From Isoetes taiwanensis (lineage: Eukaryota > Streptophyta > Lycopodiopsida > Isoetales > Isoetaceae): a stretch of DNA of 64,000 bases. Position 1 is the stretch's first letter; each line of letters opens with the position of its first letter. The stretch is taken from NCBI GenBank assembly GCA_021234155.1, contig JAJEKV010000004.1, forward strand, positions 17,979,310-18,043,309. Direction: 5' to 3'. Both the position numbers and the translations under genes were made by a program. Shown piece by piece: positions 1 through 64,000 of the stretch. A model generated the notes under the pieces. It searched no databases, was not told the origin of the DNA, and saw nothing but the letters and a program-made list of their open reading frames with translations.

Positions 1-303
1 ACATACTAGCTTGATGAATGAATGTTGAAATTCCAGTTGACTTAGAAGCAACAGAAGCAGATGTGAAGGAGAAAACACCAACTTATGACCATGTATCTTA
101 AGGTGGTATTGTTTTGATCCATGATTAATGTTGTCTGGCAATGATGTCTAAATTATATATATGTTTCATACAGCTGTATTAAGAATGCTGCAAATGAGAA
201 AGAGAATAATGAACCAGATTAGGATGGCATGTAAGAATATTAGCTTATATATCTTGTTGTCACATCTTTTTGGTCAAGTAATATTGGTTGCGTTGCTGCC
301 AAG

Positions 304-1083
304 AGTAACATAGTGGTTGCAGAATCTGAAGATCATGTAGTGAGTGAAAAGTTGGGGGAAGATAGGAAGGAAAAAAACAAAGCTGATGAAATCAGAGAGC
401 AGAAAGCATCAGGTTGGTGTTTGTGAGGGCAAGCAATCAATTTCTAAAACTGTTTCAATATTTAAAAGTTTTGAACTGTTATATTTAAGCAAGAAAGTCT
501 TTCTCTATAACCACTCCTTTAAAAGTGCAAGTTCCCGAAGCAGAAGTGTCATCGAGCCCTGTGCCTCGACATTGGTAGCAGAAAACATGTTACCATTGGA
601 ACATCAGAAGGAAGCATTCTAGATAAAGCTGGTTCTTGATACAACGATCAGTTGATCGGTCTTTACATAGGATAGGTCCTCTCAAGTGCTAATTTCTTTT
701 CATTTGAGTCCATTGACTTGCATATAATTGCAGGTACATGATTCAATTTATGGAGGCACATGAGGTGTCCACTCTCTTTTACTTCTTCGATCCACTCTTC
801 TACTCGGTTTTGAACAGAAGAAGTAACAAAATAGGGGGATTTGTATCGGATATATATTTTGAAGTCTGTGAATACCTGTTCATTCCTGCATGTCATGGTG
901 ACCACTGGACTATATATCTCATTATTGGTATTGGGGCAAGTTTTGAAATATGTGAGCTTATTATATACCGCTTTTGATAAAGATGGGCCTCTTTGCAGGG
1001 ATAGAGCCTGTGCAAAGATTTGTAGTTATGTCTTAACATTTTATTTGGCCAATGAATTGAGAGTTGGGAAATCCAACGATTGA
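304..1083 (+). pseudogene. Ulp1-like (C48) cysteine protease fragment, copy A
   Basis: Two coding blocks fit one gene. A charged exon (304-412) follows an AAG acceptor, reads SNIVVAESEDHVVSEKLGED and then lysine-rich sequence, and ends at an AG|GTTGGT donor. The exon starting at 734, after TAATTGCAG, carries the catalytic-core pattern of Ulp1 SUMO proteases: a hydrophobic strand, then FIPACHGDHWTIYLII with the catalytic His-Trp pair. The next strand should carry the catalytic Asp; copy B reads CFDSMG there, while copy A reads a stop after ELIIYRF, at a CAG/CTG cluster. Reading resumes in another frame as LTFYLANELRVGKSND. The Cys-containing GxCG part is not visible, so the enzyme is truncated or continues in unseen exons. 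Family knowledge: C48 peptidases remove SUMO and also occur inside some plant transposons. Whether this copy is a host gene or transposon-derived cannot be told. Confidence 0.6.
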
Positions 1084-2107
1084 ATACAACCTGGGTTAAA
1101 TTGCATGCATCATAAGGTATATCCATATGGTTTATAGTGAAACTATGAAATGATATTAATATAGGATACCATCTACCCACTATATGCCACTACATAATTA
1201 ACACTAATCCACTTTGTGTACACTACTATTTTACTTTGATTTCTCTCTCTTATCATGCCGTATCATATTAACACGTCCATTCACCCTCTTCTATTACAAG
1301 GCTCGTGGACGATAAAAACCCTTCTATTCTATTCTATTATATTCTATCCATTTTAGTTTAAGGCATTAATTTTGTACAATTTGTACATATGTTATAAACA
1401 CGAGTGTTTCTTGTCTTTAAATCTGATGCGAGATATGGAACAAAGGATTTAGAGCTTCTATTACAAATGAAGCTTATCAGGTTCAGGCTCTGGGTTCATC
1501 GAACCACTGATTTGTGCATGTATTTGCACATTTTGGTGTATTCATTATTTATATGTGACAATTCAATAGTTTAACAATGGTTACGAGTTTTAAAAAAATA
1601 GAAAAGGTTACACTTAGAGATAAATCATATAATCTAATTAAAGGCAAGGAGATATTTTGAGAAAAAAGACAACTGCCTGCAAAAAAAGCTAAAGTCGCAG
1701 GGAGATCTATAAATAGAACCTAAACTTCAGTTGAATATATCTCGGCAACCAGAAGTCGGATTGCAGCGACCTTTACCTCATTGGAACCGTCTCGGAGTCT
1801 AGTTTCCGAATTGGGGCGGCACATCCTATCCGTATGACGGAGTAATGGCCGAAAAGGTGACAGGGATTAGGATCACTGCCATAGCGACATCACAGATTTC
1901 GCAGATTTGCAATTGTTTTATGATGTGTGGCTACGTGGAGTAGCTAGACTAGCCTGGAGGGCTAATAAGCCAGATGTTATAGCTTTTTGTTTGCCATAAC
2001 ACTTGTGTTTTGCCATAACCCAGTGGATCCGGTTGGGTGGTTAACCGTGTAATCCGATCTATGTATCTGAGACAAATAATATAAACAGTTCTTGTTCTTA
2101 AGTTGTG
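1084..2107. other. No gene recognised; AT-rich spacer
   Basis: Simple AT-rich sequence with short runs such as TTCTATTCTATTCTATTATA near 1320. No open frame of note on either strand. The equivalent spacer in copy B (46896-47920) is almost identical up to about 47630 and then shows CAG/CTG-type disruptions. Confidence 0.6.
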
Positions 2108-2480
2108 ATGTTGTTACTTAGTCCCCATTATGATTTGAAACATATCAGAAGAAGTGAAGAATTGGATCAGGATTCACAGGAATTCCTGACTGCTCTACTT
2201 CAGGGTTAGCTCGACCCTGAAACAGAGAATGAAATGTCAGAAGAAGAGTCTGAGGAGGAGGAAGAAGAAGATTTGGAAGAAGGTCGCGAATTCGACCAAT
2301 TTCTCGAATGGCTGGCAGTGAGAGGACTTAGGTTTGCATGTCTATTTTCTTTTTTGCTTTTCGTACTTTTCTAACACCCTTCTTTCTTGCAGACATGGAA
2401 GAAGAGAAGTGATGCAGTTCCCGAACCCTTTTGTTTTTGTTAAAGAAGTTATGGTCACGCCTCCGGGCATTTTTGTGTAA
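2108..2480 (+). CDS. Small acidic two-exon ORF, copy A
   Basis: Exon 1 runs 2108-2331 and exon 2 runs 2393-2480, joined across a 61-bp intron with an AG|GTTTGC donor and a TTCTTGCAG acceptor that keeps phase. From the ATG at 2108 there is one in-frame TAG (2207-2209). From the internal ATG at 2234 the frame is intact for 61 codons: MSEEESEEEEEEDLEEG, then EFDQFLEWLAVRGLR, and after the splice HGRREVMQFPNPFVFVKEVM ending TPPGIFV. The first third is a Glu run, the rest is globular-looking. I do not recognise the product. It may be the 3' end of the preceding Ulp1-type gene or of a mobile element. The 61-codon version is the safer reading. Confidence 0.45.
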
Positions 2481-3130
2481 AAAATATTGTGAAAAGCCTT
2501 CGGGCATCTGATTACAAGCCTCTGGGCTCGGACATGTAAATGAATCAATTTTTTAATGAATTCAAAGTGTTTTGTCTAAGCTATTTTGTATCTATGAAAT
2601 TTTGTCTCTGCATTTGCCTCAATAAAGTCTGGGGAACACTATAAATCAACCGGTTGAAATTGCATAAATGGAAAATTTTAGGCTCTAAACATGAGATATC
2701 TGATTCATCAAAGTAACCATAGGAACTTTTTCGATACGACCTAAAGAAATTCCCCAACACTAAAAATCATTTTTAATTGAGGGCTGTAATTTAGCCTTGA
2801 TAACAGGAAAAGACATATAAAATATCTAAATTTTGTTTTTTCAAATGCAATAAATGGAATAAAATGCCGTGAGAATTTATTGCATTAAATACAATATTCT
2901 CCATATATACCATATATGTTATATCTGGCGGGAAGACCGTACGCCAGGCGTGTTAATTCAAGCAATCAATTATTCACGCTTATTTATTTCTAATTATGCC
3001 TATATAAATCCAATTCACGCTCTCAAAATTTCTACCTATTCTTCCTTTCTTCATATGATTTGCCGGTTGCGCTTCTGCCACGTTTTGATCCGCCCTCCTA
3101 AAATCTTGGTGAGCAGGTTTCTTTTCAGCA

Positions 3131-3397
3131 ATGTTAGATGCTTCTTTGGTTTCGGCAATTCCTAACTTACTTGAAGACTCTGCCTTTTGTTCTGTAGCAT
3201 CTGTAGCAGAAGACATCGGTAGCAGAGGACATCGGAGCAAGCCTCAGAATCCAAAAGCCTCAGAATTCAAGGTTAGTTCTGATTTAGTTTTAAGCTGCAT
3301 GTCAATAGCAGGTTTAATCCAAGAAGAGAAGCTCATTCATTTGCTCGAGGCAGAGGAAGCAGATGATGTTTATGAAAACCAGAATAGTTTTTTATGA
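3131..3397 (+). CDS. Possible exon(s), unrecognised
   Basis: Open for 88 codons from an ATG. The first part (MLDASLVSAIPNLLEDSAFC, then SVASVAEDIGS) ends at a good donor, TTCAAG|GTTAGT at 3271/3272. The tail (GLIQEEKLIHLLEAEEADDV) is acidic and may be a second exon or read-through. A near copy of the palindromic 13-mer lies about 180 bp upstream (2941-2952). In copy B (48949 onwards) the same stretch is frameshifted at CAG/CTG sites. No family recognised. Confidence 0.3.
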   Translation: MLDASLVSAIPNLLEDSAFCSVASVAEDIGSRGHRSKPQNPKASEFKVSSDLVLSCMSIAGLIQEEKLIHLLEAEEADDVYENQNSFL

Positions 3398-3903
3398 ACT
3401 TCATCTGCTTCTTTTTCGATGATGTTATCACAAAGACTATGTACAGTTAACGTTTAAAAAAACAATTAAAAGACTTCGTTCAAAGTGAGCACATATTTCC
3501 CAATATCTACCCTGGGTTTTTAAGCCAGGCCACATCAGGTACTCCTACTTCCATGCAACTCCTACTCAAGGTTTTCCATATAACAGTAGTATAGAATTCA
3601 TATGTAACATTTAAAAAATATTGTCAAAGAAATTTCAGTTCATTTTGTCAAAAGAATATCAGATAACTATACTTCAATCATATATTTCCATGTTCCCAGT
3701 ACGTTTTTTGTTCATATCAGCCTTTCTTATTTCAATAAAAACCTTCTTATGCTTCACTAATAAATTGGAAAATGAGTAAATCAATAAATCAGCAATTCTT
3801 CCCATGTCCTTTTGTTTTTTTACAGTAACATTCTTACGTGTTATTACTGGCCTTTAGCTATTTACTTATCTATCTGTATAGGTTTTTTTTCTCTCTGTTT
3901 AAT

Positions 3904-4058
3904 GCACGCTAAGCGTGTATATTTTTTTCCTATATATCAGTTTACACGCTGAGTGTGTAAAAAAAATTATCCTTAGTTTCAACTCTTAGTTTAAACACGC
4001 CGGGCATGTCTCTTAGTTTCTAAGTTTATAAATAAATAAATATAACACACCAGGCATG
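3904..4058. repeat. Cluster of CACGC..GCGTG palindromic 13-mers
   Basis: Four related palindromes within 155 bp: CACGCTAAGCGTG (3904), CACGCTGAGTGTG (3945), CACGCCGGGCATG (3996) and CACACCAGGCATG (4046), separated by AT-rich DNA. They lie in noncoding sequence just upstream of the coding block at 4.2 kb. In copy B (49.72-49.87 kb) the first three are partly scrambled. See the finding on this motif family. Confidence 0.75.
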
Positions 4059-4198
4059 AATACTGATACTCCTCTAACTTCCTATTGTTAGATGCCAAGT
4101 TACATAAATCACCCAGTTGATGATCAAGATGCAATAGTGGGTTTGTAACATTACCATTCTTTTAATATATTGATGACACAGTTCTTCAAAAAAAAAAA

Positions 4199-4570
4199 GA
4201 TGCAATAGTTGGTTACGTCCATTTGGGGCAGCAATCACACAGCCCGGCTCCAGTTGCGGCTCCAAGCTCCAGTCCGGTTGAAGCACATCCGAGCACCAGT
4301 CCGGCTGGAGCCCCAGTTGCACTACAATACTTGGATCAAGTGATGATGATGAATGCAGAGCGCAGGGCCATTTTAAATCTGGGCTCTGAGGCCCTTGAGA
4401 TGACACGGAGGCTGGCCGTGTTATCTGACCACTTCAATAATGCTGTACATGCATTGATCGAGAGCGAATCTCGCAACCGTCAGCTTGAGATTCAAAATGA
4501 GGAGCTTTGTTTCTTAGTGGCCAGCCTTTATGCCTGCATGCCTCAACACGAACCACTACCGCATCGATAG
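4199..4570 (+). CDS. Pro/Ser-rich plus coiled-coil exon, copy A
   Basis: Open frame ending at TAG 4568-4570. The first 40 residues are low-complexity (SHSPAPVAAPSSSPVEAHPS, then TSPAGAPVAL). The remainder, from MMMNAERRAILNLGSEALEM through HFNNAVHALIESESRNRQLE to IQNEELCFLV, is a likely amphipathic or coiled helix of about 70 residues. No ATG opens the long frame, so it is probably an internal or terminal exon; the in-frame ATG triplet at about 4341 would give the helical part alone. The block precedes the composite gene and could be its upstream exon or a separate short gene. I do not recognise a family. Confidence 0.45.
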   Translation, partial: DAIVGYVHLGQQSHSPAPVAAPSSSPVEAHPSTSPAGAPVALQYLDQVMMMNAERRAILNLGSEALEMTRRLAVLSDHFNNAVHALIESESRNRQLEIQNEELCFLVASLYACMPQHEPLPHR

Positions 4571-5323
4571 CCAAGCTACTCAGTAGACTGGGCTAAACAG
4601 TCTGGGATTTTGTATGTCGGGTTTATCCAGATTATATATAATTGTAAAATTTTGCCAATCAATACAACAAATTTTGTCTACTTCTATATTTCTACAATGT
4701 AATACATGTTATATACCTTTTTTAAGCGGTTTCTTGGCCATGCAACAAAAGTTCCAACACTTTCACCAACCGTATCCCCACCGGGATGTCTGCGAGGTAA
4801 AGCTCCATCCATAGTGCAGCAGTTAATCACTGTAACTCGGACATACTTATCCCCGAGCGAAATTCCATGACAGTTTGCAGTCGGATCGATGGAGTCGATC
4901 TTGCATAATCCTACTTTCCTTTTCTGGATTTGTAGTTAACATGAAACATTCATCTTCGACAATGCAGACAATTGCATACTCAGACACCTACTATTGGAAA
5001 TTATTGTACAAACTATAGGAATGAGATGCGTATATGAATTTTGTAGCCATTCTTGAGAAGTCGATTCGAGTTCTCGAAATCACAGGCACTATGGAAATGC
5101 AGGCGGTCGGGAAAAATTCGAATTAGAAGAAAGATTAGGTTAACTACGTTTAGGCGGGATAAATGTAATCAATAAAAGAACACGGTAGATTGGTTTCTAA
5201 AAACTCAATGAAAAAAGTCGGCGGATGGGTTCTTTTTTTTTTTTGAAAGTGAATCTTTGTCATTATTATTTTTATGTGTCAAGAATATTTCAAAACTGCA
5301 TATTGAGTTTTCTTGAAATTCAA
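4571..5323. other. No gene recognised
   Basis: AT-rich sequence with no convincing splice-bounded coding block. A short open frame at 4614-4814 is conserved in copy B only because the whole region is identical there, so conservation is no evidence for coding. Confidence 0.5.
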
Positions 5324-5394
5324 ATTTCTCGTACAGGTAGAAAAAGCTATTTCTTGGCAGCTATTTCTCGTACAGGTAGAAAAAGCTATTTCTT
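5324..5394. repeat. Two-copy tandem repeat, 39-bp period
   Basis: The segment ATTTCTCGTACAGGTAGAAA followed by AAGCTATTTCTT occurs twice head to tail. It is identical in copy B (51144-51214). Confidence 0.9.
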
Positions 5395-5451
5395 CGAGTA
5401 GCTAGAGCGCTTATCCAAGCGACCTTCCGGATTCCAGAAATATCTTCTAAA

Positions 5452-5565
5452 ATGAGAGGTGGTTGAGGCGGACGGGGCCAAGGAGGCGGTGGCAAAGGAA
5501 ACTCAAAACCCGGCTCTTCTCAAGTTTCAGATGACGTTGATCAGACCCCTTTATGCTTTGCATGA
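5452..5565 (+). CDS. RGG-like short ORF with in-frame TGA
   Basis: From ATG 5452 the frame reads MRGG, stop (TGA 5464-5466), GGRGQGGGGKGNSKPGSSQ, VSDDVDQTPLCFA, stop. Gly/Arg-rich starts of this kind are common in RNA-binding or chromatin proteins. The TGA sits where CGA would continue the RGG repeat, and it is present in both copies. It might be the first exon of the composite gene downstream; no clear donor is seen. Unrecognised, low confidence. Confidence 0.25.
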
Positions 5566-5646
5566 ATTTGAGTTATTTCCTTGCCTTCAGTTATTATGCT
5601 TTGCATGAATTTGAGTTATTATGCTTTGCATGAATTTGAATTATTA
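5554..5646. repeat. Three copies of a 23-bp repeat
   Basis: TGCTTTGCATGAATTTGAGT plus TAT occurs at 5554, 5598 and 5622, the last with AATT for AGTT. It is present in the same form in copy B. Confidence 0.85.
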
Positions 5647-5761
5647 CCTTCAGTTAATGCTCTGATTCTCTATTTTTTAGAATATAGTTCTTAGTAGTTT
5701 TTAACAGAGGGGTACACACCCATTTAGAATATAATTTTTAGTAGTTTTAAATAGCGAGGTT

Positions 5762-5979
5762 CACGCTAAGCGTGAACTGGAGGTTTGGCAGTTACAGATA
5801 GCAGTGTTCAATGAGGTTGAATAGTGTGAAATATGGATGCATGAAGGGTAAGTAGCTTAAAATGTGGATGCATACTAATTTACCTTCAAATTCACGCCAA
5901 GCATGGTTCACAATAGGAGCTACCAACACGCCAAGCGTGAATTATACTAATTTAGGTTTAAATTCATGCCAAGTGTGAT
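5762..5979. repeat. Cluster of CACGC..GCGTG palindromic 13-mers
   Basis: CACGCTAAGCGTG (5762), CACGCCAAGCATG (5893), CACGCCAAGCGTG (5927) and CATGCCAAGTGTG (5967) lie directly before the first composite-gene exon, the last only about 50 bp from its acceptor. They are in the presumed intron or 5' flank. Confidence 0.75.
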
Positions 5980-6026
5980 CTCTTTTTCTGAAAAGTATTC
6001 TAAAATGTGTTCATCTTCTTTTGCAG

Positions 6027-6487
6027 TGCCCAAGAGGAAGAAAACCCCTAATAATTCGAGGTCTGTACCTGGTAAGAAACCAAGGGTAGACGACCCAGAT
6101 GCAATACCATATAATCTCACCTTAGATGATGAAAGGCCTATTCTTATAGCAACCACTGACCCTGCGTGCACTGAAGAGGAAATGGACGAGGGTGCCGAGT
6201 GGTACGTTGATCTCGCCAAGACAAATGGCAAGCTCGTCTTCTCGAGGAAAAAGGAAGCAGACAAGATGACCAAATAAGAGATCCTAATCTCTTGTGAGGA
6301 AGGGGACGACACCAACTGCAAATTGCTATTGGAGATGACACATAAGCAGAAGAAAGATCTGCTCAGACTTACACACTGTAGAGCTACTGCATACAAGGAT
6401 ACGTTCATGAAAACAGATGTGAATGGTGAGATATGTTTTAAGTATGGTTGGCCCACCAATATAGCAGTTACGCCAATGCCAAAATGA
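6027..6487 (+). CDS. Composite gene, NLS-like exon, copy A
   Basis: The exon follows a clean acceptor (TTCTTTTGCAG). It opens with VPKRKKTPNNSRSVPGKKPR, which reads as a bipartite nuclear localisation signal. Acidic sequence follows (DDPDAIPYNLTLDDERPILI, then TDPACTEEEMDEGAEWYVDL). The frame meets TAA at 6275-6277 and then continues in the same frame as EILISCEEGDDTNCKLLLEM and KYGWPTNIAVTPMPK up to a stop at 6487. Copy B has the same TAA. The context (next exons 240 bp downstream, same strand) makes this the 5' part of the composite gene. The family is unknown; nuclear location is inferred from the basic clusters only. Confidence 0.5.
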
Positions 6488-6728
6488 ATGTGCACTTGGT
6501 CAGGGGTTCAAACCCTGGCCAGTGTATGTTTAGCTTTGGGTGTTGGTTACTGGGGTTATACGGCCATGATCCCCGACGTGGTAGAACTTAAAAGCCTATA
6601 CATGTCCTCCACTTTGGCTGCTCGTTGGCAGTGGGACAAAAACTAGCTAGTCTGTCAAAAGACTAGTCTAGACCAGTAAAAGTTGGTTTACAGATTACTG
6701 TGGCTGGTTTACTGGTTACTGTCTATAG

Positions 6729-7285
6729 GAGGGTCCTAAATCTAGGGAAGGATGTTCAACCTGCAGTTGTCGAAGGCATGGAGGCTTCTATTTTTGAGAA
6801 TGAACAGGACAGGGTGGCGCAGTTAGAGGCCATGAACAAGCTGAATAAGTACTCTGACCATTATCCATTGGGTCTTAAGAAAACTTTTCAGATCCATGTG
6901 AAGTCCCTCATCTGTTCACCAAGCTCCATTTATGTTAACAGAAGATATGATCCAGCACATGCCATAGAGATTGTTCAGAGCATGATTAGTAATCCAGGTC
7001 AAATGCCTATGCCAGCGGATGTGTTACCTTGGGATATGATCTCAACAAGCCCGCTGTGTGGACGAACATCGAGGAGTTATTATTAAATGATGACATTAAA
7101 TTGGCCATCATCGACGGGCAAAGATTCCGCTGAGGCACAAAAGGCCCCTCATCGTGCATGCAACAAACAGACAAACCGCGGTTCTACAATCACTATGCGT
7201 ATAGGAGGTGTCGACTCTTGGATGCCAATACTTCACCTGCAGATTTGGCTGAGATTAGTGCAAGGAAGACATTTCTATACAAAAG
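6729..7285 (+). pseudogene. Composite gene, DGQH (ParB-like) exon, copy A
   Basis: Bounded by a TGTCTATAG acceptor and an AAG|GTAATT donor. The first 105 codons are clean (RVLNLGKDVQPAVVEGMEAS, then FQIHVKSLICSPSSIYVNRR and IVQSMISNPGQMPMPADVLP). The frame then breaks near 7042, where the copy B base G of CTCGAACAAG is missing. The key segment that copy B reads as FVIIDGQHSVEAQKAL is split here by further changes at 7117-7185. The copy is treated as broken, most likely technically. Confidence 0.55.
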
Positions 7286-7319
7286 GTAATTAACTACATT
7301 AGGATATTATCATTTTAAT

Positions 7320-7680
7320 ATTAAGCGCATTTAATCAATTGATTATCGCCGGGCGCAGCGAAATCAAATATGAAAGCGTAGTTTTTAAAGCAAAACAATT
7401 AAGGAATTGTTTTGTTTTAAAAGCACGCCTGGCGTGAATTGGTTTGATTTAGAAGCACGCCTGGCGTGAATTCAATTGATTAAGAAGCACGCCTGGCGTG
7501 AATTCAATTGATTTAGAAGCACGCCTGGCTTGAATTCAATTGATTTAGAAGCACACCTGGCGTGAATTGCTTTGTTTTAAAAGCACGCTTGGCGTGAATT
7601 GCATTAGTAGCTTAATTCATTTCACGTCAGGCGTGCTTTCTATGTTGATCAATTCAGTTCTATTCAAATCGCGCCCGACG
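7320..7680. repeat. Foldback and tandem array of the palindromic motif, copy A intron
   Basis: The right arm (7408-7600) holds six head-to-tail units of 32-33 bp, each an AAGCACGCCTGGCGTGAATT core plus a short AT spacer. The left arm (7320-7402) is the inverted counterpart but is badly scrambled. Copy B shows it more clearly (GGCGTGCTTCTAAATCAAAC and so on). One further inverted core lies at about 7622-7638. The array sits wholly inside the intron after the DGQH exon. There are no unique spacers and no nearby nuclease genes, so it is not a CRISPR array. Confidence 0.85.
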
Positions 7681-7822
7681 TGTTTCTGTTCTATGATGCT
7701 GATTCAATGTCTGTACTATTATAGTCCATACGTGGAGCAACTGCCCATTACCCACCGCATGTATGGGTCAAAGTCCGAGGCATTCAAGTCGCCGGTTTTA
7801 CTCGCCGCAGACAATTATATAG

Positions 7823-9707
7823 GAGAAGAAGAAGACTGCAAGAAAATCAAAGAAAAAAGGTGGTGATAATATTGCAGATCCTTCTGATAGCACATCTAGC
7901 GTGTCGCCCAATGCACTTTATAAGATTATCTTTGTAAGGAGGCAAGATGGCTCAAGTGGAATGAATTCCGGACGCTTTATGCACAAAGGAAGCCGCCGAT
8001 ACTATGGGTAGGGTGCCTCCCTCGCTGATGTAAGCATCTTTGACTTGAATGTGACGTAGATGAGAAAGATTCAGGGGCTAGACGATTAATCGAGACCATT
8101 TGGGTTTTAGACCAAAGGCTCTCAAGAAGGAAGTCTTATACAAGAAGAGTGCTTTTACTAAGGATAGGATGTCCTTCGTTAAGTGTTGTACCCATGTGAA
8201 GGATGTATGTACAATGAAGTTAATGTGAGGAGCCGAAGTTACAAAGGCTATCGTGGGATGTGGCATTATCCGAATCGGATTGCTGGACAAATACAAGGTC
8301 AGTAATGATGACATCAAGAAGTTTGTATTCTGGTCAAAAGACTTCCTAAAGAATTGGAAGGCTAAAAATGCAAAACATAAAGAGACTCTACCCCCAAGGT
8401 ACAAAAATCGAAGTTGAGAAGAAAAGTGGCCCTTTGTGAAGAAGATTACCGGAGAAGAAGACACCGCCCAAAGATTCGGCCTCCATTGGGTACAAAGGTC
8501 TCTTGCCGTAATCAACTACTTGCCTTAAAAAACATATCACTTTTGTGTTGATAACAGGGCGGAGAGGAGATATGGGCATGAACCGTAAGGACTACAACAT
8601 CTTCTTTACCGCTTGTATAGGATTGACAAACCGAGAGGTCCTTTATTATTGTCATCGCTTGTCCTTCGGTGACTCACATCTCGCATGCACTATCCGCTGC
8701 TCATGATCCGAGTGCCTCAAAGTTATTAGGAGGGATGCCTAATATATGATGTTAAGGATAATGAGCTCAAATACCACGTAAGATGGCACATGTGATTTTA
8801 ATTATGATATCCATGCTGTCAGACGCGGAATATGATGATGCTAAGGCCAAGGGTGACAATAGCAGTGCATGGGAATGTTTTCTTCTAGATGATCCAGACT
8901 TAACAATTATATTCTATCATACGGATCGATCGTGATCGAAAATGAACATGATCAATCAGAAGAGGATGAGGATCGGGACCCTCTCCTAAGTGATGAAATC
9001 AAGTACGAGCTACTAACTAAGGAGAAGGGCCCCCTTAAATAAAAAATGGATTTCCCCGCCTATGGCTGCTTACCTCGTCGAGGCATTTGCTCCAATTGAT
9101 ACAACCTGCTTGGAGCTTCATCTTGGAGGTTATATTGCCCGAGAGGCTCTTATGGATGTTAGAAGTTGTCACTGCTTTGTGAGTGATGAGCCGGCCAAAG
9201 ACCTTCTTGAACCATTCCTCATGCATGTACTTGCCAAATCTCCTAAAGGCCCTTATGACAACTTGAAATCTTCAGCAATCAAAAGTCTCGTGGACTTGTC
9301 CAATTCAAAAATGGACGATAGTTCTGGTGAGGGAACTAGTAATCCGCAGCCTGATAAGGAAAGCAATGACCAAGTGGCTGCTAAACTGGCTGCTCATAGT
9401 GATGTGATGAAGGCGAACATAGGGAATATCCTTGCCTCCCTTGCGGGTGATGCAAGCAACAATAAAATAGATTCACAAGTTAACAAGATCTAATTGATAA
9501 GGCAACCGAGAGTGAAGGGGCCATTGGCAACCCAAGCGACTCTAGTGATTCACAGGTTTGCCAAATCAATACTAAAATAATGTCAGTTGTGAAAGACGTA
9601 GAGGAACTAATAGAAAATAACAATTCTAACAGTCAGAAGAGCACGGAGATTAAGGGTGGCGAAGGGGAGAATGACACCGACGACGGCAACGAAACTGAAG
9701 ATGATAG
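7823..9707 (+). pseudogene. Composite gene, long middle exon, copy A
   Basis: Counterpart of the intact copy B exon, but shattered between 7.82 and 9.06 kb by about a dozen small changes, mostly at CAG/CTG (for example GACACTGAGACC became GACGATTAATCGAGACC). From 9062 the frame is clean and better than copy B: MAAYLVEAFAPIDTTCLELH, then GTSNPQPDKESNDQVAAKLA and NIGNILASLAGDASNNKIDS. One base shift near 9490 follows, then an acidic/Asn-rich tail (MSVVKDVEELIENNNSNSQK, GENDTDDGNETEDD) ending at a GATAG|GTATAG donor that joins in phase to the HAD exon. The 3' third of this exon should be read from copy A. Confidence 0.6.
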
Positions 9708-9729
9708 GTATAGCTTTGTAGATGAAATT

Positions 9730-9865
9730 GCACCACGCGTGATTTAATTTATCTTAGGTTTGAATTAAATAGTGCCAAGCGTGCATTGATTATATTTCAT
9801 TGTCACACTAAATCATGCCGAGCGCGATTTGGTTAAGACTAACTCAAATCACGCCTGGCACGTTT
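9730..9865. repeat. Palindromic-motif cluster in the last composite-gene intron, copy A
   Basis: Degenerate members of the 13-mer family: CACCACGCGTG (about 9731), GTGCCAAGCGTG (9772), CATGCCGAGCGCG (about 9816) and CACGCCTGGCACG (about 9849). They lie between the middle exon and the HAD exon. Copy B has further-changed versions at 55565-55700. Confidence 0.65.
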
Positions 9866-9918
9866 GTATTGTTTGTGTGATCATATCTTGCTGACCAGAT
9901 ACATGTTTGATATTTCAG

Positions 9919-10542
9919 CTTGCCTTGCGTATCTAAGAAGGTTGTGGTATTCGATCTAAATGGAGTCCTTTATAAGACTTTTCCGAAAAATAAAGTGGCT
10001 AGAGATCAGTTTCATCAGACACCAGTAGAATCAAACACCAAATGGATCTATCCGCAGCCGCACTTGAAGGAGATGCTAGATGAGGCATTCGAGTTGGTAT
10101 TCGGTCATCCATAGAACTAAAGAACATCAAGGATACTTTGGAGGCATTGGGGGAAATGCATAGACATTGGTTGACCTTTTGGGATCGTAACAAATGTGAA
10201 GCTCACTAATCCTAAGGATCCAACAGTGCAAGCCTATCTTCATCAAACACTTGAGTAAATATGATGGACTAACTTGGTATCGAGAATAAGGATGATATAA
10301 TCATAGTGGATGATGATGCTCTCAAATGCTTCTATAATCAAACGCAGGCTCTGAATCCACCATCTTACGATCCAAAAAATTTTGCGGCAGATGATTTTCT
10401 GGTGAAGTTTATGTCCATTATGAATAATTTGGCTATGGGGATGACGGTGCGAAGTGTTAGATTCACACCTTAACCGATAGAACGGGCCGACATGGAACCA
10501 CACCTTGTTACATACGTGGAAAAACATGGATTGATCCCTTAA
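9919..10542 (+). pseudogene. Composite gene, FCP1/NIF-like HAD exon, copy A
   Basis: Terminal exon after a TGATATTTCAG acceptor. It starts with LPCVSKKVVVFDLNGVLYKT, the first HAD motif of FCP1/NIF-type phosphatases, with Asn in place of the second Asp. The frame shifts at GAGTTGGTATTCGGTCATCC (about 10094-10113), where the conserved Gly-hydrophobic-Trp-Ser-Ser motif should be. It goes on in another frame as SSIELKNIKDTLEALGEMHR. Copy A has extra shifts at 10187, 10226, 10262 and 10455 that copy B lacks. The end (NNLAMGMTV .. YVEKHGLIP) matches copy B. Confidence 0.65.
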
Positions 10543-11640
10543 TGTTTTATTGGAATATATGATATTTTTGTATGATATTTGTGTCATGTATCGATAATTT
10601 CGGATCTGCAATTGCCTCGCAAATAATGCAATCTGTTATTATCAAACCTAATATTTTCATCTAAATGCAGTTCAATTTTGGTCTCATCTATCTTAGCAAC
10701 TTGCTCTTCATTTTTGCATATTTCAATTCGCATATGAAACGACACACGTGAATTGCAACCTTATGTTATTTATCAAGCCCAAAAAAAAAGATTAAAAAGA
10801 ACAAAAACCCCCTAGAAGACAACAGCGGGTTGGCGTGATTTACGTAATCCCAATTTAATTGGATGATAGTTATAGGGTACGCCCTAACACTAATGTTCCT
10901 AAGCTATCCAAAGAAATAAACAAAGTAGTCCACCTTTTTCTAACATTCATCTTCAAACATTGTGAGACTTAACTGTGCCTATGAGGCTTCTCTAGCTAGT
11001 TCATCTTCAATACACATTTCAGTATGTCAGAGAGGCAGTTATCAAAATACAGGGAATTATATTATAGTCATAATTGCTGCTACTCAGGGGAAAGGAAAGC
11101 CTAAGTTCACTGCTGTTACAAAATGATGGTGGCAAAAATAGATATTCACATGGCTCCACTACTGATTTTACGCATAAATACAATCGCTGGTTCGACAGAA
11201 ATCTGACAAGAGTCTCTAGCTAGTCTTTCCTTGGCTTTGGACCTTTGCTTATTCTGCCTTTCATATTCCTACCCTTTGCAGATGGTCAATCTCATGATTT
11301 TCATGATTCAGTTAGGGATCATGGATAGTATTTTTGTTTGCTCTTGCAGGAAAAAGAGGATCTCAACTACATACAACACTTGACTTCAAGGTTTTTTTCT
11401 CCAAATTAGGAATTGGATATCTCTCTCTTTTATGGGAGCTGACACTACTGATATTCTCTCCTCATATTCGGATGTTATGTTCTAAACTTTCATGGCTACA
11501 TTATTTTCATATTTCTTATTTTGATGCTCACTCCAAATGAGTATCCTGGTTCTAACCATAACCCTGCTATATAGCAGCTTGGTTTATGGCTTGTATGGCT
11601 TTATCTAGTTAATGGAAAAATCTACCCTTACTCTCAAAAA
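10543..11640. other. Intergenic; nothing firm
   Basis: AT-rich sequence downstream of the composite gene. The stretch 11334-11540 is an open but composition-poor frame without splice borders. It ends in an A13 run at 11637-11649 preceded by CTACCCTTACTCTC, which may be the tail of an old retroposed sequence. Confidence 0.45.
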
Positions 11641-11650
11641 AAAAAAAAAG

Positions 11651-11693
11651 CTAGTAAATAGGCGAGCCCACTCCGCACGCCCCTGTTTACTAG
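11651..11693. repeat. Short inverted repeat after an A-run
   Basis: CTAGTAAATAGG and CCTGTTTACTAG form an imperfect stem around a 19-bp GC-rich loop, directly after the A13 run. In copy B (about 57493-57535) the stem is kept with a changed loop. It could be the end of a small mobile element. Confidence 0.5.
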
Positions 11694-12156
11694 TTGGAAT
11701 AGCTAGAAGTGGGTTTGCCTGTTTTACTAGCTAGAACAACCAGAGCAGGGGCAATTGAGCTCTTTAACCGACAACTAAAATTTTCGATATCCAAACATAG
11801 TTTATTAGAACTAGATCTTGAGGATTGCCCACTTATCTCCTTTTCGTTTGGGCGTGATTGAGTTCGATGGTTTGACAAACGGCATTTGGGAATTCATTTG
11901 GGTCTGATGGGGCTGAAAAGACAAATAATAATATGACATTGTTTACAGGTGTGTTCGATTCGATTCATATCGACAGTTGTTGGAGTAGAAATAGTCTCGT
12001 AAAAAATAATCTCGTAAAAATTCTTGCATCGACACAACTGGCGATGGCGGATTTGGGCAATCCTTATCTCCTTCAATATGCGTGGTCGGATTTAAGACTT
12101 CAAGCTCCAGCGATATGACCGTAGCCAGCATCTTTGGGATCTGTTTTTTTCCTGTC

Positions 12157-12163
12157 TATATAA
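12157..12163 (+). promoter_or_regulatory. TATA box for the small secreted ORF, copy A
   Basis: CTATATAAG lies 47 bp before the ATG at 12204 and is followed by a TTCTCTTACTTTG stretch that suits a plant transcription start. The same box is at 57993-57999 in copy B. Confidence 0.55.
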
Positions 12164-12203
12164 GCAGGGCTTCTCTTACTTTGTTTGTTCAGAGATCTTG
12201 GAG

Positions 12204-12338
12204 ATGAATAAGGTGCATTTCTATTCCGTTGCTTTTTGTTCAGTATTAGGTTTTTTCACTCTTCAATTTCCCACAATCAGAGCTCAGCCAACCAGCAAAG
12301 AAGTTTATAAATTGCCAAGCTGCTCTGGTTATGAATAG
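12204..12338 (+). CDS. Small secreted-protein ORF, copy A
   Basis: Forty-four codons. The N-terminus (MNKVHFYSVAFCSVLGFF, then TLQFPTIRA) is a typical signal peptide with a likely cut after Ala-27, followed by QPTSKEVYKLPSCSGYE and TAG. In copy B a different frame is open after the signal peptide and reads KFINCQ .. SKTCQVLARTVP. One of the two copies is therefore frameshifted near 12290-12330. In copy A the downstream sequence stays open past the TAG for 40 more codons. I do not recognise the mature part. A TATA box stands just upstream, so a short secreted or cell-wall peptide gene is plausible. Confidence 0.45.
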   Translation: MNKVHFYSVAFCSVLGFFTLQFPTIRAQPTSKEVYKLPSCSGYE

Positions 12339-12830
12339 CAAGACTTGCCAAGTTCTAGCACGAACAGTACCTTGATGGATGAGAGTTCTATCGGATTCGA
12401 GCATTCAGGATTACAGGCATCATCAAGATGGGCCCATTCAACAAGGGAAAAGATCTATGGGTCGTCTCTTCTCCTGTAGATCTTACAGACCTGGAAGGAT
12501 TTAATTTCTGGCCATTCTAATTCACTGCCTTATTGCTTTCTGGAGCTTGTTATTCTCATTTTTTCATATGCCCAGTTTGTTTTTCCCCAAGAATAGGTTA
12601 GTATGATCGAATTATTTTGGTTTATATGGTCCCCGAGAAAACGAACAAGAGCATTTGATTTGGAAATGTGAAGCTCTACGCTGAATTGGATAGGCTATAG
12701 CATGCAATAAGGATCAGTGTTTTGCATATCTTGCTTCTAATAAGAAACATGGGAGCCGTGCTGCCTCCTGAGCTTTGAGTATTACATGCTAATGGCAATT
12801 GCAACAACTGATCCATGTACGATTTTGGAA

Positions 12831-12890
12831 GGCGAAATTTTTGTGAGCTGAAAATTTCGCCCTGAAATTTTCTGGTCACAAAAATTTGCC
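12831..12890. repeat. 60-bp imperfect palindrome
   Basis: GGCGAAATTTTTGTGAG at the left mirrors TCACAAAAATTTGCC at the right, with inner AAAATTTCGCCC repeats. It abuts the MITE-like element that follows and may belong to a nested or older terminal repeat. Confidence 0.55.
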
Positions 12891-12892
12891 AA

Positions 12893-13112
12893 CGAAAAAA
12901 ACGGCACCCTGAAATTTTGTCTTTTTTTTGCTTTTCCGGCGTTTTTCCGCCGGAAATATTGGCGGCGCCGGTTAGAAGGGGACAGCAGGGGGCGGATGGA
13001 AGCAAGGGACGGAGGCAGGGGCCGACGGATTGAATCGACTCAATCGACTCTGTTTTTCACAGTGAAAAATCCTGCTGTTTGGCCCTATAATTTCAGGGTG
13101 CCGTTTTTTTCG
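12893..13112. mobile_element. Small MITE-like element with about 24-bp TIRs, copy A
   Basis: CGAAAAAAACGGCACCCTGA at the left end and its reverse complement (TCAGGGTGCCGTTTTTTTCG) at 13093-13112 bound about 220 bp of GC-richer DNA without an ORF. Target duplications cannot be defined because both flanks are A/T runs. The copy B counterpart is at 58732-58936. Confidence 0.65.
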
Positions 13113-13344
13113 GATAGGATATGGGTGCGAGATTCTGTTGTGCTCCAGAACTATGATGGCATCCAGAGGTAGTTACTCAAAGGCTTCTTTCCAGTTCTCT
13201 ATCTCCAGGTATTTAATTGAGCTATTCAAATGAACGGATTTCTTTCAACCAAGCATGTGGTGCGGTCTTGCAAAAGCTCTTTTTTACCATTCACTTAAAA
13301 TTTCATATTACATTATCAGCATGTCTCCTCCTTGCGTGCGAAAA

Positions 13345-14000
13345 CCGTGAGGTAGAGCTGATGCAAAAGTAGAAAAATTCATTTTGTTCTAGGTAAAAAT
13401 TGAAAGTGATATTCAATTGTTTCTCTATATTCCATGTTTAGCACCACTATAGTTTCCTGCCTTTGATCCATTGGTAATGCATCTAAAGGATGTATTCTAG
13501 CCTTTAGATTTATATAGCCAATTGCTGCTACATAGGCCGCAAGATACATGCCTATTCATAGACAAGCCATGACAGATATGCATCATGGATAATAGAGCTC
13601 TTCTACGCTTATGAAGACTTTGTTTGGTGTTTTTATGCTCACGCAAGCAAATAACTCACAAATTAGTTTAACCCTTGAGTTAGAGCAGATGCAGCCGTGG
13701 AAAATTTCTTTTTGTTTTAGGTAGAAGTCAATAGGGATATTTAACTATATCTCTATTGTCCATGCTCAAAGACCAAGATAGTCTCCCCGCCTATGCGTAA
13801 CCGCTTGTGTGTTGCCGTGGTACCATTTAGGATGTTGATGCATCGCTAATGCATCTAAAGAATGTATTCCAAATTTTAAATTCATAGAGTCGGGCTTGTT
13901 ATTACACGTGTGCTCTTCTATAAATATGAGGATTTTGTTTGTTTCTCTTCGCCCCTCACAAGCAACCATTGTCAAATTAATTTCACCTTCTTGATCAATC
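13345..14000. repeat. Diverged tandem duplication, about 330-bp unit, copy A
   Basis: Unit 1 (13345-13670) and unit 2 (13678-14000) share the order AGAGC-GATGCA, TTTTTGTTTTAGGTA-like, TCTCTAT..CCATG, TAGT.TCCTGCC-like and ATGCATCTAAAG-ATGTATTC blocks, at roughly 75-80 per cent identity by eye. Copy B has the cleaner sequence (59165-59820), including intact CTGCTGCAAGCAA ends of both units. Confidence 0.75.
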
Positions 14001-14088
14001 CGAGCAGTCAAAGGTCTATATGTGAACAAAGTGTCTTTCTTAAGTGCTATATATTATGATGCCCTTACTTCGATTTCTTCTCTTGCAG

Positions 14089-15443
14089 ATATCATCATAG
14101 TTCACCCATTTACCATCCAAAATGCCCTTGCAGGAGAGGTGAAACCCCTTCTCATGAACAAGACCTTTTCTTTTAGCATAACCATTATATCTTCAGAATT
14201 GTGTTTAAACTTTGCAACTTTCCAATTATTTGTCCTAATACATCAGCAGAACCCATAAAAAAATTGGTAGATCCAATCCTAATCTTCGAACAGGTACTTC
14301 TCCCCATCGCAGAATTGATGCTTGAGCATACTTTTGTCTCTACGATGCATTACATTTGCATTTGCTCGTTCTTCGTTATGCTTGCAACTTAACTATGCAA
14401 GCTGCAGATACATGCCCATAGAAGCTTTATTTCCTTATTTGGTTCTCAGATCCATGTACTAATATTCTTTGTTTTATAGGTGGCCGAATTCTCTTGCTGC
14501 CTTTGACCACATGTTGATTGTTAATTGTCAATTTGTTACGTACTGAGATCTATATATGTGAAGATAGGTAGATTGAGCAAATGCATACAATTTGCTTGTG
14601 CTTGTGTATTCAGCATACCAAAGTGGGCAAATTTGCCAATTGTTGGAATCTTTGTTCTTTGAAAATGAATTTTAATAAGACCTCTTTAATTAATTGCTTC
14701 ATTTCTAGTTTAATGTCAAAGATAGTTTATGCGTAGTGCCAAATACACTATGGCTTTCATGGTGCCTATGCGTAGTGCCAAATACACTGGCTTTCATGGT
14801 GCCCAAGTGCGTTGTATTGGCTATAAAATTGCAAATTTTCTTTAGTACATATTTGCCAGCAGATTTGCATTCAAGTTATTAGGGATTTGTTTGGTTATGC
14901 AAGGTAGAATATGCATACCACCATACATTTCTTAGACACTTGGCCATTGTTATAGTCCCCTTATAAAAGTTTATTAGAGATCCATTTTCTCCTTTTATCA
15001 TAGAAACAACATAAAACCTACTCATTATTTTGTATTGCCTTCCAAAGTGGGCTCCATGGCTCAGATTTGGCCCATGCTCAAATTTTAGCATGCTTGAGCA
15101 TCACAAAGCGCATTATAAAACCGTTTAAAAAGGAAATTTGGCCTTCAACAAAGTTGCATTACTTTATCATTTATGTTGGTAAAATATGAAATAGAACGCA
15201 AATCTTTGTTCTTGCAGTTCTATAGCGTGTTCTCCCTTATCGTTATGGGATGAAATTTTCCTTTGCATTAGTCGTTCTAATGCTCTTCACGACACACGAG
15301 ACTTGCCTGCCCGTATTCTCCTTTGGAGAGTAACTATTTCCAATAATGCTTTTATTGATGGTAGAAAATTTGAGAATGGTTACAAAGTTATTTATCAACA
15401 GAGGATCTGTGAAGCAAAATTCATTCCATTGCTTCTATCTTAA
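14089..15443 (+). CDS. Unrecognised multi-exon gene, 3' exons, copy A
   Basis: Three splice-bounded blocks. Block 14089-14138 (TTCTCTTGCAG acceptor, GAGAG|GTGAAA donor) reads IIIVHPFTIQNALAGE. Block 14247-14293 (CATCAG acceptor, ACAG|GTACTT donor) reads EPIKKLVDPILIFEQ. The terminal block 15218-15443 follows GTTCTTGCAG and reads SIACSPLSLWDEIFLCISRS, NALHDTRDLPARILLWRVTI, then SNNAFIDGRKFENGYKVIYQ and FIPLLLS before TAA. The phases of blocks one and two do not join directly, so at least one exon is missing. Block three has strongly protein-like composition and is disrupted in copy B exactly at CTG/CAG sites. I cannot name the family. The cystatin starts about 350 bp downstream on the same strand. 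Confidence 0.5.
14730..14805. repeat. Two-copy 36-bp tandem repeat
   Basis: GCGTAGTGCCAAATACACTA plus TGGCTTTCATGGTGCC occurs twice. In copy B (60547-60625) both units carry the same CCCAAGTGCGTAGTGCC junction, so copy A has a small deletion. Confidence 0.8.
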
Positions 15444-15745
15444 GTATAATACAATACATCAACAAAGTGCAGATGCATTGATGACATGGAGAGTCATGTT
15501 GATAAATTGTTACTGTAATATGAAATGTCCTTAGATTACTTCTGGTGAAGAGAAATGTTCGCGGCGGCCTTGGCCGCCGCGATAAATTTCTTGTATAATG
15601 TATTTTAAACTATGGTCAATATAGACATTGGTCAAACCGGCAAGTAGAAAACGATGTTGGATAATTCAAATGCCAATTGTCAACGAAAATGATGTGTCTT
15701 GGATATAACCTGTTACGTCCAGCCTACAATTTACATGGCGGTGTG

Positions 15746-15752
15746 TATAAAT
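15746..15752 (+). promoter_or_regulatory. TATA box of the cystatin gene, copy A
   Basis: TATAAAT, 43 bp upstream of the start codon, followed by a CCCTCTTATCGCTCTCATTT pyrimidine-rich leader typical of plant core promoters. Confidence 0.6.
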
Positions 15753-15788
15753 CCCTCTTATCGCTCTCATTTCTTCAAACAGATTAGC

Positions 15789-17017
15789 ATGGCACATTTT
15801 CTGGCGATCATACTTTCTGCAGCGCTCCTGATTTTGACTGCGAATGCTCAAAGCAGGCAAATTTTGGATCCTACCATTTCGAATTACAAGAACCTTGCTC
15901 AATTTGCCATACTACAACACAACAGTTGCGCCAACACAGTAAGTCTTATGTTAGATCCAAAACCCATTAGTTAAAAATCTCTATTTTCGTTCATAATCTA
16001 GAAGCTGGTTTTTGTCGATCATAGCAGACCCCCTTTTTTTTTTCCCCGTCAGGGACCGCCGTATTTAGAGTCTGGGATGTGGTATTTCCGGACTTTTTTT
16101 TTGTATTTCCGGCCACCCGTTATCAACCACTGTAACTTCACAGTTTCAAGCCCAGAATCAACTGTTTTGGGGCATTTTTTGATCAATCCGGCTCTATCTG
16201 GGCTCAAATCGCTTCCTCTCTTCATCAAACTAACATTAAAGAGGCAGACAAAGTGATTAAAAGGGGTTTTGAAGCAGTTCAAGCCGTCCACGGAGCTGCA
16301 AGAACGATCCGACCAAAGATTTCAGCTCCACCGCGCAGTTTCGCGCTTGGTTTTTGGCCAGAAATACCACTTTTTGGCCGGAAATACCACCTTTTTTGGC
16401 CGGAAATACCACGTGGCTGATAACGGATGTCCAGAAATACCACCAAGAAAGTCCGGAAATACCACATCCCGGACTCTAAATACGGACGTCCGACATTTTT
16501 TTGTTTTTGGGTGAAGCTAGACTCTCAAATATGGAGCACTTCTGGCTGCAGAACTTCAAGGAGGGAATTACTGGTTTATAATTCAAGAATCTGGTGGCAC
16601 AGAATATGAGGCAACCATAAGCACAGCATCTGTTCTGCAGTCTTTTAACGAATGGAAATTTGAATGGTACAACACCTCTGGAAAGCCTCTGTATGGAAAT
16701 CCAACAAGTGCTTACTATGAAGATTCTTTTGGCAGATTTGCTATAGACCAGTATAACAACCAAACCAATGTAAGGATTTTTTATTATTTTACTTTCAGAT
16801 TTGCTCCTTTTGTTTTTCATCTTAGTTTTGCTTTGGAATTGAATTACAGGGGAGCTTGAAATTTATTAAGCTGTTCCAAGTAACCTTACGAGAACATACC
16901 ACTGGACTTATTATTCAGGCTAAGAATAATGGTGCTAAGAACCTGTACAGTGCTAGAGTTGTTCAATACCCTTGGGTGGGTCGCAAGAAGAGACTGGAAT
17001 CGTTTGGCAAAATTTAA
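15789..17017 (+). CDS. Secreted two-domain cystatin (phytocystatin-like), copy A
   Basis: Three exons join in phase 0 to give 188 residues: 15789-15938, 16521-16769 and 16850-17017. The borders are ACACA|GTAAGT, GAAGCTAG|ACT, CCAAT|GTAAGG and AATTACAG|GGG. A signal peptide (MAHFLAIILSAALLILTANA) precedes domain 1, whose SNYKNLAQFAILQHN matches the plant-specific LARFAV..HN helix of phytocystatins. Exon 2 continues LKYGALLAAELQGGNYWFII then YEATISTASVLQSFNEWKFE, the strands and second hairpin. A second helix, FGRFAIDQYNNQTN, starts domain 2, completed in exon 3 by GSLKFIKLFQVTLREHTTGL and SARVVQYPWVGRKKRLESF. The inhibitory QxVxG loop is degenerate in domain 1 (ELQGG) and absent in domain 2, though domain 2 keeps the Pro-Trp hairpin. 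It would act in the secretory or apoplastic space as a papain-type protease inhibitor, if still inhibitory. Confidence 0.85.
16052..16491. mobile_element. 440-bp MITE with about 77-bp TIRs in cystatin intron 1, copy A
   Basis: The left end, GGGACCGCCGTATTTAGAGT, and its mirror at 16470-16491 continue for about 77 bp through GGGATGTGGTATTTCCGGAC to CCGTTATCA. The interior has several GGCCGGAAATACCAC repeats (16360-16415) and no ORF. Flanks are homopolymer-rich (T10 at left, T7 at right), which hides the target duplication. The intron splices around it cleanly. Confidence 0.85.
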
Positions 17018-17294
17018 TTTTAATTCAAAAGAACTAAAATATTTATTGTGTATTGCGTATAGCATGAGGCTTTCACTGCTTTATAGTACTTCAGAAGTAG
17101 CTGCTTTTGAATTTACAGGAATTTATGCAGAGAAACGGGCAGTTTTGCGCTACAAATTTAATTTCGTTTCTTAATCTTCAGATTACTTAACTTATTGTGT
17201 CCTCTGCTCAAAGATGAAGCCTAATAAGGGTTACAAAAGCTTTAATCCTTTTGCATTTGCTACAGAACTGGCATAAAAATATACTAGTTATGGT

Positions 17295-17311
17295 GCCCGG
17301 CGTTGCCGGGC
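17295..17311. repeat. Perfect 7-bp-stem GC hairpin, copy A
   Basis: GCCCGGCGTTGCCGGGC stands alone in AT-rich DNA about 280 bp after the cystatin stop. In copy B (about 63092-63110) it reads GCGGCGTTCTTAGGACGC, so it is disrupted there. It may be the core of a small repeat or a 3'-end structure. Confidence 0.6.
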
Positions 17312-17810
17312 ATATGTACAAATATAAGTTAATGCGAAGCATGTGGTTGGATGGAATGCTGATTTTAGAGAGAATGCACAAATTTAGCAACAATATGTAA
17401 AGCCAAAGGGATACCAAATGACATGGATTTTGATTGAATTGTGTTATATATGAATCTGAGAAGGTGAATACATAGCATAATATACAATATTAGAAAAAAT
17501 AAACAATGGATAGCCTTGGATTCCTCTTCAGTCCTTGTCAATATCAATATTTTTTTCTGCCATTCCATCTTATACTATCTTTTCTTGCTATTTTAGAAAG
17601 CTAGGTATGCTCATATAATGCATGAGGTTTGGGCGAGGGTTTAACATCGTCCAAATTGTAGAGGAGATAGACTTTGTGTATGTGGTCTTTGAGATAGGCT
17701 TGATTATGTTATCTTGGATTCACTACCAATTTGAACATGCTCAATTGATGCAGTGCATGTCCCACATCAAATTAAGATATCTCATATAATAGAATGCTTG
17801 TTCAGATATT

Positions 17811-18036
17811 CCTCGTCAAGTATTACTATACATGAGATGTTTAAGATAACCTAATAAATAAGATATGTCATATAATAAAAGTCGCTCAAATATTCCTTGT
17901 TAAGGATTACTATAAATGACATATTTTTAGCTACAAATAGCTTACACAATTGTTTCGCGCCATTCATATATTCCTCATCAAGTATGACTACGCATGATAT
18001 ATTTCTAGCTATGAATAGGTTATCAATTGTTTCGTG
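17811..18036. repeat. Three imperfect tandem units of about 78 bp
   Basis: The block TCA-ATATTCCT-GT-AAG-ATTACTA-A-ATGA-AT followed by TTTCTAGCTA.GAATAG and CAATTGTTTCG-GC occurs at 17811, 17887 and 17966 with increasing length. Copy B has the same at 63600-63836. Confidence 0.7.
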
Positions 18037-18978
18037 CAATATTGTGAGAGAATTTTAAGGAAATGGAGTAATCGGGGCTACACATTCTGCTTTTACAATG
18101 AATAAAACTATCCTATTAATTTGTGCAAAAGTATCACTATATTGAGAGCCTACACTCCCGTGAATGCATGCATTACACTCCAAGCATTTGGATCCCAAAC
18201 CATAGGATGAGCATAGAAGCTACATATGTCAAATCATCATAGACAAATAGAGATTTAAAGTTATACAACCTTAAGACTAATGTACATACTAGAAAATCCA
18301 TAAAACCACCACTATGAAATTGAATTTGTAAATCTCCATTGTATAGGAATCCTTGAACAATGACAATTAAAGAACTTGTACATGAAAAATAAAGTAGATC
18401 TTCAAGTGGGAAGCCCGAGAACCTCCACAACAATGTAGATAACTGAAGCACAAATATAACATAATGCTATTCTAGGAACAAAGTGATCCGAAGTGCAAAA
18501 GGTCATAAGAGTAGAAATAGATCCGATCTAGCAATAGAAATATACAATATTGTCAATATTTTTCTATGCTTTCCTTGCATGAGTAGCAAAGATTGTACAT
18601 GTTAAACCATATTGTACATGTTAAACCATGTTTGGTCAATAGCATGTTTTAAGCATCTATGGCCTAACAATTTAGTATATTCGCAAAGATTAACAAGAGA
18701 TAATGGGATCACAATAGATAATATGTCTAACATCCTAACAAAAAAGCCAACAATAAGAAAGCCCGGCATGCTGCAAAAGATTTCCACATGCCTTGCAATC
18801 ACAAGCGCTTTTGCTATGTGCCCATGTTGAAATATCTATATGACATCCGACTAAGCCCTTCTAACTCAGATACAACTCTACAAAATTTATGAATTTAACT
18901 CATTTTGAAATGTTATTCACAACCAAGTGTCATAAGGATGGCAAATGTGCCGCTATCTAGTAAAGATATGAAGGTTAC

Positions 18979-21900
18979 CTTGTCACAACTTTCTCTGCCC
19001 TAGATAGAGTGCTAAGTATTTTAGTACTATAAGTTCTCGCCAGCCCAGATACCACCCAGATACCACTCATACAAAATTTGAAGACAGATTGACAGAATAA
19101 TTCTTCTTTAGCAAGCTTGCAAAAGAACTCAATGAAGGTCCTTGTTCTGTCAGTCAGATTCAAAGAACTCCAAGCCACTTCAAATCTAAATATACTAATA
19201 CAAATTTTACAGAGTCCCCAAATTATTGAATAGTTCTGAGAACATGCTAGAATGACCTACGGCTTAAAAAGAAGGCCTGTGGAAATAGACTTGTCTGTTA
19301 GACCAAAAATTGTGGATGTCGAAAGCAAATATGCAGAAGCATCAAACCCTGCAAAAACATGGAGGCAATCCAATTAGACATTAACCCTAGTGGACTACAA
19401 CCAGTTTTATTGCTCTAGGCATTCTGATGATACACAAATTGTTGCACCGATTCTATGTTGACCACTCTACAGATGCAAGAAATAGAGAACTCCCATGGAG
19501 GGGCTTCCCTCTTGCTAATTTATATAATATATAAAGATCCACTAAGTTGCAGAGCGAATTACATTTAGAATTGAGATGGCTAAAGTGAGGAATGCCATTT
19601 AAAGGACATATAGTAGCAAAAGTCGAGAAAGATCAAATAGCAAACCTTGTTCTTGTAACCTACTTGTGAGATTTTGCCTCCCATGAAGAATCTTAGCACA
19701 TAGCAGAGTCCCTAAAAAGGCAATTCAATGAAATACATTCTTCTAGCATTTTAAAAAAAAGAATGGAAGACTAAAATGACAACGCATCGCTTAAATCAAA
19801 ATTGCCTAAAGCATGAATCCAAGCCCTAATCTATGCTTGAATCCTATGCAAGAGACTCGACAAACAAATTAGACACAATTTGCCTTTGCCTATGATGCGA
19901 GATGTGGCAACCGTATCTTCTGCTTGTTCTTGTGGGGTATTCGCTTACCAAGATGATGGTGTAAAACTATATCCAAATTCACACCAAGCACATGATAAAT
20001 GCATTCAACAATACACAATGACTTACACTAAATCTAAGATAATGCTTTAATCCAAGCTATGATGCAGGTTTAAAGCATTTAATCCCCGCCAACAATAGAC
20101 TATTAGAAGAAACTTGAAGATCACCTCAGCTGCAAAACCGTTATGCTCTAAAAAAGTCAGCCCATTATGCTCCCATGTTGTCTACAAAATCCAAAATGAC
20201 CTGCTCCCCCGCCCAAAAACAAAGTTATTCTTAGTTCTATACATAACTGCAAGAAATCACCCTGTTGCAACGCAACATTTCAAAATGAAATTGCAAATTA
20301 AGGATGGCATATACAAATACAAATCAATATAGCATCAAAACATAAAAGGAAAGGAAAACCAAGATTGCTCTCCCACTTACTCGAAATATACCGACTAAAC
20401 AATAGAGCACCATAGCCATCATATATATGTATATAAAAGAGCAGCAATTTATGCATGATAGGTTCAAGTCGGCATGCAACATAATCGAAAACCAAGTAAT
20501 GAATGTCATTTACATTCAGCAAAGATATATTTTCCTCCATAAGCACCTGGGAGCTCCAGATATACCATTTATTTATGCCTCGATATGAAGCAAAGATTAT
20601 AACATGTGTAGTCTCAAGCACAAATGCATCTAAAACCTTTAAGATAGAAGAGTACCTTGACTCCATGAAACCAAATAGCTGGTATTAAACAACAGAAATA
20701 GTTTACAGACATTACAGTCAAGGTAGTTGAGCAAACTATCTGTCACCATGTAAGACATGAACCATACATTGTTCCAAAATTGAGAAATACTATCCGCAAT
20801 CAAGCACAAAAACAATATTCTATCCCTTTCAGAATTGTGTCACAATCGATGCTATTCATACCTCCTCAAAAGACGCCGATTTGGTTCGGGGAAGGTATCA
20901 GCAACAGCTAACTTCATAGACATAACACGTGCTTCCTTGCCTTCAAGCCCTACCCAGAAAGATAGTTAGGTAATAGTCTAGAAATAGTATACGAAATTAA
21001 CTACAGATCCTACACAGAAAACCCCCTTACTATGGGCTTCCAAGAGAGTCAGTGGGTAACGGGGTGTGTCGGCACGGGCGATGACGATAACTCTCTCAAA
21101 ACATGCCGCAAAGCTAGCAAATTGTCAAGTGAGACGAAGAAATACTCCCCTGTGAGGATGCCAAGCAAAACCTAGAGAAACAAATAACAACAACGGAGCA
21201 ATACCGAAAATAACCAGTTCGCTAAGCATCTACTTTATTGCTCACCATCTATGCCACCAAAGCAAGAAAGCAACAGCCCGATCCCAGCCTTCCACCACGG
21301 CACAGTAGCATTCCGATGCTGCCAATGTTTCCCAACCGTCCAATATGCCAAGTCACCAAAAAATGCCAATTTCGAAATCATAGTACAACCAAAATGCCCG
21401 ATTTTTGGAGAACTGGAATCTTTTTTCGGTCGCCAAAACCCTCAAAACCTTAGAAAATCAAATTAAAGATAGATAGTAGTTTTAACGTCACGCCACTAGG
21501 CAGCATCCAACTAGACATGTGACCACACACCACACTACATTGCTCGGTTGGGCCCTGCCCCCAACCACCTTACATTGCGTCTGTTGGGATTTGACTCCCA
21601 ACAGCATCGAAAAGGATTCTCGGCGTCTCAACTCGAGACCACATTGCTAAGGAACTAGTGTGTTACCACTAGACCAAACGCCCAGTCGCACTTCCAAAAA
21701 GTTTTAATTAAATTTTCAAAATTTTCTAGTGTTTCTATAAACCACTTAAAGCCCACGTCAAAATCCCACATTCATGTACACATAAATATATGCTTGGATA
21801 GATTCATGTACATCACAATTTGAGGTAGAGTAAATCTGGCCAAGACCTAGGTGGAGAGCATGTAACCTTGCACACAAATAGATCAGCACCGACTTTCTTG

Positions 21901-24450
21901 AAAGCTTGAAAGGACTGCTTAAAATAATACCAGGAAAAAGACGCCCCTTAGATGCAAAGACACTGCTGGATTAGGTATTCCATAGTACAGGAATAAAGAT
22001 GTTGATGTTGCCCAACAATAAAAACCATAGCTAGAGCTATGATGGGGGGCAGTGCTTTACAAAAAGGCCCTTGGCAGAGGTAAATCTATCTCGTCCTAGG
22101 AAGGCATTTGCAATTCCTTTTTACAGGCAAGAGTGGGCAAGAGTATATCCATGTAGGAAAATCATTCTCGTCTTGTGGCAGAGGAAAAGTAGGCTTGTAG
22201 TGCATAGCTGACGGCTGGAAGGCGCCCTAATGCCCACTCGCGCGAATGGATGGCAATGAAGCCCCTTAGGGTTCTTTCCCATGGACGGACGGACCTGGAT
22301 GAGATCAGATCCAGACCCAGGTCCAAAAGTAATCGTCGGGATTATTTTCCAAATGAGGTTCTTAACCTCATCCACTCAGGTTCTTAGCTCATGGGAACAT
22401 CGGAATAGCAGACCAGACCTTCAGGAAACCTGGAGGTTTTCTGCCCATGGGAAAGCACCCTTACTCATGCCAAATAATGCAGGTTGCCTTTCAATCTGGG
22501 CCCTCCAAATGGCACATGCAATGGCATCAAATGGTATATTCCATACCGACCTCGCAAGGTTTGCCCTTCGAGCAACCCAGAAATATTCAAGATGTTTGCG
22601 TGAGATTCAAGCTCATGGACGTTTCAATTTTAATATTAGTAATTAAGGTGAGTGACATATGTAAATTTATTATAAACCACTCAAGCACGCACAAGAGGCC
22701 AAAGATATATGGAACTTATATTTTCTTATCTCAGCGTAGCCCCGTGGCTTCCGAGGATTCTTCATGGATCATCTCTTCAATTTTCAATATTGTGCTCTTA
22801 TATTTCTAATCCAACTTTATAGCTTGACTCTTGGCCCGTGGATGGCTCCTAACACAGTTGACAGTCACATATGATTAGGTCTTGCAATTTGGAGCTCATT
22901 GATGTGCATGGTGCTGATTTTTATATGCCTCTGTGTCGAGCCTATATTTTCCTATCTCGGCATAGCCCTATGGTTTCCGAGGATCCTCATGGATTGTTTT
23001 TTCCATTTTGATATTGTGCTCTTGTATTTCTAGTCCAACTTTGTAGCTTGCTGACTCTTGGCCCGTAGATGGCTTCTAACACAGTTGACAATCACATGTT
23101 GTTTGGTCTTGCAGTTTGGAGCTCTCTGAAGTTCATAAGGTTGCTTTTATATGAGCAACCAAGAGGGACACATGGAGCAGTATCTTAGCGGGACGGATTT
23201 GTGTAGCGACTTTCTGAATGTTTTATGTGGGGTCTGGACTCATTGTACACAATTATCTTATATATCGGGTGGTCTAAACCGGGGTTGTATTTGTTGTTTT
23301 ACTCATTTGGGGTTTATCATTTTGTTCCCCTCTTCACTCATTTTGAGGTTCATCAGTTTGTTCCCCTATGGGTCATTGTACTCATTTTTTCATTCAACTC
23401 AATGGAACACCACTTCACTTCGGATCATTGTGCATAAGGACCTTTCCCTAGAATGCTATTTACCACATGCATGTGTAATTAGTTGGTGGCAATAATGCAG
23501 AGGATAAAAGCTCTAGCTAAAAGTTTAATCAAATATGAAGACCCTAAGAACAAACTATGCTATTTTGATACAATATACATGCATCATACATAACAAAGAG
23601 AAAGGAATAGATAACATACATTACCAGCATCTTCAGTCTTTAGTCTTTCAAGATTCTAGTTGCAAATATACTATTGTCAAGCAATATATTTGCAGTAACC
23701 TACCCGCAATTTCTGAAGATGCAGCGATCTTTAAATGTCAGGAGCAAGTATCAGGCACCTATTGTTTGGAGCCAAAATACATCTTTGTTGGCTATGCAAT
23801 ATTTCAATGTTACATATGCACGTGATGAGAGATAGAAATGCCAAGAACATACAAATTCATGATAAAACCGTTTCTCCAGCATGGTTTTTCATATACATTA
23901 CCAAATCAGGACCCCAAAGCTATTGACAGGTGACCTTGTCAAACACCTCCGTATAATAATCAAGCAAAGCTGAGCAATCCTGGCCCATAATTTAGTTGCA
24001 TTCAGGAAAGGAGCTTGTACTTTATAAGATGGCCTGCAAATAAAGCCCCTCGAATGCTTGGAAAAGAGGTCCATATAATGCCTCTAAAATAGAGGGGTAA
24101 TATTTGCAATATGTTTATGCCTTGAAGATGCACTTCTTAGCACAAACCTGCATATACTAAATGAATTACAACTATCATCGTATCTTAGTTTTAAAAATAG
24201 ATGATCATATCAACTGGAAGAGCACAAACAAACATTAGTTGCGATCAATTTAAGATGCTCCGTGGTAGAGTCTTCAAACAATAATATTCAAAATATTGAC
24301 ATGCTAAATAAAAAGGGTTTGGGTGATGGAATCATTGTACTTCATGGCTAGAGCATCTTGGATCATCTATTCTCAATTGTTTCACTGGCAAGCATTGCCC
24401 AGAGTATTCCTATGCTATATGAGATGCAGCTATAGAAAAACGTTAGGGTG

Positions 24451-24488
<38 letters not shown>

Positions 24489-25951
24489 GTTCTGAAGCAA
24501 TTCTAACCATCTATTGAGGTCAGCCAATTGTTAAACTACAATAAGTTAGATGCTCTAATTTCGCATCAACCCATTTTAATGGAGAATGAAAGCGGTGCTG
24601 GATATGGTACATGAAATCACAGCTAGAGGTAGTTATTAACTTATCTAAATTGCATTAGCTTTTATTTGTCTGTAGTCTAGTCCTACATGCAGTTTGTTGC
24701 CTCCATCGTAGCCAACCTCATGAAAATATGTTATAGCTCCAGCTTATAACTCATTATCCACCTAAAGGAAACTAATGGATCATGGTAGAGATAATTGGAC
24801 AAATTTGAAGCATTCACGCAGGCAAGATTCCTAATCTGATGGCAAGAACCCAAGGACGAATTTGATGCATTCAAGCAGAAAAGACGCTTACAACTATCAT
24901 AAGCTGAAATGTAAGCTTTTTTTCCTCAAAATCAAAGGCTTACACGGTGCACATTGTGAGAATAAAATTACCTTCGGATCATTTTGAAGTGGTGGATTAG
25001 GAAGTATTTTTCTGTTTTTCTGCTGCAAGCGGCACCTCCAATCGGTCAAGGATTTGTATTCACAACCTGATAGATATCAATCAACATAGAATTAGGAAAT
25101 GAGAAATGGTTAAAATTCTAAAGCATTATACGTATCTGGATTATTACTGATGGAAAATTTGCAAAAAGAAACGTATCCTAAGACCCTTAGTATTCTAATA
25201 CACTTAGAATGTCGCGTGGAATCTGAAAATGTCCTTGTTGGAATGAAGCTTAATTCATCTAAAAGCAAATCAAGAAGCAAACCTTAATGGGCTGGTATCA
25301 AAGCATGAATTCATCTCCATAGGGGCAAAAATATAAGGAGCTGGAATAATTGTTCTCGATTAACATCAACCCATTTTCGTGGGAAAATGAAAGAGATATT
25401 AGATATGGTACATCAAATGATAGTTAGAGGTGGTTGTGCACACCAGAGGATTCACCATAGGCAAATAGTGCAAAATATAATAGCCACCATGGGCAAGTCT
25501 CAGCACTGTAACCCATTAGGATGCTTAAAGTGGCATTTAAAAATATCACTATCTAAATGAGTCAACACATGTAACCATTCCAGCAACGCTTAGAAGGAAA
25601 CCATTTTAGAAAAAATACTTTATGAAAGATCAAATGAGAAAAAGAAAATGCCAATGTTCACCGTGGATAGGGATGTACTTGTCTTTGCAAATTGTTGTTT
25701 CTCGCCATAGCTTGACATCCAATTGGAGAGTGGATTCTATGTAGGAAGTTGAGAGCAAAAAGATCCATAGAAAAAAAAATATTGTTGTGGACAAATGGAC
25801 CTGGATTTGGTGCGAAGTTGTTGCTTATGCACCTGGAAATAATAACTTGCCTAAACCCAAAATATCTCAAGCAATAAACGGAGTCTTGGCGACAACAAAG
25901 ATTCAGTAAAATCCATGGCTGCATGCAGAAATTTCTTAGCATTAAACATGT
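18979..25951 (-). CDS. Unresolved multi-exon gene (chain of phase-matched exons)
   Basis: Minus-strand exons, 5' to 3'. 25951-25833: MFNAKKFLHAAMDFTESLLS, then RLRLLLEIFWV, TAG, ASYYFQ. 25736-25662: NPLSNWMSSYGEKQQFAKTS if phase 0. 25066-24972: CEYKSLTDWRCRLQQKNRKI then LPNPPLQNDPK. 23979-23935: DCSALLDYYTEVFDK. 23728-23704: IAASSEIA. 20949-20862: LEGKEARVMSMKLAVADTFP then EPNRRLLRR. 19185-18979: FEVAWSSLNLTDRTRTFIEF, FCKLAKEELFCQSVFK and more. Each has AG and GT borders, and the last five join with matching phases 0, 0, 1 and 2. Such agreement is unlikely by chance. The first exon may be the block at 26.5-26.8 kb and a last exon may lie at 18442-18290. The product is not recognised overall; see the separate entry for the best-looking exon. 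Between 25662 and 25066 one more exon is needed to adjust phase. Confidence 0.55.
19186..20861. other. Putative intron of the minus-strand gene
   Basis: AT-rich sequence between two minus-strand exons. A 122-codon open minus frame (20666-20298) is present but has no splice borders and the composition of translated AT-rich DNA, so it is not called. Confidence 0.4.
20862..20949 (-). CDS. Exon resembling part of a plant ROP-GAP (REN-type)
   Basis: Eighty-eight bases between a TGGGTAG acceptor and a GAGGAG|GTATGA donor. It encodes LEGKEARVMSMKLAVADTFP followed by EPNRRLLRR. The TFPEPNRRLL segment recalls the RhoGAP domain of plant PH-RhoGAP proteins of the REN1 group, where a similar string follows a run like RVxAMRxAI. 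That recall is from memory. The exon chained downstream (19185-18979) does not continue the expected helix, so the family call is weak while the exon itself is solid. Confidence 0.4.
21485..21691 (-). mobile_element. tRNA-derived SINE
   Basis: Reading the minus strand from 21691: GCGTTTGGTCTAGTGGTAAC gives a tRNA-like start with an A box (TGGTCTAGTGG). About 30 bases later GTGGTCTCGAGTTGAGACGC looks like a B-box/T-arm hairpin. A unique body with a TTGGGAGTCAAATCCCAAC stem follows. The 3' end is not sharp. It lies in an intron of the minus-strand gene. Confidence 0.6.
22281..22646 (+). CDS. 121-codon ORF, unrecognised
   Basis: An open frame in an island of higher GC within AT-rich DNA: MDGRTWMRSDPDPGPKVIVG, then LQMAHAMASNGIFHTDLARF and ALRATQKYSRCLREIQAHGR. 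The opposite strand is also open in part and reads IPFDAIACAIWRAQIERQPA and LFGMSKGAFPWAENLQV, which looks equally protein-like. Strand and coding status are therefore uncertain. It could be a transposon relic inside the large minus-strand gene. Confidence 0.2.
   Translation: MDGRTWMRSDPDPGPKVIVGIIFQMRFLTSSTQVLSSWEHRNSRPDLQETWRFSAHGKAPLLMPNNAGCLSIWALQMAHAMASNGIFHTDLARFALRATQKYSRCLREIQAHGRFNFNISN
22709..23165. repeat. Two-copy tandem repeat, about 234-bp period
   Basis: TATATTTTCTTATCTCAGCG at 22709 recurs as TATATTTTCCTATCTCGGCA at 22943. Both are followed by TAGCCC..TGG.TTCCGAGGAT, TTGTGCTCTT.TATTTCTA, CTCTTGGCCCGT.GATGGCT, AACACAGTTGACA.TCACAT and GGTCTTGCA.TTTGGAGCTC. Identity by eye is about 90 per cent. 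Confidence 0.85.
24451..24486. repeat. Poly(A) tract, 36 bases
   Basis: Uninterrupted A36 on the plus strand. It may be a retroposon tail or a plain mononucleotide microsatellite; no source sequence is recognised on its 5' side. Confidence 0.9.
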
Positions 25952-26498
25952 CTGAGAATGAAGAAGTTACCTTATGAAAAATGGTGAAGACATTGGATGT
26001 TTGTTTTACTTGTAACAACCTCTCAGAATTCCATTGATAAATACGATCAAGTTTAGATATAACAGCTGGGCAATGTCATTGCAATGGAGGCTCTAGCAGA
26101 ATATAAATGCCATAACCAGACACTTAAGTCAAATCAAGTTGAATAATGCCTACACAAAGATTGTTGTTGCAAATGAGATATTGACACTTCGATTATGCAA
26201 GATCTAGCTGCAAATGTGTGACATATGTAAAAACATAGTTGCAAAATGGTCTTTTTCCCCTAAAGAGATATAAGATTTGAATGAGCTTTTACTGTGCAAA
26301 GTATGAACAAATAGTCACCAGAAGAAATAGTACAAAAAATACATCATCAAAAAAGCCCCAAGAACGACCACTCCAAAATTTATGGAACATTTTGAACTTT
26401 GTATGGATTCAGCTTTTAGTTCAAATATCAATAAGCACTTCAGAACCTTCAATAAAACCCCAAATTTTGGGAAGTAAGCTTTAGAGACATGCTCTTAC

Positions 26499-26787
26499 CA
26501 TTGCTCGCCTTACTTTGCCAGTTGCCGGAATAGTCGCCAGAATAGTCCTCTGTGTCATCACTAAGCTTAAAGCGAATCGCATCGCCGCAAGATAACGCCA
26601 GAAGCCGAACTTGAAAATCATGGAAGCTCAACCACAGCCGAATGGTTAAGCCAAATGTAAACCTTACTGGTGATGAACGCCAACTTCGCCATAGCCGTAT
26701 GCCAAAATAGAAGAGCTTCACGTAGGTGGGAGTGCCAAAATAGAAGGCGCAAAGGAGGAGTATGCAAATTCGTGGAGGTGGGAGCAT
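26499..26787 (-). CDS. Possible first exon of the minus-strand gene
   Basis: An island of higher GC content ends at an excellent donor, AGCAATG|GTAAGAGC, at 26499. The frame with a plausible end reads CGDAIRFKLSDDTEDYSGDY then SGNWQSKASN. It opens at the ATG at 26787, but the preceding residues (MLPPPRICILLLCAFYFGTP) are less convincing and the true start may be elsewhere. TGCCAAAATAGAAG is repeated at 26701 and 26733. Its assignment to the gene with exons at 19-26 kb is inferred from strand and position. Confidence 0.3.
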
Positions 26788-26799
26788 CCAAAGACCTGG

Positions 26800-27219
26800 T
26801 CCATTTCAAAAACTGGCAATTAATGTTGCCACCGTGGCCCCGCAAGAGCACCAAGCGAAAGGTAACGCCGACATGCGCGTAATACATGCGGGCGCTCCCG
26901 GCACACTTCCCAACTCCCTCCTAAAATAAAAAAGAAGATTTGCACCATTTTTCACCCGGGTCTCGGATTGGGATGATTCTTCGACCCATTTAGAGTGAAA
27001 TTTGATGCTAATGCATAATTTCCACTCCAATTTTGCTAGAATATTCATTTGACTGATTTTTTTTCCCCTGAATCTATAATTTAACCTAATTCTATGACCC
27101 TACTACTTTGGAGAAATAAATTTCCCCCACTTTCGAGGTTCAATGTTGGAATTCTCATTCCACACTTTACTTAGGCTGGTTAATCTACTTAGTTAGGGTT
27201 ATGGTCAAGCAAGAACATT
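26800..27219. other. Remnant of retroelement interior or 5' flank; no gene
   Basis: No supported exon. Sequence directly below the primer binding site (27060-27219) would be the start of an element's internal region on the minus strand, but no gag-like frame is seen. Confidence 0.35.
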
Positions 27220-27231
27220 GCTTCGATACCA
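27220..27231 (-). mobile_element. LTR-retrotransposon primer binding site
   Basis: On the minus strand TGGTATCGAAGC follows the LTR end after a single A. Plant elements primed by initiator tRNA-Met typically have TGGTATCAGAGC there. The difference is exactly at a CAG, the trinucleotide that is disrupted elsewhere in the window. Confidence 0.6.
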
Positions 27232-27232
27232 T

Positions 27233-28570
27233 TGTGATGCTTCCCACTGAATATATGACGCCCATCGTACATCTCGTCAGAAATGCCCCATCCAGCACCC
27301 CAGCCACATGGGCCCTCCTTCTATCCCTCAGATCTAGGATGACCACTCTGGGAAGGGGGACATGAAGGTGTCTTGCACGCCCTTTCCTATGGGCTCCTAT
27401 AACAAATGTAAGCATAAACATAAATATCAAAGCAGAATAACAAGGAAGCACATCCATACAACCATAGGTACATCAAGATAACAATATACCATAAAATATA
27501 TGAGCTCCTACCCAGGCTCAGACTTGTAAAGGGGAAAGAAAGTAAACTAATGTCGAGCCTCAAGATAGAGCAGCCCGAGATGTAACAATGGCGGGTTGGC
27601 TATAGACAATGGCTAGGGTTGACTAACCCATCCGCCTCCTATGCACACTTTGGCATGGGCTAAATCGGCTCGCATGACTATAACCCGCTGGAGACATAGT
27701 CTCATGGTATCACCAATTGGGACTACCCGAAGTTGCATCTCACCACCCCGATGAGATAGGAAGGGTTGCATCCCCTTCCAGGGACTAATGGTCACAGCGG
27801 GCTAGAGCATTGTGGCAACACACATCCGCATTCTAATCAACTCCCCAAAACAAGAGCTGCCGACACCTGCAACTCTTGAGAGTCAAAGTAACACCATTGA
27901 CCCGTGAAGTGTCGAACCCATACCCACCCCACACGGTGACTATAGGCCTAGCCTCGCTATGGATCCCCAAAGAGTCAGCCCATTGGGACCTCTCCCACTT
28001 TGCCACTAACCCCGCTGTATATTGCTTAGTCACTTCATATCCCTCAGAGTCGAAAGTGGACTCCTATGCACAAAGCTCTAATAGGAATTAAGAGGTCTAA
28101 ACTAGAGCATCATCTAAATAATGGTTACTAGGTCTCTACCCCACTTCCTAATACAAGAGGAGCAAACATGATCAACCATCATCATATATCCATATAAATA
28201 TGATAAATAATGAGAATAACTAATTACATGCATCTAACTTACGCTAGGATTCATTGATTAGGTTCAAGATCTAGAGTGAGGGTTCTAGAATGGCTCTATT
28301 AGAGATAATTAAATGCTAACTCATCCGAATCCTAACTTTCGATGATCTACAAAGGACTCTACTCCAAATACCGCCCCTCAGAACTCCCTCCCGCGCCTCC
28401 TTGAGGATGTTGGTTTGCCTCTGCCGGCGGTTTGTGAAGAATCTACAAATATACCTAAAAGTTGACAACCAATTGGAAGTAAAGAAAATCTGTAGAAGGC
28501 CAATACAGGTGGATGGACTCGTATGGCCAAACTTCGTTGTTTTATAGGCAAGTTTTTGGGAGGACTACAC
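27233..28570 (-). mobile_element. LTR of a Ty3/gypsy-like retrotransposon
   Basis: About 1.34 kb in minus orientation, ending GTGGGAAGCATCACA directly before the primer binding site. Its likely start is TGTGTAGTCCTCCC at 28570, which gives TGTG..CACA ends. A CCTATAAAA box on the minus strand lies near 28540. The LTR is GC-richer than its surroundings and free of ORFs. No second LTR is found in the window, so this is a truncated element or a solo LTR plus a little interior. The upper boundary is approximate. The superfamily is inferred from LTR length and the Met-type binding site. Confidence 0.5.
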
Positions 28571-28665
28571 AATGGAGTAGACATTATGGCAAAACAAGTA
28601 GTTATATCAGTATTATTGCACTCAAACTTTAATAAAACATGCTGATCCTTCCATTTGTGATGCAG

Positions 28666-28851
28666 ATAGTTGATATTTATAATTCTGAGCTATCTATGAT
28701 TACTAAATTCTTGACTGAAGTTTTGATCTTGATTAGCGGTGGCAATGAGGATGGCAGGATGAATCTTATACTACACCATGTACTACAAAGACCAAGTCCT
28801 GATTGTGAAATTATACGTGATTGTAATGCAATGTTCAAATTTGTATTTTGA
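28666..28851 (+). CDS. Likely terminal exon, unrecognised
   Basis: After a TTTGTGATGCAG acceptor the frame is open for 61 codons to TGA: IVDIYNSELSMITKFLTEVL, ILISGGNEDGRMNLILHHVL, then QRPSPDCEIIRDCNAMFKFV. Composition is protein-like with a mixed helical pattern. Upstream exons would have to lie beyond the LTR, so this may be a gene split by the retroelement or a captured fragment. No family recognised. Confidence 0.35.
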   Translation: MVDIYNSELSMITKFLTEVLILISGGNEDGRMNLILHHVLQRPSPDCEIIRDCNAMFKFVF

Positions 28852-28964
28852 ATAACTTTATTGTAATGAAACTATAACAGGTTCACTAATTGATAACTAG
28901 ATATGTATAACTCTGGTGGAGTTCAAATATTCTAGTTAAAATCATTTGAACTGCAACATTAAAG

Positions 28965-29150
28965 TGTTAAGGGAAGGAAACCAAGGTGATTTGGATCCTT
29001 TGAGAGAATATCTATGGAAACCAGGTCAGAAAAAGGATCTAGTTGAGAAAGGGAAAGAAGGAAAAAATAGAGGGTAATGAGCCCAAGATAGAGTTCAAGG
29101 AAGTTTTGGACTTCTTAAAATCAGCAAGGAGGAAAATACACTTAGAATTG
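28965..29150 (+). pseudogene. Coding fragment, frameshifted, unrecognised
   Basis: Two adjoining frames look like one protein: LREGNQGDLDPLREYLWKPG then QKKDLVEKGKEGKN, followed one frame over by EGNEPKIEFKEVLDFLKSAR and RKIHLE. It is charged and helical. It may be part of a retroelement polyprotein; I cannot assign it. Confidence 0.3.
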
Positions 29151-29154
29151 ACTG

Positions 29155-29272
29155 TTTGCACCATGTTGCCATCACATGTATCATATTGACATCATTTGCA
29201 CCATGTTGGCACCACATGCATCATAAGATACACCATGTTGTCATCACATCCACCATGTTGACACCACACTTA
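29155..29272. repeat. CACCATGTTG-type imperfect minisatellite
   Basis: CACCATGTTGCCATCACATG, then variants with TCATATTGACATCATTTG, CACCATGTTGGCACCACATG, CACCATGTTGTCATCACATC and CACCATGTTGACACCACAC. Confidence 0.75.
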
Positions 29273-29339
29273 GAATGAAGTTAGAGAAATATACTTAGAA
29301 AAGTTGGTATACTTAGAAATAATGGAATTACAATTATTC

Positions 29340-31030
29340 ACATCGACAAGACAACTTTGGTAAGTTATCAAGTATTTTTGCCTCATCATCAGAATCTAAT
29401 CTGAAGGTGGTTTCCTTGCCCTTAGCATGTTTTCTTTGCTCTAATGGAACTCTGATGGCACAGATTTGTGTGGAGAACACTAAACCCTTTAGATCATTTC
29501 TGCACAACTCAGATCCTACAGTTGATTTTGGGCCCTTCTGATACTAGATATCTTCTACAACACTCTCGACAGCAAGGTACCATTGATCATTAATTTAAAA
29601 ATTTTTAACCACAAATTTTTCTTTGGTGCACAAAGGCAACCGTAATTCAAAGACCCTCTTTATTACCTTTTAGGGTGCGTACATCGCAAAATTGTCTCCA
29701 ACTCGACCGTGATCACCAAAACATTGGCATTGGTAGAATAAAGAGGTCGATCGACTTGCATACTTTTGTATTGTCTCCAATCATGGACAACAGTTGATGG
29801 TTCAACTACGATGAGCTCCCATTTGTCAACATAAGTCTTGTTCTCACATCCATCCCAGAGAGCCTCAGTATAATAAGAACAGAACAAGATGGGCTTCTTC
29901 GATGACATGAAAAGTGGAGCAGCCCTTATTAAAACCATGGATAGAATCGAAGTTGTTCGGTATTTGGTATGGTCTCACTTCCCCAAATTTTCTTTTTGTC
30001 TATATCTTCGTGCTTCACCTCCTGTAAATATCTCCTTATCTTCTTCTTGCCCTTTTATCTCTTTTGCCACTTCTTCAAGCCACAAGTAAATCTGTCTACA
30101 ACCACTTTCACTACCTCGTATATGTTGTCCAACTTCAGACCTTCATGCTTGATTTGCAGACTTCTTGGCCACCTTTTAAACGCTGCAGCCTTGCCATCAT
30201 GTTCACCCTTTCATGATTGAGCCAAAGAAATTCCACATAAGAGAGTATCTCAAATGTATCTTCTAACAAAATAGAATGGCCTCGCTACCTTAAATTGTGA
30301 GGTCGCCCATATGCATTCCGAGCTTGCCCTCCGTCCCCGCATGTAGCCATGATGTTTTATAAAGCAATGTCAACAAATGATGTGCCATGTTCTCTATTAT
30401 CCGACACATAGTAGTGAGTCTCCTTTCCATTTGACCCATTTCTTTGTTAATCCAATAAATAACTGACAAAAAAGTGATCTGATTATTGATCCAACGCATG
30501 GACTACACCTCATTCTGCTCCTTGAATGCATAGTTCTCTGCAAAGTCCACAACAAAAACTACTCAATCATGTGTCGATCGTCCAGCTTGATTCCTCCCCG
30601 AATTGCTTACCCGCCACTTGTACCAAATTGTGAATTGAAACTGTGGGTAGTTTGGCAAGCATAACATTTATCAAATTCTTACTTGGTGTTTCCTTTGCGC
30701 TTAGTGTTTCAATTCCTTCTTGATGTACCATCCTTGAGTGTACACCATTCATAGTCAACGATTCCCATTTGATCAAATGCCAATGTTCTCGCTTCTCCAT
30801 TGGAAAAATGGAGAAATTCTTGATCCCACAATCGATCGCATTCTTACTAAAAATACAATCCTTCTTGAATTGCATCCTTACATGTTGAATACAACAACAA
30901 CAAGGTGTCACAAGACGGAGGGTTGCCCCCATGGCCTGAGGGGGGGGTGAAATGGCTTGGGAACAGTTTGACAACCACAGTATTCACCCTATCATTCCCC
31001 GCAAGGCTTATCATTCCAAAAGTACACATT
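29340..31030 (-). pseudogene. Degenerate DDE-transposase-like gene
   Basis: On the minus strand a series of frames reads as one broken protein. In order: AIDCGIKNFSIFPMEKREHW, KLPTVSIHNLVQVAGKQF, FAENYAFKEQNEVQSM with the expected first acidic residue, WINKEMGQME, HYYVSDNREHGTSFV (second acidic site), TSQFKVARPFYFVRRY, FFGS..GEHDGKAAAFKRW, then HEGLKLDNIYEVVK, CENKTYVDKWELIVVEPSTV, and a tail RVPLEQRKHAKGKETTFRLD. The spacing and the SQFK .. FFGS .. EHDG bloc fit a widespread uncharacterised DDE-type family seen in plants and animals, as I remember it. At least eight frameshifts or stops break it. No terminal repeats were found. Confidence 0.5.
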
Positions 31031-32963
31031 AGAAGAAGAAGGGCGTTTGTTGTCTCTATTGTGCGACATTAATCACAAAATATTATGTGATGAGACATGC
31101 CTCAGATCAATTTTCTTGGTCCGCCCACATTCTATGTAGTCAAGTACATAACTACATAACCACTAAATAACTACAAAGCCAATATAAAAGAAATATCGCT
31201 TTTAAAATTTTGTCCAACATATATCCATCATATGCCCAACATTTATATATTCTTAACACTTTCCCATCATTTTTTGCATATGTTGGCTAATATTTGTAGA
31301 ACATTTTCTTTGACATTATATTTTTTACAACAAGTAATTGCCCAATATTTAATGCGAATAACACTTATTAATATTTCGAGAACTATTTTTCAACATTATA
31401 ACCAGATTGCATAACATATATGCAAGTAACATTTGTCAATGTTTGCTAAGTATTTGCCATGATCTACCCATTCATAGCTATCATTGAAAGTAAACCCAAT
31501 CTAAGAAATAGCATTCTGCCGCCATTTTCTACCCCTCCTCAATGCTAAAATTGCATTTCACAATCCTCCAAACGCATTGGACTTGCAAGCTTTTACCCAT
31601 GTTTACGTATGTAGGTTTCACCAAAGGAACCAAAGGAACAACTAGAAGATGTGCCATGATATTGTAAATATGATTGTTATTGATAGGCCATGAAACTATT
31701 AAAGATGTTAGGCCATTCATTCGATGGTAAGGAAGTTGAGAACCATCAACAAATTGCATCAATTGTTTTAATAATGCAATCCTCCACTAGCAGGGGTGCA
31801 CAGGGCGCGGTTGTATGTTATATATCTGGTACTGGTACATATATTACAAGTCTTTGTACTATGAAGGAGTGTATCAAGTCGGCTGGTAGCTTGCTAATGT
31901 TGTACAAAGTCGACTAATTATTATAAAGGTTTTAAGTTAAAGTGAAATTCCTAGTTATGGTGAACTCTCTGCCAACACCTAGTCAAACGCTAAGGCCAAA
32001 CTGCTACTTTACATCTACTCTCTAGATCCAACTTATTACATGAATTTGATATGCGAAGCCTCCAAAGTCAAACCTCTCACCTAGAATGTCACCAAAGACC
32101 GATCAAAGACTACATAATGTTCATTTAGACACGATATTTATTCACAACAGATATGTATTATGAAAGGTTATGCAAAGTTAACCTTTGCAAAGCTATGGGT
32201 GTAAGAATGCAAATTTGCTAATTTCTAAGTTCTTGAGCAAGGGAGATAGAAATATTTTTCTTAGAACTCTCCCTAGGTTAAAACTATCTAAGACACTAAA
32301 ACATCATAATACATTCTATACTACTGATTATGTGGGACAATCCTAATGTATATAGACATAGACATAGTAGTTCAAATCTATTCCACAAAACTAGTCCAAG
32401 TATGAACTCGATAATTTTGCATTAATTTTGAAGATCAAATGCGCATACAAAACCCATATCATGACAATTATTCATCTTCTCAACGATGGGAGAGCGATAA
32501 TGCCCTTAGTCAAGAGTTTGTTAGGAAGTTTTATATTGTGAGGAGAGCTTTGTTAACTCAAGAACAACTATAATGGTAGTTAAAAAGGCGTGTTGTTAAG
32601 TCCCAAGGGAATCTAACTCTAAACTATGGAGTTTGTACGGTATCATATTAGTTATTACATTAAGACAATGGTAGTTTATCCATTTAGAAGACTTTGGCAT
32701 TGTCTAAGTGTGTTAATGTACCTAATGTATTTGAAGTGCGGTTAAATAGATGTGTGAAAATGTTGTCAACGCTGCACGCGTATGCATATAGGCAAAGATG
32801 CTAGTAAGGGGTGGGCATAAGATTACACACCGCATCAAGCTAATGGCCTTGCAAGGACTATACTTTGGTTATTGCATTAGGACCATTAGAGAAAATATGG
32901 GGTCTAATATAGACCCCTAAAGGAAAATAAAATGAATTTTCCTTAACTTCCAATTATATATTT
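31031..32963. other. No gene recognised
   Basis: AT-rich DNA without splice-bounded coding blocks. A short plus-strand frame at 31690-31917 has no other support. Confidence 0.5.
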
Positions 32964-33203
32964 CTAGCCATTATAAGCATGCCACATGTGCTTAGGTCTA
33001 TTGTCTCCCGTAAACTTTGATTTGGGAATGTTATTCCGATTAACTAGAGTCACCGCTTCCATCATGAGTGGAGATCCCAAATATTTCAATTCCTTTAATG
33101 TCGCCTTCTCAATCTCGACGAAGCAAAGGGTAACCATACCGTGCCTCATACATCTAGCATTTGAATTTTTATTTTCTATTATCAAATCAGTGATATCACG
33201 CAT
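32964..33203 (-). CDS. 79-codon ORF or exon, unrecognised
   Basis: Minus-strand frame MRDITDLIIENKNSNARCMR, HGMVTLCFVEIEKATLKELK, YLGSPLMMEAVTLVNRNNIP, then KSKFTGDNRPKHMWHAYNG and TAG. The residue mix and hydrophobic spacing look like a real protein rather than translated AT-rich sequence. The frame is open further upstream through the ATG, so it may be a 3' exon. No family recognised. The DDE-like remnant lies downstream on the same strand; a link is possible but unproven. Confidence 0.35.
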   Translation of the reverse strand: MRDITDLIIENKNSNARCMRHGMVTLCFVEIEKATLKELKYLGSPLMMEAVTLVNRNNIPKSKFTGDNRPKHMWHAYNG

Positions 33204-33792
33204 ATTCCGACATAGAAAGTACCATGTAATTGATGGGGTTCACAATTTTAAATTATTTGTGTTTTTTGAAAGGATTTGAACTATTAACATCAGGATTTAG
33301 ATTGCTCGCATTTTGCATTTTATACTGACCCTCATCAATCAAAAAGCTTAACTTTGCTCAGGCTGACAAAATCTATCCAACTTCCATCATCAAGATTGTT
33401 TAGATGTAATACGTGGATAAATCAAATACACACACCCATTAATCCTACAAATTACCAAGTATATAAAGATGTGAAATAAAGAAGACATGTAGAAATTTAC
33501 TTAGACGAGCATACCAGGTCTATGATAATGTGTCTATGATAATGCATGTAAATACACCATTTCGAGTACAAACAAATTCTAAATAGCGACAAATAGTCTA
33601 GCTTAAACACGTACCGATGACAAGCAAGAGTGAAGAATGTATAGGCGATTGATTCATTTGTCTACAATATTCGTAAATTAATGCAAAGAATGCAATAAAG
33701 GAACACCCATAGGCAAGACAAACCGGAGTTCGACATATATCTCGCTAAATCAAATCCAGCCAACAAACAAAGAATAATGCTACCATCATTAC

Positions 33793-34507
33793 CTCCGCCA
33801 TATAAGCACCCTTTACATAAATATTCCTCTCATCCGCTTTCTCAAGATTGTTAGCTAGCCCCGCCTAAATACGAAGAAAATGCCATATGTAGAAATGGGC
33901 CAAGTCACACTACAACCAAAGATCTAAAAAATGCTCGCATAACATCTTTAGAGTAAGACGACCTTTGATTATGCTCATCAAGTACAACCGATCATACGGG
34001 ATCTTTTGACCTCCTCGATCCACACCGATTTGAGTGTCAATTGTAGTCCTACCGTCAGTGCAATCTCCCACCGCAATGTGTCCGGCGTTGAAGCCCGCTA
34101 AATATTTGTAATGCAGATTGCATGAAAGAGGCAAACTCCTGAGGCAATTGCCTTGGTCCATCTTGTAGGCCGATCCAGTTTTGAAATGGCAAAACTAACG
34201 CTACCTTTGCCGATTTTGTCTTGACTAGACAACTCATTACCGATGGCCTCTTACAAACAAACTGTGGATGATATGTTGAGGATGTCCGCACTTTTAAAAG
34301 TACCTTTCTCGAAAACCATCTCGATCTCTCGACATCCTGGGATACTAATGCCGCCATACAATTATTGCCTAGTTGCATGCCTTCTATATGGGAAGCACAT
34401 TCTTGAGAGCCTTCTATATGGGAAGCCAATTTGCTATGTTGGCCTCGACTTGTAATTGTGCAAGGGCACATGACTTCGCATATTTCCGTGCTCCTAAGCA
34501 TGGACAA
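33793..34507 (-). CDS. Exon cluster of an unrecognised minus-strand gene
   Basis: The clearest piece is a 72-bp exon (33864-33793) with a GTATTTAG acceptor and GGAG|GTAATG donor, phase 0 at both ends, encoding AGLANNLEKADERNIYVKGA then YMAE. Upstream on the same strand a stretch after TATTTAG (34108) reads RASTPDTLRWEIALTVGLQL and TLKSVWIEE to a GAG|GTCAAA donor, also phase 0. Further up, 34507-34055 is open for 150 codons in another frame. Helical, Leu-rich composition. I do not know the family. Confidence 0.35.
34379..34427. repeat. Two-copy 30-bp repeat
   Basis: GCCTTCTATATGGGAAGC occurs twice, 30 bp apart. Confidence 0.8.
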
Positions 34508-34564
34508 ACCACAAAGTGCGCGATCATAGCTTCATGGCTCAAAAAACTCCGCATTTGGTCGTGA

Positions 34565-36449
34565 TTGAAAATACAAATGTTTACCATCTTGTTAAAAAAG
34601 AACTACGATCTCACTAGACCTGCCTAATATGAAATGCATGGCAAAATTTCGCCTTTGAATGCCAAAAAAAAAGATTTTATAGAATTTTGAGGCCATTCAG
34701 CCTCATCTCCAAATAAAGATCAACTTAAGAAGTACCTCTGCAATAGAGCCAGATATGTAATAGAGATCCCAGCTCACAAAATAAATAAGAAACGATATGC
34801 AAAAGAAAAACCACCAGATACCAGGATAGGGACATGCAAGAAAAATTGGTTGCCCCAATGCCTAGAACTGCTTTGATTTCAACCGATAGGCATCACTCGA
34901 CTTTTATAGGTTAGATCTTTGCCACTTTAAAAAAAGGATGTCATAATGAATCAGCTCTCTACCTACACAAATAATAAAAACGTTATGAGGATAGGAAAGA
35001 GGTCAGCCCTTCCTCGCTCTTTCACAAAGTCATCCGACCAATTTCGGCAACAAAAAAACAGCATGCCATGCTCCACGCTTTCAGCTTTAATTTAAGACAG
35101 CCATGGTAGATCAAAGGATACCGGATCTCACATTTTCTCAGATAAATAAAGAGTTTGAATACACATGCTTGCACTTGTGCTGAATCATACTTAAAAAGAA
35201 AGCCCCTGTGGCAGAAAGAAAATAAGGCCAAAAATGTATGCTCGAACTTTTATTCACATGCAAATTCACAAGTTATGATAGAAAATGAAGCTAGACAAAT
35301 GAATCATACAAATGGATTTTTTGAATGCATCTTACCAAAAGCCATGGACGTTTGGATCCGGGGCTGGAGAAGTGAGGGAAATAATATATGAGAAGGCTGC
35401 CTACATGAAACCCAAGGAAGGCAAACCCAATGTGAAGGCATATGAACTTACATTTTCAAGTACTAGACCAGAGTTTTGTGGCACTGCAATAACAACCGCT
35501 AATTAACCCGAATAACACAACCATAATCAAAACGATCTTTCTAGAAAGAGCTCAGAAATTTTGATGTAATGCAAAATCGCCAAGACCTCCATGAAAAATA
35601 AACCCCCTCGCCATAAAACGGAAAAATTGGACCTGCCATATTGACATTTATGCATCAAAAAAGTAACGCTTTTAAAATGAATTTCTACCCAACAAATGAA
35701 AGTTACAAAATGTATGGAGTCTAAAACTAACCTACCCAAGTTCAGTTTTCCTTGTTCCCCAGCTACACCAGCTTGATCTAATTACTTGTGCATATCTCTA
35801 GCTAGACCAAGAAGTACAACAAGCAAGTGCACATATGTAATCGAAATCCCATGAGGGAGAGAATTGTTTTTAGATAAGGCAAGTGTAATAAAACCCTAAT
35901 GCCATTGTTAGCTTACTTTGCCCTCCGCATAACAAGAGCCTTGCTCCATAAATGCTCTAGAAGCAAAGACCGGCTGATCCTCTGCCTAAGGAAAATCCGT
36001 GTATCCCCAACCAATGTACACGCTTGCATTAACGGACTACATAGCCATGGCGTAAATGGCAATGCACATCGATGTAAAAATATACAAAGGCAAACCATGA
36101 TCGATAATGAGGCCGCGACTACAAGACTAGGTCGGTCTTGAAGCCGGGAGGAAAATGCGTTTGGAAGAAGGAAGAAGGGCTACCGCAAGAACGGGCCGGA
36201 TGACCGAGTTTACAAAAAGTAAAGAAAGGGCTTTGAGTACTACCGTAAGATATGCGATATGTTTGATATACCCTCGATATTCTCACAAACCTCACATAAA
36301 TGAGAATAAAATAAGTCCTTCAACTGCCAAATCATAGCTTTAATTTCAACATCCTAAGTCCATCGTTTATGCTCGGTGTTCTTCCTTGAACTTCGGAATA
36401 GCCGTGACTGCTAGGATTTACAATTATGAGAGGGTCATCAATTTGTAGA
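34565..36449. other. No gene recognised
   Basis: Several short open frames on both strands (35155-35506 and 35899-36141 plus) without splice borders, start context or recognisable motifs. Confidence 0.45.
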
Positions 36450-36845
36450 TACAAGCAATGCCGGTGTTATGTAATGTGGCATCATGTACCATTCATCACA
36501 TCAAGCCATCATAACCTACAATCACCATATATTATAGACACCCTCATACCAACAGACACCACAATCACTATATAACACATTCAACATATAATCTTGCCCT
36601 ACATGCATGACATATCATAACATCCCCAACATTAGCATCATGTCACATCATCCTACAACACATCTACCATATATGCATCATATATTACATCATTTTGCAA
36701 CACATCCGCCATGCATCATAATCCTACAACATTGATCTGGCACCATATGCATCATATATATTACATCATCCGCAACACATCCTGCCATGCATCATATATT
36801 ACATCATCATGCACCACATCTATCACACATGAATTATATTGATTG
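36450..36845. repeat. CATCA-rich imperfect tandem array
   Basis: Repeated blocks such as CATATGCATCATATATTACA followed by TCATC.TGCAACACATC, with period near 60 bp in the last 200 bp and looser CATCACA/CACCAT repeats before. A complementary TGATG-rich array lies at 39.65-40.14 kb. Confidence 0.75.
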
Positions 36846-36849
36846 CAAA

Positions 36850-38960
36850 TAGCTCATCAAATGCATCAAAGGCAATCCCATCATATTTCACCATCTCGCA
36901 ACTTGTAAATATATGCATCATAAATTCCATTCTCATCATAGATTATTATGCTTGCATTCACTACGCCATTTGAAAATGCACGGCAATATAGTGGGATGTA
37001 TCCGTTCATAATACAATCATCACAACATAGAGTGATGCAAATTGAATTGTTTATATGTGTCTCCTGAGATAATTTATACCATGATGCGTTCACGATTCCC
37101 CGATCAAGCATTCTTGACCTCACATCCTTTATATTTGAGAAATTCTCTGTGTTTAGTTTCCACAAATTTTGTAATACCTGACAACCATTTCATTTATGGC
37201 ACCAAATCTTCGAGCCATGATGTAATGTACCCATTTGCTGCCAGCTTAGAACTAATCTCTTCTTTTCTTCTTTGCCAATGTAAAATTCTCCGATGAACAC
37301 CTAAAACTTTGCTTCTTCTTCTCATTACTAACTCAGGTAGTTTTCTTGGAAGTAAATGTATTACATGTAAGAAACATCTAAAAGCAACAGAGATTTATAG
37401 CTTGGGGGACCATGAATCAAGGCAATTAGAGGAAGAATTGAGTCGGAAGTGAGGCATTAAGGATCGGTAGAATCAAAGGCGGAGAAGAGCAGAGTGCGGT
37501 ATTAGGGGAGAATTGCGAGGTTTCAATGTGATGGCATCAGGGGCGTCCTGAAGACACCGGATTTATATGAAGATTGAGGAGCAACAAGAAGGAAGAACCA
37601 ATGAAAAAAGAGTGAGTGGATCACCGAGTAGGAGGCGGCTACGATCATGATGCATTGTAGAGCGACCAATTTTCTAGAATCATCGTATATAGAGGGGCAG
37701 CATGGTCATCAAAGTCTTGGCGACATCGCCAACCCTCAGCGATCAGCGAATAATCAAAACCTTCATCCTCTGCCAGTAGTTTGCCTTACCTTCGCCAAAT
37801 GTATCACGGAAGAATAAATATGAGAACACGAGGGAACCGTGATTAATGAACATCCAACTCCCGAAGAATGCGCACTTTCATTGTACAAGAAGGAACTCAT
37901 CTTGGTATGAGGACTCCCTCTTAAAGTTGGGGAGGCGGAAGGATGCACGATTCTCGAACCTCTGACGAAAACACCTCGATCTGCTCATGAAGAAAGCATC
38001 GAGGAAGTGAGTGAAGACTGAAGAGCTTTGTGTATATACCATCTATGGCGAAAGGTTTATAGCGGCCCGGCTGACATATCAAAGATGGAGAAGGGGCTGA
38101 GAACACACATGGTTGGCAAAGGCTAATCATCCTGAGGGACGCAAAAGCAAAGCAAAATCAGGAAAGGTACCGAAAGCAAAAGATACTGAAGAAACAACCC
38201 GGGATGGACAATGAAGCCAGAATGAGAAGCTATGGCCGTGCATCTAACAGGGAATCATTGGGGGGCGATGGGATCAACAGAAGGCAACAAAGGTATGCAA
38301 TAGGCACATCAGGCGCAATAGAGGCTGCAATGGTGCATGCATGTCGAATGGCGGCGGACGTGCGGGCCTTAGCTATAAAAAAGAAATCTAAGGGTCTTTG
38401 GGAGAGCTTCGACTGCTATAACATGAGGTGTCTATATTTTTGCTATAATGTGGGGTGTCTAGTATTGGTAAAGTCACGGGCATTGAGTACATGAGAAGAA
38501 AACAACCAATAAAGGAAAATCTGACATCAGAAAAAGAAAAAGTGGTAGGAGAATCATCACCCCAACGAGGAGAAAAACATGTAAAGATAACCATTATAGC
38601 GTTGTAATAGAAAAATTATGAGGGCAACAATGAAAGAAATCATAAGGAAAACTACAATAGCAACCATTAAAATTATGCAAAAGGATTGTATATAACCATA
38701 ATGACAATCATATAGGCTATCATAGAAAAACATGTGGATCAAAGCATGTTGAAATGGATTTTTCACGCCATATTTGTAGTGCATGAAGTGGTTTAGTATG
38801 GGCTGAAAGTTACGGAAGAGGTAGTTATAATGATGGCGGGTTAAGGTTGATTAAGCAAATTCAAATTATCATGCCGCGTGTCCAGAACTTGATCTTTCCC
38901 TCCCCCTCCACGAAACCCTCCCTCCTTTTGCTATTGGATTGAGGGAGAAACTTCTAACAG
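36850..38960. other. No firm gene; weak open frames
   Basis: Plus-strand 38204-38494 reads MDNEARMRSYGRASNRESLG then GDGINRRQQRYAIGTSGAIE and could be a decayed exon. Minus-strand frames at 37763-38130 overlap each other in different phases. Nothing is recognised. Confidence 0.4.
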
Positions 38961-41111
38961 AAATGCGTGCCAATGGATTGGCTTGAGCTCAAGCGTCATT
39001 GGACATATTACAGAACAACTACAAACATCTTTGAGCGGTATGCTTCACGGATGAGTTGAAGTAGGTTTGGGGTGAAAAAGTACCAAAAATATACTATAAG
39101 GTATTGTAGTTTAATCTTAATGTCATTGTTTCAATGTCTTTGAATAATTTTCTTCAGTTAAAGAACCTCAACCGGACTAATATCGAGGAGGTATGTTGAA
39201 CAAACAGTTGGGGAGGCATGGTACCTAAATTTTGCGACAGCATACTATTTACATAAGAAAGGGGAGCAAGTTAATTGGTTGAGTTTTTGGGAGCAGTATG
39301 AGAGGGAAAAGCACCAAAAAGCCTTTCAGCAAATAGGAACAGGAAATAAAGATAATTGTTCAAAGAAATGTAAATAGCCAAGGTCATCACCACCTGCTAA
39401 AGATGCAAGTGAAAATGAAAGTGAGGAGGATAAAAAGCGTAGAACTACCCCAACACCTACAAAAATCTTCAAAGCAATTGTTCGGGGTCGGTGTATCGAT
39501 TGTGTGTAGCGGGAATGATGTGAAGCCAATGTGCAGAGAAGAAAGCAAAGATTTCTCTCTTGAATCGGTATTTCAAAACAAGTAGAAGAAAGTGAAATTG
39601 CTTCTAAATCAGGTTACTAGGTTGATTGAATAAGAGTAAGCACGTTCTGTATTTTTTGTCATGTACTATGTTAATGTGTGGTGTGTCCTATGGTATGGTG
39701 ATAAAATGAGAGTTAGCATTTTATGCAATAGCCAATACTATAATTTTAACGTTTTAGGTGGTATGTGGTTGGTAGGATGTGATGTTGCATAGTGTAAGTA
39801 TTGTGAGATGATTCTTCTTATCATAGTGTTGAAAGATGCAGCAATGAGAATGCGTGGTATGAAGATGCATCATAGTCTGTGTATTGGTCTAATATGATTG
39901 GAATATATTACAAACTAATGTGATGGATTGACATGTTTGTGTTATGTGAAGGCGAATATGATGTTATATAGCATCACAAGTATGGTGGCAATTTATGATG
40001 TCAAATATGGTGTGTAATAAGTAGCAAAGGTTGGTATGATGAAAAAAGTGATGGAAAATATGATGTGTGGTGTTGTGTTGTGTGCTGATGTTGATGTTGT
40101 TGTATGATGGCAAATGTGATGTATGTCAGGTTGTCTTATGATACAATTCACTAACACATATCTCACGATTCGGAGACTCACCACTTAGCATTAAATACAT
40201 GTTATTAGTCTCTGAGCAGGACTAAAAGCCAAACCGATTATGGAGAAGAGAATGGGTGAAAACTTCGAAGGCAAATTGAACTTCTTGAACTTGAAAAGGG
40301 AAAGGTCAAGCTTGAAACCAAGGAAAAGGGAAAATATCATGAAGAAGCAACTTTGAAACTATGGCGGGTACCATGCATGGAATAATTTAAAGCTAAATTT
40401 AGCTATTTGGCGATTTTTAGAACATTTTTCAAAAAATTGGCTAAAGTAAAATGGAAAAATTGGGAAAAAAATAATAATTTTAGCTTAACTTTTTTTGGGG
40501 ATTGCACCAACCTAAAGCTCTTTGGCAAATGCTAGAAAGGTAAAGAGAGTGAAATTTTTGTATTGTTTAGCCAAACCATAGAAACTTTTTAGATTGAATT
40601 CCGGGCTAGTTTAGCTAACATCATTCTAGTTTATTTTAAATATATGATTAGTAGTAGTTTCTAGCATTATAAATTAATTTGAGTCATAAAGTTTGCTAGT
40701 TAGCATTAGTTTAGAATGTTCTCATGAGAAAATGACTAAAACAAGTGGAATATATTGAAAAAAAGTGTAGTAATTTGGTTTAATATTTTCTATTGCCACA
40801 CCATAGAAATTTTTGGGGGATGGTGTTTGGGTTAGTTTAGCTAAACGCTAGAAAGTATGAACGGAAAAATGTGTAGAGTTTAGCTAAACCACAGAAAGTT
40901 TTGGGATTAATATCGAGCAAGTTTAGCTAAAGTCATTCTGTCTAATAAGAAATATGCGATTAGTAATTTATTCCTTGGTACCATGTACATTAACAGGTTG
41001 GGGGAGAAGGATCTTAATGAAAGAATCTTACCTGGCATTAGATCTTTGAAGAAGGAGATGGATGATGTGGACTTTGAAACAAAGCTAGCCATTGAGAACA
41101 TATCGAGCTAG
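38961..41111 (+). pseudogene. Decayed coiled-coil protein gene
   Basis: Plus-strand blocks. 38961-39100 after a CTTCTAACAG acceptor reads CVPMDWLELKRHWTYYRTTT then NIFERYASRMS, stop, SRFGVKKYQKYTI. 39208-39508 reads GEAWYLNFATAYYLHKKGEQ, VNWLSFWEQYEREKHQKAFQ, one TAG (39373-39375), then DASENESEEDKKRRTTPTPT. 40220-40367 after TCTGAGCAG contains one TGA, then RRQIELLELEKGKVKLETKE and KGKYHEEATLKLWR. 40997-41111 after TTAACAG reads LGEKDLNERILPGIRSLKKE, MDDVDFETKLAIENISS and TAG. The last two are strongly charged coiled-coil. Stops in otherwise good frames and a phase mismatch between the last exons suggest decay. Unknown lineage-specific protein. Confidence 0.45.
39650..40140. repeat. TGATG/TGTGG-rich imperfect array
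   Basis: Repeats such as GTATGGTG, GATGTTG, TGTGGTGTTGTGTTG and ATGTTGATGTTGTTGTATGA. It is the reverse-complement flavour of the 36.45-36.85 kb array and sits inside an intron of the coiled-coil gene. Confidence 0.7.
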
Positions 41112-41389
41112 GGCTCGATTTGAGGAGATTTCAATTTGTGCATGGAGGGGGATGAAAGTCCTTCTTTTCTTTTTGATCCAGCAATACCACCTCTACCACT
41201 AGCAACAGAAGTAGAAGGAGACATAGGCTGTCCCTATTGTGGATGGTCCTTGGGCGATATTTGCCTATTGTGTTAGTTGAATGCAGAGTCACCGATATCA
41301 TATTCCATGTTTGAGCTATCATTTGAGGTAATCACTAGGTTGTTGTAGTTCAAGATCTCCTTTCAATTCTGAAATTACAGTTATAAAAA

Positions 41390-41692
41390 TCCCCTTAAAC
41401 CCCTTTGGTTTGGGTGCATATTCACGGGGGTTACTCAGAACTGCAGAATTTGTCGGATGGGCATATTTGCCATTTATTCCAAGATCTGGACCGTACATAG
41501 CGATCCTCGTTTATGGGGTATGCATGTACAAGTTTTTGTATACCGTATATTAAAATTTGCAAAATACTATAAGGTTTGAGAGAATGTACTTAATGGTGTT
41601 AATTTTGTACATGTATTGTAAAAATTTTGGGGCTCTAAGCTGCCCCTCGTAACCCCCGTATGAATATGCACCCAAACCAAAGGGGGTTTAAG
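41390..41692. mobile_element. MITE family X, copy 1
   Basis: TIRs of about 44 bp: CCCCTTAAACCCCTTTGGTT then TGGGTGCATATTCACGGGGG, mirrored at 41649-41692 (CCCCCGTATGAATATGCACC onward). The interior shares the order GGAT..CATATT, ACCGTA..TA, CTCGTTTATGGGGTATGCA, ACAAAATACTATAAG and TGGTGTTAATTT with copy 2. No ORF. Confidence 0.9.
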
Positions 41693-41699
41693 AGACCCT

Positions 41700-43020
41700 A
41701 TTTAAATGTGTCAAATGCAATGGTTTGTGTTAATAATGTTAATGGTTTGTGTTGAGTAAAAAAATTTTGGTAACCGGGGCCTTAAGGATAGTGTAGGGGT
41801 GTACATATAAACATTACCTATCTTGTAATGATGGATGATATATCATAGCCTCACAAATCTAACAAACTAGAGGTGCTCAATTTATGGAAACAAAAACATT
41901 GCATAAATTAGACATATAATATTATACCAATACCAATATTAATACATGAGGTGGTATGTGATAATAGAACTAATAATGAACAAGTCTTACATATGAGACA
42001 TTCTATTTTGTGATGCCAAATTGCCGATCAATCAAGCCATTGGTTAAATTCATTGCCACCTATATTGACCAATGCTAAGTTGCGATTAAGCTGATGAACC
42101 CTCTTCGAGGTTCGATATAGCCTTTGTTAATTTGACCGGCGGGTTGCTAACGACAAAAGCTGCTTCCATACAATGCATACATACATGCTTTTCATACTAC
42201 CGCGTTAAACAAGAAGGAACAATTGAATATTCAAAGTCACGGATGATTTACCTTTGGGATGAGTGTAGTTAGGTCAATTATATCTTTAGGTACATTGGAA
42301 TCTCGTGCTGGCTGCATTAATGCGCCTAGTCGCGGGTATTTACTTGGATTCGGTCCCCCTTCGTACCACGCAAAGAAACCCGGATGTGGCCCAATAAAAG
42401 AAGTGTAGAGTTAACATTCAAATTACGATTTATCACGTGGAACACCTATTCCATTTTCTTTAAAAGCGTTCCCTAGGGGGCATTACCATCTTAGCCTAAG
42501 ATTTATGATCAAACAAGACCATTCATACTCTTACACCAGATCCATTTGTTTTCCTAAGGTATTCCTAGTGCTCCTCTTTATACAAAAAATGAAAACTTAA
42601 TTGGGATGTATGAAGTGTTGCTTCTAAATAATGAAACTTGGATATAAGGAGATGCGGCACTATCTTCCTTGTAATTAAGCAACTCTTAAATACAGGATTC
42701 CAAATAACAAAAAGTTGGATGTGCAAATGCTTCAATTTGAAAAGGACACTAACAAGTCCTTTCACATTGTGTTAGTTTCTTGTATGGATCGAATTCCTTG
42801 CTTCGATCAATGCTCATCATCCCTTTGTAAACAATTGTGGCTTTTTCTTAACTACTACCTATGAGTCTCATCACGCAGGATGTATCATGGTTGAGAGCGG
42901 ACACTATTTTTGTGCATAAAAACAATGATTTGAATATGACAAGCTAACTTTCACGAAAGGAGAATATTTAATGCGCTTCAAATCGCTGATATCTGAGGAA
43001 GTTGGCTTCGGTCACGAGGA
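41700..43020. other. No gene recognised
   Basis: AT-rich sequence. The block 42060-42190 on the minus strand reads EAAFVVSNPPVKLTKAISNL then EEGSSA and is the only protein-like stretch, too short to call. Confidence 0.4.
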
Positions 43021-43028
43021 TGAAGCTT

Positions 43029-43108
43029 GATTGTATTGGAGCTCCACTCCCATAATGAAAAAAGTTCAAGATTGTATTGGAGCTCCACTCCCATAATGAA
43101 AAGAGTTA
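43029..43108. repeat. Two-copy 41-bp tandem repeat
   Basis: GATTGTATTGGAGCTCCACT plus CCCATAATGAAAA occurs at 43029 and 43070. Confidence 0.9.
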
Positions 43109-43122
43109 CGGATGGTGGCTAA

Positions 43123-43287
43123 ATGTTAAGAGTCCTAAGACTTGAAAAGCGGTTTAATGCCCTCAAGAATAGGAGAGAACTTGCAATACTTCCCAAGGTC
43201 ATGGATGAAGATCTACCGGCTCAAATGCAGGTTGAGCACAAGAAGAGATGCTTGCAAGAAAGAGGTCCAATTAAATGGGCTGTGTAG
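43123..43287 (+). CDS. 54-codon charged ORF, unrecognised
   Basis: ATG-started frame MLRVLRLEKRFNALKNRREL, AILPKVMDEDLPAQMQVEHK, KRCLQERGPIKWAV and TAG. The frame continues after the TAG for a few codons (RDVYRN). The heptad-like charged pattern suggests a coiled helix. It may be an exon of a decayed gene; a donor-like CAG|GTTGAG lies inside it. Confidence 0.25.
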   Translation: MLRVLRLEKRFNALKNRRELAILPKVMDEDLPAQMQVEHKKRCLQERGPIKWAV

Positions 43288-43840
43288 AGAGATGTTTATA
43301 GGAATTAAGGGTATTACTGAGAGAAACTAACATGATACTTTATCCATTATCTCAAACCAAAGTGAAAGAGCCGCGCCCGCAATTTAAGCGAACACTAAGT
43401 GATTGCCCCTGATTTAGCGATTTGGAAAAATGGAAGATTTGTACCTTCGGGAAAGGCTGCTATTGGAGCTCCACATGCCATGCATCAAAAAGCAATTTCT
43501 TCTGTATAACATACCTAAATTTTCGCATTTGGAACTATTCAAGCTAAATTTACAGCTACCTTTGCATGTTTGGGTCTCTCTTCTGGATATTGAAATGAAG
43601 CCCGACCTTTGAAATAAATCGTCTGTTTGCAATGCATCGGACCTTGCTACACATCCGGCCCGGCCGCGGAGGGCCCACGGAAAATCATTTCATACGCCTT
43701 TCGGGAACCACAGCTTTGGCAAAATTATAGAACCCTAGACTATGTTTGCACGAGCCTTGCATGTGTAAACTTCGGTTAGGTTAGAAATACATGGGCCAAC
43801 CATTGGAATTTGGCACAAAAATCAAGGATGATTGTATGCG

Positions 43841-43955
43841 CACTCTAGATGTATGCATTAGTACATCTCATGCAATACATCTATCAAATCATATGAAAAC
43901 CATAGAAAAAAACGTACAAAAATACAAGGGAAACCCCCTGTTATTTTGCTACACA
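43841..43955. repeat. Dispersed 110-bp repeat, first copy
   Basis: CACTCTAGATGTATGCATTA, AATCATATGAAAACC, CGTACAAAAATACAAGG and AAACCCCCTGTTATTTTGCT match the block at 45495-45607 at about 80 per cent. Confidence 0.8.
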
Positions 43956-44087
43956 AACCATTAACATCCAACATATAAAAATTAAATCCCCCAACACATA
44001 ACAACCAACACATAACAACCATTGACATTAACAACCAACACATAACTACCATTGACATTAATTAATACAACCATTGGGTCCAACACA

Positions 44088-44426
44088 TTTAAATTAAAAT
44101 CCCCCTTAAACCCCCTTTGGTTTGGGTGCATATTCACACGGGGGGTGACTCCGGGCAACGAGAGCTGTTGGATAGGTATATTCACCCCTTATTCCTTAAT
44201 CTACACCGTATATAAAGTTCCTCGTTTGTGGGGTATGCAAGTACAAAATTTGCTATACTGTATAACAAGATTCACAAAATACTATAAGATTTCAAGCGGA
44301 ATACTATATGGTGTTGATTTCGATGCGTGCAAAATACAATTATGAGGGCTCTCATTTGCCCTCTCGTCACCCCCGGTGTGAATATACACCCAAACCAAAA
44401 GGGGTTTAAGGGGATTTTAATTTAAA
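44088..44426. mobile_element. MITE family X, copy 2
   Basis: TIRs of about 60 bp begin TTTAAATTAAAATCCCCCTT and run through CTTTGGTTTGGGTGCATATT to CACACGGGGGGTGAC; the mirror ends GGGGATTTTAATTTAAA at 44426. Interior similarity to copy 1 is clear over about 230 bp. Copy 1 lacks the outer AT part of the TIR, so it is a shorter or truncated member. Confidence 0.9.
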
Positions 44427-44745
44427 ATTGTGTTAAATAATGTCAATAACAATTATTGTGATTGTTAATAATAATTGATATATATTATGGTGTTGATATA
44501 TTGAAATTTAACCACTATATTGAATATTAATAATTTAATGTTCTAAAATTTTGGCCCCTTGGGAGGGCCTTAGGGACGTCACCCCCTCCCTCACCCGATT
44601 GTGACAAAAATTTTTAGAATTCAAACCAGAAAAAACTAGAATTCATTTGAGGCTTTCATCTTTTGTAGCTTTTAAATTTCATCACAATAAAACAAATAGA
44701 ACATAAGTAAAAGTTACCATAAAGATAAGCAGATTGATCCCATTA

Positions 44746-44970
44746 TTAGAAAGTCATAAAGTTTGCAACACCCATACACAAACATTTTTCAAGCTGGAAT
44801 TTAACAGTGACCTTTGGCCTCCATGGATTCTTGTAGTGAGAAACTAAAAGTGGGAAACTTTTACGCTTGTTAGCACAAGGATCTAGAAGCCTTGGAATTT
44901 GCTTAATAACTGCCTCAAAATCTAAAAATGCATGGTAATTTTTGCAAGCTTCATTGAATGAGCCATAAAA
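44746..44970 (-). pseudogene. RPL10A: 60S ribosomal protein L10a (uL1) processed-pseudogene fragment
   Basis: The minus-strand frame reads [60 protein letters not shown] and stop. The [15 protein letters not shown] and TVKFQLKKVLCMGVA blocks are characteristic of eukaryotic uL1/L10a near its C-terminus. Relative to the family a short segment before TVKFQL is missing, GPGLNKAGK is degraded to DPCANKRKS and the last residues differ. No introns split the block, which suggests retroposition followed by truncation; no poly(A) is visible. The frame is open over 112 codons but the upstream part does not match L10a. Confidence 0.75.
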
Positions 44971-45250
44971 CAATATCCAATAAGCGCAATCTGTATTAAT
45001 CGGTGGTAGGATGTGAAAGCCTACCAAACCCGGCCGAAAATTTGCTGTTTTAGCATAGATAACAACCAAACATATCCATATCATACATTATCAAAAGATC
45101 TCGGAGAGAAGCTTTTTCCAGCATAATAAAATCATCACGAAGCGAGCTCACGGATCAAAAGTTATGATAAGAAATGTGTTGTTGCGGCGAGGAAAGCTGC
45201 ACTACATGCGCCCTTCAAGCCCTTCATGTGCCCATTATGCCACACACACA

Positions 45251-45459
45251 AAGAGGGCTTTTGTTGTGAGCCATTGGTTGTTGACCATTATCGCCACGCC
45301 AAAAAAAGTTTTTTGTTGTGAGCCATTGGTTGTTGACCATTATGCACCACCTGCGTTACAAAAAGGGGCTTTTATTTGTGAGCCATTGGTTGTTGACCAT
45401 TATGCACCATGCGCACAAAAAAGGGCTTTTGTTGTGAGCCATTGGTTGTTGACCATTGA
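45251..45459. repeat. Four tandem units of about 57 bp
   Basis: Each unit contains GTGAGCCATTGGTTGTTGAC plus CATTATGCACCAC and an A-rich junction with GGCTTTTGTT. The frame across it is open (45164-45529) only because the unit lacks stops; it is not called as a gene. It lies 360 bp before the point where copy B homology to window position 1 begins. Confidence 0.9.
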
Positions 45460-45494
45460 AAAAAAAAGGCTAAAATCAATGGCTCAGAAATGGT

Positions 45495-45607
45495 GCACTC
45501 TAGATGTACGCATTAGTACATCCATTTGAATACATCACGAAATCATAGGAAAACCTTAGTGAAAAGCGTACAAAAACACAAAGAAAACCCCCTGTTATTA
45601 TGCTACA
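45495..45607. repeat. Dispersed 110-bp repeat, second copy
   Basis: Direct-orientation partner of the block at 43841-43955, ending AACCCCCTGTTATTATGCTA. The pair brackets MITE family X copy 2, the RPL10A fragment and the four-unit tandem array. Confidence 0.8.
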
Positions 45608-46117
45608 TATTCATGTGCTTTTGTAGGCATACAAGAAAGTGTTGTTATTGCAGATGTCAACAAATGATGTCCTCCCCATGGTTCGCGTGCTTTTGGTGGC
45701 AGCGAGTTTGCACAAGAAAATGAAAAAACTATGAACAAGTATCAAGTATGTGGTATTGTGAGAAAAGGAAGAACAATCTAGGAGTAAAATAGTCAAATTC
45801 TGACTTTGTTATTTTACTTACATACTAACTTGATGAATGAATGTTGAAATTCGGTTGACTTAGAAACAAGCGGATGTGAAGGAGAAAACACCAACTTATG
45901 ACCATGTATCTTAAGGTGGTATTGTTTTTGATCCATGATTAATGTTATGCGGCAATGATGTCTAAATTATATATATGTTTCATACAGCTGTATTAAGAAT
46001 GCTGCAAATGAGAAAGAGAATAATGAACCAGATTAGGATGGCATGTAAGAATATTAGCTTATATATCTTGTTGTCACATCTTTTTGGTCAAGTAATATTG
46101 GTTGCGTTGCTGCCAAG

Positions 46118-46895
46118 AGTAACATAGTGGTTGCAGAATCTGAAGATCATGTAGTGAGTGAAAAGTTGGGGGAAGATAGGAAGGAAAAAAACAAAGCTGA
46201 TGAAATCAGAGAGCAGAAAGCATCAGGTTGGTGTTTGTGAGGGCAAGCAATCAATTTCTAAAACTGTTTCAATATTTAAAAGTTTTGAACTGTTATATTT
46301 AAGCAAGAAAGTCTTTCTCTATAACCACTCCTTTAAAAGTGCAAGTTCCCGAAGCAGAAGTGTCATCGAGCCCTGTGCCTCGACATTGGTAGCAGAAAAC
46401 ATGTTACCATTGGAACATCAGAAGGAAGCATTCTAGATAAAGCTGGTTCTTGATACAACGATCAGCTGATCGGTCTTTACATAGGATAGGTCATCTCAAG
46501 TGCTAATTTCTTTTCATTTGAGTCCATTGACTTGCATATAATTGCAGGTACATGATTCAATTTATGGAGGCACATGAGGTGTCCACTCTCTTTTACTTCT
46601 TCGATCCACTCTTCTACTCGGTTTTGAACAGAAGAAGTAACAAAATAGGGGGATTTGTATCAGATATATATTTTGAAGTCTGTGAATACCTGTTCATTCC
46701 TGCATATCATGGTGACCACTGGACTATATATCTCATTATTGGTATTGGGGCAAGTTTTGAAATATGTGAGCCAGACATATACTGTTTTGACAGCATGGGC
46801 CTCTTTGCAGGGATAGAGCCGGTGCAAAGATTTGTAGTTATGTCTTAACATTTTATTTGGCCAATGAATTGAGAGTTGGGAAATCCAACGATTGA
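46118..46895 (+). pseudogene. Ulp1-like (C48) cysteine protease fragment, copy B
   Basis: Same two blocks as in copy A: charged exon 46118-46226 and protease exon from 46548. Here the core is better preserved, with FIPAYHGDHWTIYLII followed about 18 residues later by YCFDSMGLFAG, so both the catalytic His and the catalytic Asp are present. After FVVMS the frame stops at TAA (46846-46848), and one base away the continuation LTFYLANELRVGKSND runs to a TGA. That shift is shared with copy A, so it is either a real break or an error common to both. The catalytic Cys segment is absent from the readable sequence. The family assignment is firm at domain level; function as an active protease is doubtful. 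Confidence 0.65.
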
Positions 46896-47920
46896 ATACA
46901 ACCTGGGTTAAATTGCATGCATCATAAGGTATATCCATATGGTTTATAGTGAAACTATGAAATGATATTAATATAGGATACCATCTACCCACTATATGCC
47001 ACTACATAATTAACACTAATCCACTTTGTGTACACTACTATTTTACTTTGATTTCTCTCTCTTATCATGCCGTATCATATTAACACGTCCATTCACCCTC
47101 TTCTATTACAAGGCTCGTGGACGATAAAAACCCTTCTATTCTATTCTATTATATTCTATCCATTTTAGTTTAAGGCATTAATTTTGTACAATTTGTACAT
47201 ATGTTATAAACACGAGTGTTTCTTGTCTTTAAATCTGATGCGAGATATGGAACAAAGGATTTAGAGCTTCTATTACAAATGAAGCTTATCAGGTTCAGGC
47301 TCTGGGTTCATCGAACCACTGATTTGTGCATGTATTTGCACATTTTGGTGTATTCATTATTTATATGTGACAATTCAATAGTTTAACAATGGTTACGAGT
47401 TTTAAAAAAATAGAAAAGGTTACACTTAGAGATAAATCATATAATCTAATTAAAGGCAAGGAGATATTTTTTGAGAAAAAAGACAACTGCCTGCAAAAAA
47501 AGCTAAAGTCGCAGGGAGATCTATAAATAGAACCTAAACTTCAGTTGAATATATCTCGGCAACCAGAAGTCGGATTGCAGCGACCTTTACCTCATTGGAA
47601 CCGTCTCGGAGTCTAGTTTCCGAATTGGGGCGGCACATCCTATCCGTATGTGGCGAGTAATGGCGAAAAGGTGGCGAGGGGATTAGGATCAACGCCATAG
47701 CGACATCCGCGATTTGTGATTTGCAATTGTTTTTATGATGTGTGGCTACGTGGGTAGCTAGACTAGCTGGAGGGCTAATAAGCCAGATGTTATAGCTTTT
47801 TGTTTGCCATAACACTTGTGTTTTGCCATAACCCAGTGGATCCGGTTGGGTGGTTAACCGTGTAATCCGATCTATGTATCTGAGACAAATAATATAAACA
47901 GTTCTTGTTCTTAAGTTGTG

Positions 47921-48299
47921 ATGTTGTTACTTAGTCCCCATTATGATTTGAAACATATCGAGGAAAAGTGAAAAATTGGATCGGGATTCACGGGAATTCA
48001 CATTTGCTCTTTCGCCGGGGGTTAGCTTCGACCACGAAGCGAGAGAATGAAATGTCGGAAGAAAAGAGCGAGGAGGAGGAAGAAGAAGATTTGGAAGAAG
48101 GTGCGAATTCGACCAATTTCTCGAATAATTGGTGATTGAGAGGACTTAGGTTTGCATGTCTATTTTCTTTTTTGCTTTTCGTACTTTTCTAACACCCTTC
48201 TTTCTTGCAGACATGGAAGAAGAGAAGTGATGCAGTTCCCGAACCCTTTTGTTTTTGTTAAAGAAGTTATGGTCACGCCTCAGGGCATTTTTTGTGTAA
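47921..48299 (+). pseudogene. Acidic two-exon ORF, copy B (disrupted)
   Basis: Counterpart of the acidic ORF of copy A. The poly-Glu stretch and the last exon are recognisable, but the frame is broken at several former CAG/CTG positions: GGATCAGG became GGATCGGG, GTCTGAGG became GAGCGAGG, and the LEWLAV segment is lost. The last exon and its TTCTTGCAG acceptor are unchanged. The breaks look technical, because copy A reads through the same place. Confidence 0.5.
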
Positions 48300-50012
48300 A
48301 AATATTGTGAAAAGCCTTCGGGCATCTGATTACAAGCCTCTGGGCTCGGACATGTAAATGAATCAATTTTTTAATGAATTCAAAGTGTTTTGTCTAAGCT
48401 ATTTTGTATCTATGAAATTTTGTCTCTGCATTTGCCTCAATAAAGTCTGGGGAACACTATAAATCAACCGGTTGAAATTGCATAAATGGAAAATTTTAGG
48501 CTCTAAACATGAGATATCTGATTCATCAAAGTAACCATAGGAACTTTTTCGATCGACCTAAAGAAATTCCCCAACACTAAAAATCATTTTTAATTGAGGG
48601 CTGTAATTTAGCCTTGATACTTGAGGGAAAAAGACATATAAAATATCTAAATTTTGTTTTTCAAATGCAATAAATGGAATAAAATCTTGGTGAGAATTTA
48701 TTGCATTAAATACAATATTCTCCATATATACCATATATGTTATATCGGCGGGAAGGCAAATGCGGGCGTGTTAATTCAAGCAATCAATTATTCACGCTTA
48801 TTTATTTCTAATTATGCCTATATAAATCCAATTCCGCTCTCAAAATTTCTACCTATTCTTCCTTTCTTCATATGATTTGCGGTTTCGCTTACGCCCGCGT
48901 TTTGATCCGCCCTCCTAAAATCTTGGTGGCAGGTTTCTTTTTCGGCAATGTTAGATGCTTCTTTGGTTTCGGCAATTCCTAACTTACTTGAAGACTACGC
49001 CTTTTGTTACGTAGCATCATGTAGCGAGAAGACATCGGTGCTTGAGAGGACATCGAACAAGCCTCGAGAATCAAAAGCCTCGAAATTCAAGGTTAGTTTG
49101 ATTTAGTTTTAAAATTTTGCATGTCAATAGCGGGTTTAATCCAAGAAGAAGCTCATTCATTTGCTTTCGGAGGAAGCGGATGATGTTTATGAAAACGAGA
49201 ATAGTTTTTATGAACTTCATGCGCTTCTTTTTCGATGATGTTATCACAAAGACTATGTACAGTTAACGTTTATAAAAACAATTAAAAGACTTCGTTCAAA
49301 GTGAGCACATATTTCCCAATATCTACCCTGGGTTTTTAAGCCAGGCCACATCAGGTACTCCTACTTCCATGCAACTCCTACTCAAGGTTTTCCATATAAC
49401 AGTAGTATAGAATTCATATGTAACATTTAAAAAATATTGTCAAAGAAATTTCAGTTCATTTTGTCAAAAGAATATCAGATAACTATACTTCAATCATATA
49501 TTTCCATGTTCCCAGTACGTTTTTGTTCATATCAGCCTTTCTTATTTCAATAAAAACCTTCTTATGCTTCACTAATAAATTGGAAAATGAGTAAATCAAT
49601 AAATCAGCAATTCTTCCCATGTCCTTTTGTTTTTTTACAGTAACATTCTTACGTGTTATTACTGGCCTTTAGCTATTTACTTATCTATCTGTATAGGTTT
49701 TTTTTCTCTCTACATTTTAATGCAGCTAAAGCGTGTATATTTTTCCTATATATCGGTTTACATTTGAGTGTGTAAAAAAATTATCCTTAGTTTCAACTCT
49801 TAGTTTAAACCAGTAGGGCATGTCTCTTAGTTTCTAAGTTTATAAATAAATAAATATAACACACCAGGCATGAATACTGATACTCCTCTAACTTCCTATT
49901 GTTAGATGCCAAGTTACATAAATCACCCAGTTGATGATCAAGATGCAATAGTGGGTTTGTAACATTACCATTCTTTTAATATATTGATGACACAGTTCTT
50001 CAAAAAAAAAAA

Positions 50013-50385
50013 GATGCAATAGTTGGTTACGTCCATTTGGGGCAGCAATCACACAGCCCGGCTCCAGTTGCGGCTCCAAGCTCCAGTCCGGTTGAAGCAC
50101 ATCCGAGCACCAGTCCGGCTGGAGCCCCAGTTGCACTACAATACTTGGATCAAGTGATGATGATGAATCACGGAGCCTTGAGGGGCCATTTTAAATCGGG
50201 CTCGAGGCCCTTGAGATGACCACGAGGTGGCCGTGTTATCGACCACTTCAATAATCTTTGTACATGCATTGATCGAAGCCCGAATCTACATAGCCGTCAA
50301 CGAGATTCAAAATGAGGAGCTTTGTTTCTTAGTGGCCAGCCTTTATGCCTGCATGCCTCAACACGAACCACTACCGCATCGATAG
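50013..50385 (+). pseudogene. Pro/Ser-rich exon, copy B (disrupted)
   Basis: The Pro/Ser-rich first part is identical to copy A. From 50165 the frame breaks where copy A has AATGCAGAGCGCAGGGCC and this copy has AATCACGGAGCCTTGAGG. More losses of CTG follow (TCTGGGCTCTGAGG to TCGGGCTCGAGG). The last 60 bp match again. The pattern is the CAG/CTG-linked disruption seen throughout. Confidence 0.5.
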
Positions 50386-51842
50386 CCAAGCTACTCAGTA
50401 GACTGGGCTAAACAGTCTGGGATTTTGTATGTCGGGTTTATCCAGATTATATATAATTGTAAAATTTTGCCAATCAATACAACAAATTTTGTCTACTTCT
50501 ATATTTCTACAATGTAATACATGTTATATACCTTTTTTAAGCGGTTTCTTGGCCATGCAACAAAAGTTCCAACACTTTCACCAACCGTATCCCCACCGGG
50601 ATGTCTGCGAGGTAAAGCTCCATCCATAGTGCAGCAGTTAATCACTGTAACTCGGACATACTTATCCCCGAGCGAAATTCCATGACAGTTTGCAGTCGGA
50701 TCGATGGAGTCGATCTTGCATAATCCTACTTTCCTTTTCTGGATTTGTAGTTAACATGAAACATTCATCTTCGACAATGCAGACAATTGCATACTCAGAC
50801 ACCTACTATTGGAAATTATTGTACAAACTATAGGAATGAGATGCGTATATGAATTTTGTAGCCATTCTTGAGAAGTCGATTCGAGTTCACCGAAATCCAC
50901 CGAGCACTATGGAAATGCTGGTGATTCGAGGAAAAATTCGAATTAGAAGAAAGATTAGGTTAACTACGTTTAGGCGGGATAAATGTAATCAATAAAAGAA
51001 CACGGTAGATTGGTTTCTAAAAACTCAATGAAAAAAGTCGGCGGATGGGTTCTTTTTTTTTTTTGAAAGTGAATCTTTGTCATTATTATTTTTATGTGTC
51101 AAGAATATTTCAAAACTGCATATTGAGTTTTCTTGAAATTCAAATTTCTCGTACAGGTAGAAAAAGCTATTTCTTGGCAGCTATTTCTCGTACAGGTAGA
51201 AAAAGCTATTTCTTCGAGTAGCTAGAGCGCTTATCCAAGCGACCTTCCGGATTCCAGAAATATCTTCTAAAATGAGAGGTGGTTGAGGCGGACGGGGCCA
51301 AGGAGGCGGTGGCAAAGGAAACTCAAAACCCGGCTCTTCTCAAGTTTCAGATGACGTTGATCAGACCCCTTTATGCTTTGCATGAATTTGAGTTATTTCC
51401 TTGCCTTCAGTTATTTTGCTTTGCATGAATTTGAGTTATTATGCTTTGCATGAATTTGAATTATTACCTTCGTTAATGCTCCTGATTCTCTATTTTTTAG
51501 AATATAGTTCTTAGTAGTTTTTATCAGAGGGGTACACACCCATTTAGAATATAATTTTTAGTAGTTTTAAATAGCGAGGTTCCGCTAAAAGCGTGGCTGG
51601 AGGTTTAGCGATTCTGAATAGCGGTGTTCAATGAGGTTGAATAGTGTGAAATATGGATGCATGAAGGGTAAGTAGCTTAAAATGTGGATGCATACTAATT
51701 TACCTTCAAATTCCATAAGCATGGTTCACAATAGGAGCTACCAACGCATGGCGTGAATTATACTAATTTAGGTTTAAATTCATGCCAAGTGTGATCTCTT
51801 TTTCTGAAAAGTATTCTAAAATGTGTTCATCTTCTTTTGCAG

Positions 51843-52315
51843 TGCCCAAGAGGAAGAAAACCCCTAATAATTGAGGTGCGTGCACGGTAGAAACCAAGGG
51901 TAGGCGACCCGGATCTGCAATACCATATAATCTCACCTTAGATGATGAAAGGCCTATTCTTATAGCAACCCAGCGACCCTGCGTGCCTTTGAAGAGGAAA
52001 TGGGCGAGGGTCTTAGAGTGGTGCGTTGATCTCGCCAAGACAAATGGCAAGCTTCGTCTTCTCGAGGAAAAAAAAGCGGAACAAGATGACCAAATAAGAG
52101 ATCCTAATCTCTTGTGAGGAAGGGGCGACACCAAGCGCAAATTGCTATTGGAGATGACACATAAGCGAGAAGAAAGATCTGCTTTCGGACTTACACCTTT
52201 AGAGCTCACGCATACAAGGATACGTTCATGAAAGCAGATGTGAATGGTGAGATATGTTTTAAGTATGGTTGGCCCACCAATATAGCGATTCACGCCAATG
52301 CCAAAATGAATGTGC
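51843..52315 (+). pseudogene. Composite gene, NLS-like exon, copy B (disrupted)
   Basis: Same acceptor as in copy A and the same PKRKKTPNN start. The frame then breaks at 51873-51890, where TCGAGGTCTGTACCTGG of copy A became TTGAGGTGCGTGCACGG, and at many later CAG/CTG sites. The shared TAA after GATGACCAAA is also present. Use copy A for this exon. Confidence 0.5.
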
Positions 52316-52548
52316 ACTTGGTGGGGTTCAAACCACGGCGGTGTATGTTGCTTTGGGTGTTAGTTCTTGGGGTTATCTGACCATGATCCCAGGCGTGGTA
52401 GAACTTAAAAGCCTATACATGTCCTCCACTTTGGCTGCTTTCGTTGGCGGTGGGACAAAAAAACTAGCTAGTCGTCAAAGACTAGTCTAGACCCGATAAA
52501 AAGTTAGTTTCTGATTCTTGTGGCTGTTTCTTTGGTTCTTGTCTATAG

Positions 52549-53113
52549 GAGGGTCCTAAATCTAGGGAAGGATGTTCAACTGCGGTTGTCCGAAGGCATG
52601 GAGGCTTCTATTTTTGAGAATGAAACGGGGACAGGGGGTGGCTTGATTAGAGGCCATGAACAAAGGCTGAATAAGTACTTTCGACCATTATCCATTGGGT
52701 CTTAAGAAAACTTTTCAGATCCATGTGAAGTCCCTCATCTGTTCACCAAGCTCCATTTATGTTAACAGAAGATATGATCCAGCACATGCCATAGAGATTG
52801 TTCAGAGCATGATTAGTAATCCAGGTCAAATGCCTATGCCAGCGGATGTGTTACCTTGGGATATGATCTCGAACAAGCCTGTTGTGTGGACGAACATCGA
52901 GGAGTTATTATTAAATGATGACATTAAATTCGTCATCATCGACGGGCAGCATTCCGTTGAGGCACAAAAGGCCCTCATCAGGCATGCAGAACAAACAGGA
53001 CAAACCGTGTTCTACAATCACTATGCGTATAGGAGGTGTCGACTCTTGGATGCCAATACTTCACCTGCAGATTTGGCTGAGATTAGTGCAAGGAAGACAT
53101 TTCTATACAAAAG
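52549..53113 (+). CDS. Composite gene, DGQH (ParB/sulfiredoxin-like) exon, copy B
   Basis: The last 140 codons before the AAG|GTAATT donor are intact: MGLKKTFQIHVKSLICSPSS, NRRYDPAHAIEIVQSMISNP, then NIEELLLNDDIKFVIIDGQH and SVEAQKALIRHAEQTGQTVF, ending LAEISARKTFLYKR. The hydrophobic strand followed by Asp-Gly-Gln-His and a small-residue helix is the hallmark loop of the ParB/sulfiredoxin (DGQHR) fold. In prokaryotes and phages that fold is often joined to DNA methylases or nucleases. The usual Arg of DGQHR is Ser here, so any nucleotide-binding role may be altered. The 5' part of the exon (52549-52690) is disrupted at CAG/CTG sites; copy A reads it cleanly. The next intron carries the palindromic foldback. 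Confidence 0.6.
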
Positions 53114-53144
53114 GTAATTAACTACATTAGGATATTATCATTTT

Positions 53145-53515
53145 AATATTAAGGCGTGCTTCTCAATCAATTGAATTCACGCCGGGCGTGCTTCTAAATC
53201 AAACCAATTTACGCCAGGCGTGCTTTTAAAGCAAAACAATTGGCGTGAATTGTTTTGCTAAAAAGCTGCGCTGGCGTGGTTAGTTTTTAATTTAAACGCG
53301 CGGCGTAATTCAATTGATTAAAAACGCTGGCGTGAATTCAATTGATTTAGAAACGCGCTGGCGAATTCAATTGATTTAGAAGCACACCTGGCGTGAATTG
53401 CTTTGTTTTAAAAGCACGCTTGGCGTGAATTGCATTAGTAGCTTAATTCATTTCACGTCAGGCGTGCTTTCTATGTTGATCAATTCAGTTCTATTCAAAT
53501 CGCGCCCGACGTGTT
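53145..53515. repeat. Foldback and tandem array of the palindromic motif, copy B intron
   Basis: The left arm (about 53152-53240) reads GGCGTGCTTCTCAATCAATT, GAATTCACGCCGGGCGTGCT and so on, up to AAAGCAAAACAATT. It is the reverse complement of the right arm seen cleanly in copy A (AATTGTTTTGTTTTAAAAGC onward). The right arm here (53245-53380) is scrambled. Taken together the two copies reconstruct an inverted repeat with arms of roughly 85-90 bp, followed by direct repeats of the same unit. Confidence 0.8.
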
Positions 53516-53656
53516 TCTGTTCTATGATGCTGATTCAATGTCTGTACTATTATAGTCCATACGTGGAGCAACTGCCCATTACCCACCAGACAGGGCGGGT
53601 CAAAGTCTGAGGCATTCAAGCTGCTGAAGCGGACTCTGTCGCAGACAATTATATAG

Positions 53657-55540
53657 GAGAAGAAGAAGACTGCAAGAAAATCAAAGAAAAAAGGTGGTGA
53701 TAATATTGCAGATCCTTCTGATAGCACATCTAGCAGGTCAGGTCTAACAGACTCTTATAAGATTATCTTTTGTAAGGAGGCAGTATGGCTCAAGTGGAAT
53801 GAATTCTGGGACGCTTATGCACAAAGGAAGCTGCCAGATACTATGGGTAGGGTGCCTCCTGTTGATGTAAGCATCTTTGACTTGAATGTGACAGAGATGA
53901 GAAAGATTCAGGGGCTAGACGACACTGAGACCATTTGGGTTTTAGACCAGTGCCTGAAGAAGGAAGTCTTATACAAGAAGAGTGCTTTTACTAAGGATAG
54001 GATGTCCTTCGTTAAGTGTTGTACCCATGTGAAGGATGTATGTACAATGAAGTTAGCTGTAGGAGCTGAGTTACAAAGGCTATCAGGGGATGTGGCATTA
54101 TCTGAAATCGGATTGCTGGACAAATACAAGGTCAGTAATGATGACATCAAGAAGTTTGTATTCTGGTCAAAAGACTTCCTAAAGAATTGGAAGGCTAAAA
54201 ATGCAAAACATAAAGAGACTCTACCCCCTAAGGTACAGGCCGAGTTGAGAAGAAAAGTGGCCCTTGTGAAGAAGATTACTGGAGAAGAAGACACTGTCCA
54301 GTATTCAGTCTCCATTGGGTACAAAGGTCTCTTGCCAGAATCAACTACTTGCCTTAAAAACATATCACTCTTTGTGTTGGATAACAGGGGCGGGAGAGGA
54401 GATATGGGCATGAACCAGAAGGACTACAACATCTTCTTTACCAGTTGTATAGGATTGACAACTGAGAGGTCCTTTATTATTGTCATCGTTTGTCCTTCGG
54501 GTGACTCACATCTGCATGCACTATCCGTTGCTCATGATCTGGAGTGCCTCAAAGTTATTAGGGAGGGATGCCTAATATATGATGTTAAGGATAATGAGCT
54601 GCGAATACCACAGAAGATGGCACATGTGATTTTAATTATGATATCCATGCTGTCAGACGCGGAATATGATGATGCTAAGGCCAAGGGTGACAATAGCAGT
54701 GCATGGGAATGTTTTCTTCTAGATGATCCAGACTTAACAATTATATTCTATCATACGGATCAGGATCAGGATCAGGAACAGGAACATGATCAATCAGAAG
54801 AGGATGAGGATCGGGACCCTCTCCTAAGTGATGAAATCAAGTACGAGCTACTAACTAAGGAGAAGGGCCCCTTAAATAAAAATGGATTTCCCCCGTCTAT
54901 GGCTGCTTACCTCGTCGAGGCATTTGCTCCAATTGATACAACCTGCTTGGAGCTTCATCTTGGAGGTTATATTGCCCGAGAGGCTCTTATGGATGTTAGA
55001 AGTTGTCACTGCTTTGTGAGTGATGAGCCGGCCAAAGACCTTCTTGAACCATTCCTCATGCATGTACTTGCCAAATCTCCTAAAGGCCCTTATGACAACT
55101 TGAAATCTTTGAGCAATCAAAGTCACCGTGGACTTGTCCAATTCAAAATGGGCGATGGATTACGGTGGGAACTAGTAATCCATGACGATAAGATAAAGCA
55201 ATGACCAAGTGGCTGCTAAAGCTGGTTTGCTCATAGTGATGTGATGAAGGCGAACATAGGAATATCCTTGCCTCCCTTGCGGGTGATGCAAGCAACAATA
55301 AAATAGATTCACAAGTTAACAAGATCTAATTGATAAGGCAGAAGAGTGAAGGGGCCATTGGCAGCAAAGCGACTCTAGTGATTCCGCGGGTTTGCCAAAT
55401 CAATACTAAAATAATGTCGGTTGTGAAAGGCGTGAGAGGAACTAATAGAAAATAACAATTCTAGCGGTCGGGAAGAACGCGGAGATTAAAGGGTGGCGAA
55501 GGGAGAATGACAAACGGCGGCAACATGGCGAAGATGATAG
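53657..55540 (+). CDS. Composite gene, long middle exon, copy B
   Basis: Open frame of 515 codons (53657-55204), the longest in the window. The ATG at 53843 gives 453 residues, but the frame opens earlier and an upstream exon probably supplies the start. A basic stretch (EKKKTARKSKKKGGDN) comes first, then WNEFWDAYAQRKLPDTMGRV, a helical charged part, ISLFVLDNRGGRGDMGMNQK, FIIVIVCPSGDSHLHALSVA, an acidic linker (DQDQDQEQEHDQSEEDEDRD) and SMAAYLVEAFAPIDTTCLEL ahead of HLGGYIAREALMDVRSCHCF. The last block resembles the Pro..VLD.FxGxG..A..R part of N4/N6-type DNA methylases with the catalytic Gly-rich and DPPY motifs lost. That is my inference, not a match I can prove. The 3' end (55140-55540) is disrupted; copy A shows the true acidic tail and donor. 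Confidence 0.75.
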
Positions 55541-55755
55541 GTATAGCTTTGTAGATGAAATTGCACCCTTGGCGTGATTTAATTTATCTTAGGTTTGAAT
55601 TAAATAGTGCCAAAGCGTGCATTGATTATATTTCATTGTCACACTAAATCATCAGAAGTGGCGATTTGGTTAAGACTAACTCAAATCACTTTGAACGCGT
55701 TTGTATTGTTTGTGTGATCATATCTTGCTGACCAGATACATGTTTGATATTTCAG

Positions 55756-56382
55756 CTTGCCTTGCGTATCTAAGAAGGTTGTGGTATTCGATCTAAATGG
55801 AGTCCTTTATAAGACTTTTCCGAAAAATAAAGTGGCTAGAGATCAGTTTCATCAGACACCAGTAGAATCAAACACCAAATGGATCTATCATGGCCCGCGC
55901 TTGAAGGAGATGCTAGATGAGGCATTCGAGTTGGTATTCGGTCATCCATAGAACTAAAGAACATCAAGGATACTTTGGAGGCATTGGGGGAAATGCATAG
56001 ACATTGGTTGACCTTTTGGGATCAGAACAAATGTGTGAAGCTCACTAATCCCAAGGATCCAACAGGCAAGCCTATCTTCATCAAACACTTGAGTAACATG
56101 ATGGACGAACTTGGTATCGAGAATAAGGATGATATAATCATAGTGGATGATGATGCTCTCAAATGCTTCTATAATCAAACGCAGGCTCTGAATCCACCAT
56201 CTTACGATCCAAAAAATTTTGCGGCAGATGATTTTCTGGTGAAGTTTATGTCCATTATGAATAATTTGGCTATGGGGATGACGGTGCGTGAAGTGTTAGA
56301 TTCACACCCAGAACTGGATAGAACGGCTGACATGGAACCACACCTTGTTACATACGTGGAAAAACATGGATTGATCCCTTAA
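55756..56382 (+). CDS. Composite gene, FCP1/NIF-like HAD domain exon, copy B
   Basis: The terminal exon joins in phase to the middle exon (AG|C). HAD motifs in order: VVVFDLNGVLYKT (nucleophile Asp kept, second Asp replaced by Asn), then LKEMLDEAFELV, motif II partly lost at a frameshift (about 55931-55950) that is shared with copy A, then KDTLEALGEMHRHWLTFWDQ, KPIFIKHLSNMMDELGIENK (motif III Lys), DDIIIVDDDALKCFYNQTQA (motif IV Asp pair) and PPSYDPKNFAADDFLVKF. It ends at TAA after VEKHGLIP. Known family members are CTD phosphatases and plant homologues. Asn at the general-acid position suggests a pseudophosphatase or a changed reaction. From 55975 onward 135 codons are intact. Confidence 0.8.
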
Positions 56383-57992
56383 TGTTTTATTGGAATATAT
56401 GATATTTTTGTATGATATTTGTGTCATGTATCGATAATTTCGGATCTGCAATTGCCTCGCAAATAATGCAATCTGTTATTATCAAACCTAATATTTTCAT
56501 CTAAATGCAGTTCAATTTTGGTCTCATCTATCTTAGCAACTTGCTCTTCATTTTTGCATATTTCAATTCGCATATGAAACGACACACGTGAATTGCAACC
56601 TTATGTTATTTATCAAGCCCAAAAAAAAAGATTAAAAAGAACAAAAACCCCCTAGAAGACAACAGCGGGTTGGCGTGATTTACGTAATCCCAATTTAATT
56701 GGATGATAGTTATAGGGTACGTCCTAACACTAATGCTCCGGCTATCCAGCAAATAAACAGGCGAGTCCACCTTTTTCTAACATTCATCTTCAAACATTGT
56801 GAGACTTAACTGTGCCTATGAGGCTTCTCTAGCTAGTTCATCTTCAATACACATTTCAGTATGTCAGAGAGGCAGTTATCAAAATACAGGGAATTATATT
56901 ATAGTCATAATTCTTTGCTACTCGGGAAAAAGGAAAGCCTAAGTTCCTTCTTTATTTACAAAATGATGGTGGCAAAATAGATATTCACATGGCTCCACTA
57001 CTGATTTTTCTGAGACAATACAATCGATTGGTTCGGCGAAATCACGGACGGTAGCCCTAGCTAGTCTTTCCTTGGCTTTGGACCTTTGCTTATTCTGCCT
57101 TTCATATTCCTACCCTTTGCAGATGGTCAATCTCATGATTTTCATGATTCAGTTAGGGATCATGGATAGTATTTTTGTTTGCTCTTGCAGGAAAAAGAGG
57201 ATCTCAACTACATACAACACTTGACTTCAAGGTTTTTCTCCAAATTAGGAATTGGATATCTCTCTCTTTTATGGGGTGACACTCTTGATATTCTCTCCTC
57301 ATATTAGGATGTTATGTTCTAAACTTTCATGGCTACATTATTTTTCATATTTCTTATTTTGATGCTCACTCCAAATGAGTATCACGGTTCTAACCATAAC
57401 CACGCTATATAGCGGCTTGGTTTTATGGCTTGTATGGCTTTATCTAGTTAATGGAAAAATCTACCCTTACTCTCAAAAAAAAAAAAAAAAAGCTAGTAAA
57501 TATGAAGAGCCCACTCCGCGCCCTGTTTACTAGTTGGAATAACTAAGTGGGTTTTGCTGTTTTACTAGCTAGAAACAACGGGCGAGGGGCAATTGAGCTC
57601 TTTAACCGACAACTAAAATTTTTCGATATCAAACATAGTTTATTAGAACTAGATCTTGAGGATTGCCCACTTATCTCCTTTTTCGTTTTGGCGTGATTGA
57701 GTTGATGGTTTGACAAAGCGGCATTTGGGAATTCATTTGGATGCGATGGGGCTGAAAAGACAAATAATAATATGACATTGTTTACGGTGTGTTCGATTCG
57801 ATTCATATCGGCGGTTGTTGGAGTAGAAATAGTCGTAAAAATAATCTCGTAAAAATTCTTGCATCGACACTGGCTGGCGATGGCGGATTTCAGGCAATCC
57901 TTATCTCCTTCAATATCGTGGTGGTTTAAGACTTCAAGCTCGGCTGATATGGCCAGTAACCCGACATCTTTGGGATCTGTTTTTTTCCTGTC

Positions 57993-57999
57993 TATATAA
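57993..57999 (+). promoter_or_regulatory. TATA box for the small secreted ORF, copy B
   Basis: Identical CTATATAAG, 47 bp before the ATG at 58040. Confidence 0.55.
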
Positions 58000-58039
58000 G
58001 CAGGGCTTCTCTTACTTTGTTTGTTCAGAGATCTTGGAG

Positions 58040-58219
58040 ATGAATAAGGTGCATTTCTATTCCGTTGCTTTTTGTTCAGTATTAGGTTTTTTCACTCTTC
58101 AATTTCCCACAATCGAGGCTGACCAACCGACCAAAGCAAAGTTTATAAATTGCCAAAATTTGCTTTCTACGGTTATGAATAGCAAGACTTGCCAAGTTCT
58201 AGCACGAACAGTACCTTGA
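58040..58219 (+). CDS. Small secreted-protein ORF, copy B
   Basis: Fifty-nine codons from ATG to TGA. The signal peptide is the same as in copy A; the mature part reads DQPTKAKFINCQNLLSTVMN then SKTCQVLARTVP, with two Cys. The stretch around 58115-58170 differs from copy A at CAG/CTG sites (CAATCAGAGCTCAGCC against CAATCGAGGCTGACC), so the exact mature sequence is uncertain. A longer frame downstream (58189-58449) overlaps the end but has no independent support. Confidence 0.45.
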   Translation: MNKVHFYSVAFCSVLGFFTLQFPTIEADQPTKAKFINCQNLLSTVMNSKTCQVLARTVP

Positions 58220-58731
58220 TGGATGAGAGTTCTATCGGATTCGAGCATTCAGGATTACAGGCATCATCAAGATGGGCCCATTCAACAAGGGAAAAGATCT
58301 ATGGATTCGTCTCTTCTCACGTAGATCTTACGGACTGGGAAGGATTTAATTTCGGCCATTCTAATTCCTTTGCCTTATTGCTTTACGGAGCTTGTTATTC
58401 TCATTTTTTCATATGCCGGTTTGTTTTCCCCAAGAATAGGTTAGTATGATCGAATTATTTTTGGTTTATATGGTCCAGAAAGCGAACAAGAGCATTTGAT
58501 TTGGAAATGTGAAGCTCTGTTGAATTGGATAGGCTATAGCATGCAATAAGGATCGGTGTTTTGCATATCTTGCTTCTAATAAAAACATGGGGGCCGTCTT
58601 TGCCTCCTGAGCTTTGAGTATTACATGCTAATGGCAATTGCAACAAGCCCGATCCATGTGCGATTTTGGGGCCGAAATTTTTGTGAGCTGAAAATTTAAA
58701 TACGAAATTTTACGGTCACAAAAATTTGCCA

Positions 58732-58936
58732 GCGAAAAAGCGGCACCACGAAATTTTGTCTTTTTTGCTTTTCGGCGTTTTCGCCCGGAAATATTAGCGG
58801 CGCCCGGTTAGAAGGGACAAGCGGATGGAAGCAAGGGGGCGGGGGGGGCGGCCAGTTGAATCGACTCAATCGACTACTGTTTTTCCGCGGTGAAAAATCT
58901 GTTTGTTTGGCCCTATAATTTGAGTGCCGTTTTTTG
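58732..58936. mobile_element. Small MITE-like element, copy B
   Basis: Same insertion site and TIRs as in copy A, with the CCCTGAAATT of the left TIR changed to CCACGAAATT. The shared site shows that insertion preceded the duplication or allele split. Confidence 0.6.
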
Positions 58937-59906
58937 GATAGGATATGGGTGCGAGATTACGTTGTGCTCGAACTATGATGGCATCGAGGAGGTAGTTACT
59001 CAAAGGCTTCTTTCGGTTCTCTATCTCCAGGTATTTAATTGAGCTATTCAAATGAACGGATTTCTTTCAACCAAGCATGTGGTGCGGTCTTGCAAAAGCT
59101 CTTTTTTACCATTCACTTAAAATTTCATATTACATTACTGTGCATGTCTCCTTGCGGCAGAAAACCGTGAGGTAGAGCTGATGCAAAAGTAGAAAAATTC
59201 ATTTTGTTCTAGGTAAAAATTGAAAGTGATATTCAATTGTTTCTCTATATTCCATGTTTAGCACCACTATAGTTTCCTGCCTTTGATCCATTGGTAATGC
59301 ATCTAAAGGATGTATTCTAGCCTTTAGATTTATATAGCCAATTGCTGTTACATAGGCTGCAGCATACATGCCTATTCATAGACAAGCCATGACAGACATG
59401 CATCATGGATAATAGAGCTCTTCTACAGTTATGAAGACTTTGTTTGGTGTTTTTATGCTCTGCTGCAAGCAACAATCTGTCAAATTAGTTTAACCCTTGA
59501 GTTAGAGCAGATGCAGCCGTGGAAAATTTCTTTTTGTTTTAGGTAGAAGTCAATAGGGATATTTAACTATATCTCTATTGTCCATGCTCAGCACCAGTAT
59601 AGTCTCCTGCCTATGCAGAACCGTTGTGTGTTGCTGTGTACCATTTAGGATGTTGATGCATCGCTAATGCATCTAAAGAATGTATTCCAGCCTTTAAATT
59701 CATAGAGTCAGTTGCTATTACACAGGTGCTCTTCTATAAATATGAGGATTTTGTTTGCTTCTCTTCTGGCCTGCTGCAAGCAACCATTGTCAAATTAATT
59801 TCACCTTCTTGATCAATCCGAGCAGTCAAAGGTCTATATGTGAACAAAGTGTCTTTCTTAAGTGCTATATATTATGATGCCCTTACTTCGATTTCTTCTC
59901 TTGCAG

Positions 59907-61256
59907 ATATCATCATAGTTCACCCATTTACCATCCAAAATGCCCTTGCAGGAGAGGTGAAACCCCTTCTCATGAACAAGACCTTTTCTTTTAGCATAAC
60001 CATTATATCTTCAGAATTGTGTTTAAACTTTGCAACTTTCCAATTATTTGTCCTAATACATCAGCAGAACCCATAAAAAAATTGGTAGATCCAATCCTAA
60101 TCTTCGAACAGGTACTTCTCCCCATCGCAGAATTGATGCTTGAGCATACTTTTGTCTCTACGATGCATTACATTTGCATTTGCTCGTTCTTCGTTATGCT
60201 TGCAACTTAACTATGCAAGCTGCAGATACATGCCCATAGAAGCTTTATTTCCTTATTTGGTTCTCAGATCCATGTACTAATATTCTTTGTTTTATAGGTG
60301 GCCGAATTCTCTTGCTGCCTTTGACCACATGTTGATTGTTAATTGTCAATTTGTTACGTACTGAGATCTATATATGTGAAGATAGGTAGATTGAGCAAAT
60401 GCATACAATTTGCTTGTGCTTGTGTATTCAGCATACCAAAGTGGGCAAATTTGCCAATTGTTGGAATCTTTGTTCTTTGAAAATGAATTTTAATAAGACC
60501 TCTTTAATTAATTGCTTCATTTCTAGTTTAATGTCAGCATAGTTTGCGTAGTGCCAAATACACTATGGCTTTCATGGTGCCCAAGTGCGTAGTGCCAAAT
60601 ACACTGGCTTTCATGGTGCCCAAGTGCGTTGTATTGGCTATAAAATTGCAAATTTTCTTTAGTACATATTTGCCAGCAGATTTGCATTCAAGTTATTAGG
60701 GATTTGTTTGGTTATGCAAGGTAGAATATGCATACCACCATACATTTCTTAGACACTTGGCCATTGTTATAGTCCCCTTATAAAAGTTTATTAGAGATCC
60801 ATTTTCTCCTTTTATCATAGAAACAACATAAAACCTACTCATTATTTTGTATTGCCTTCCAAAGTGGGCTCCATGGCTCAGATTTGGCCCATGCTCAAAT
60901 TTTAGCATGCTTGAGCATCACAAAGCGCATTATAAAACCGTTTAAAAAGGAAATTTGGCCTTCAACAAAGTTGCATTACTTTATCATTTATGTTGGTAAA
61001 ATATGAAATAGAACGCAAATCTTTGTTCTTGCAGTTCTATAGCGTGTTCTCCCTTATCGTTATGGGATGAAATTTTCCTTTGCATTAGTCGTTCTAATGC
61101 TCTTCCACGACCACCGAGACTTGCACGCGGTATTCTCCTTTGGAGTAACTATTTCAATAATGCTTTTATTGATGGTAGAAAATTTGAGAATGGTTACAAA
61201 GTTATTTATCACGGAGGATGCGTGAAGCAAAATTCATTCCATTGCTTCTATCTTAA
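59907..61256 (+). CDS. Unrecognised multi-exon gene, 3' exons, copy B
   Basis: The first two blocks are identical to copy A. The terminal exon (61035-61256) keeps its acceptor and stop but is frameshifted at 61100-61225, for example ACTTGCCTGCCCGTATT to ACTTGCACGCGGTATT and ACAGAGGATCTGTGAAG to ACGGAGGATGCGTGAAG. Use copy A for this exon. Confidence 0.45.
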
Positions 61257-61553
61257 GTATAATACAATACATCAACAAAGTGCAGATGCATTGATGACAT
61301 GGAGAGTCATGTTGATAAATTGTTACTGTAATATGAAATGTCCTTAGATTACTTACGGTGGTGAGAAATGTTGGCGGCCTTGGCGCGCGATAAATTTCTT
61401 GTATAATGTATTTTAAACTATGGTCAATATAGACATTGGTCAAACCGGCAAGTAGAAAACGATGTTGGATAATTCAAATGCCAATTGTCAACGAAAATGA
61501 TGTGTCTTGGATATAACCTGTTACGTCCAGCCTACAATTTACATGGCGGTGTG

Positions 61554-61560
61554 TATAAAT
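61554..61560 (+). promoter_or_regulatory. TATA box of the cystatin gene, copy B
   Basis: Same TATAAAT, 43 bp before the ATG at 61597. Confidence 0.6.
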
Positions 61561-61596
61561 CCCTCTTATCGCTCTCATTTCTTCAAACAGATTAGC

Positions 61597-62820
61597 ATGG
61601 CACATTTTCTGGCGATCATACTTTCTGCAGCGCTCCTGATTTTGACTGCGAATGCTCAAAGCAGGCAAATTTTGGATCCTACCATTTCGAATTACAAGAA
61701 CCTTGCTCAATTTGCCATACTACAACACAACGATTTAGCCAACCGCGATGCAAGTCTTATGTTAGATCCAAAACCCATTAGTTAAAATCTCTATTTTTAG
61801 TTCATAATCTAGAAAATTTGGTTTTGTCGATCATAGCGGACCCCCTTTTTTTTTCCCGTCGAGGGACAGCGTATTTAGAGTGCGGGATGTGGTATTTCAG
61901 GACTTTTTTTGTATTTCCGGCCACCGTTATCAACCCTTTGTAACTTCACGGTTTCAAGCCGAGAATCAATTTGTTTTGGGGCATTTTTTGATCAATCGGC
62001 TCTATCGGGCTCAAATCGCTTCCTCTCTTCATCAAACTAACATTAAAGGCGGAACAAAGTGATTAAAAGGGGTTTTGAAGCGGTTCAAGCCGTCCCGCGG
62101 GCTGCAAAACGATCCGACCAAAGATTTCAGCTCCGTTAGCGGTTTGGCGCTTGGTTTTGGCGAGCGAAATACCACTTTTTGGCGGAAATACCACCTTTTT
62201 GGCGGAAATACCCGTGGCTGATAGCGGATGTCGGAAATACCACCAAGAAAGTCAGGAAATACCACATCCGGGACTCTAAATCTGGGCGTCAGGCATTTTT
62301 TGTTTTGGGTGAAGCTAGACTCTCAAATATGGAGCACTTACGAACGCGGAGAACTTCAAGGAGGGAATGCTGGTTTATAATTCAAGAATGCGGTGGTACG
62401 AGAATATGAGGCAACCATAAGCCGGACATAAATTTACTGCGATCTTTTAACGAATGGAAATTTGAATGGTACAACACCTCTGGAAAGCCTACGTATGGAA
62501 ATCCAACAAGTGCTTACTATGAAGATTCTTTTGCTGATTTGCTATAGACCCGGTATAACAACCAAACCAATGTAAGGATTTTTTTTATTATTTTACTTTT
62601 GATTTGCTCCTTTTGTTTTCATCTTAGTTTTGCTTTGGAATTGAATTCTGAGGGGAGCTTGAAATTTATTAAAGCTGTTCCAAGTAACCTTACGAGAACA
62701 TACCCTTGGACTTATTATTAGGGCTAAGAATAATGGTGCTAAGAACACATGATGCTAGAGTTGTTCAATACCCTTGGGTGGAGTTAAGAAAGAAAATTTG
62801 GAATCGTTTGGCAAAATTTA
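61597..62820 (+). pseudogene. Secreted two-domain cystatin, copy B (disrupted)
   Basis: Signal peptide and LAQFAILQHN helix are identical to copy A. Exon 1 then differs at its end (AACAGTTGCGCCAACACAGTAAG of copy A is rewritten), which removes the splice donor. Exon 2 (62319-62571) and exon 3 (about 62653-62820) are frameshifted at former CTG/CAG sites: CTTCTGGCTGCAGAAC became CTTACGAACGCGGAGAAC, and the exon 3 acceptor ATTACAGGGG became ATTCTGAGGGG. All breaks are of the type attributed to sequencing, so this is probably an intact gene misread. Confidence 0.6.
61863..62290. mobile_element. MITE in cystatin intron 1, copy B
   Basis: Same element and insertion site as in copy A, with scattered losses inside the TIRs (GTCTGGGATG to GTGCGGGATG). 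The element was present before the two copies separated. Confidence 0.8.
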
Positions 62821-64000
62821 ATTTTAATTCAAAGAACTAAAATATTTATTGTGTATTAGCATATAGCATGAAACTCTTTGCTTTATAGTACTTGAAGTAA
62901 TTTTTTTTGAATTCTGAGGAATTTATCTTGAGGAAAGGCGGTTTTTCTACAAATTTAATTTCGTTTCTTAATCTTCAGATTACTTAACTTATTGTGTCCT
63001 CTGCTCAAAGATGAAGCCTAATAAGGGTTACAAAAGCTTTAATCCTTTTGCATTTGCTACAGAACTGGCATAAAAATATACTAGTTATGGTGCGGCGTTC
63101 TTAGGACGCATATGTAAATATAAGTTAATCACGAAGCATGTGGTTGGATGGAATCTTTGATTTTAGAGAATGCACAAATTTAGCAACAATATGTAAAAAG
63201 CCAAAGGGATACCAAATGACATGGATTTTGATTGAATTGTGTTATATATGAATCTGAGAAGGTGAATACATAGCATAATATACAATATTAGAAAAAATAA
63301 ACAATGGATAGCCTTGGATTCCTCTTCAGTCCTTGTCAATATCAATATTTTTTTCTGCCATTCCATCTTATACTATCTTTTCTTGCTATTTTAGAAAGCT
63401 AGGTATGCTCATATAATGCATGAGGTTTGGGCGAGGGTTTAACATCGTCCAAATTGTAGAGGAGATAGACTTTGTGTATGTGGTCTTTGAGATAGGCTTG
63501 ATTATGTTATCTTGGATTCACTACCAATTTGAACATGCTCAATTGATGCAGTGCATGTCCCACATCAAATTAAGATATCTCATATAATAGAATGCTTGTT
63601 CAGATATTCCTCGTCAAGTATTACTATACATGAGATGTTTAAGATAACCTAATAAATAAGATATGTCATATAATAAAAAGCTGCTTCAAATATTCCTTGT
63701 TAAGGATTACTATAAATGACATATTTTTAGCTACAAATAGCTTACACAATTGTTTCGCGCCATTCATATATTCCTCATCAAGTATGACTACGCATGATAT
63801 ATTTCTAGCTATGAATAGGTTATCAATTGTTTCGTGCAATATTGTGAGAGAATTTTAAGGAAATGGAGTAATCGGGGCTACACATTCTGCTTTTACAATG
63901 AATAAAACTATCCTATTAATTTGTGCAAAAGTATCACTATATTGAGAGCCTACACTCCCAGGAATGCATGCATTACACTCCAAGCATTTGGATCCCAGCC

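What the first reader, a model, noticed from the sequence alone, without database searches (positions are those of the whole stretch)
51843..56382. Composite gene: NLS-like start, ParB/DGQH-like segment, long middle region and FCP1-type HAD end
The exons are collinear and the middle and last exons join in phase. FVIIDGQHSVEAQKAL is a DGQHR/ParB-like loop, and the C-terminus carries HAD motifs of FCP1/NIF phosphatases. Between them, SMAAYLVEAFAPIDTTCLEL and HLGGYIAREALMDVRSCHCF resemble the Pro..VLD..GxG..ALxxxR layout of N4/N6 DNA methylases without catalytic residues. ParB plus methylase is a common prokaryotic and phage pairing; fused to a plant CTD-phosphatase-like domain it would be new to me. 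It may be a domesticated chromatin or transposon-derived protein.
Basis: partly seen in the sequence, partly recalled or inferred. Interest (0 to 1): 0.75.

Follow-up and report, generated by a model that had tools for sequence, protein, structure and literature searches.

The report
Quillwort transposon's ParB-methylase-phosphatase cargo gene
The odd composite gene is a decayed copy of an accessory gene carried by a very abundant 12-14 kb DNA transposon in what is probably a quillwort genome; it fuses a bacterial-type ParB-like DNA-binding domain, a worn-out DNA-methylase domain and a phosphatase-like domain, and the transposon carries arrays of DNA palindromes that this protein may bind.

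Summary
It is one broken copy of an accessory gene of an abundant DNA transposon: 12.4-13.7 kb in three copies, TIRs, identical 4-bp TSDs at 13 of 13 insertions with both ends examined, 3,011 TIR matches genome-wide against 0 control. The transposase (Pfam DUF7869) lies on the opposite strand; the window copy lacks it. In less damaged copies the cargo has three main exons: ParB/DndB-like (DGQH), a middle region, and an FCP1/NIF-type HAD domain; a distant clade reads through the ParB-middle junction without an intron. Profile comparisons with ParB domains and with N4/N6 methylases beat all permuted controls (0 of 150 each). Methylase catalytic motifs are lost and the second HAD Asp is Asn, yet dN/dS between two subfamilies is about 0.2 (ParB and middle exons). 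ParB-MTase accessory genes are already reported for a Sola1 transposon of Ectocarpus and for algal transposons; the HAD fusion, the lycophyte host and clade-specific palindrome arrays in the intron between ParB and middle exons appear new within my searches. Best mechanism (inferred): a sequence-specific, VANC-like regulator or anti-silencer of its own transposon.

The parts
48197..56711 (+). 5'-truncated relic of the DNA transposon; aligns with the cargo half of other copies, transposase half absent
   Evidence: blastn against other copies; no transposase match in the window and only the 3' TIR found
51843..53113 (+). first main cargo exon: basic NLS-like start (KRKK, by eye) and ParB/DndB-like DGQH region; broken into several frames here, one open frame of about 400 aa in other copies
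   Evidence: ORFs; Pfam DndB E 1.5e-4; hhalign to phage ParB; donor AG|GTAA; acceptor at 51843 read
53178..53466 (.). intron array of palindromes CACGCC-N-GGCGTG (5 sites with at most 1 mismatch at 53178, 53210, 53383, 53415, 53454), candidate binding sites of the ParB-like domain
   Evidence: genome-wide adjacent pairs 537, control 0
53556..55204 (+). second main exon: middle region with degenerate N4/N6 methyltransferase-like half (motif-I-like stretch TTCLELHLGGYIAREALMDVR)
   Evidence: acceptor; hhalign against MTases; dN/dS 0.18-0.20 between subfamilies
55756..56382 (+). third main exon: FCP1/NIF-type HAD domain (FDLNGVL, IIIVDDD), frame break near 55930, stop at 56380-56382
   Evidence: Pfam NIF; acceptor ttcag
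56689..56711 (-). 3' terminal inverted repeat (AACTATCATCCAATTAAATTGGG read on the minus strand)
   Evidence: TIRs and TSDs of other copies
2187..10871 (+). second relic of the same element in the duplicated 18-kb segment, its middle exon in more pieces; 7 palindrome sites between 7424 and 7635

Best explanation
The feature is a decayed copy of the accessory (cargo) gene of a 12.4-13.7 kb DNA transposon with a DUF7869 transposase and 4-bp TSDs (Sola-like). By my estimate the intact gene makes a protein of roughly 1,150-1,250 aa: basic NLS-like start, ParB/DndB-like domain, N4/N6-methyltransferase-like domain without catalytic motifs, and an FCP1/NIF-like HAD domain. Shown by computation: the transposon, the collinear three-part gene, its selection as protein (ParB and middle exons) and its domain resemblances. 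Inferred: the protein enters the nucleus, its ParB-like part loads on the palindrome arrays in the element's own introns and noncoding parts, the dead methylase half serves as a DNA- or partner-binding scaffold, and the HAD half acts on, or docks to, phosphorylated transcription machinery. The outcome would be sequence-specific control of the element's own expression, most likely relief of host silencing, in the manner of plant VANC proteins. Confidence: transposon accessory gene about 0.97; domain composition about 0.9; palindromes as its target about 0.45; anti-silencing as the purpose about 0.35. The figure below is for accessory gene plus domain composition plus action on its own element.
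For: TIRs and 4-bp TSDs in 3 of 3 elements with both ends found (of 5 copies followed upstream) and 10 of 10 further end pairs; 3,011 TIR matches, control 0. Transposase DUF7869 E 6e-38; 49 of 50 transposase-cargo pairs within 25 kb in the expected opposite-strand geometry. Collinear exons 41 of 41. The same three-part order in divergent clades. In L024 the ParB-like ORF reads on without intron through the residues that begin the middle exon elsewhere (SPF..Q against SPY..Q), bridging the inferred splice. ParB and MTase profile matches beat every permuted control. dN/dS 0.18-0.22 with dS about 0.6-0.75 between the window clade and L009, for the ParB and middle exons. Palindrome arrays in the same intron with different sequence in two clades, conserved palindromes and near-background linkers. 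The design parallels VANC proteins, which bind family-specific tandem motifs in noncoding parts of their own TEs (PMC10398659, passages read), and VirB, a ParB-type antisilencer (PMC10770331, abstract read).
Against: No binding, expression or methylation data exist here. Palindrome arrays were not found in L024 plus L030 (17 kb), a clade that also has no intron at that junction, and are weak in L015 (2 sites). Only 14 of 26 listed array loci lie near a listed cargo or transposase match (match lists are capped). 99 of 136 transposase matches have no listed cargo match within 25 kb, mostly those under 90% identity (63 of 71), which may be capped lists or elements without this cargo. A one-row structure prediction of the middle exon failed (pLDDT 32), and no PDB sequence match exists for the middle profile. 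The MTase alignment covers only the motif-I half; the motif-IV equivalence (LDNR/LDSR) is read by eye. HAD selection could be estimated only at saturated or very small dS. The dN/dS script dropped poorly aligned codons, which lowers dN.
Confidence: 0.6

Rival explanations
1. The protein is a repressor or copy-number regulator of the element, like DndB in its operon: it binds the intron array within its own gene and damps cargo and transposase expression.
For: The best Pfam match of the window exon is DndB; most sites lie inside its own gene.
Against: Arrays inside introns are not at a known promoter; a repressor gives less reason for a HAD/CTD-phosphatase-like domain. DndB's autorepression is recalled, not read here.
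Confidence: 0.25
2. The protein assists transposition: it holds the element ends or intron arrays together as a nucleoprotein complex, or aids segregation, in the way of ParB at parS.
For: ParB-like domain; arrays mostly with 32-bp spacing; the accessory gene lies with the transposase.
Against: Most sites lie in the internal intron rather than at the ends.
Confidence: 0.2
3. A working DNA methylase of the element, modifying its own DNA, as proposed for the Ectocarpus protein.
For: Methylase-like profile and ParB fusion; proposed for algal relatives (PMC12477816).
Against: No (D/N/S)PP(Y/F/W) motif in 27 of 27 methylase-half rows nor in the 7 middle ORFs checked, and no FxGxG at the motif-I position.
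Confidence: 0.07
4. Three unrelated cargo genes that happen to sit side by side in the element.
For: No transcript evidence was available.
Against: Read-through of the ParB-middle junction in L024, conserved splice sites, in-phase middle-HAD junction in L015, the same order in divergent clades.
Confidence: 0.05

Closest known systems
ParB plus N4/N6 methyltransferase accessory protein of Sola1-1_Ec32 (Ectocarpus) and the green/red algal transposon relatives it cites (PMC12477816, passages read)
   Same: ParB-like plus methyltransferase domains in one protein of about 1,100 aa, on the strand opposite the transposase of a large DNA transposon
   Different: Here a land plant (probably Isoetes), methylase motifs lost, a C-terminal FCP1/NIF-type HAD domain, palindrome arrays in the intron; no sequence comparison was possible
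VANC anti-silencing proteins of Arabidopsis VANDAL transposons (PMC10398659, passages read)
   Same: TE-encoded accessory gene; family-specific tandem short motifs in noncoding parts of the TE
   Different: Unrelated transposon type (VANDALs are MULEs: recalled); ParB-like domain and palindromes here; binding and demethylation untested here
Phage ParB-methyltransferase fusions (L032, L039, L065-L070, L072)
   Same: Domain order ParB then N4/N6 MTase; profile similarity of the ParB part above all controls; MTase part in the same way with a set of 15 MTases, two of them such fusions
   Different: Catalytic motifs lost, extra N-terminal and middle segments, HAD added
TET/JBP-carrying DNA transposons of fungi (PMC12730594, abstract read)
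   Same: DNA transposons that carry a DNA-modification-related accessory gene, across divergent lineages
   Different: Different enzyme family and hosts
DndB / DGQHR proteins
   Same: DGQH motif; Pfam DndB E 1.5e-4 for the window exon
   Different: Score below the Pfam gathering cut-off; fusion to MTase-like and HAD domains

Membership tests
Sola-like DNA transposon | 4-bp target site duplications | tested here: met
   3 of 3 elements with both ends and 10 of 10 end pairs; Sola has 4-bp TSDs (PMC10741241, passages read)
Sola-like DNA transposon | terminal inverted repeats | tested here: met
Sola-like DNA transposon | Sola-type DDD transposase | tested here: inconclusive
   transposase matches DUF7869 (E 6e-38); no Sola reference sequence on hand, catalytic triad not tested
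ParB/DndB-like domain | DGQH/DGQHR motif | tested here: met
   GQH invariant in the five rows; DGQH in most rows, AGQH in the L024 clade, DGHH or DGSD in two decayed rows
ParB/DndB-like domain | score over the curated family cut-off | tested here: not met
   DndB 21.4 bits against 29.1; whole-genome PF14072 search found nothing at E 0.001
ParB/DndB-like domain | profile similarity to the ParB part of phage ParB-MTases | tested here: met
   score 25.0, maximum of 150 permuted controls 19.6
active N4/N6 DNA methyltransferase | motif I (FxGxG) and its surroundings | tested here: inconclusive
   surroundings matched by profile; the glycine motif itself is not met (LHxGGY or VNCGGN)
active N4/N6 DNA methyltransferase | catalytic DPPY-type motif | tested here: not met
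   absent in 27 of 27 methylase-half rows and 7 of 7 middle ORFs checked; LDNR/LDSR at the place expected, by eye
FCP1/NIF HAD phosphatase | NIF profile over cut-off | tested here: met
   57.8 and 69.5 bits in unbroken copies, 39.3 in L015; below the cut-off 21.8 in the broken window copy (20.7) and in L029 (20.4)
FCP1/NIF HAD phosphatase | DxDx(T/V) active site (motif recalled) | tested here: not met
   DxNGV in the window clade, L009, L014/L015, L028/L029 and L024; the host-type gene in L023 has DLDHTL
VANC-like anti-silencing system | family-specific motif arrays in noncoding parts of the element | tested here: met
   two clades with different palindromes; not seen in the L024 clade
VANC-like anti-silencing system | protein binds the motifs and removes silent marks | not testable with these tools
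   needs DAP-seq/ChIP-seq and methylomes
VANC-like anti-silencing system | sequence homology to VANC | not tested
   no VANC sequence used

The most novel reading that the evidence does not exclude
A eukaryotic ParB/parS-like system run by a transposon: a ParB-type protein, fused to a dead DNA methylase and a CTD-phosphatase-like domain, loads on palindrome arrays in its own element and spreads or recruits factors to keep that element, and only that element family, free of silencing. Different clades have changed their palindrome (CACGCCWGGCGTG against TCTCGACTCGCGAGTCGAGA) along with their ParB-like domain.
Probability: 0.3. Interest if true: 0.88.

Novelty: new variant of a known kind. Interest (0 to 1): 0.64.

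Why it matters
It turns an odd 'composite gene' into a defined, testable system: an abundant plant transposon whose accessory protein joins three modules not reported together in what I could search, with candidate binding sites attached. If the protein binds its palindromes, it would be an independently evolved counterpart of VANC anti-silencing built from a bacterial-type ParB-methylase protein, and would help explain how large DNA transposons multiply in lycophyte genomes. It also warns annotators that these exons and NIF-like ORFs can be transposon genes, not host genes.

Tried and rejected
Structure: AlphaFold2 of the window's middle exon as a single sequence gave pLDDT 32, so no fold search was run.

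Sequence searches: no PDB match for the middle profile up to E 10; only weak ones for the HAD exon (best UBLCP1, E 0.023) and one at E 0.69 for the transposase. PHROGs gave only weak ParB hits (E 0.017-0.018); NCBIfam gave DGQHR E 0.11. Weak matches to unrelated families, taken as chance, were an astrovirus capsid model to the acidic L024 middle (E 0.0016, below cut-off), a superantigen-like model (E 0.03) and others of E above 0.01. The DGQH profile found no relative in viral contigs or in one genome per prokaryote species. The Pfam DndB model found nothing in the own genome, although sequence queries do.

Rejected: domesticated single gene (thousands of TIRs); chance ORFs (dN/dS, collinearity); active methylase (motifs lost); a second insertion as the cause of the second window copy (segmental duplication). 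Papers cited by PMC12477816 for algal relatives were looked for in one case and not held, nor were two other papers tried. None of the 8 papers listed for DUF7869 or transposon holds 'DUF7869'. A Ulp1-like reading at 46.5 kb got no Pfam support.

Limits: counts from the genome search are lower bounds (lists capped). Before the neighbour count, 11 of 95 middle rows (second pieces of the same place) were dropped; before, 1 of 137 transposase rows. A first count of linked transposase loci (38) was wrong by one; the recount is 37 of 136. Of the 8 phage loci fetched one (L071) was not used because its gene has no ParB part. Palindrome sites were selected with at most 1 mismatch, so their high mutual identity is partly by construction, and the linker figure for L012 there is unreliable because linker lengths differ. 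The dN/dS script kept only codons in stretches of at least 30% local identity.
Full report
SOURCE. The window is G000:C1045:17979310-18043309 of a genome of 1,658,258,908 bases in 1,110 contigs. The published Isoetes taiwanensis assembly has 1,658.30 Mb in 204 scaffolds plus 909 contigs (PMC8566536, passages read), so this is very probably that quillwort; no sequence test of identity was made.

WHAT IS IN THE WINDOW. On the + strand lie a DGQH ORF (52671-53114), a 515-aa open middle ORF (53657-55201) and two overlapping HAD ORFs (55748-55948, 55921-56379). The copy is broken: the part before the DGQH stretch is split over several frames here but is one frame of about 400 aa in other copies, and the HAD exon, 214 aa open in many other copies, has a frame break near 55,930. 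The similar set at 2.2-10.9 kb is explained by an 18.2-kb duplication in the window at 94% identity.

A REPEAT FAMILY WITH FIXED ARCHITECTURE. Each exon is a high-copy family in the genome: 95 middle matches at 84 places, and 150 DGQH and 150 HAD matches, where the listing stops. Of 150 DGQH matches, 41 have a listed HAD match within 15 kb; all 41 are on the same strand with the HAD downstream, 28 of them 2.6-3.4 kb away. The same holds for 21 of 21 DGQH-middle neighbours (of 150 DGQH matches) and 17 of 17 middle-HAD neighbours (of 84 middle places).

THE TRANSPOSON. Comparing copies with long flanks showed sharp ends. Five copies were followed upstream; three have both ends and measure 12,443, 13,714 and 13,059 bp, with TIRs beginning AACCATCATTCA and TSDs AATT, AATA and ACTT; in the other two (A907, A1029) no 5' end was found in the stretch fetched. 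A pattern search for the 23-bp TIR with at most one mismatch found 1,495 + 1,516 places, control 0. Ten further end pairs about 12.1-12.5 kb apart, chosen from the listed places by spacing and orientation, all have identical 4-bp flanks (10 of 10). The 5' part encodes, on the other strand, a protein with Pfam DUF7869 (E 6e-38). Of 136 transposase matches in the genome, 37 have a listed cargo match within 25 kb (29 of 65 at 90% identity or more, 8 of 71 below), giving 50 transposase-cargo pairs; 49 are in the expected geometry and the exception is at a tandem pair of elements in C363. The window copy has the 3' TIR (56689-56711) but no transposase match and no 5' TIR. Four-base TSDs fit Sola, which is reported from Physcomitrella and can exceed 15 kb (PMC10741241, passages read); no Sola reference sequence was available for a formal test.

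ONE GENE. In window-clade copies and L009 the first exon ends ...TFLYKAG|GTAA and the next begins AG|TCCATAC or close variants (residues SPYVEQ); L014, L015, L028 and L029 have the same acceptor position. In the distant clade of L024 there is no intron here: the ParB-like open frame runs ...EKNKFV-SPFLDQFEQARAQFEIMKCPPKS..., that is, straight into the residues that open the middle exon elsewhere (SPYVEQLRHARQQWVEYGCP... in L009, in one frame with the methylase-like half); the rest of the L024 middle region lies in later ORFs. This bridges the inferred splice and puts ParB-like and middle parts in one protein. In L015 the middle and HAD exons join in phase. The same order, DGQH - middle - HAD, is seen in the clades of the window, L009, L014/L015, L028/L029 and L024; in some of these copies a part is frame-broken. 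The L024 DGQH region matches the window's by phmmer (E 1e-10), and the two methylase-like profiles match each other (95% probability, E 2.5e-8). A weak transposase match (25% identity, E 1.6e-6) lies upstream of and opposite to the L024 cargo (L030).

SELECTION. Between the window clade and L009 (dS about 0.6-0.75), dN/dS is 0.19-0.22 for the first exon and 0.18-0.20 for the middle; between the window clade and the L014/L015 clade dS is saturated while dN is 0.27-0.31 for the middle and the HAD exon; ParB-like dN to L029 is 0.58-0.67. Close pairs show higher ratios (0.3-0.9), as expected of decaying copies. The script kept only codons in reasonably aligned stretches.

DOMAINS. ParB-like: Pfam DndB E 1.5e-4 for the window exon (below cut-off), weak PHROG ParB matches, hhalign of 14 rows against the ParB part of 9 phage ParB-MTases score 25.0, P 0.0048; 0 of 150 column-permuted controls reached it (maximum 19.6). 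Methylase-like: the middle profile (27 rows, some of them fragments of one locus, from two groups of clades) against 15 N4/N6 MTases (one of E. coli, 14 of phages) gives score 36.7, P 2e-4 over 65 columns around motif I; permuted maximum 19.3 (0 of 150), reversed 15.3; each group alone also beats all its controls (27.1 and 29.9 against 18.2). The catalytic DPPY-type motif is absent in 27 of 27 rows and FxGxG is absent at the motif-I position (LHxGGY, VNCGGN; three rows have an unrelated LQGGG elsewhere), but T, E, G, R, A, L and R of the motif-I region are invariant across 13 aligned rows. HAD: NIF 57.8, 69.5 and 39.3 bits in three unbroken or partial exons, 20.4 in L029, just under the cut-off. 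The nucleophile Asp is kept, and the DD motif where the exon can be read that far, but the second Asp of DxDxT/V is Asn (DxNGV) in every clade read, whereas the host-type gene in L023 has DLDHTL. The end of the HAD exon also has a sub-threshold match to DUF433 (E 3e-4).

PALINDROME ARRAYS. The intron between the ParB-like and middle exons holds an array of CACGCC-N-GGCGTG, mostly 32 bp apart: 10 sites in L007 and in L009, 5 in the decayed window copy. With at most one mismatch the three full elements have 15, 11 and 14 sites; shuffles average 0; by my comparison with the ORFs and splice sites, none of these 40 lies in a cargo exon. In the 64-kb window all 15 such sites are inside the two relics. 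Adjacent exact pairs occur at 537 places in the genome, control 0; of 26 array loci among the listed places, 14 lie near a match in my capped lists. The L028/L029 clade has a different palindrome, mostly TCTCGACTCGCGAGTCGAGA, in the same intron (7 sites in L029, 57-64 bp apart; 4 in L028), with 2 more in the second intron of L029 and 2 past the HAD exon of L028; adjacent pairs of its 12-bp core number 824, control 0. In C134 such an array begins about 70 bp after a DGQH match of that clade; I did not test the other places. Linkers between sites are near background similarity while sites are about 0.9 identical, with the caveat that sites were selected by similarity. No array was seen in L024 or L030; L014 has 5 sites, 4 of them in the intron, L015 has 2, and L011, where homology starts inside the middle exon, has none.

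MECHANISM AND COMPARISON. A paper on Ectocarpus describes a gene opposite the transposase of Sola1-1_Ec32 for a 1,104-aa protein with ParB-like and N4/N6 methyltransferase domains, and cites green and red algal relatives (PMC12477816, passages read). The present gene is of that kind, with a HAD domain added and the methylase decayed. VANC proteins bind family-specific tandem motifs in noncoding parts of their own transposons and induce loss of silent marks (PMC10398659, passages read), and the ParB-related VirB is a DNA-clamp antisilencer (PMC10770331, abstract read). The anatomy here - a DNA-binding accessory protein plus clade-specific motif arrays in the element - fits such a role best. This last step is inference; a DndB-like self-repressor or a transposition helper remain possible. 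My paper searches for the ParB-HAD combination or a lycophyte case (only the top of each listing is shown) listed none; subscription literature is mostly not held.

Noticed in passing
window 1-18197 and 45820-63997: 18.2-kb segmental duplication, 94% identical, start-to-start distance about 45.8 kb; could be an old duplication or an assembly feature.
   Followed up: partly
window 46551-46850 (+): Short ORF reading like a Ulp1/C48 peptidase (HW...DS pattern recalled); a 62-aa piece had no Pfam match.
   Followed up: partly
L021 (C1033:3009500-3018499) and L022 (C1039:11299800-11308799): Further NIF-type HAD ORFs with DxNGV motifs (Pfam E 3e-20, 4e-19) and other N-terminal parts (RING-like exon in L022, by eye); possibly more transposon cargo types. 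The ParB and methylase-half profiles found nothing in them.
   Followed up: partly
G000, PF03031 search: At least 151 NIF matches in this genome; some are transposon-borne, so NIF gene counts in such genomes may be inflated.
   Followed up: partly
L028 (positions 6906-8530 of its reverse complement): Pif1-like helicase ORFs of a Helitron-like element (recognised by eye) next to a cargo copy.
   Followed up: no
G000, DGQH clade of L029: 10 of the 150 listed matches are 97-100% identical over the whole query, 5 of them in open frames of about 390-400 aa, suggesting recent activity of that clade.
   Followed up: no
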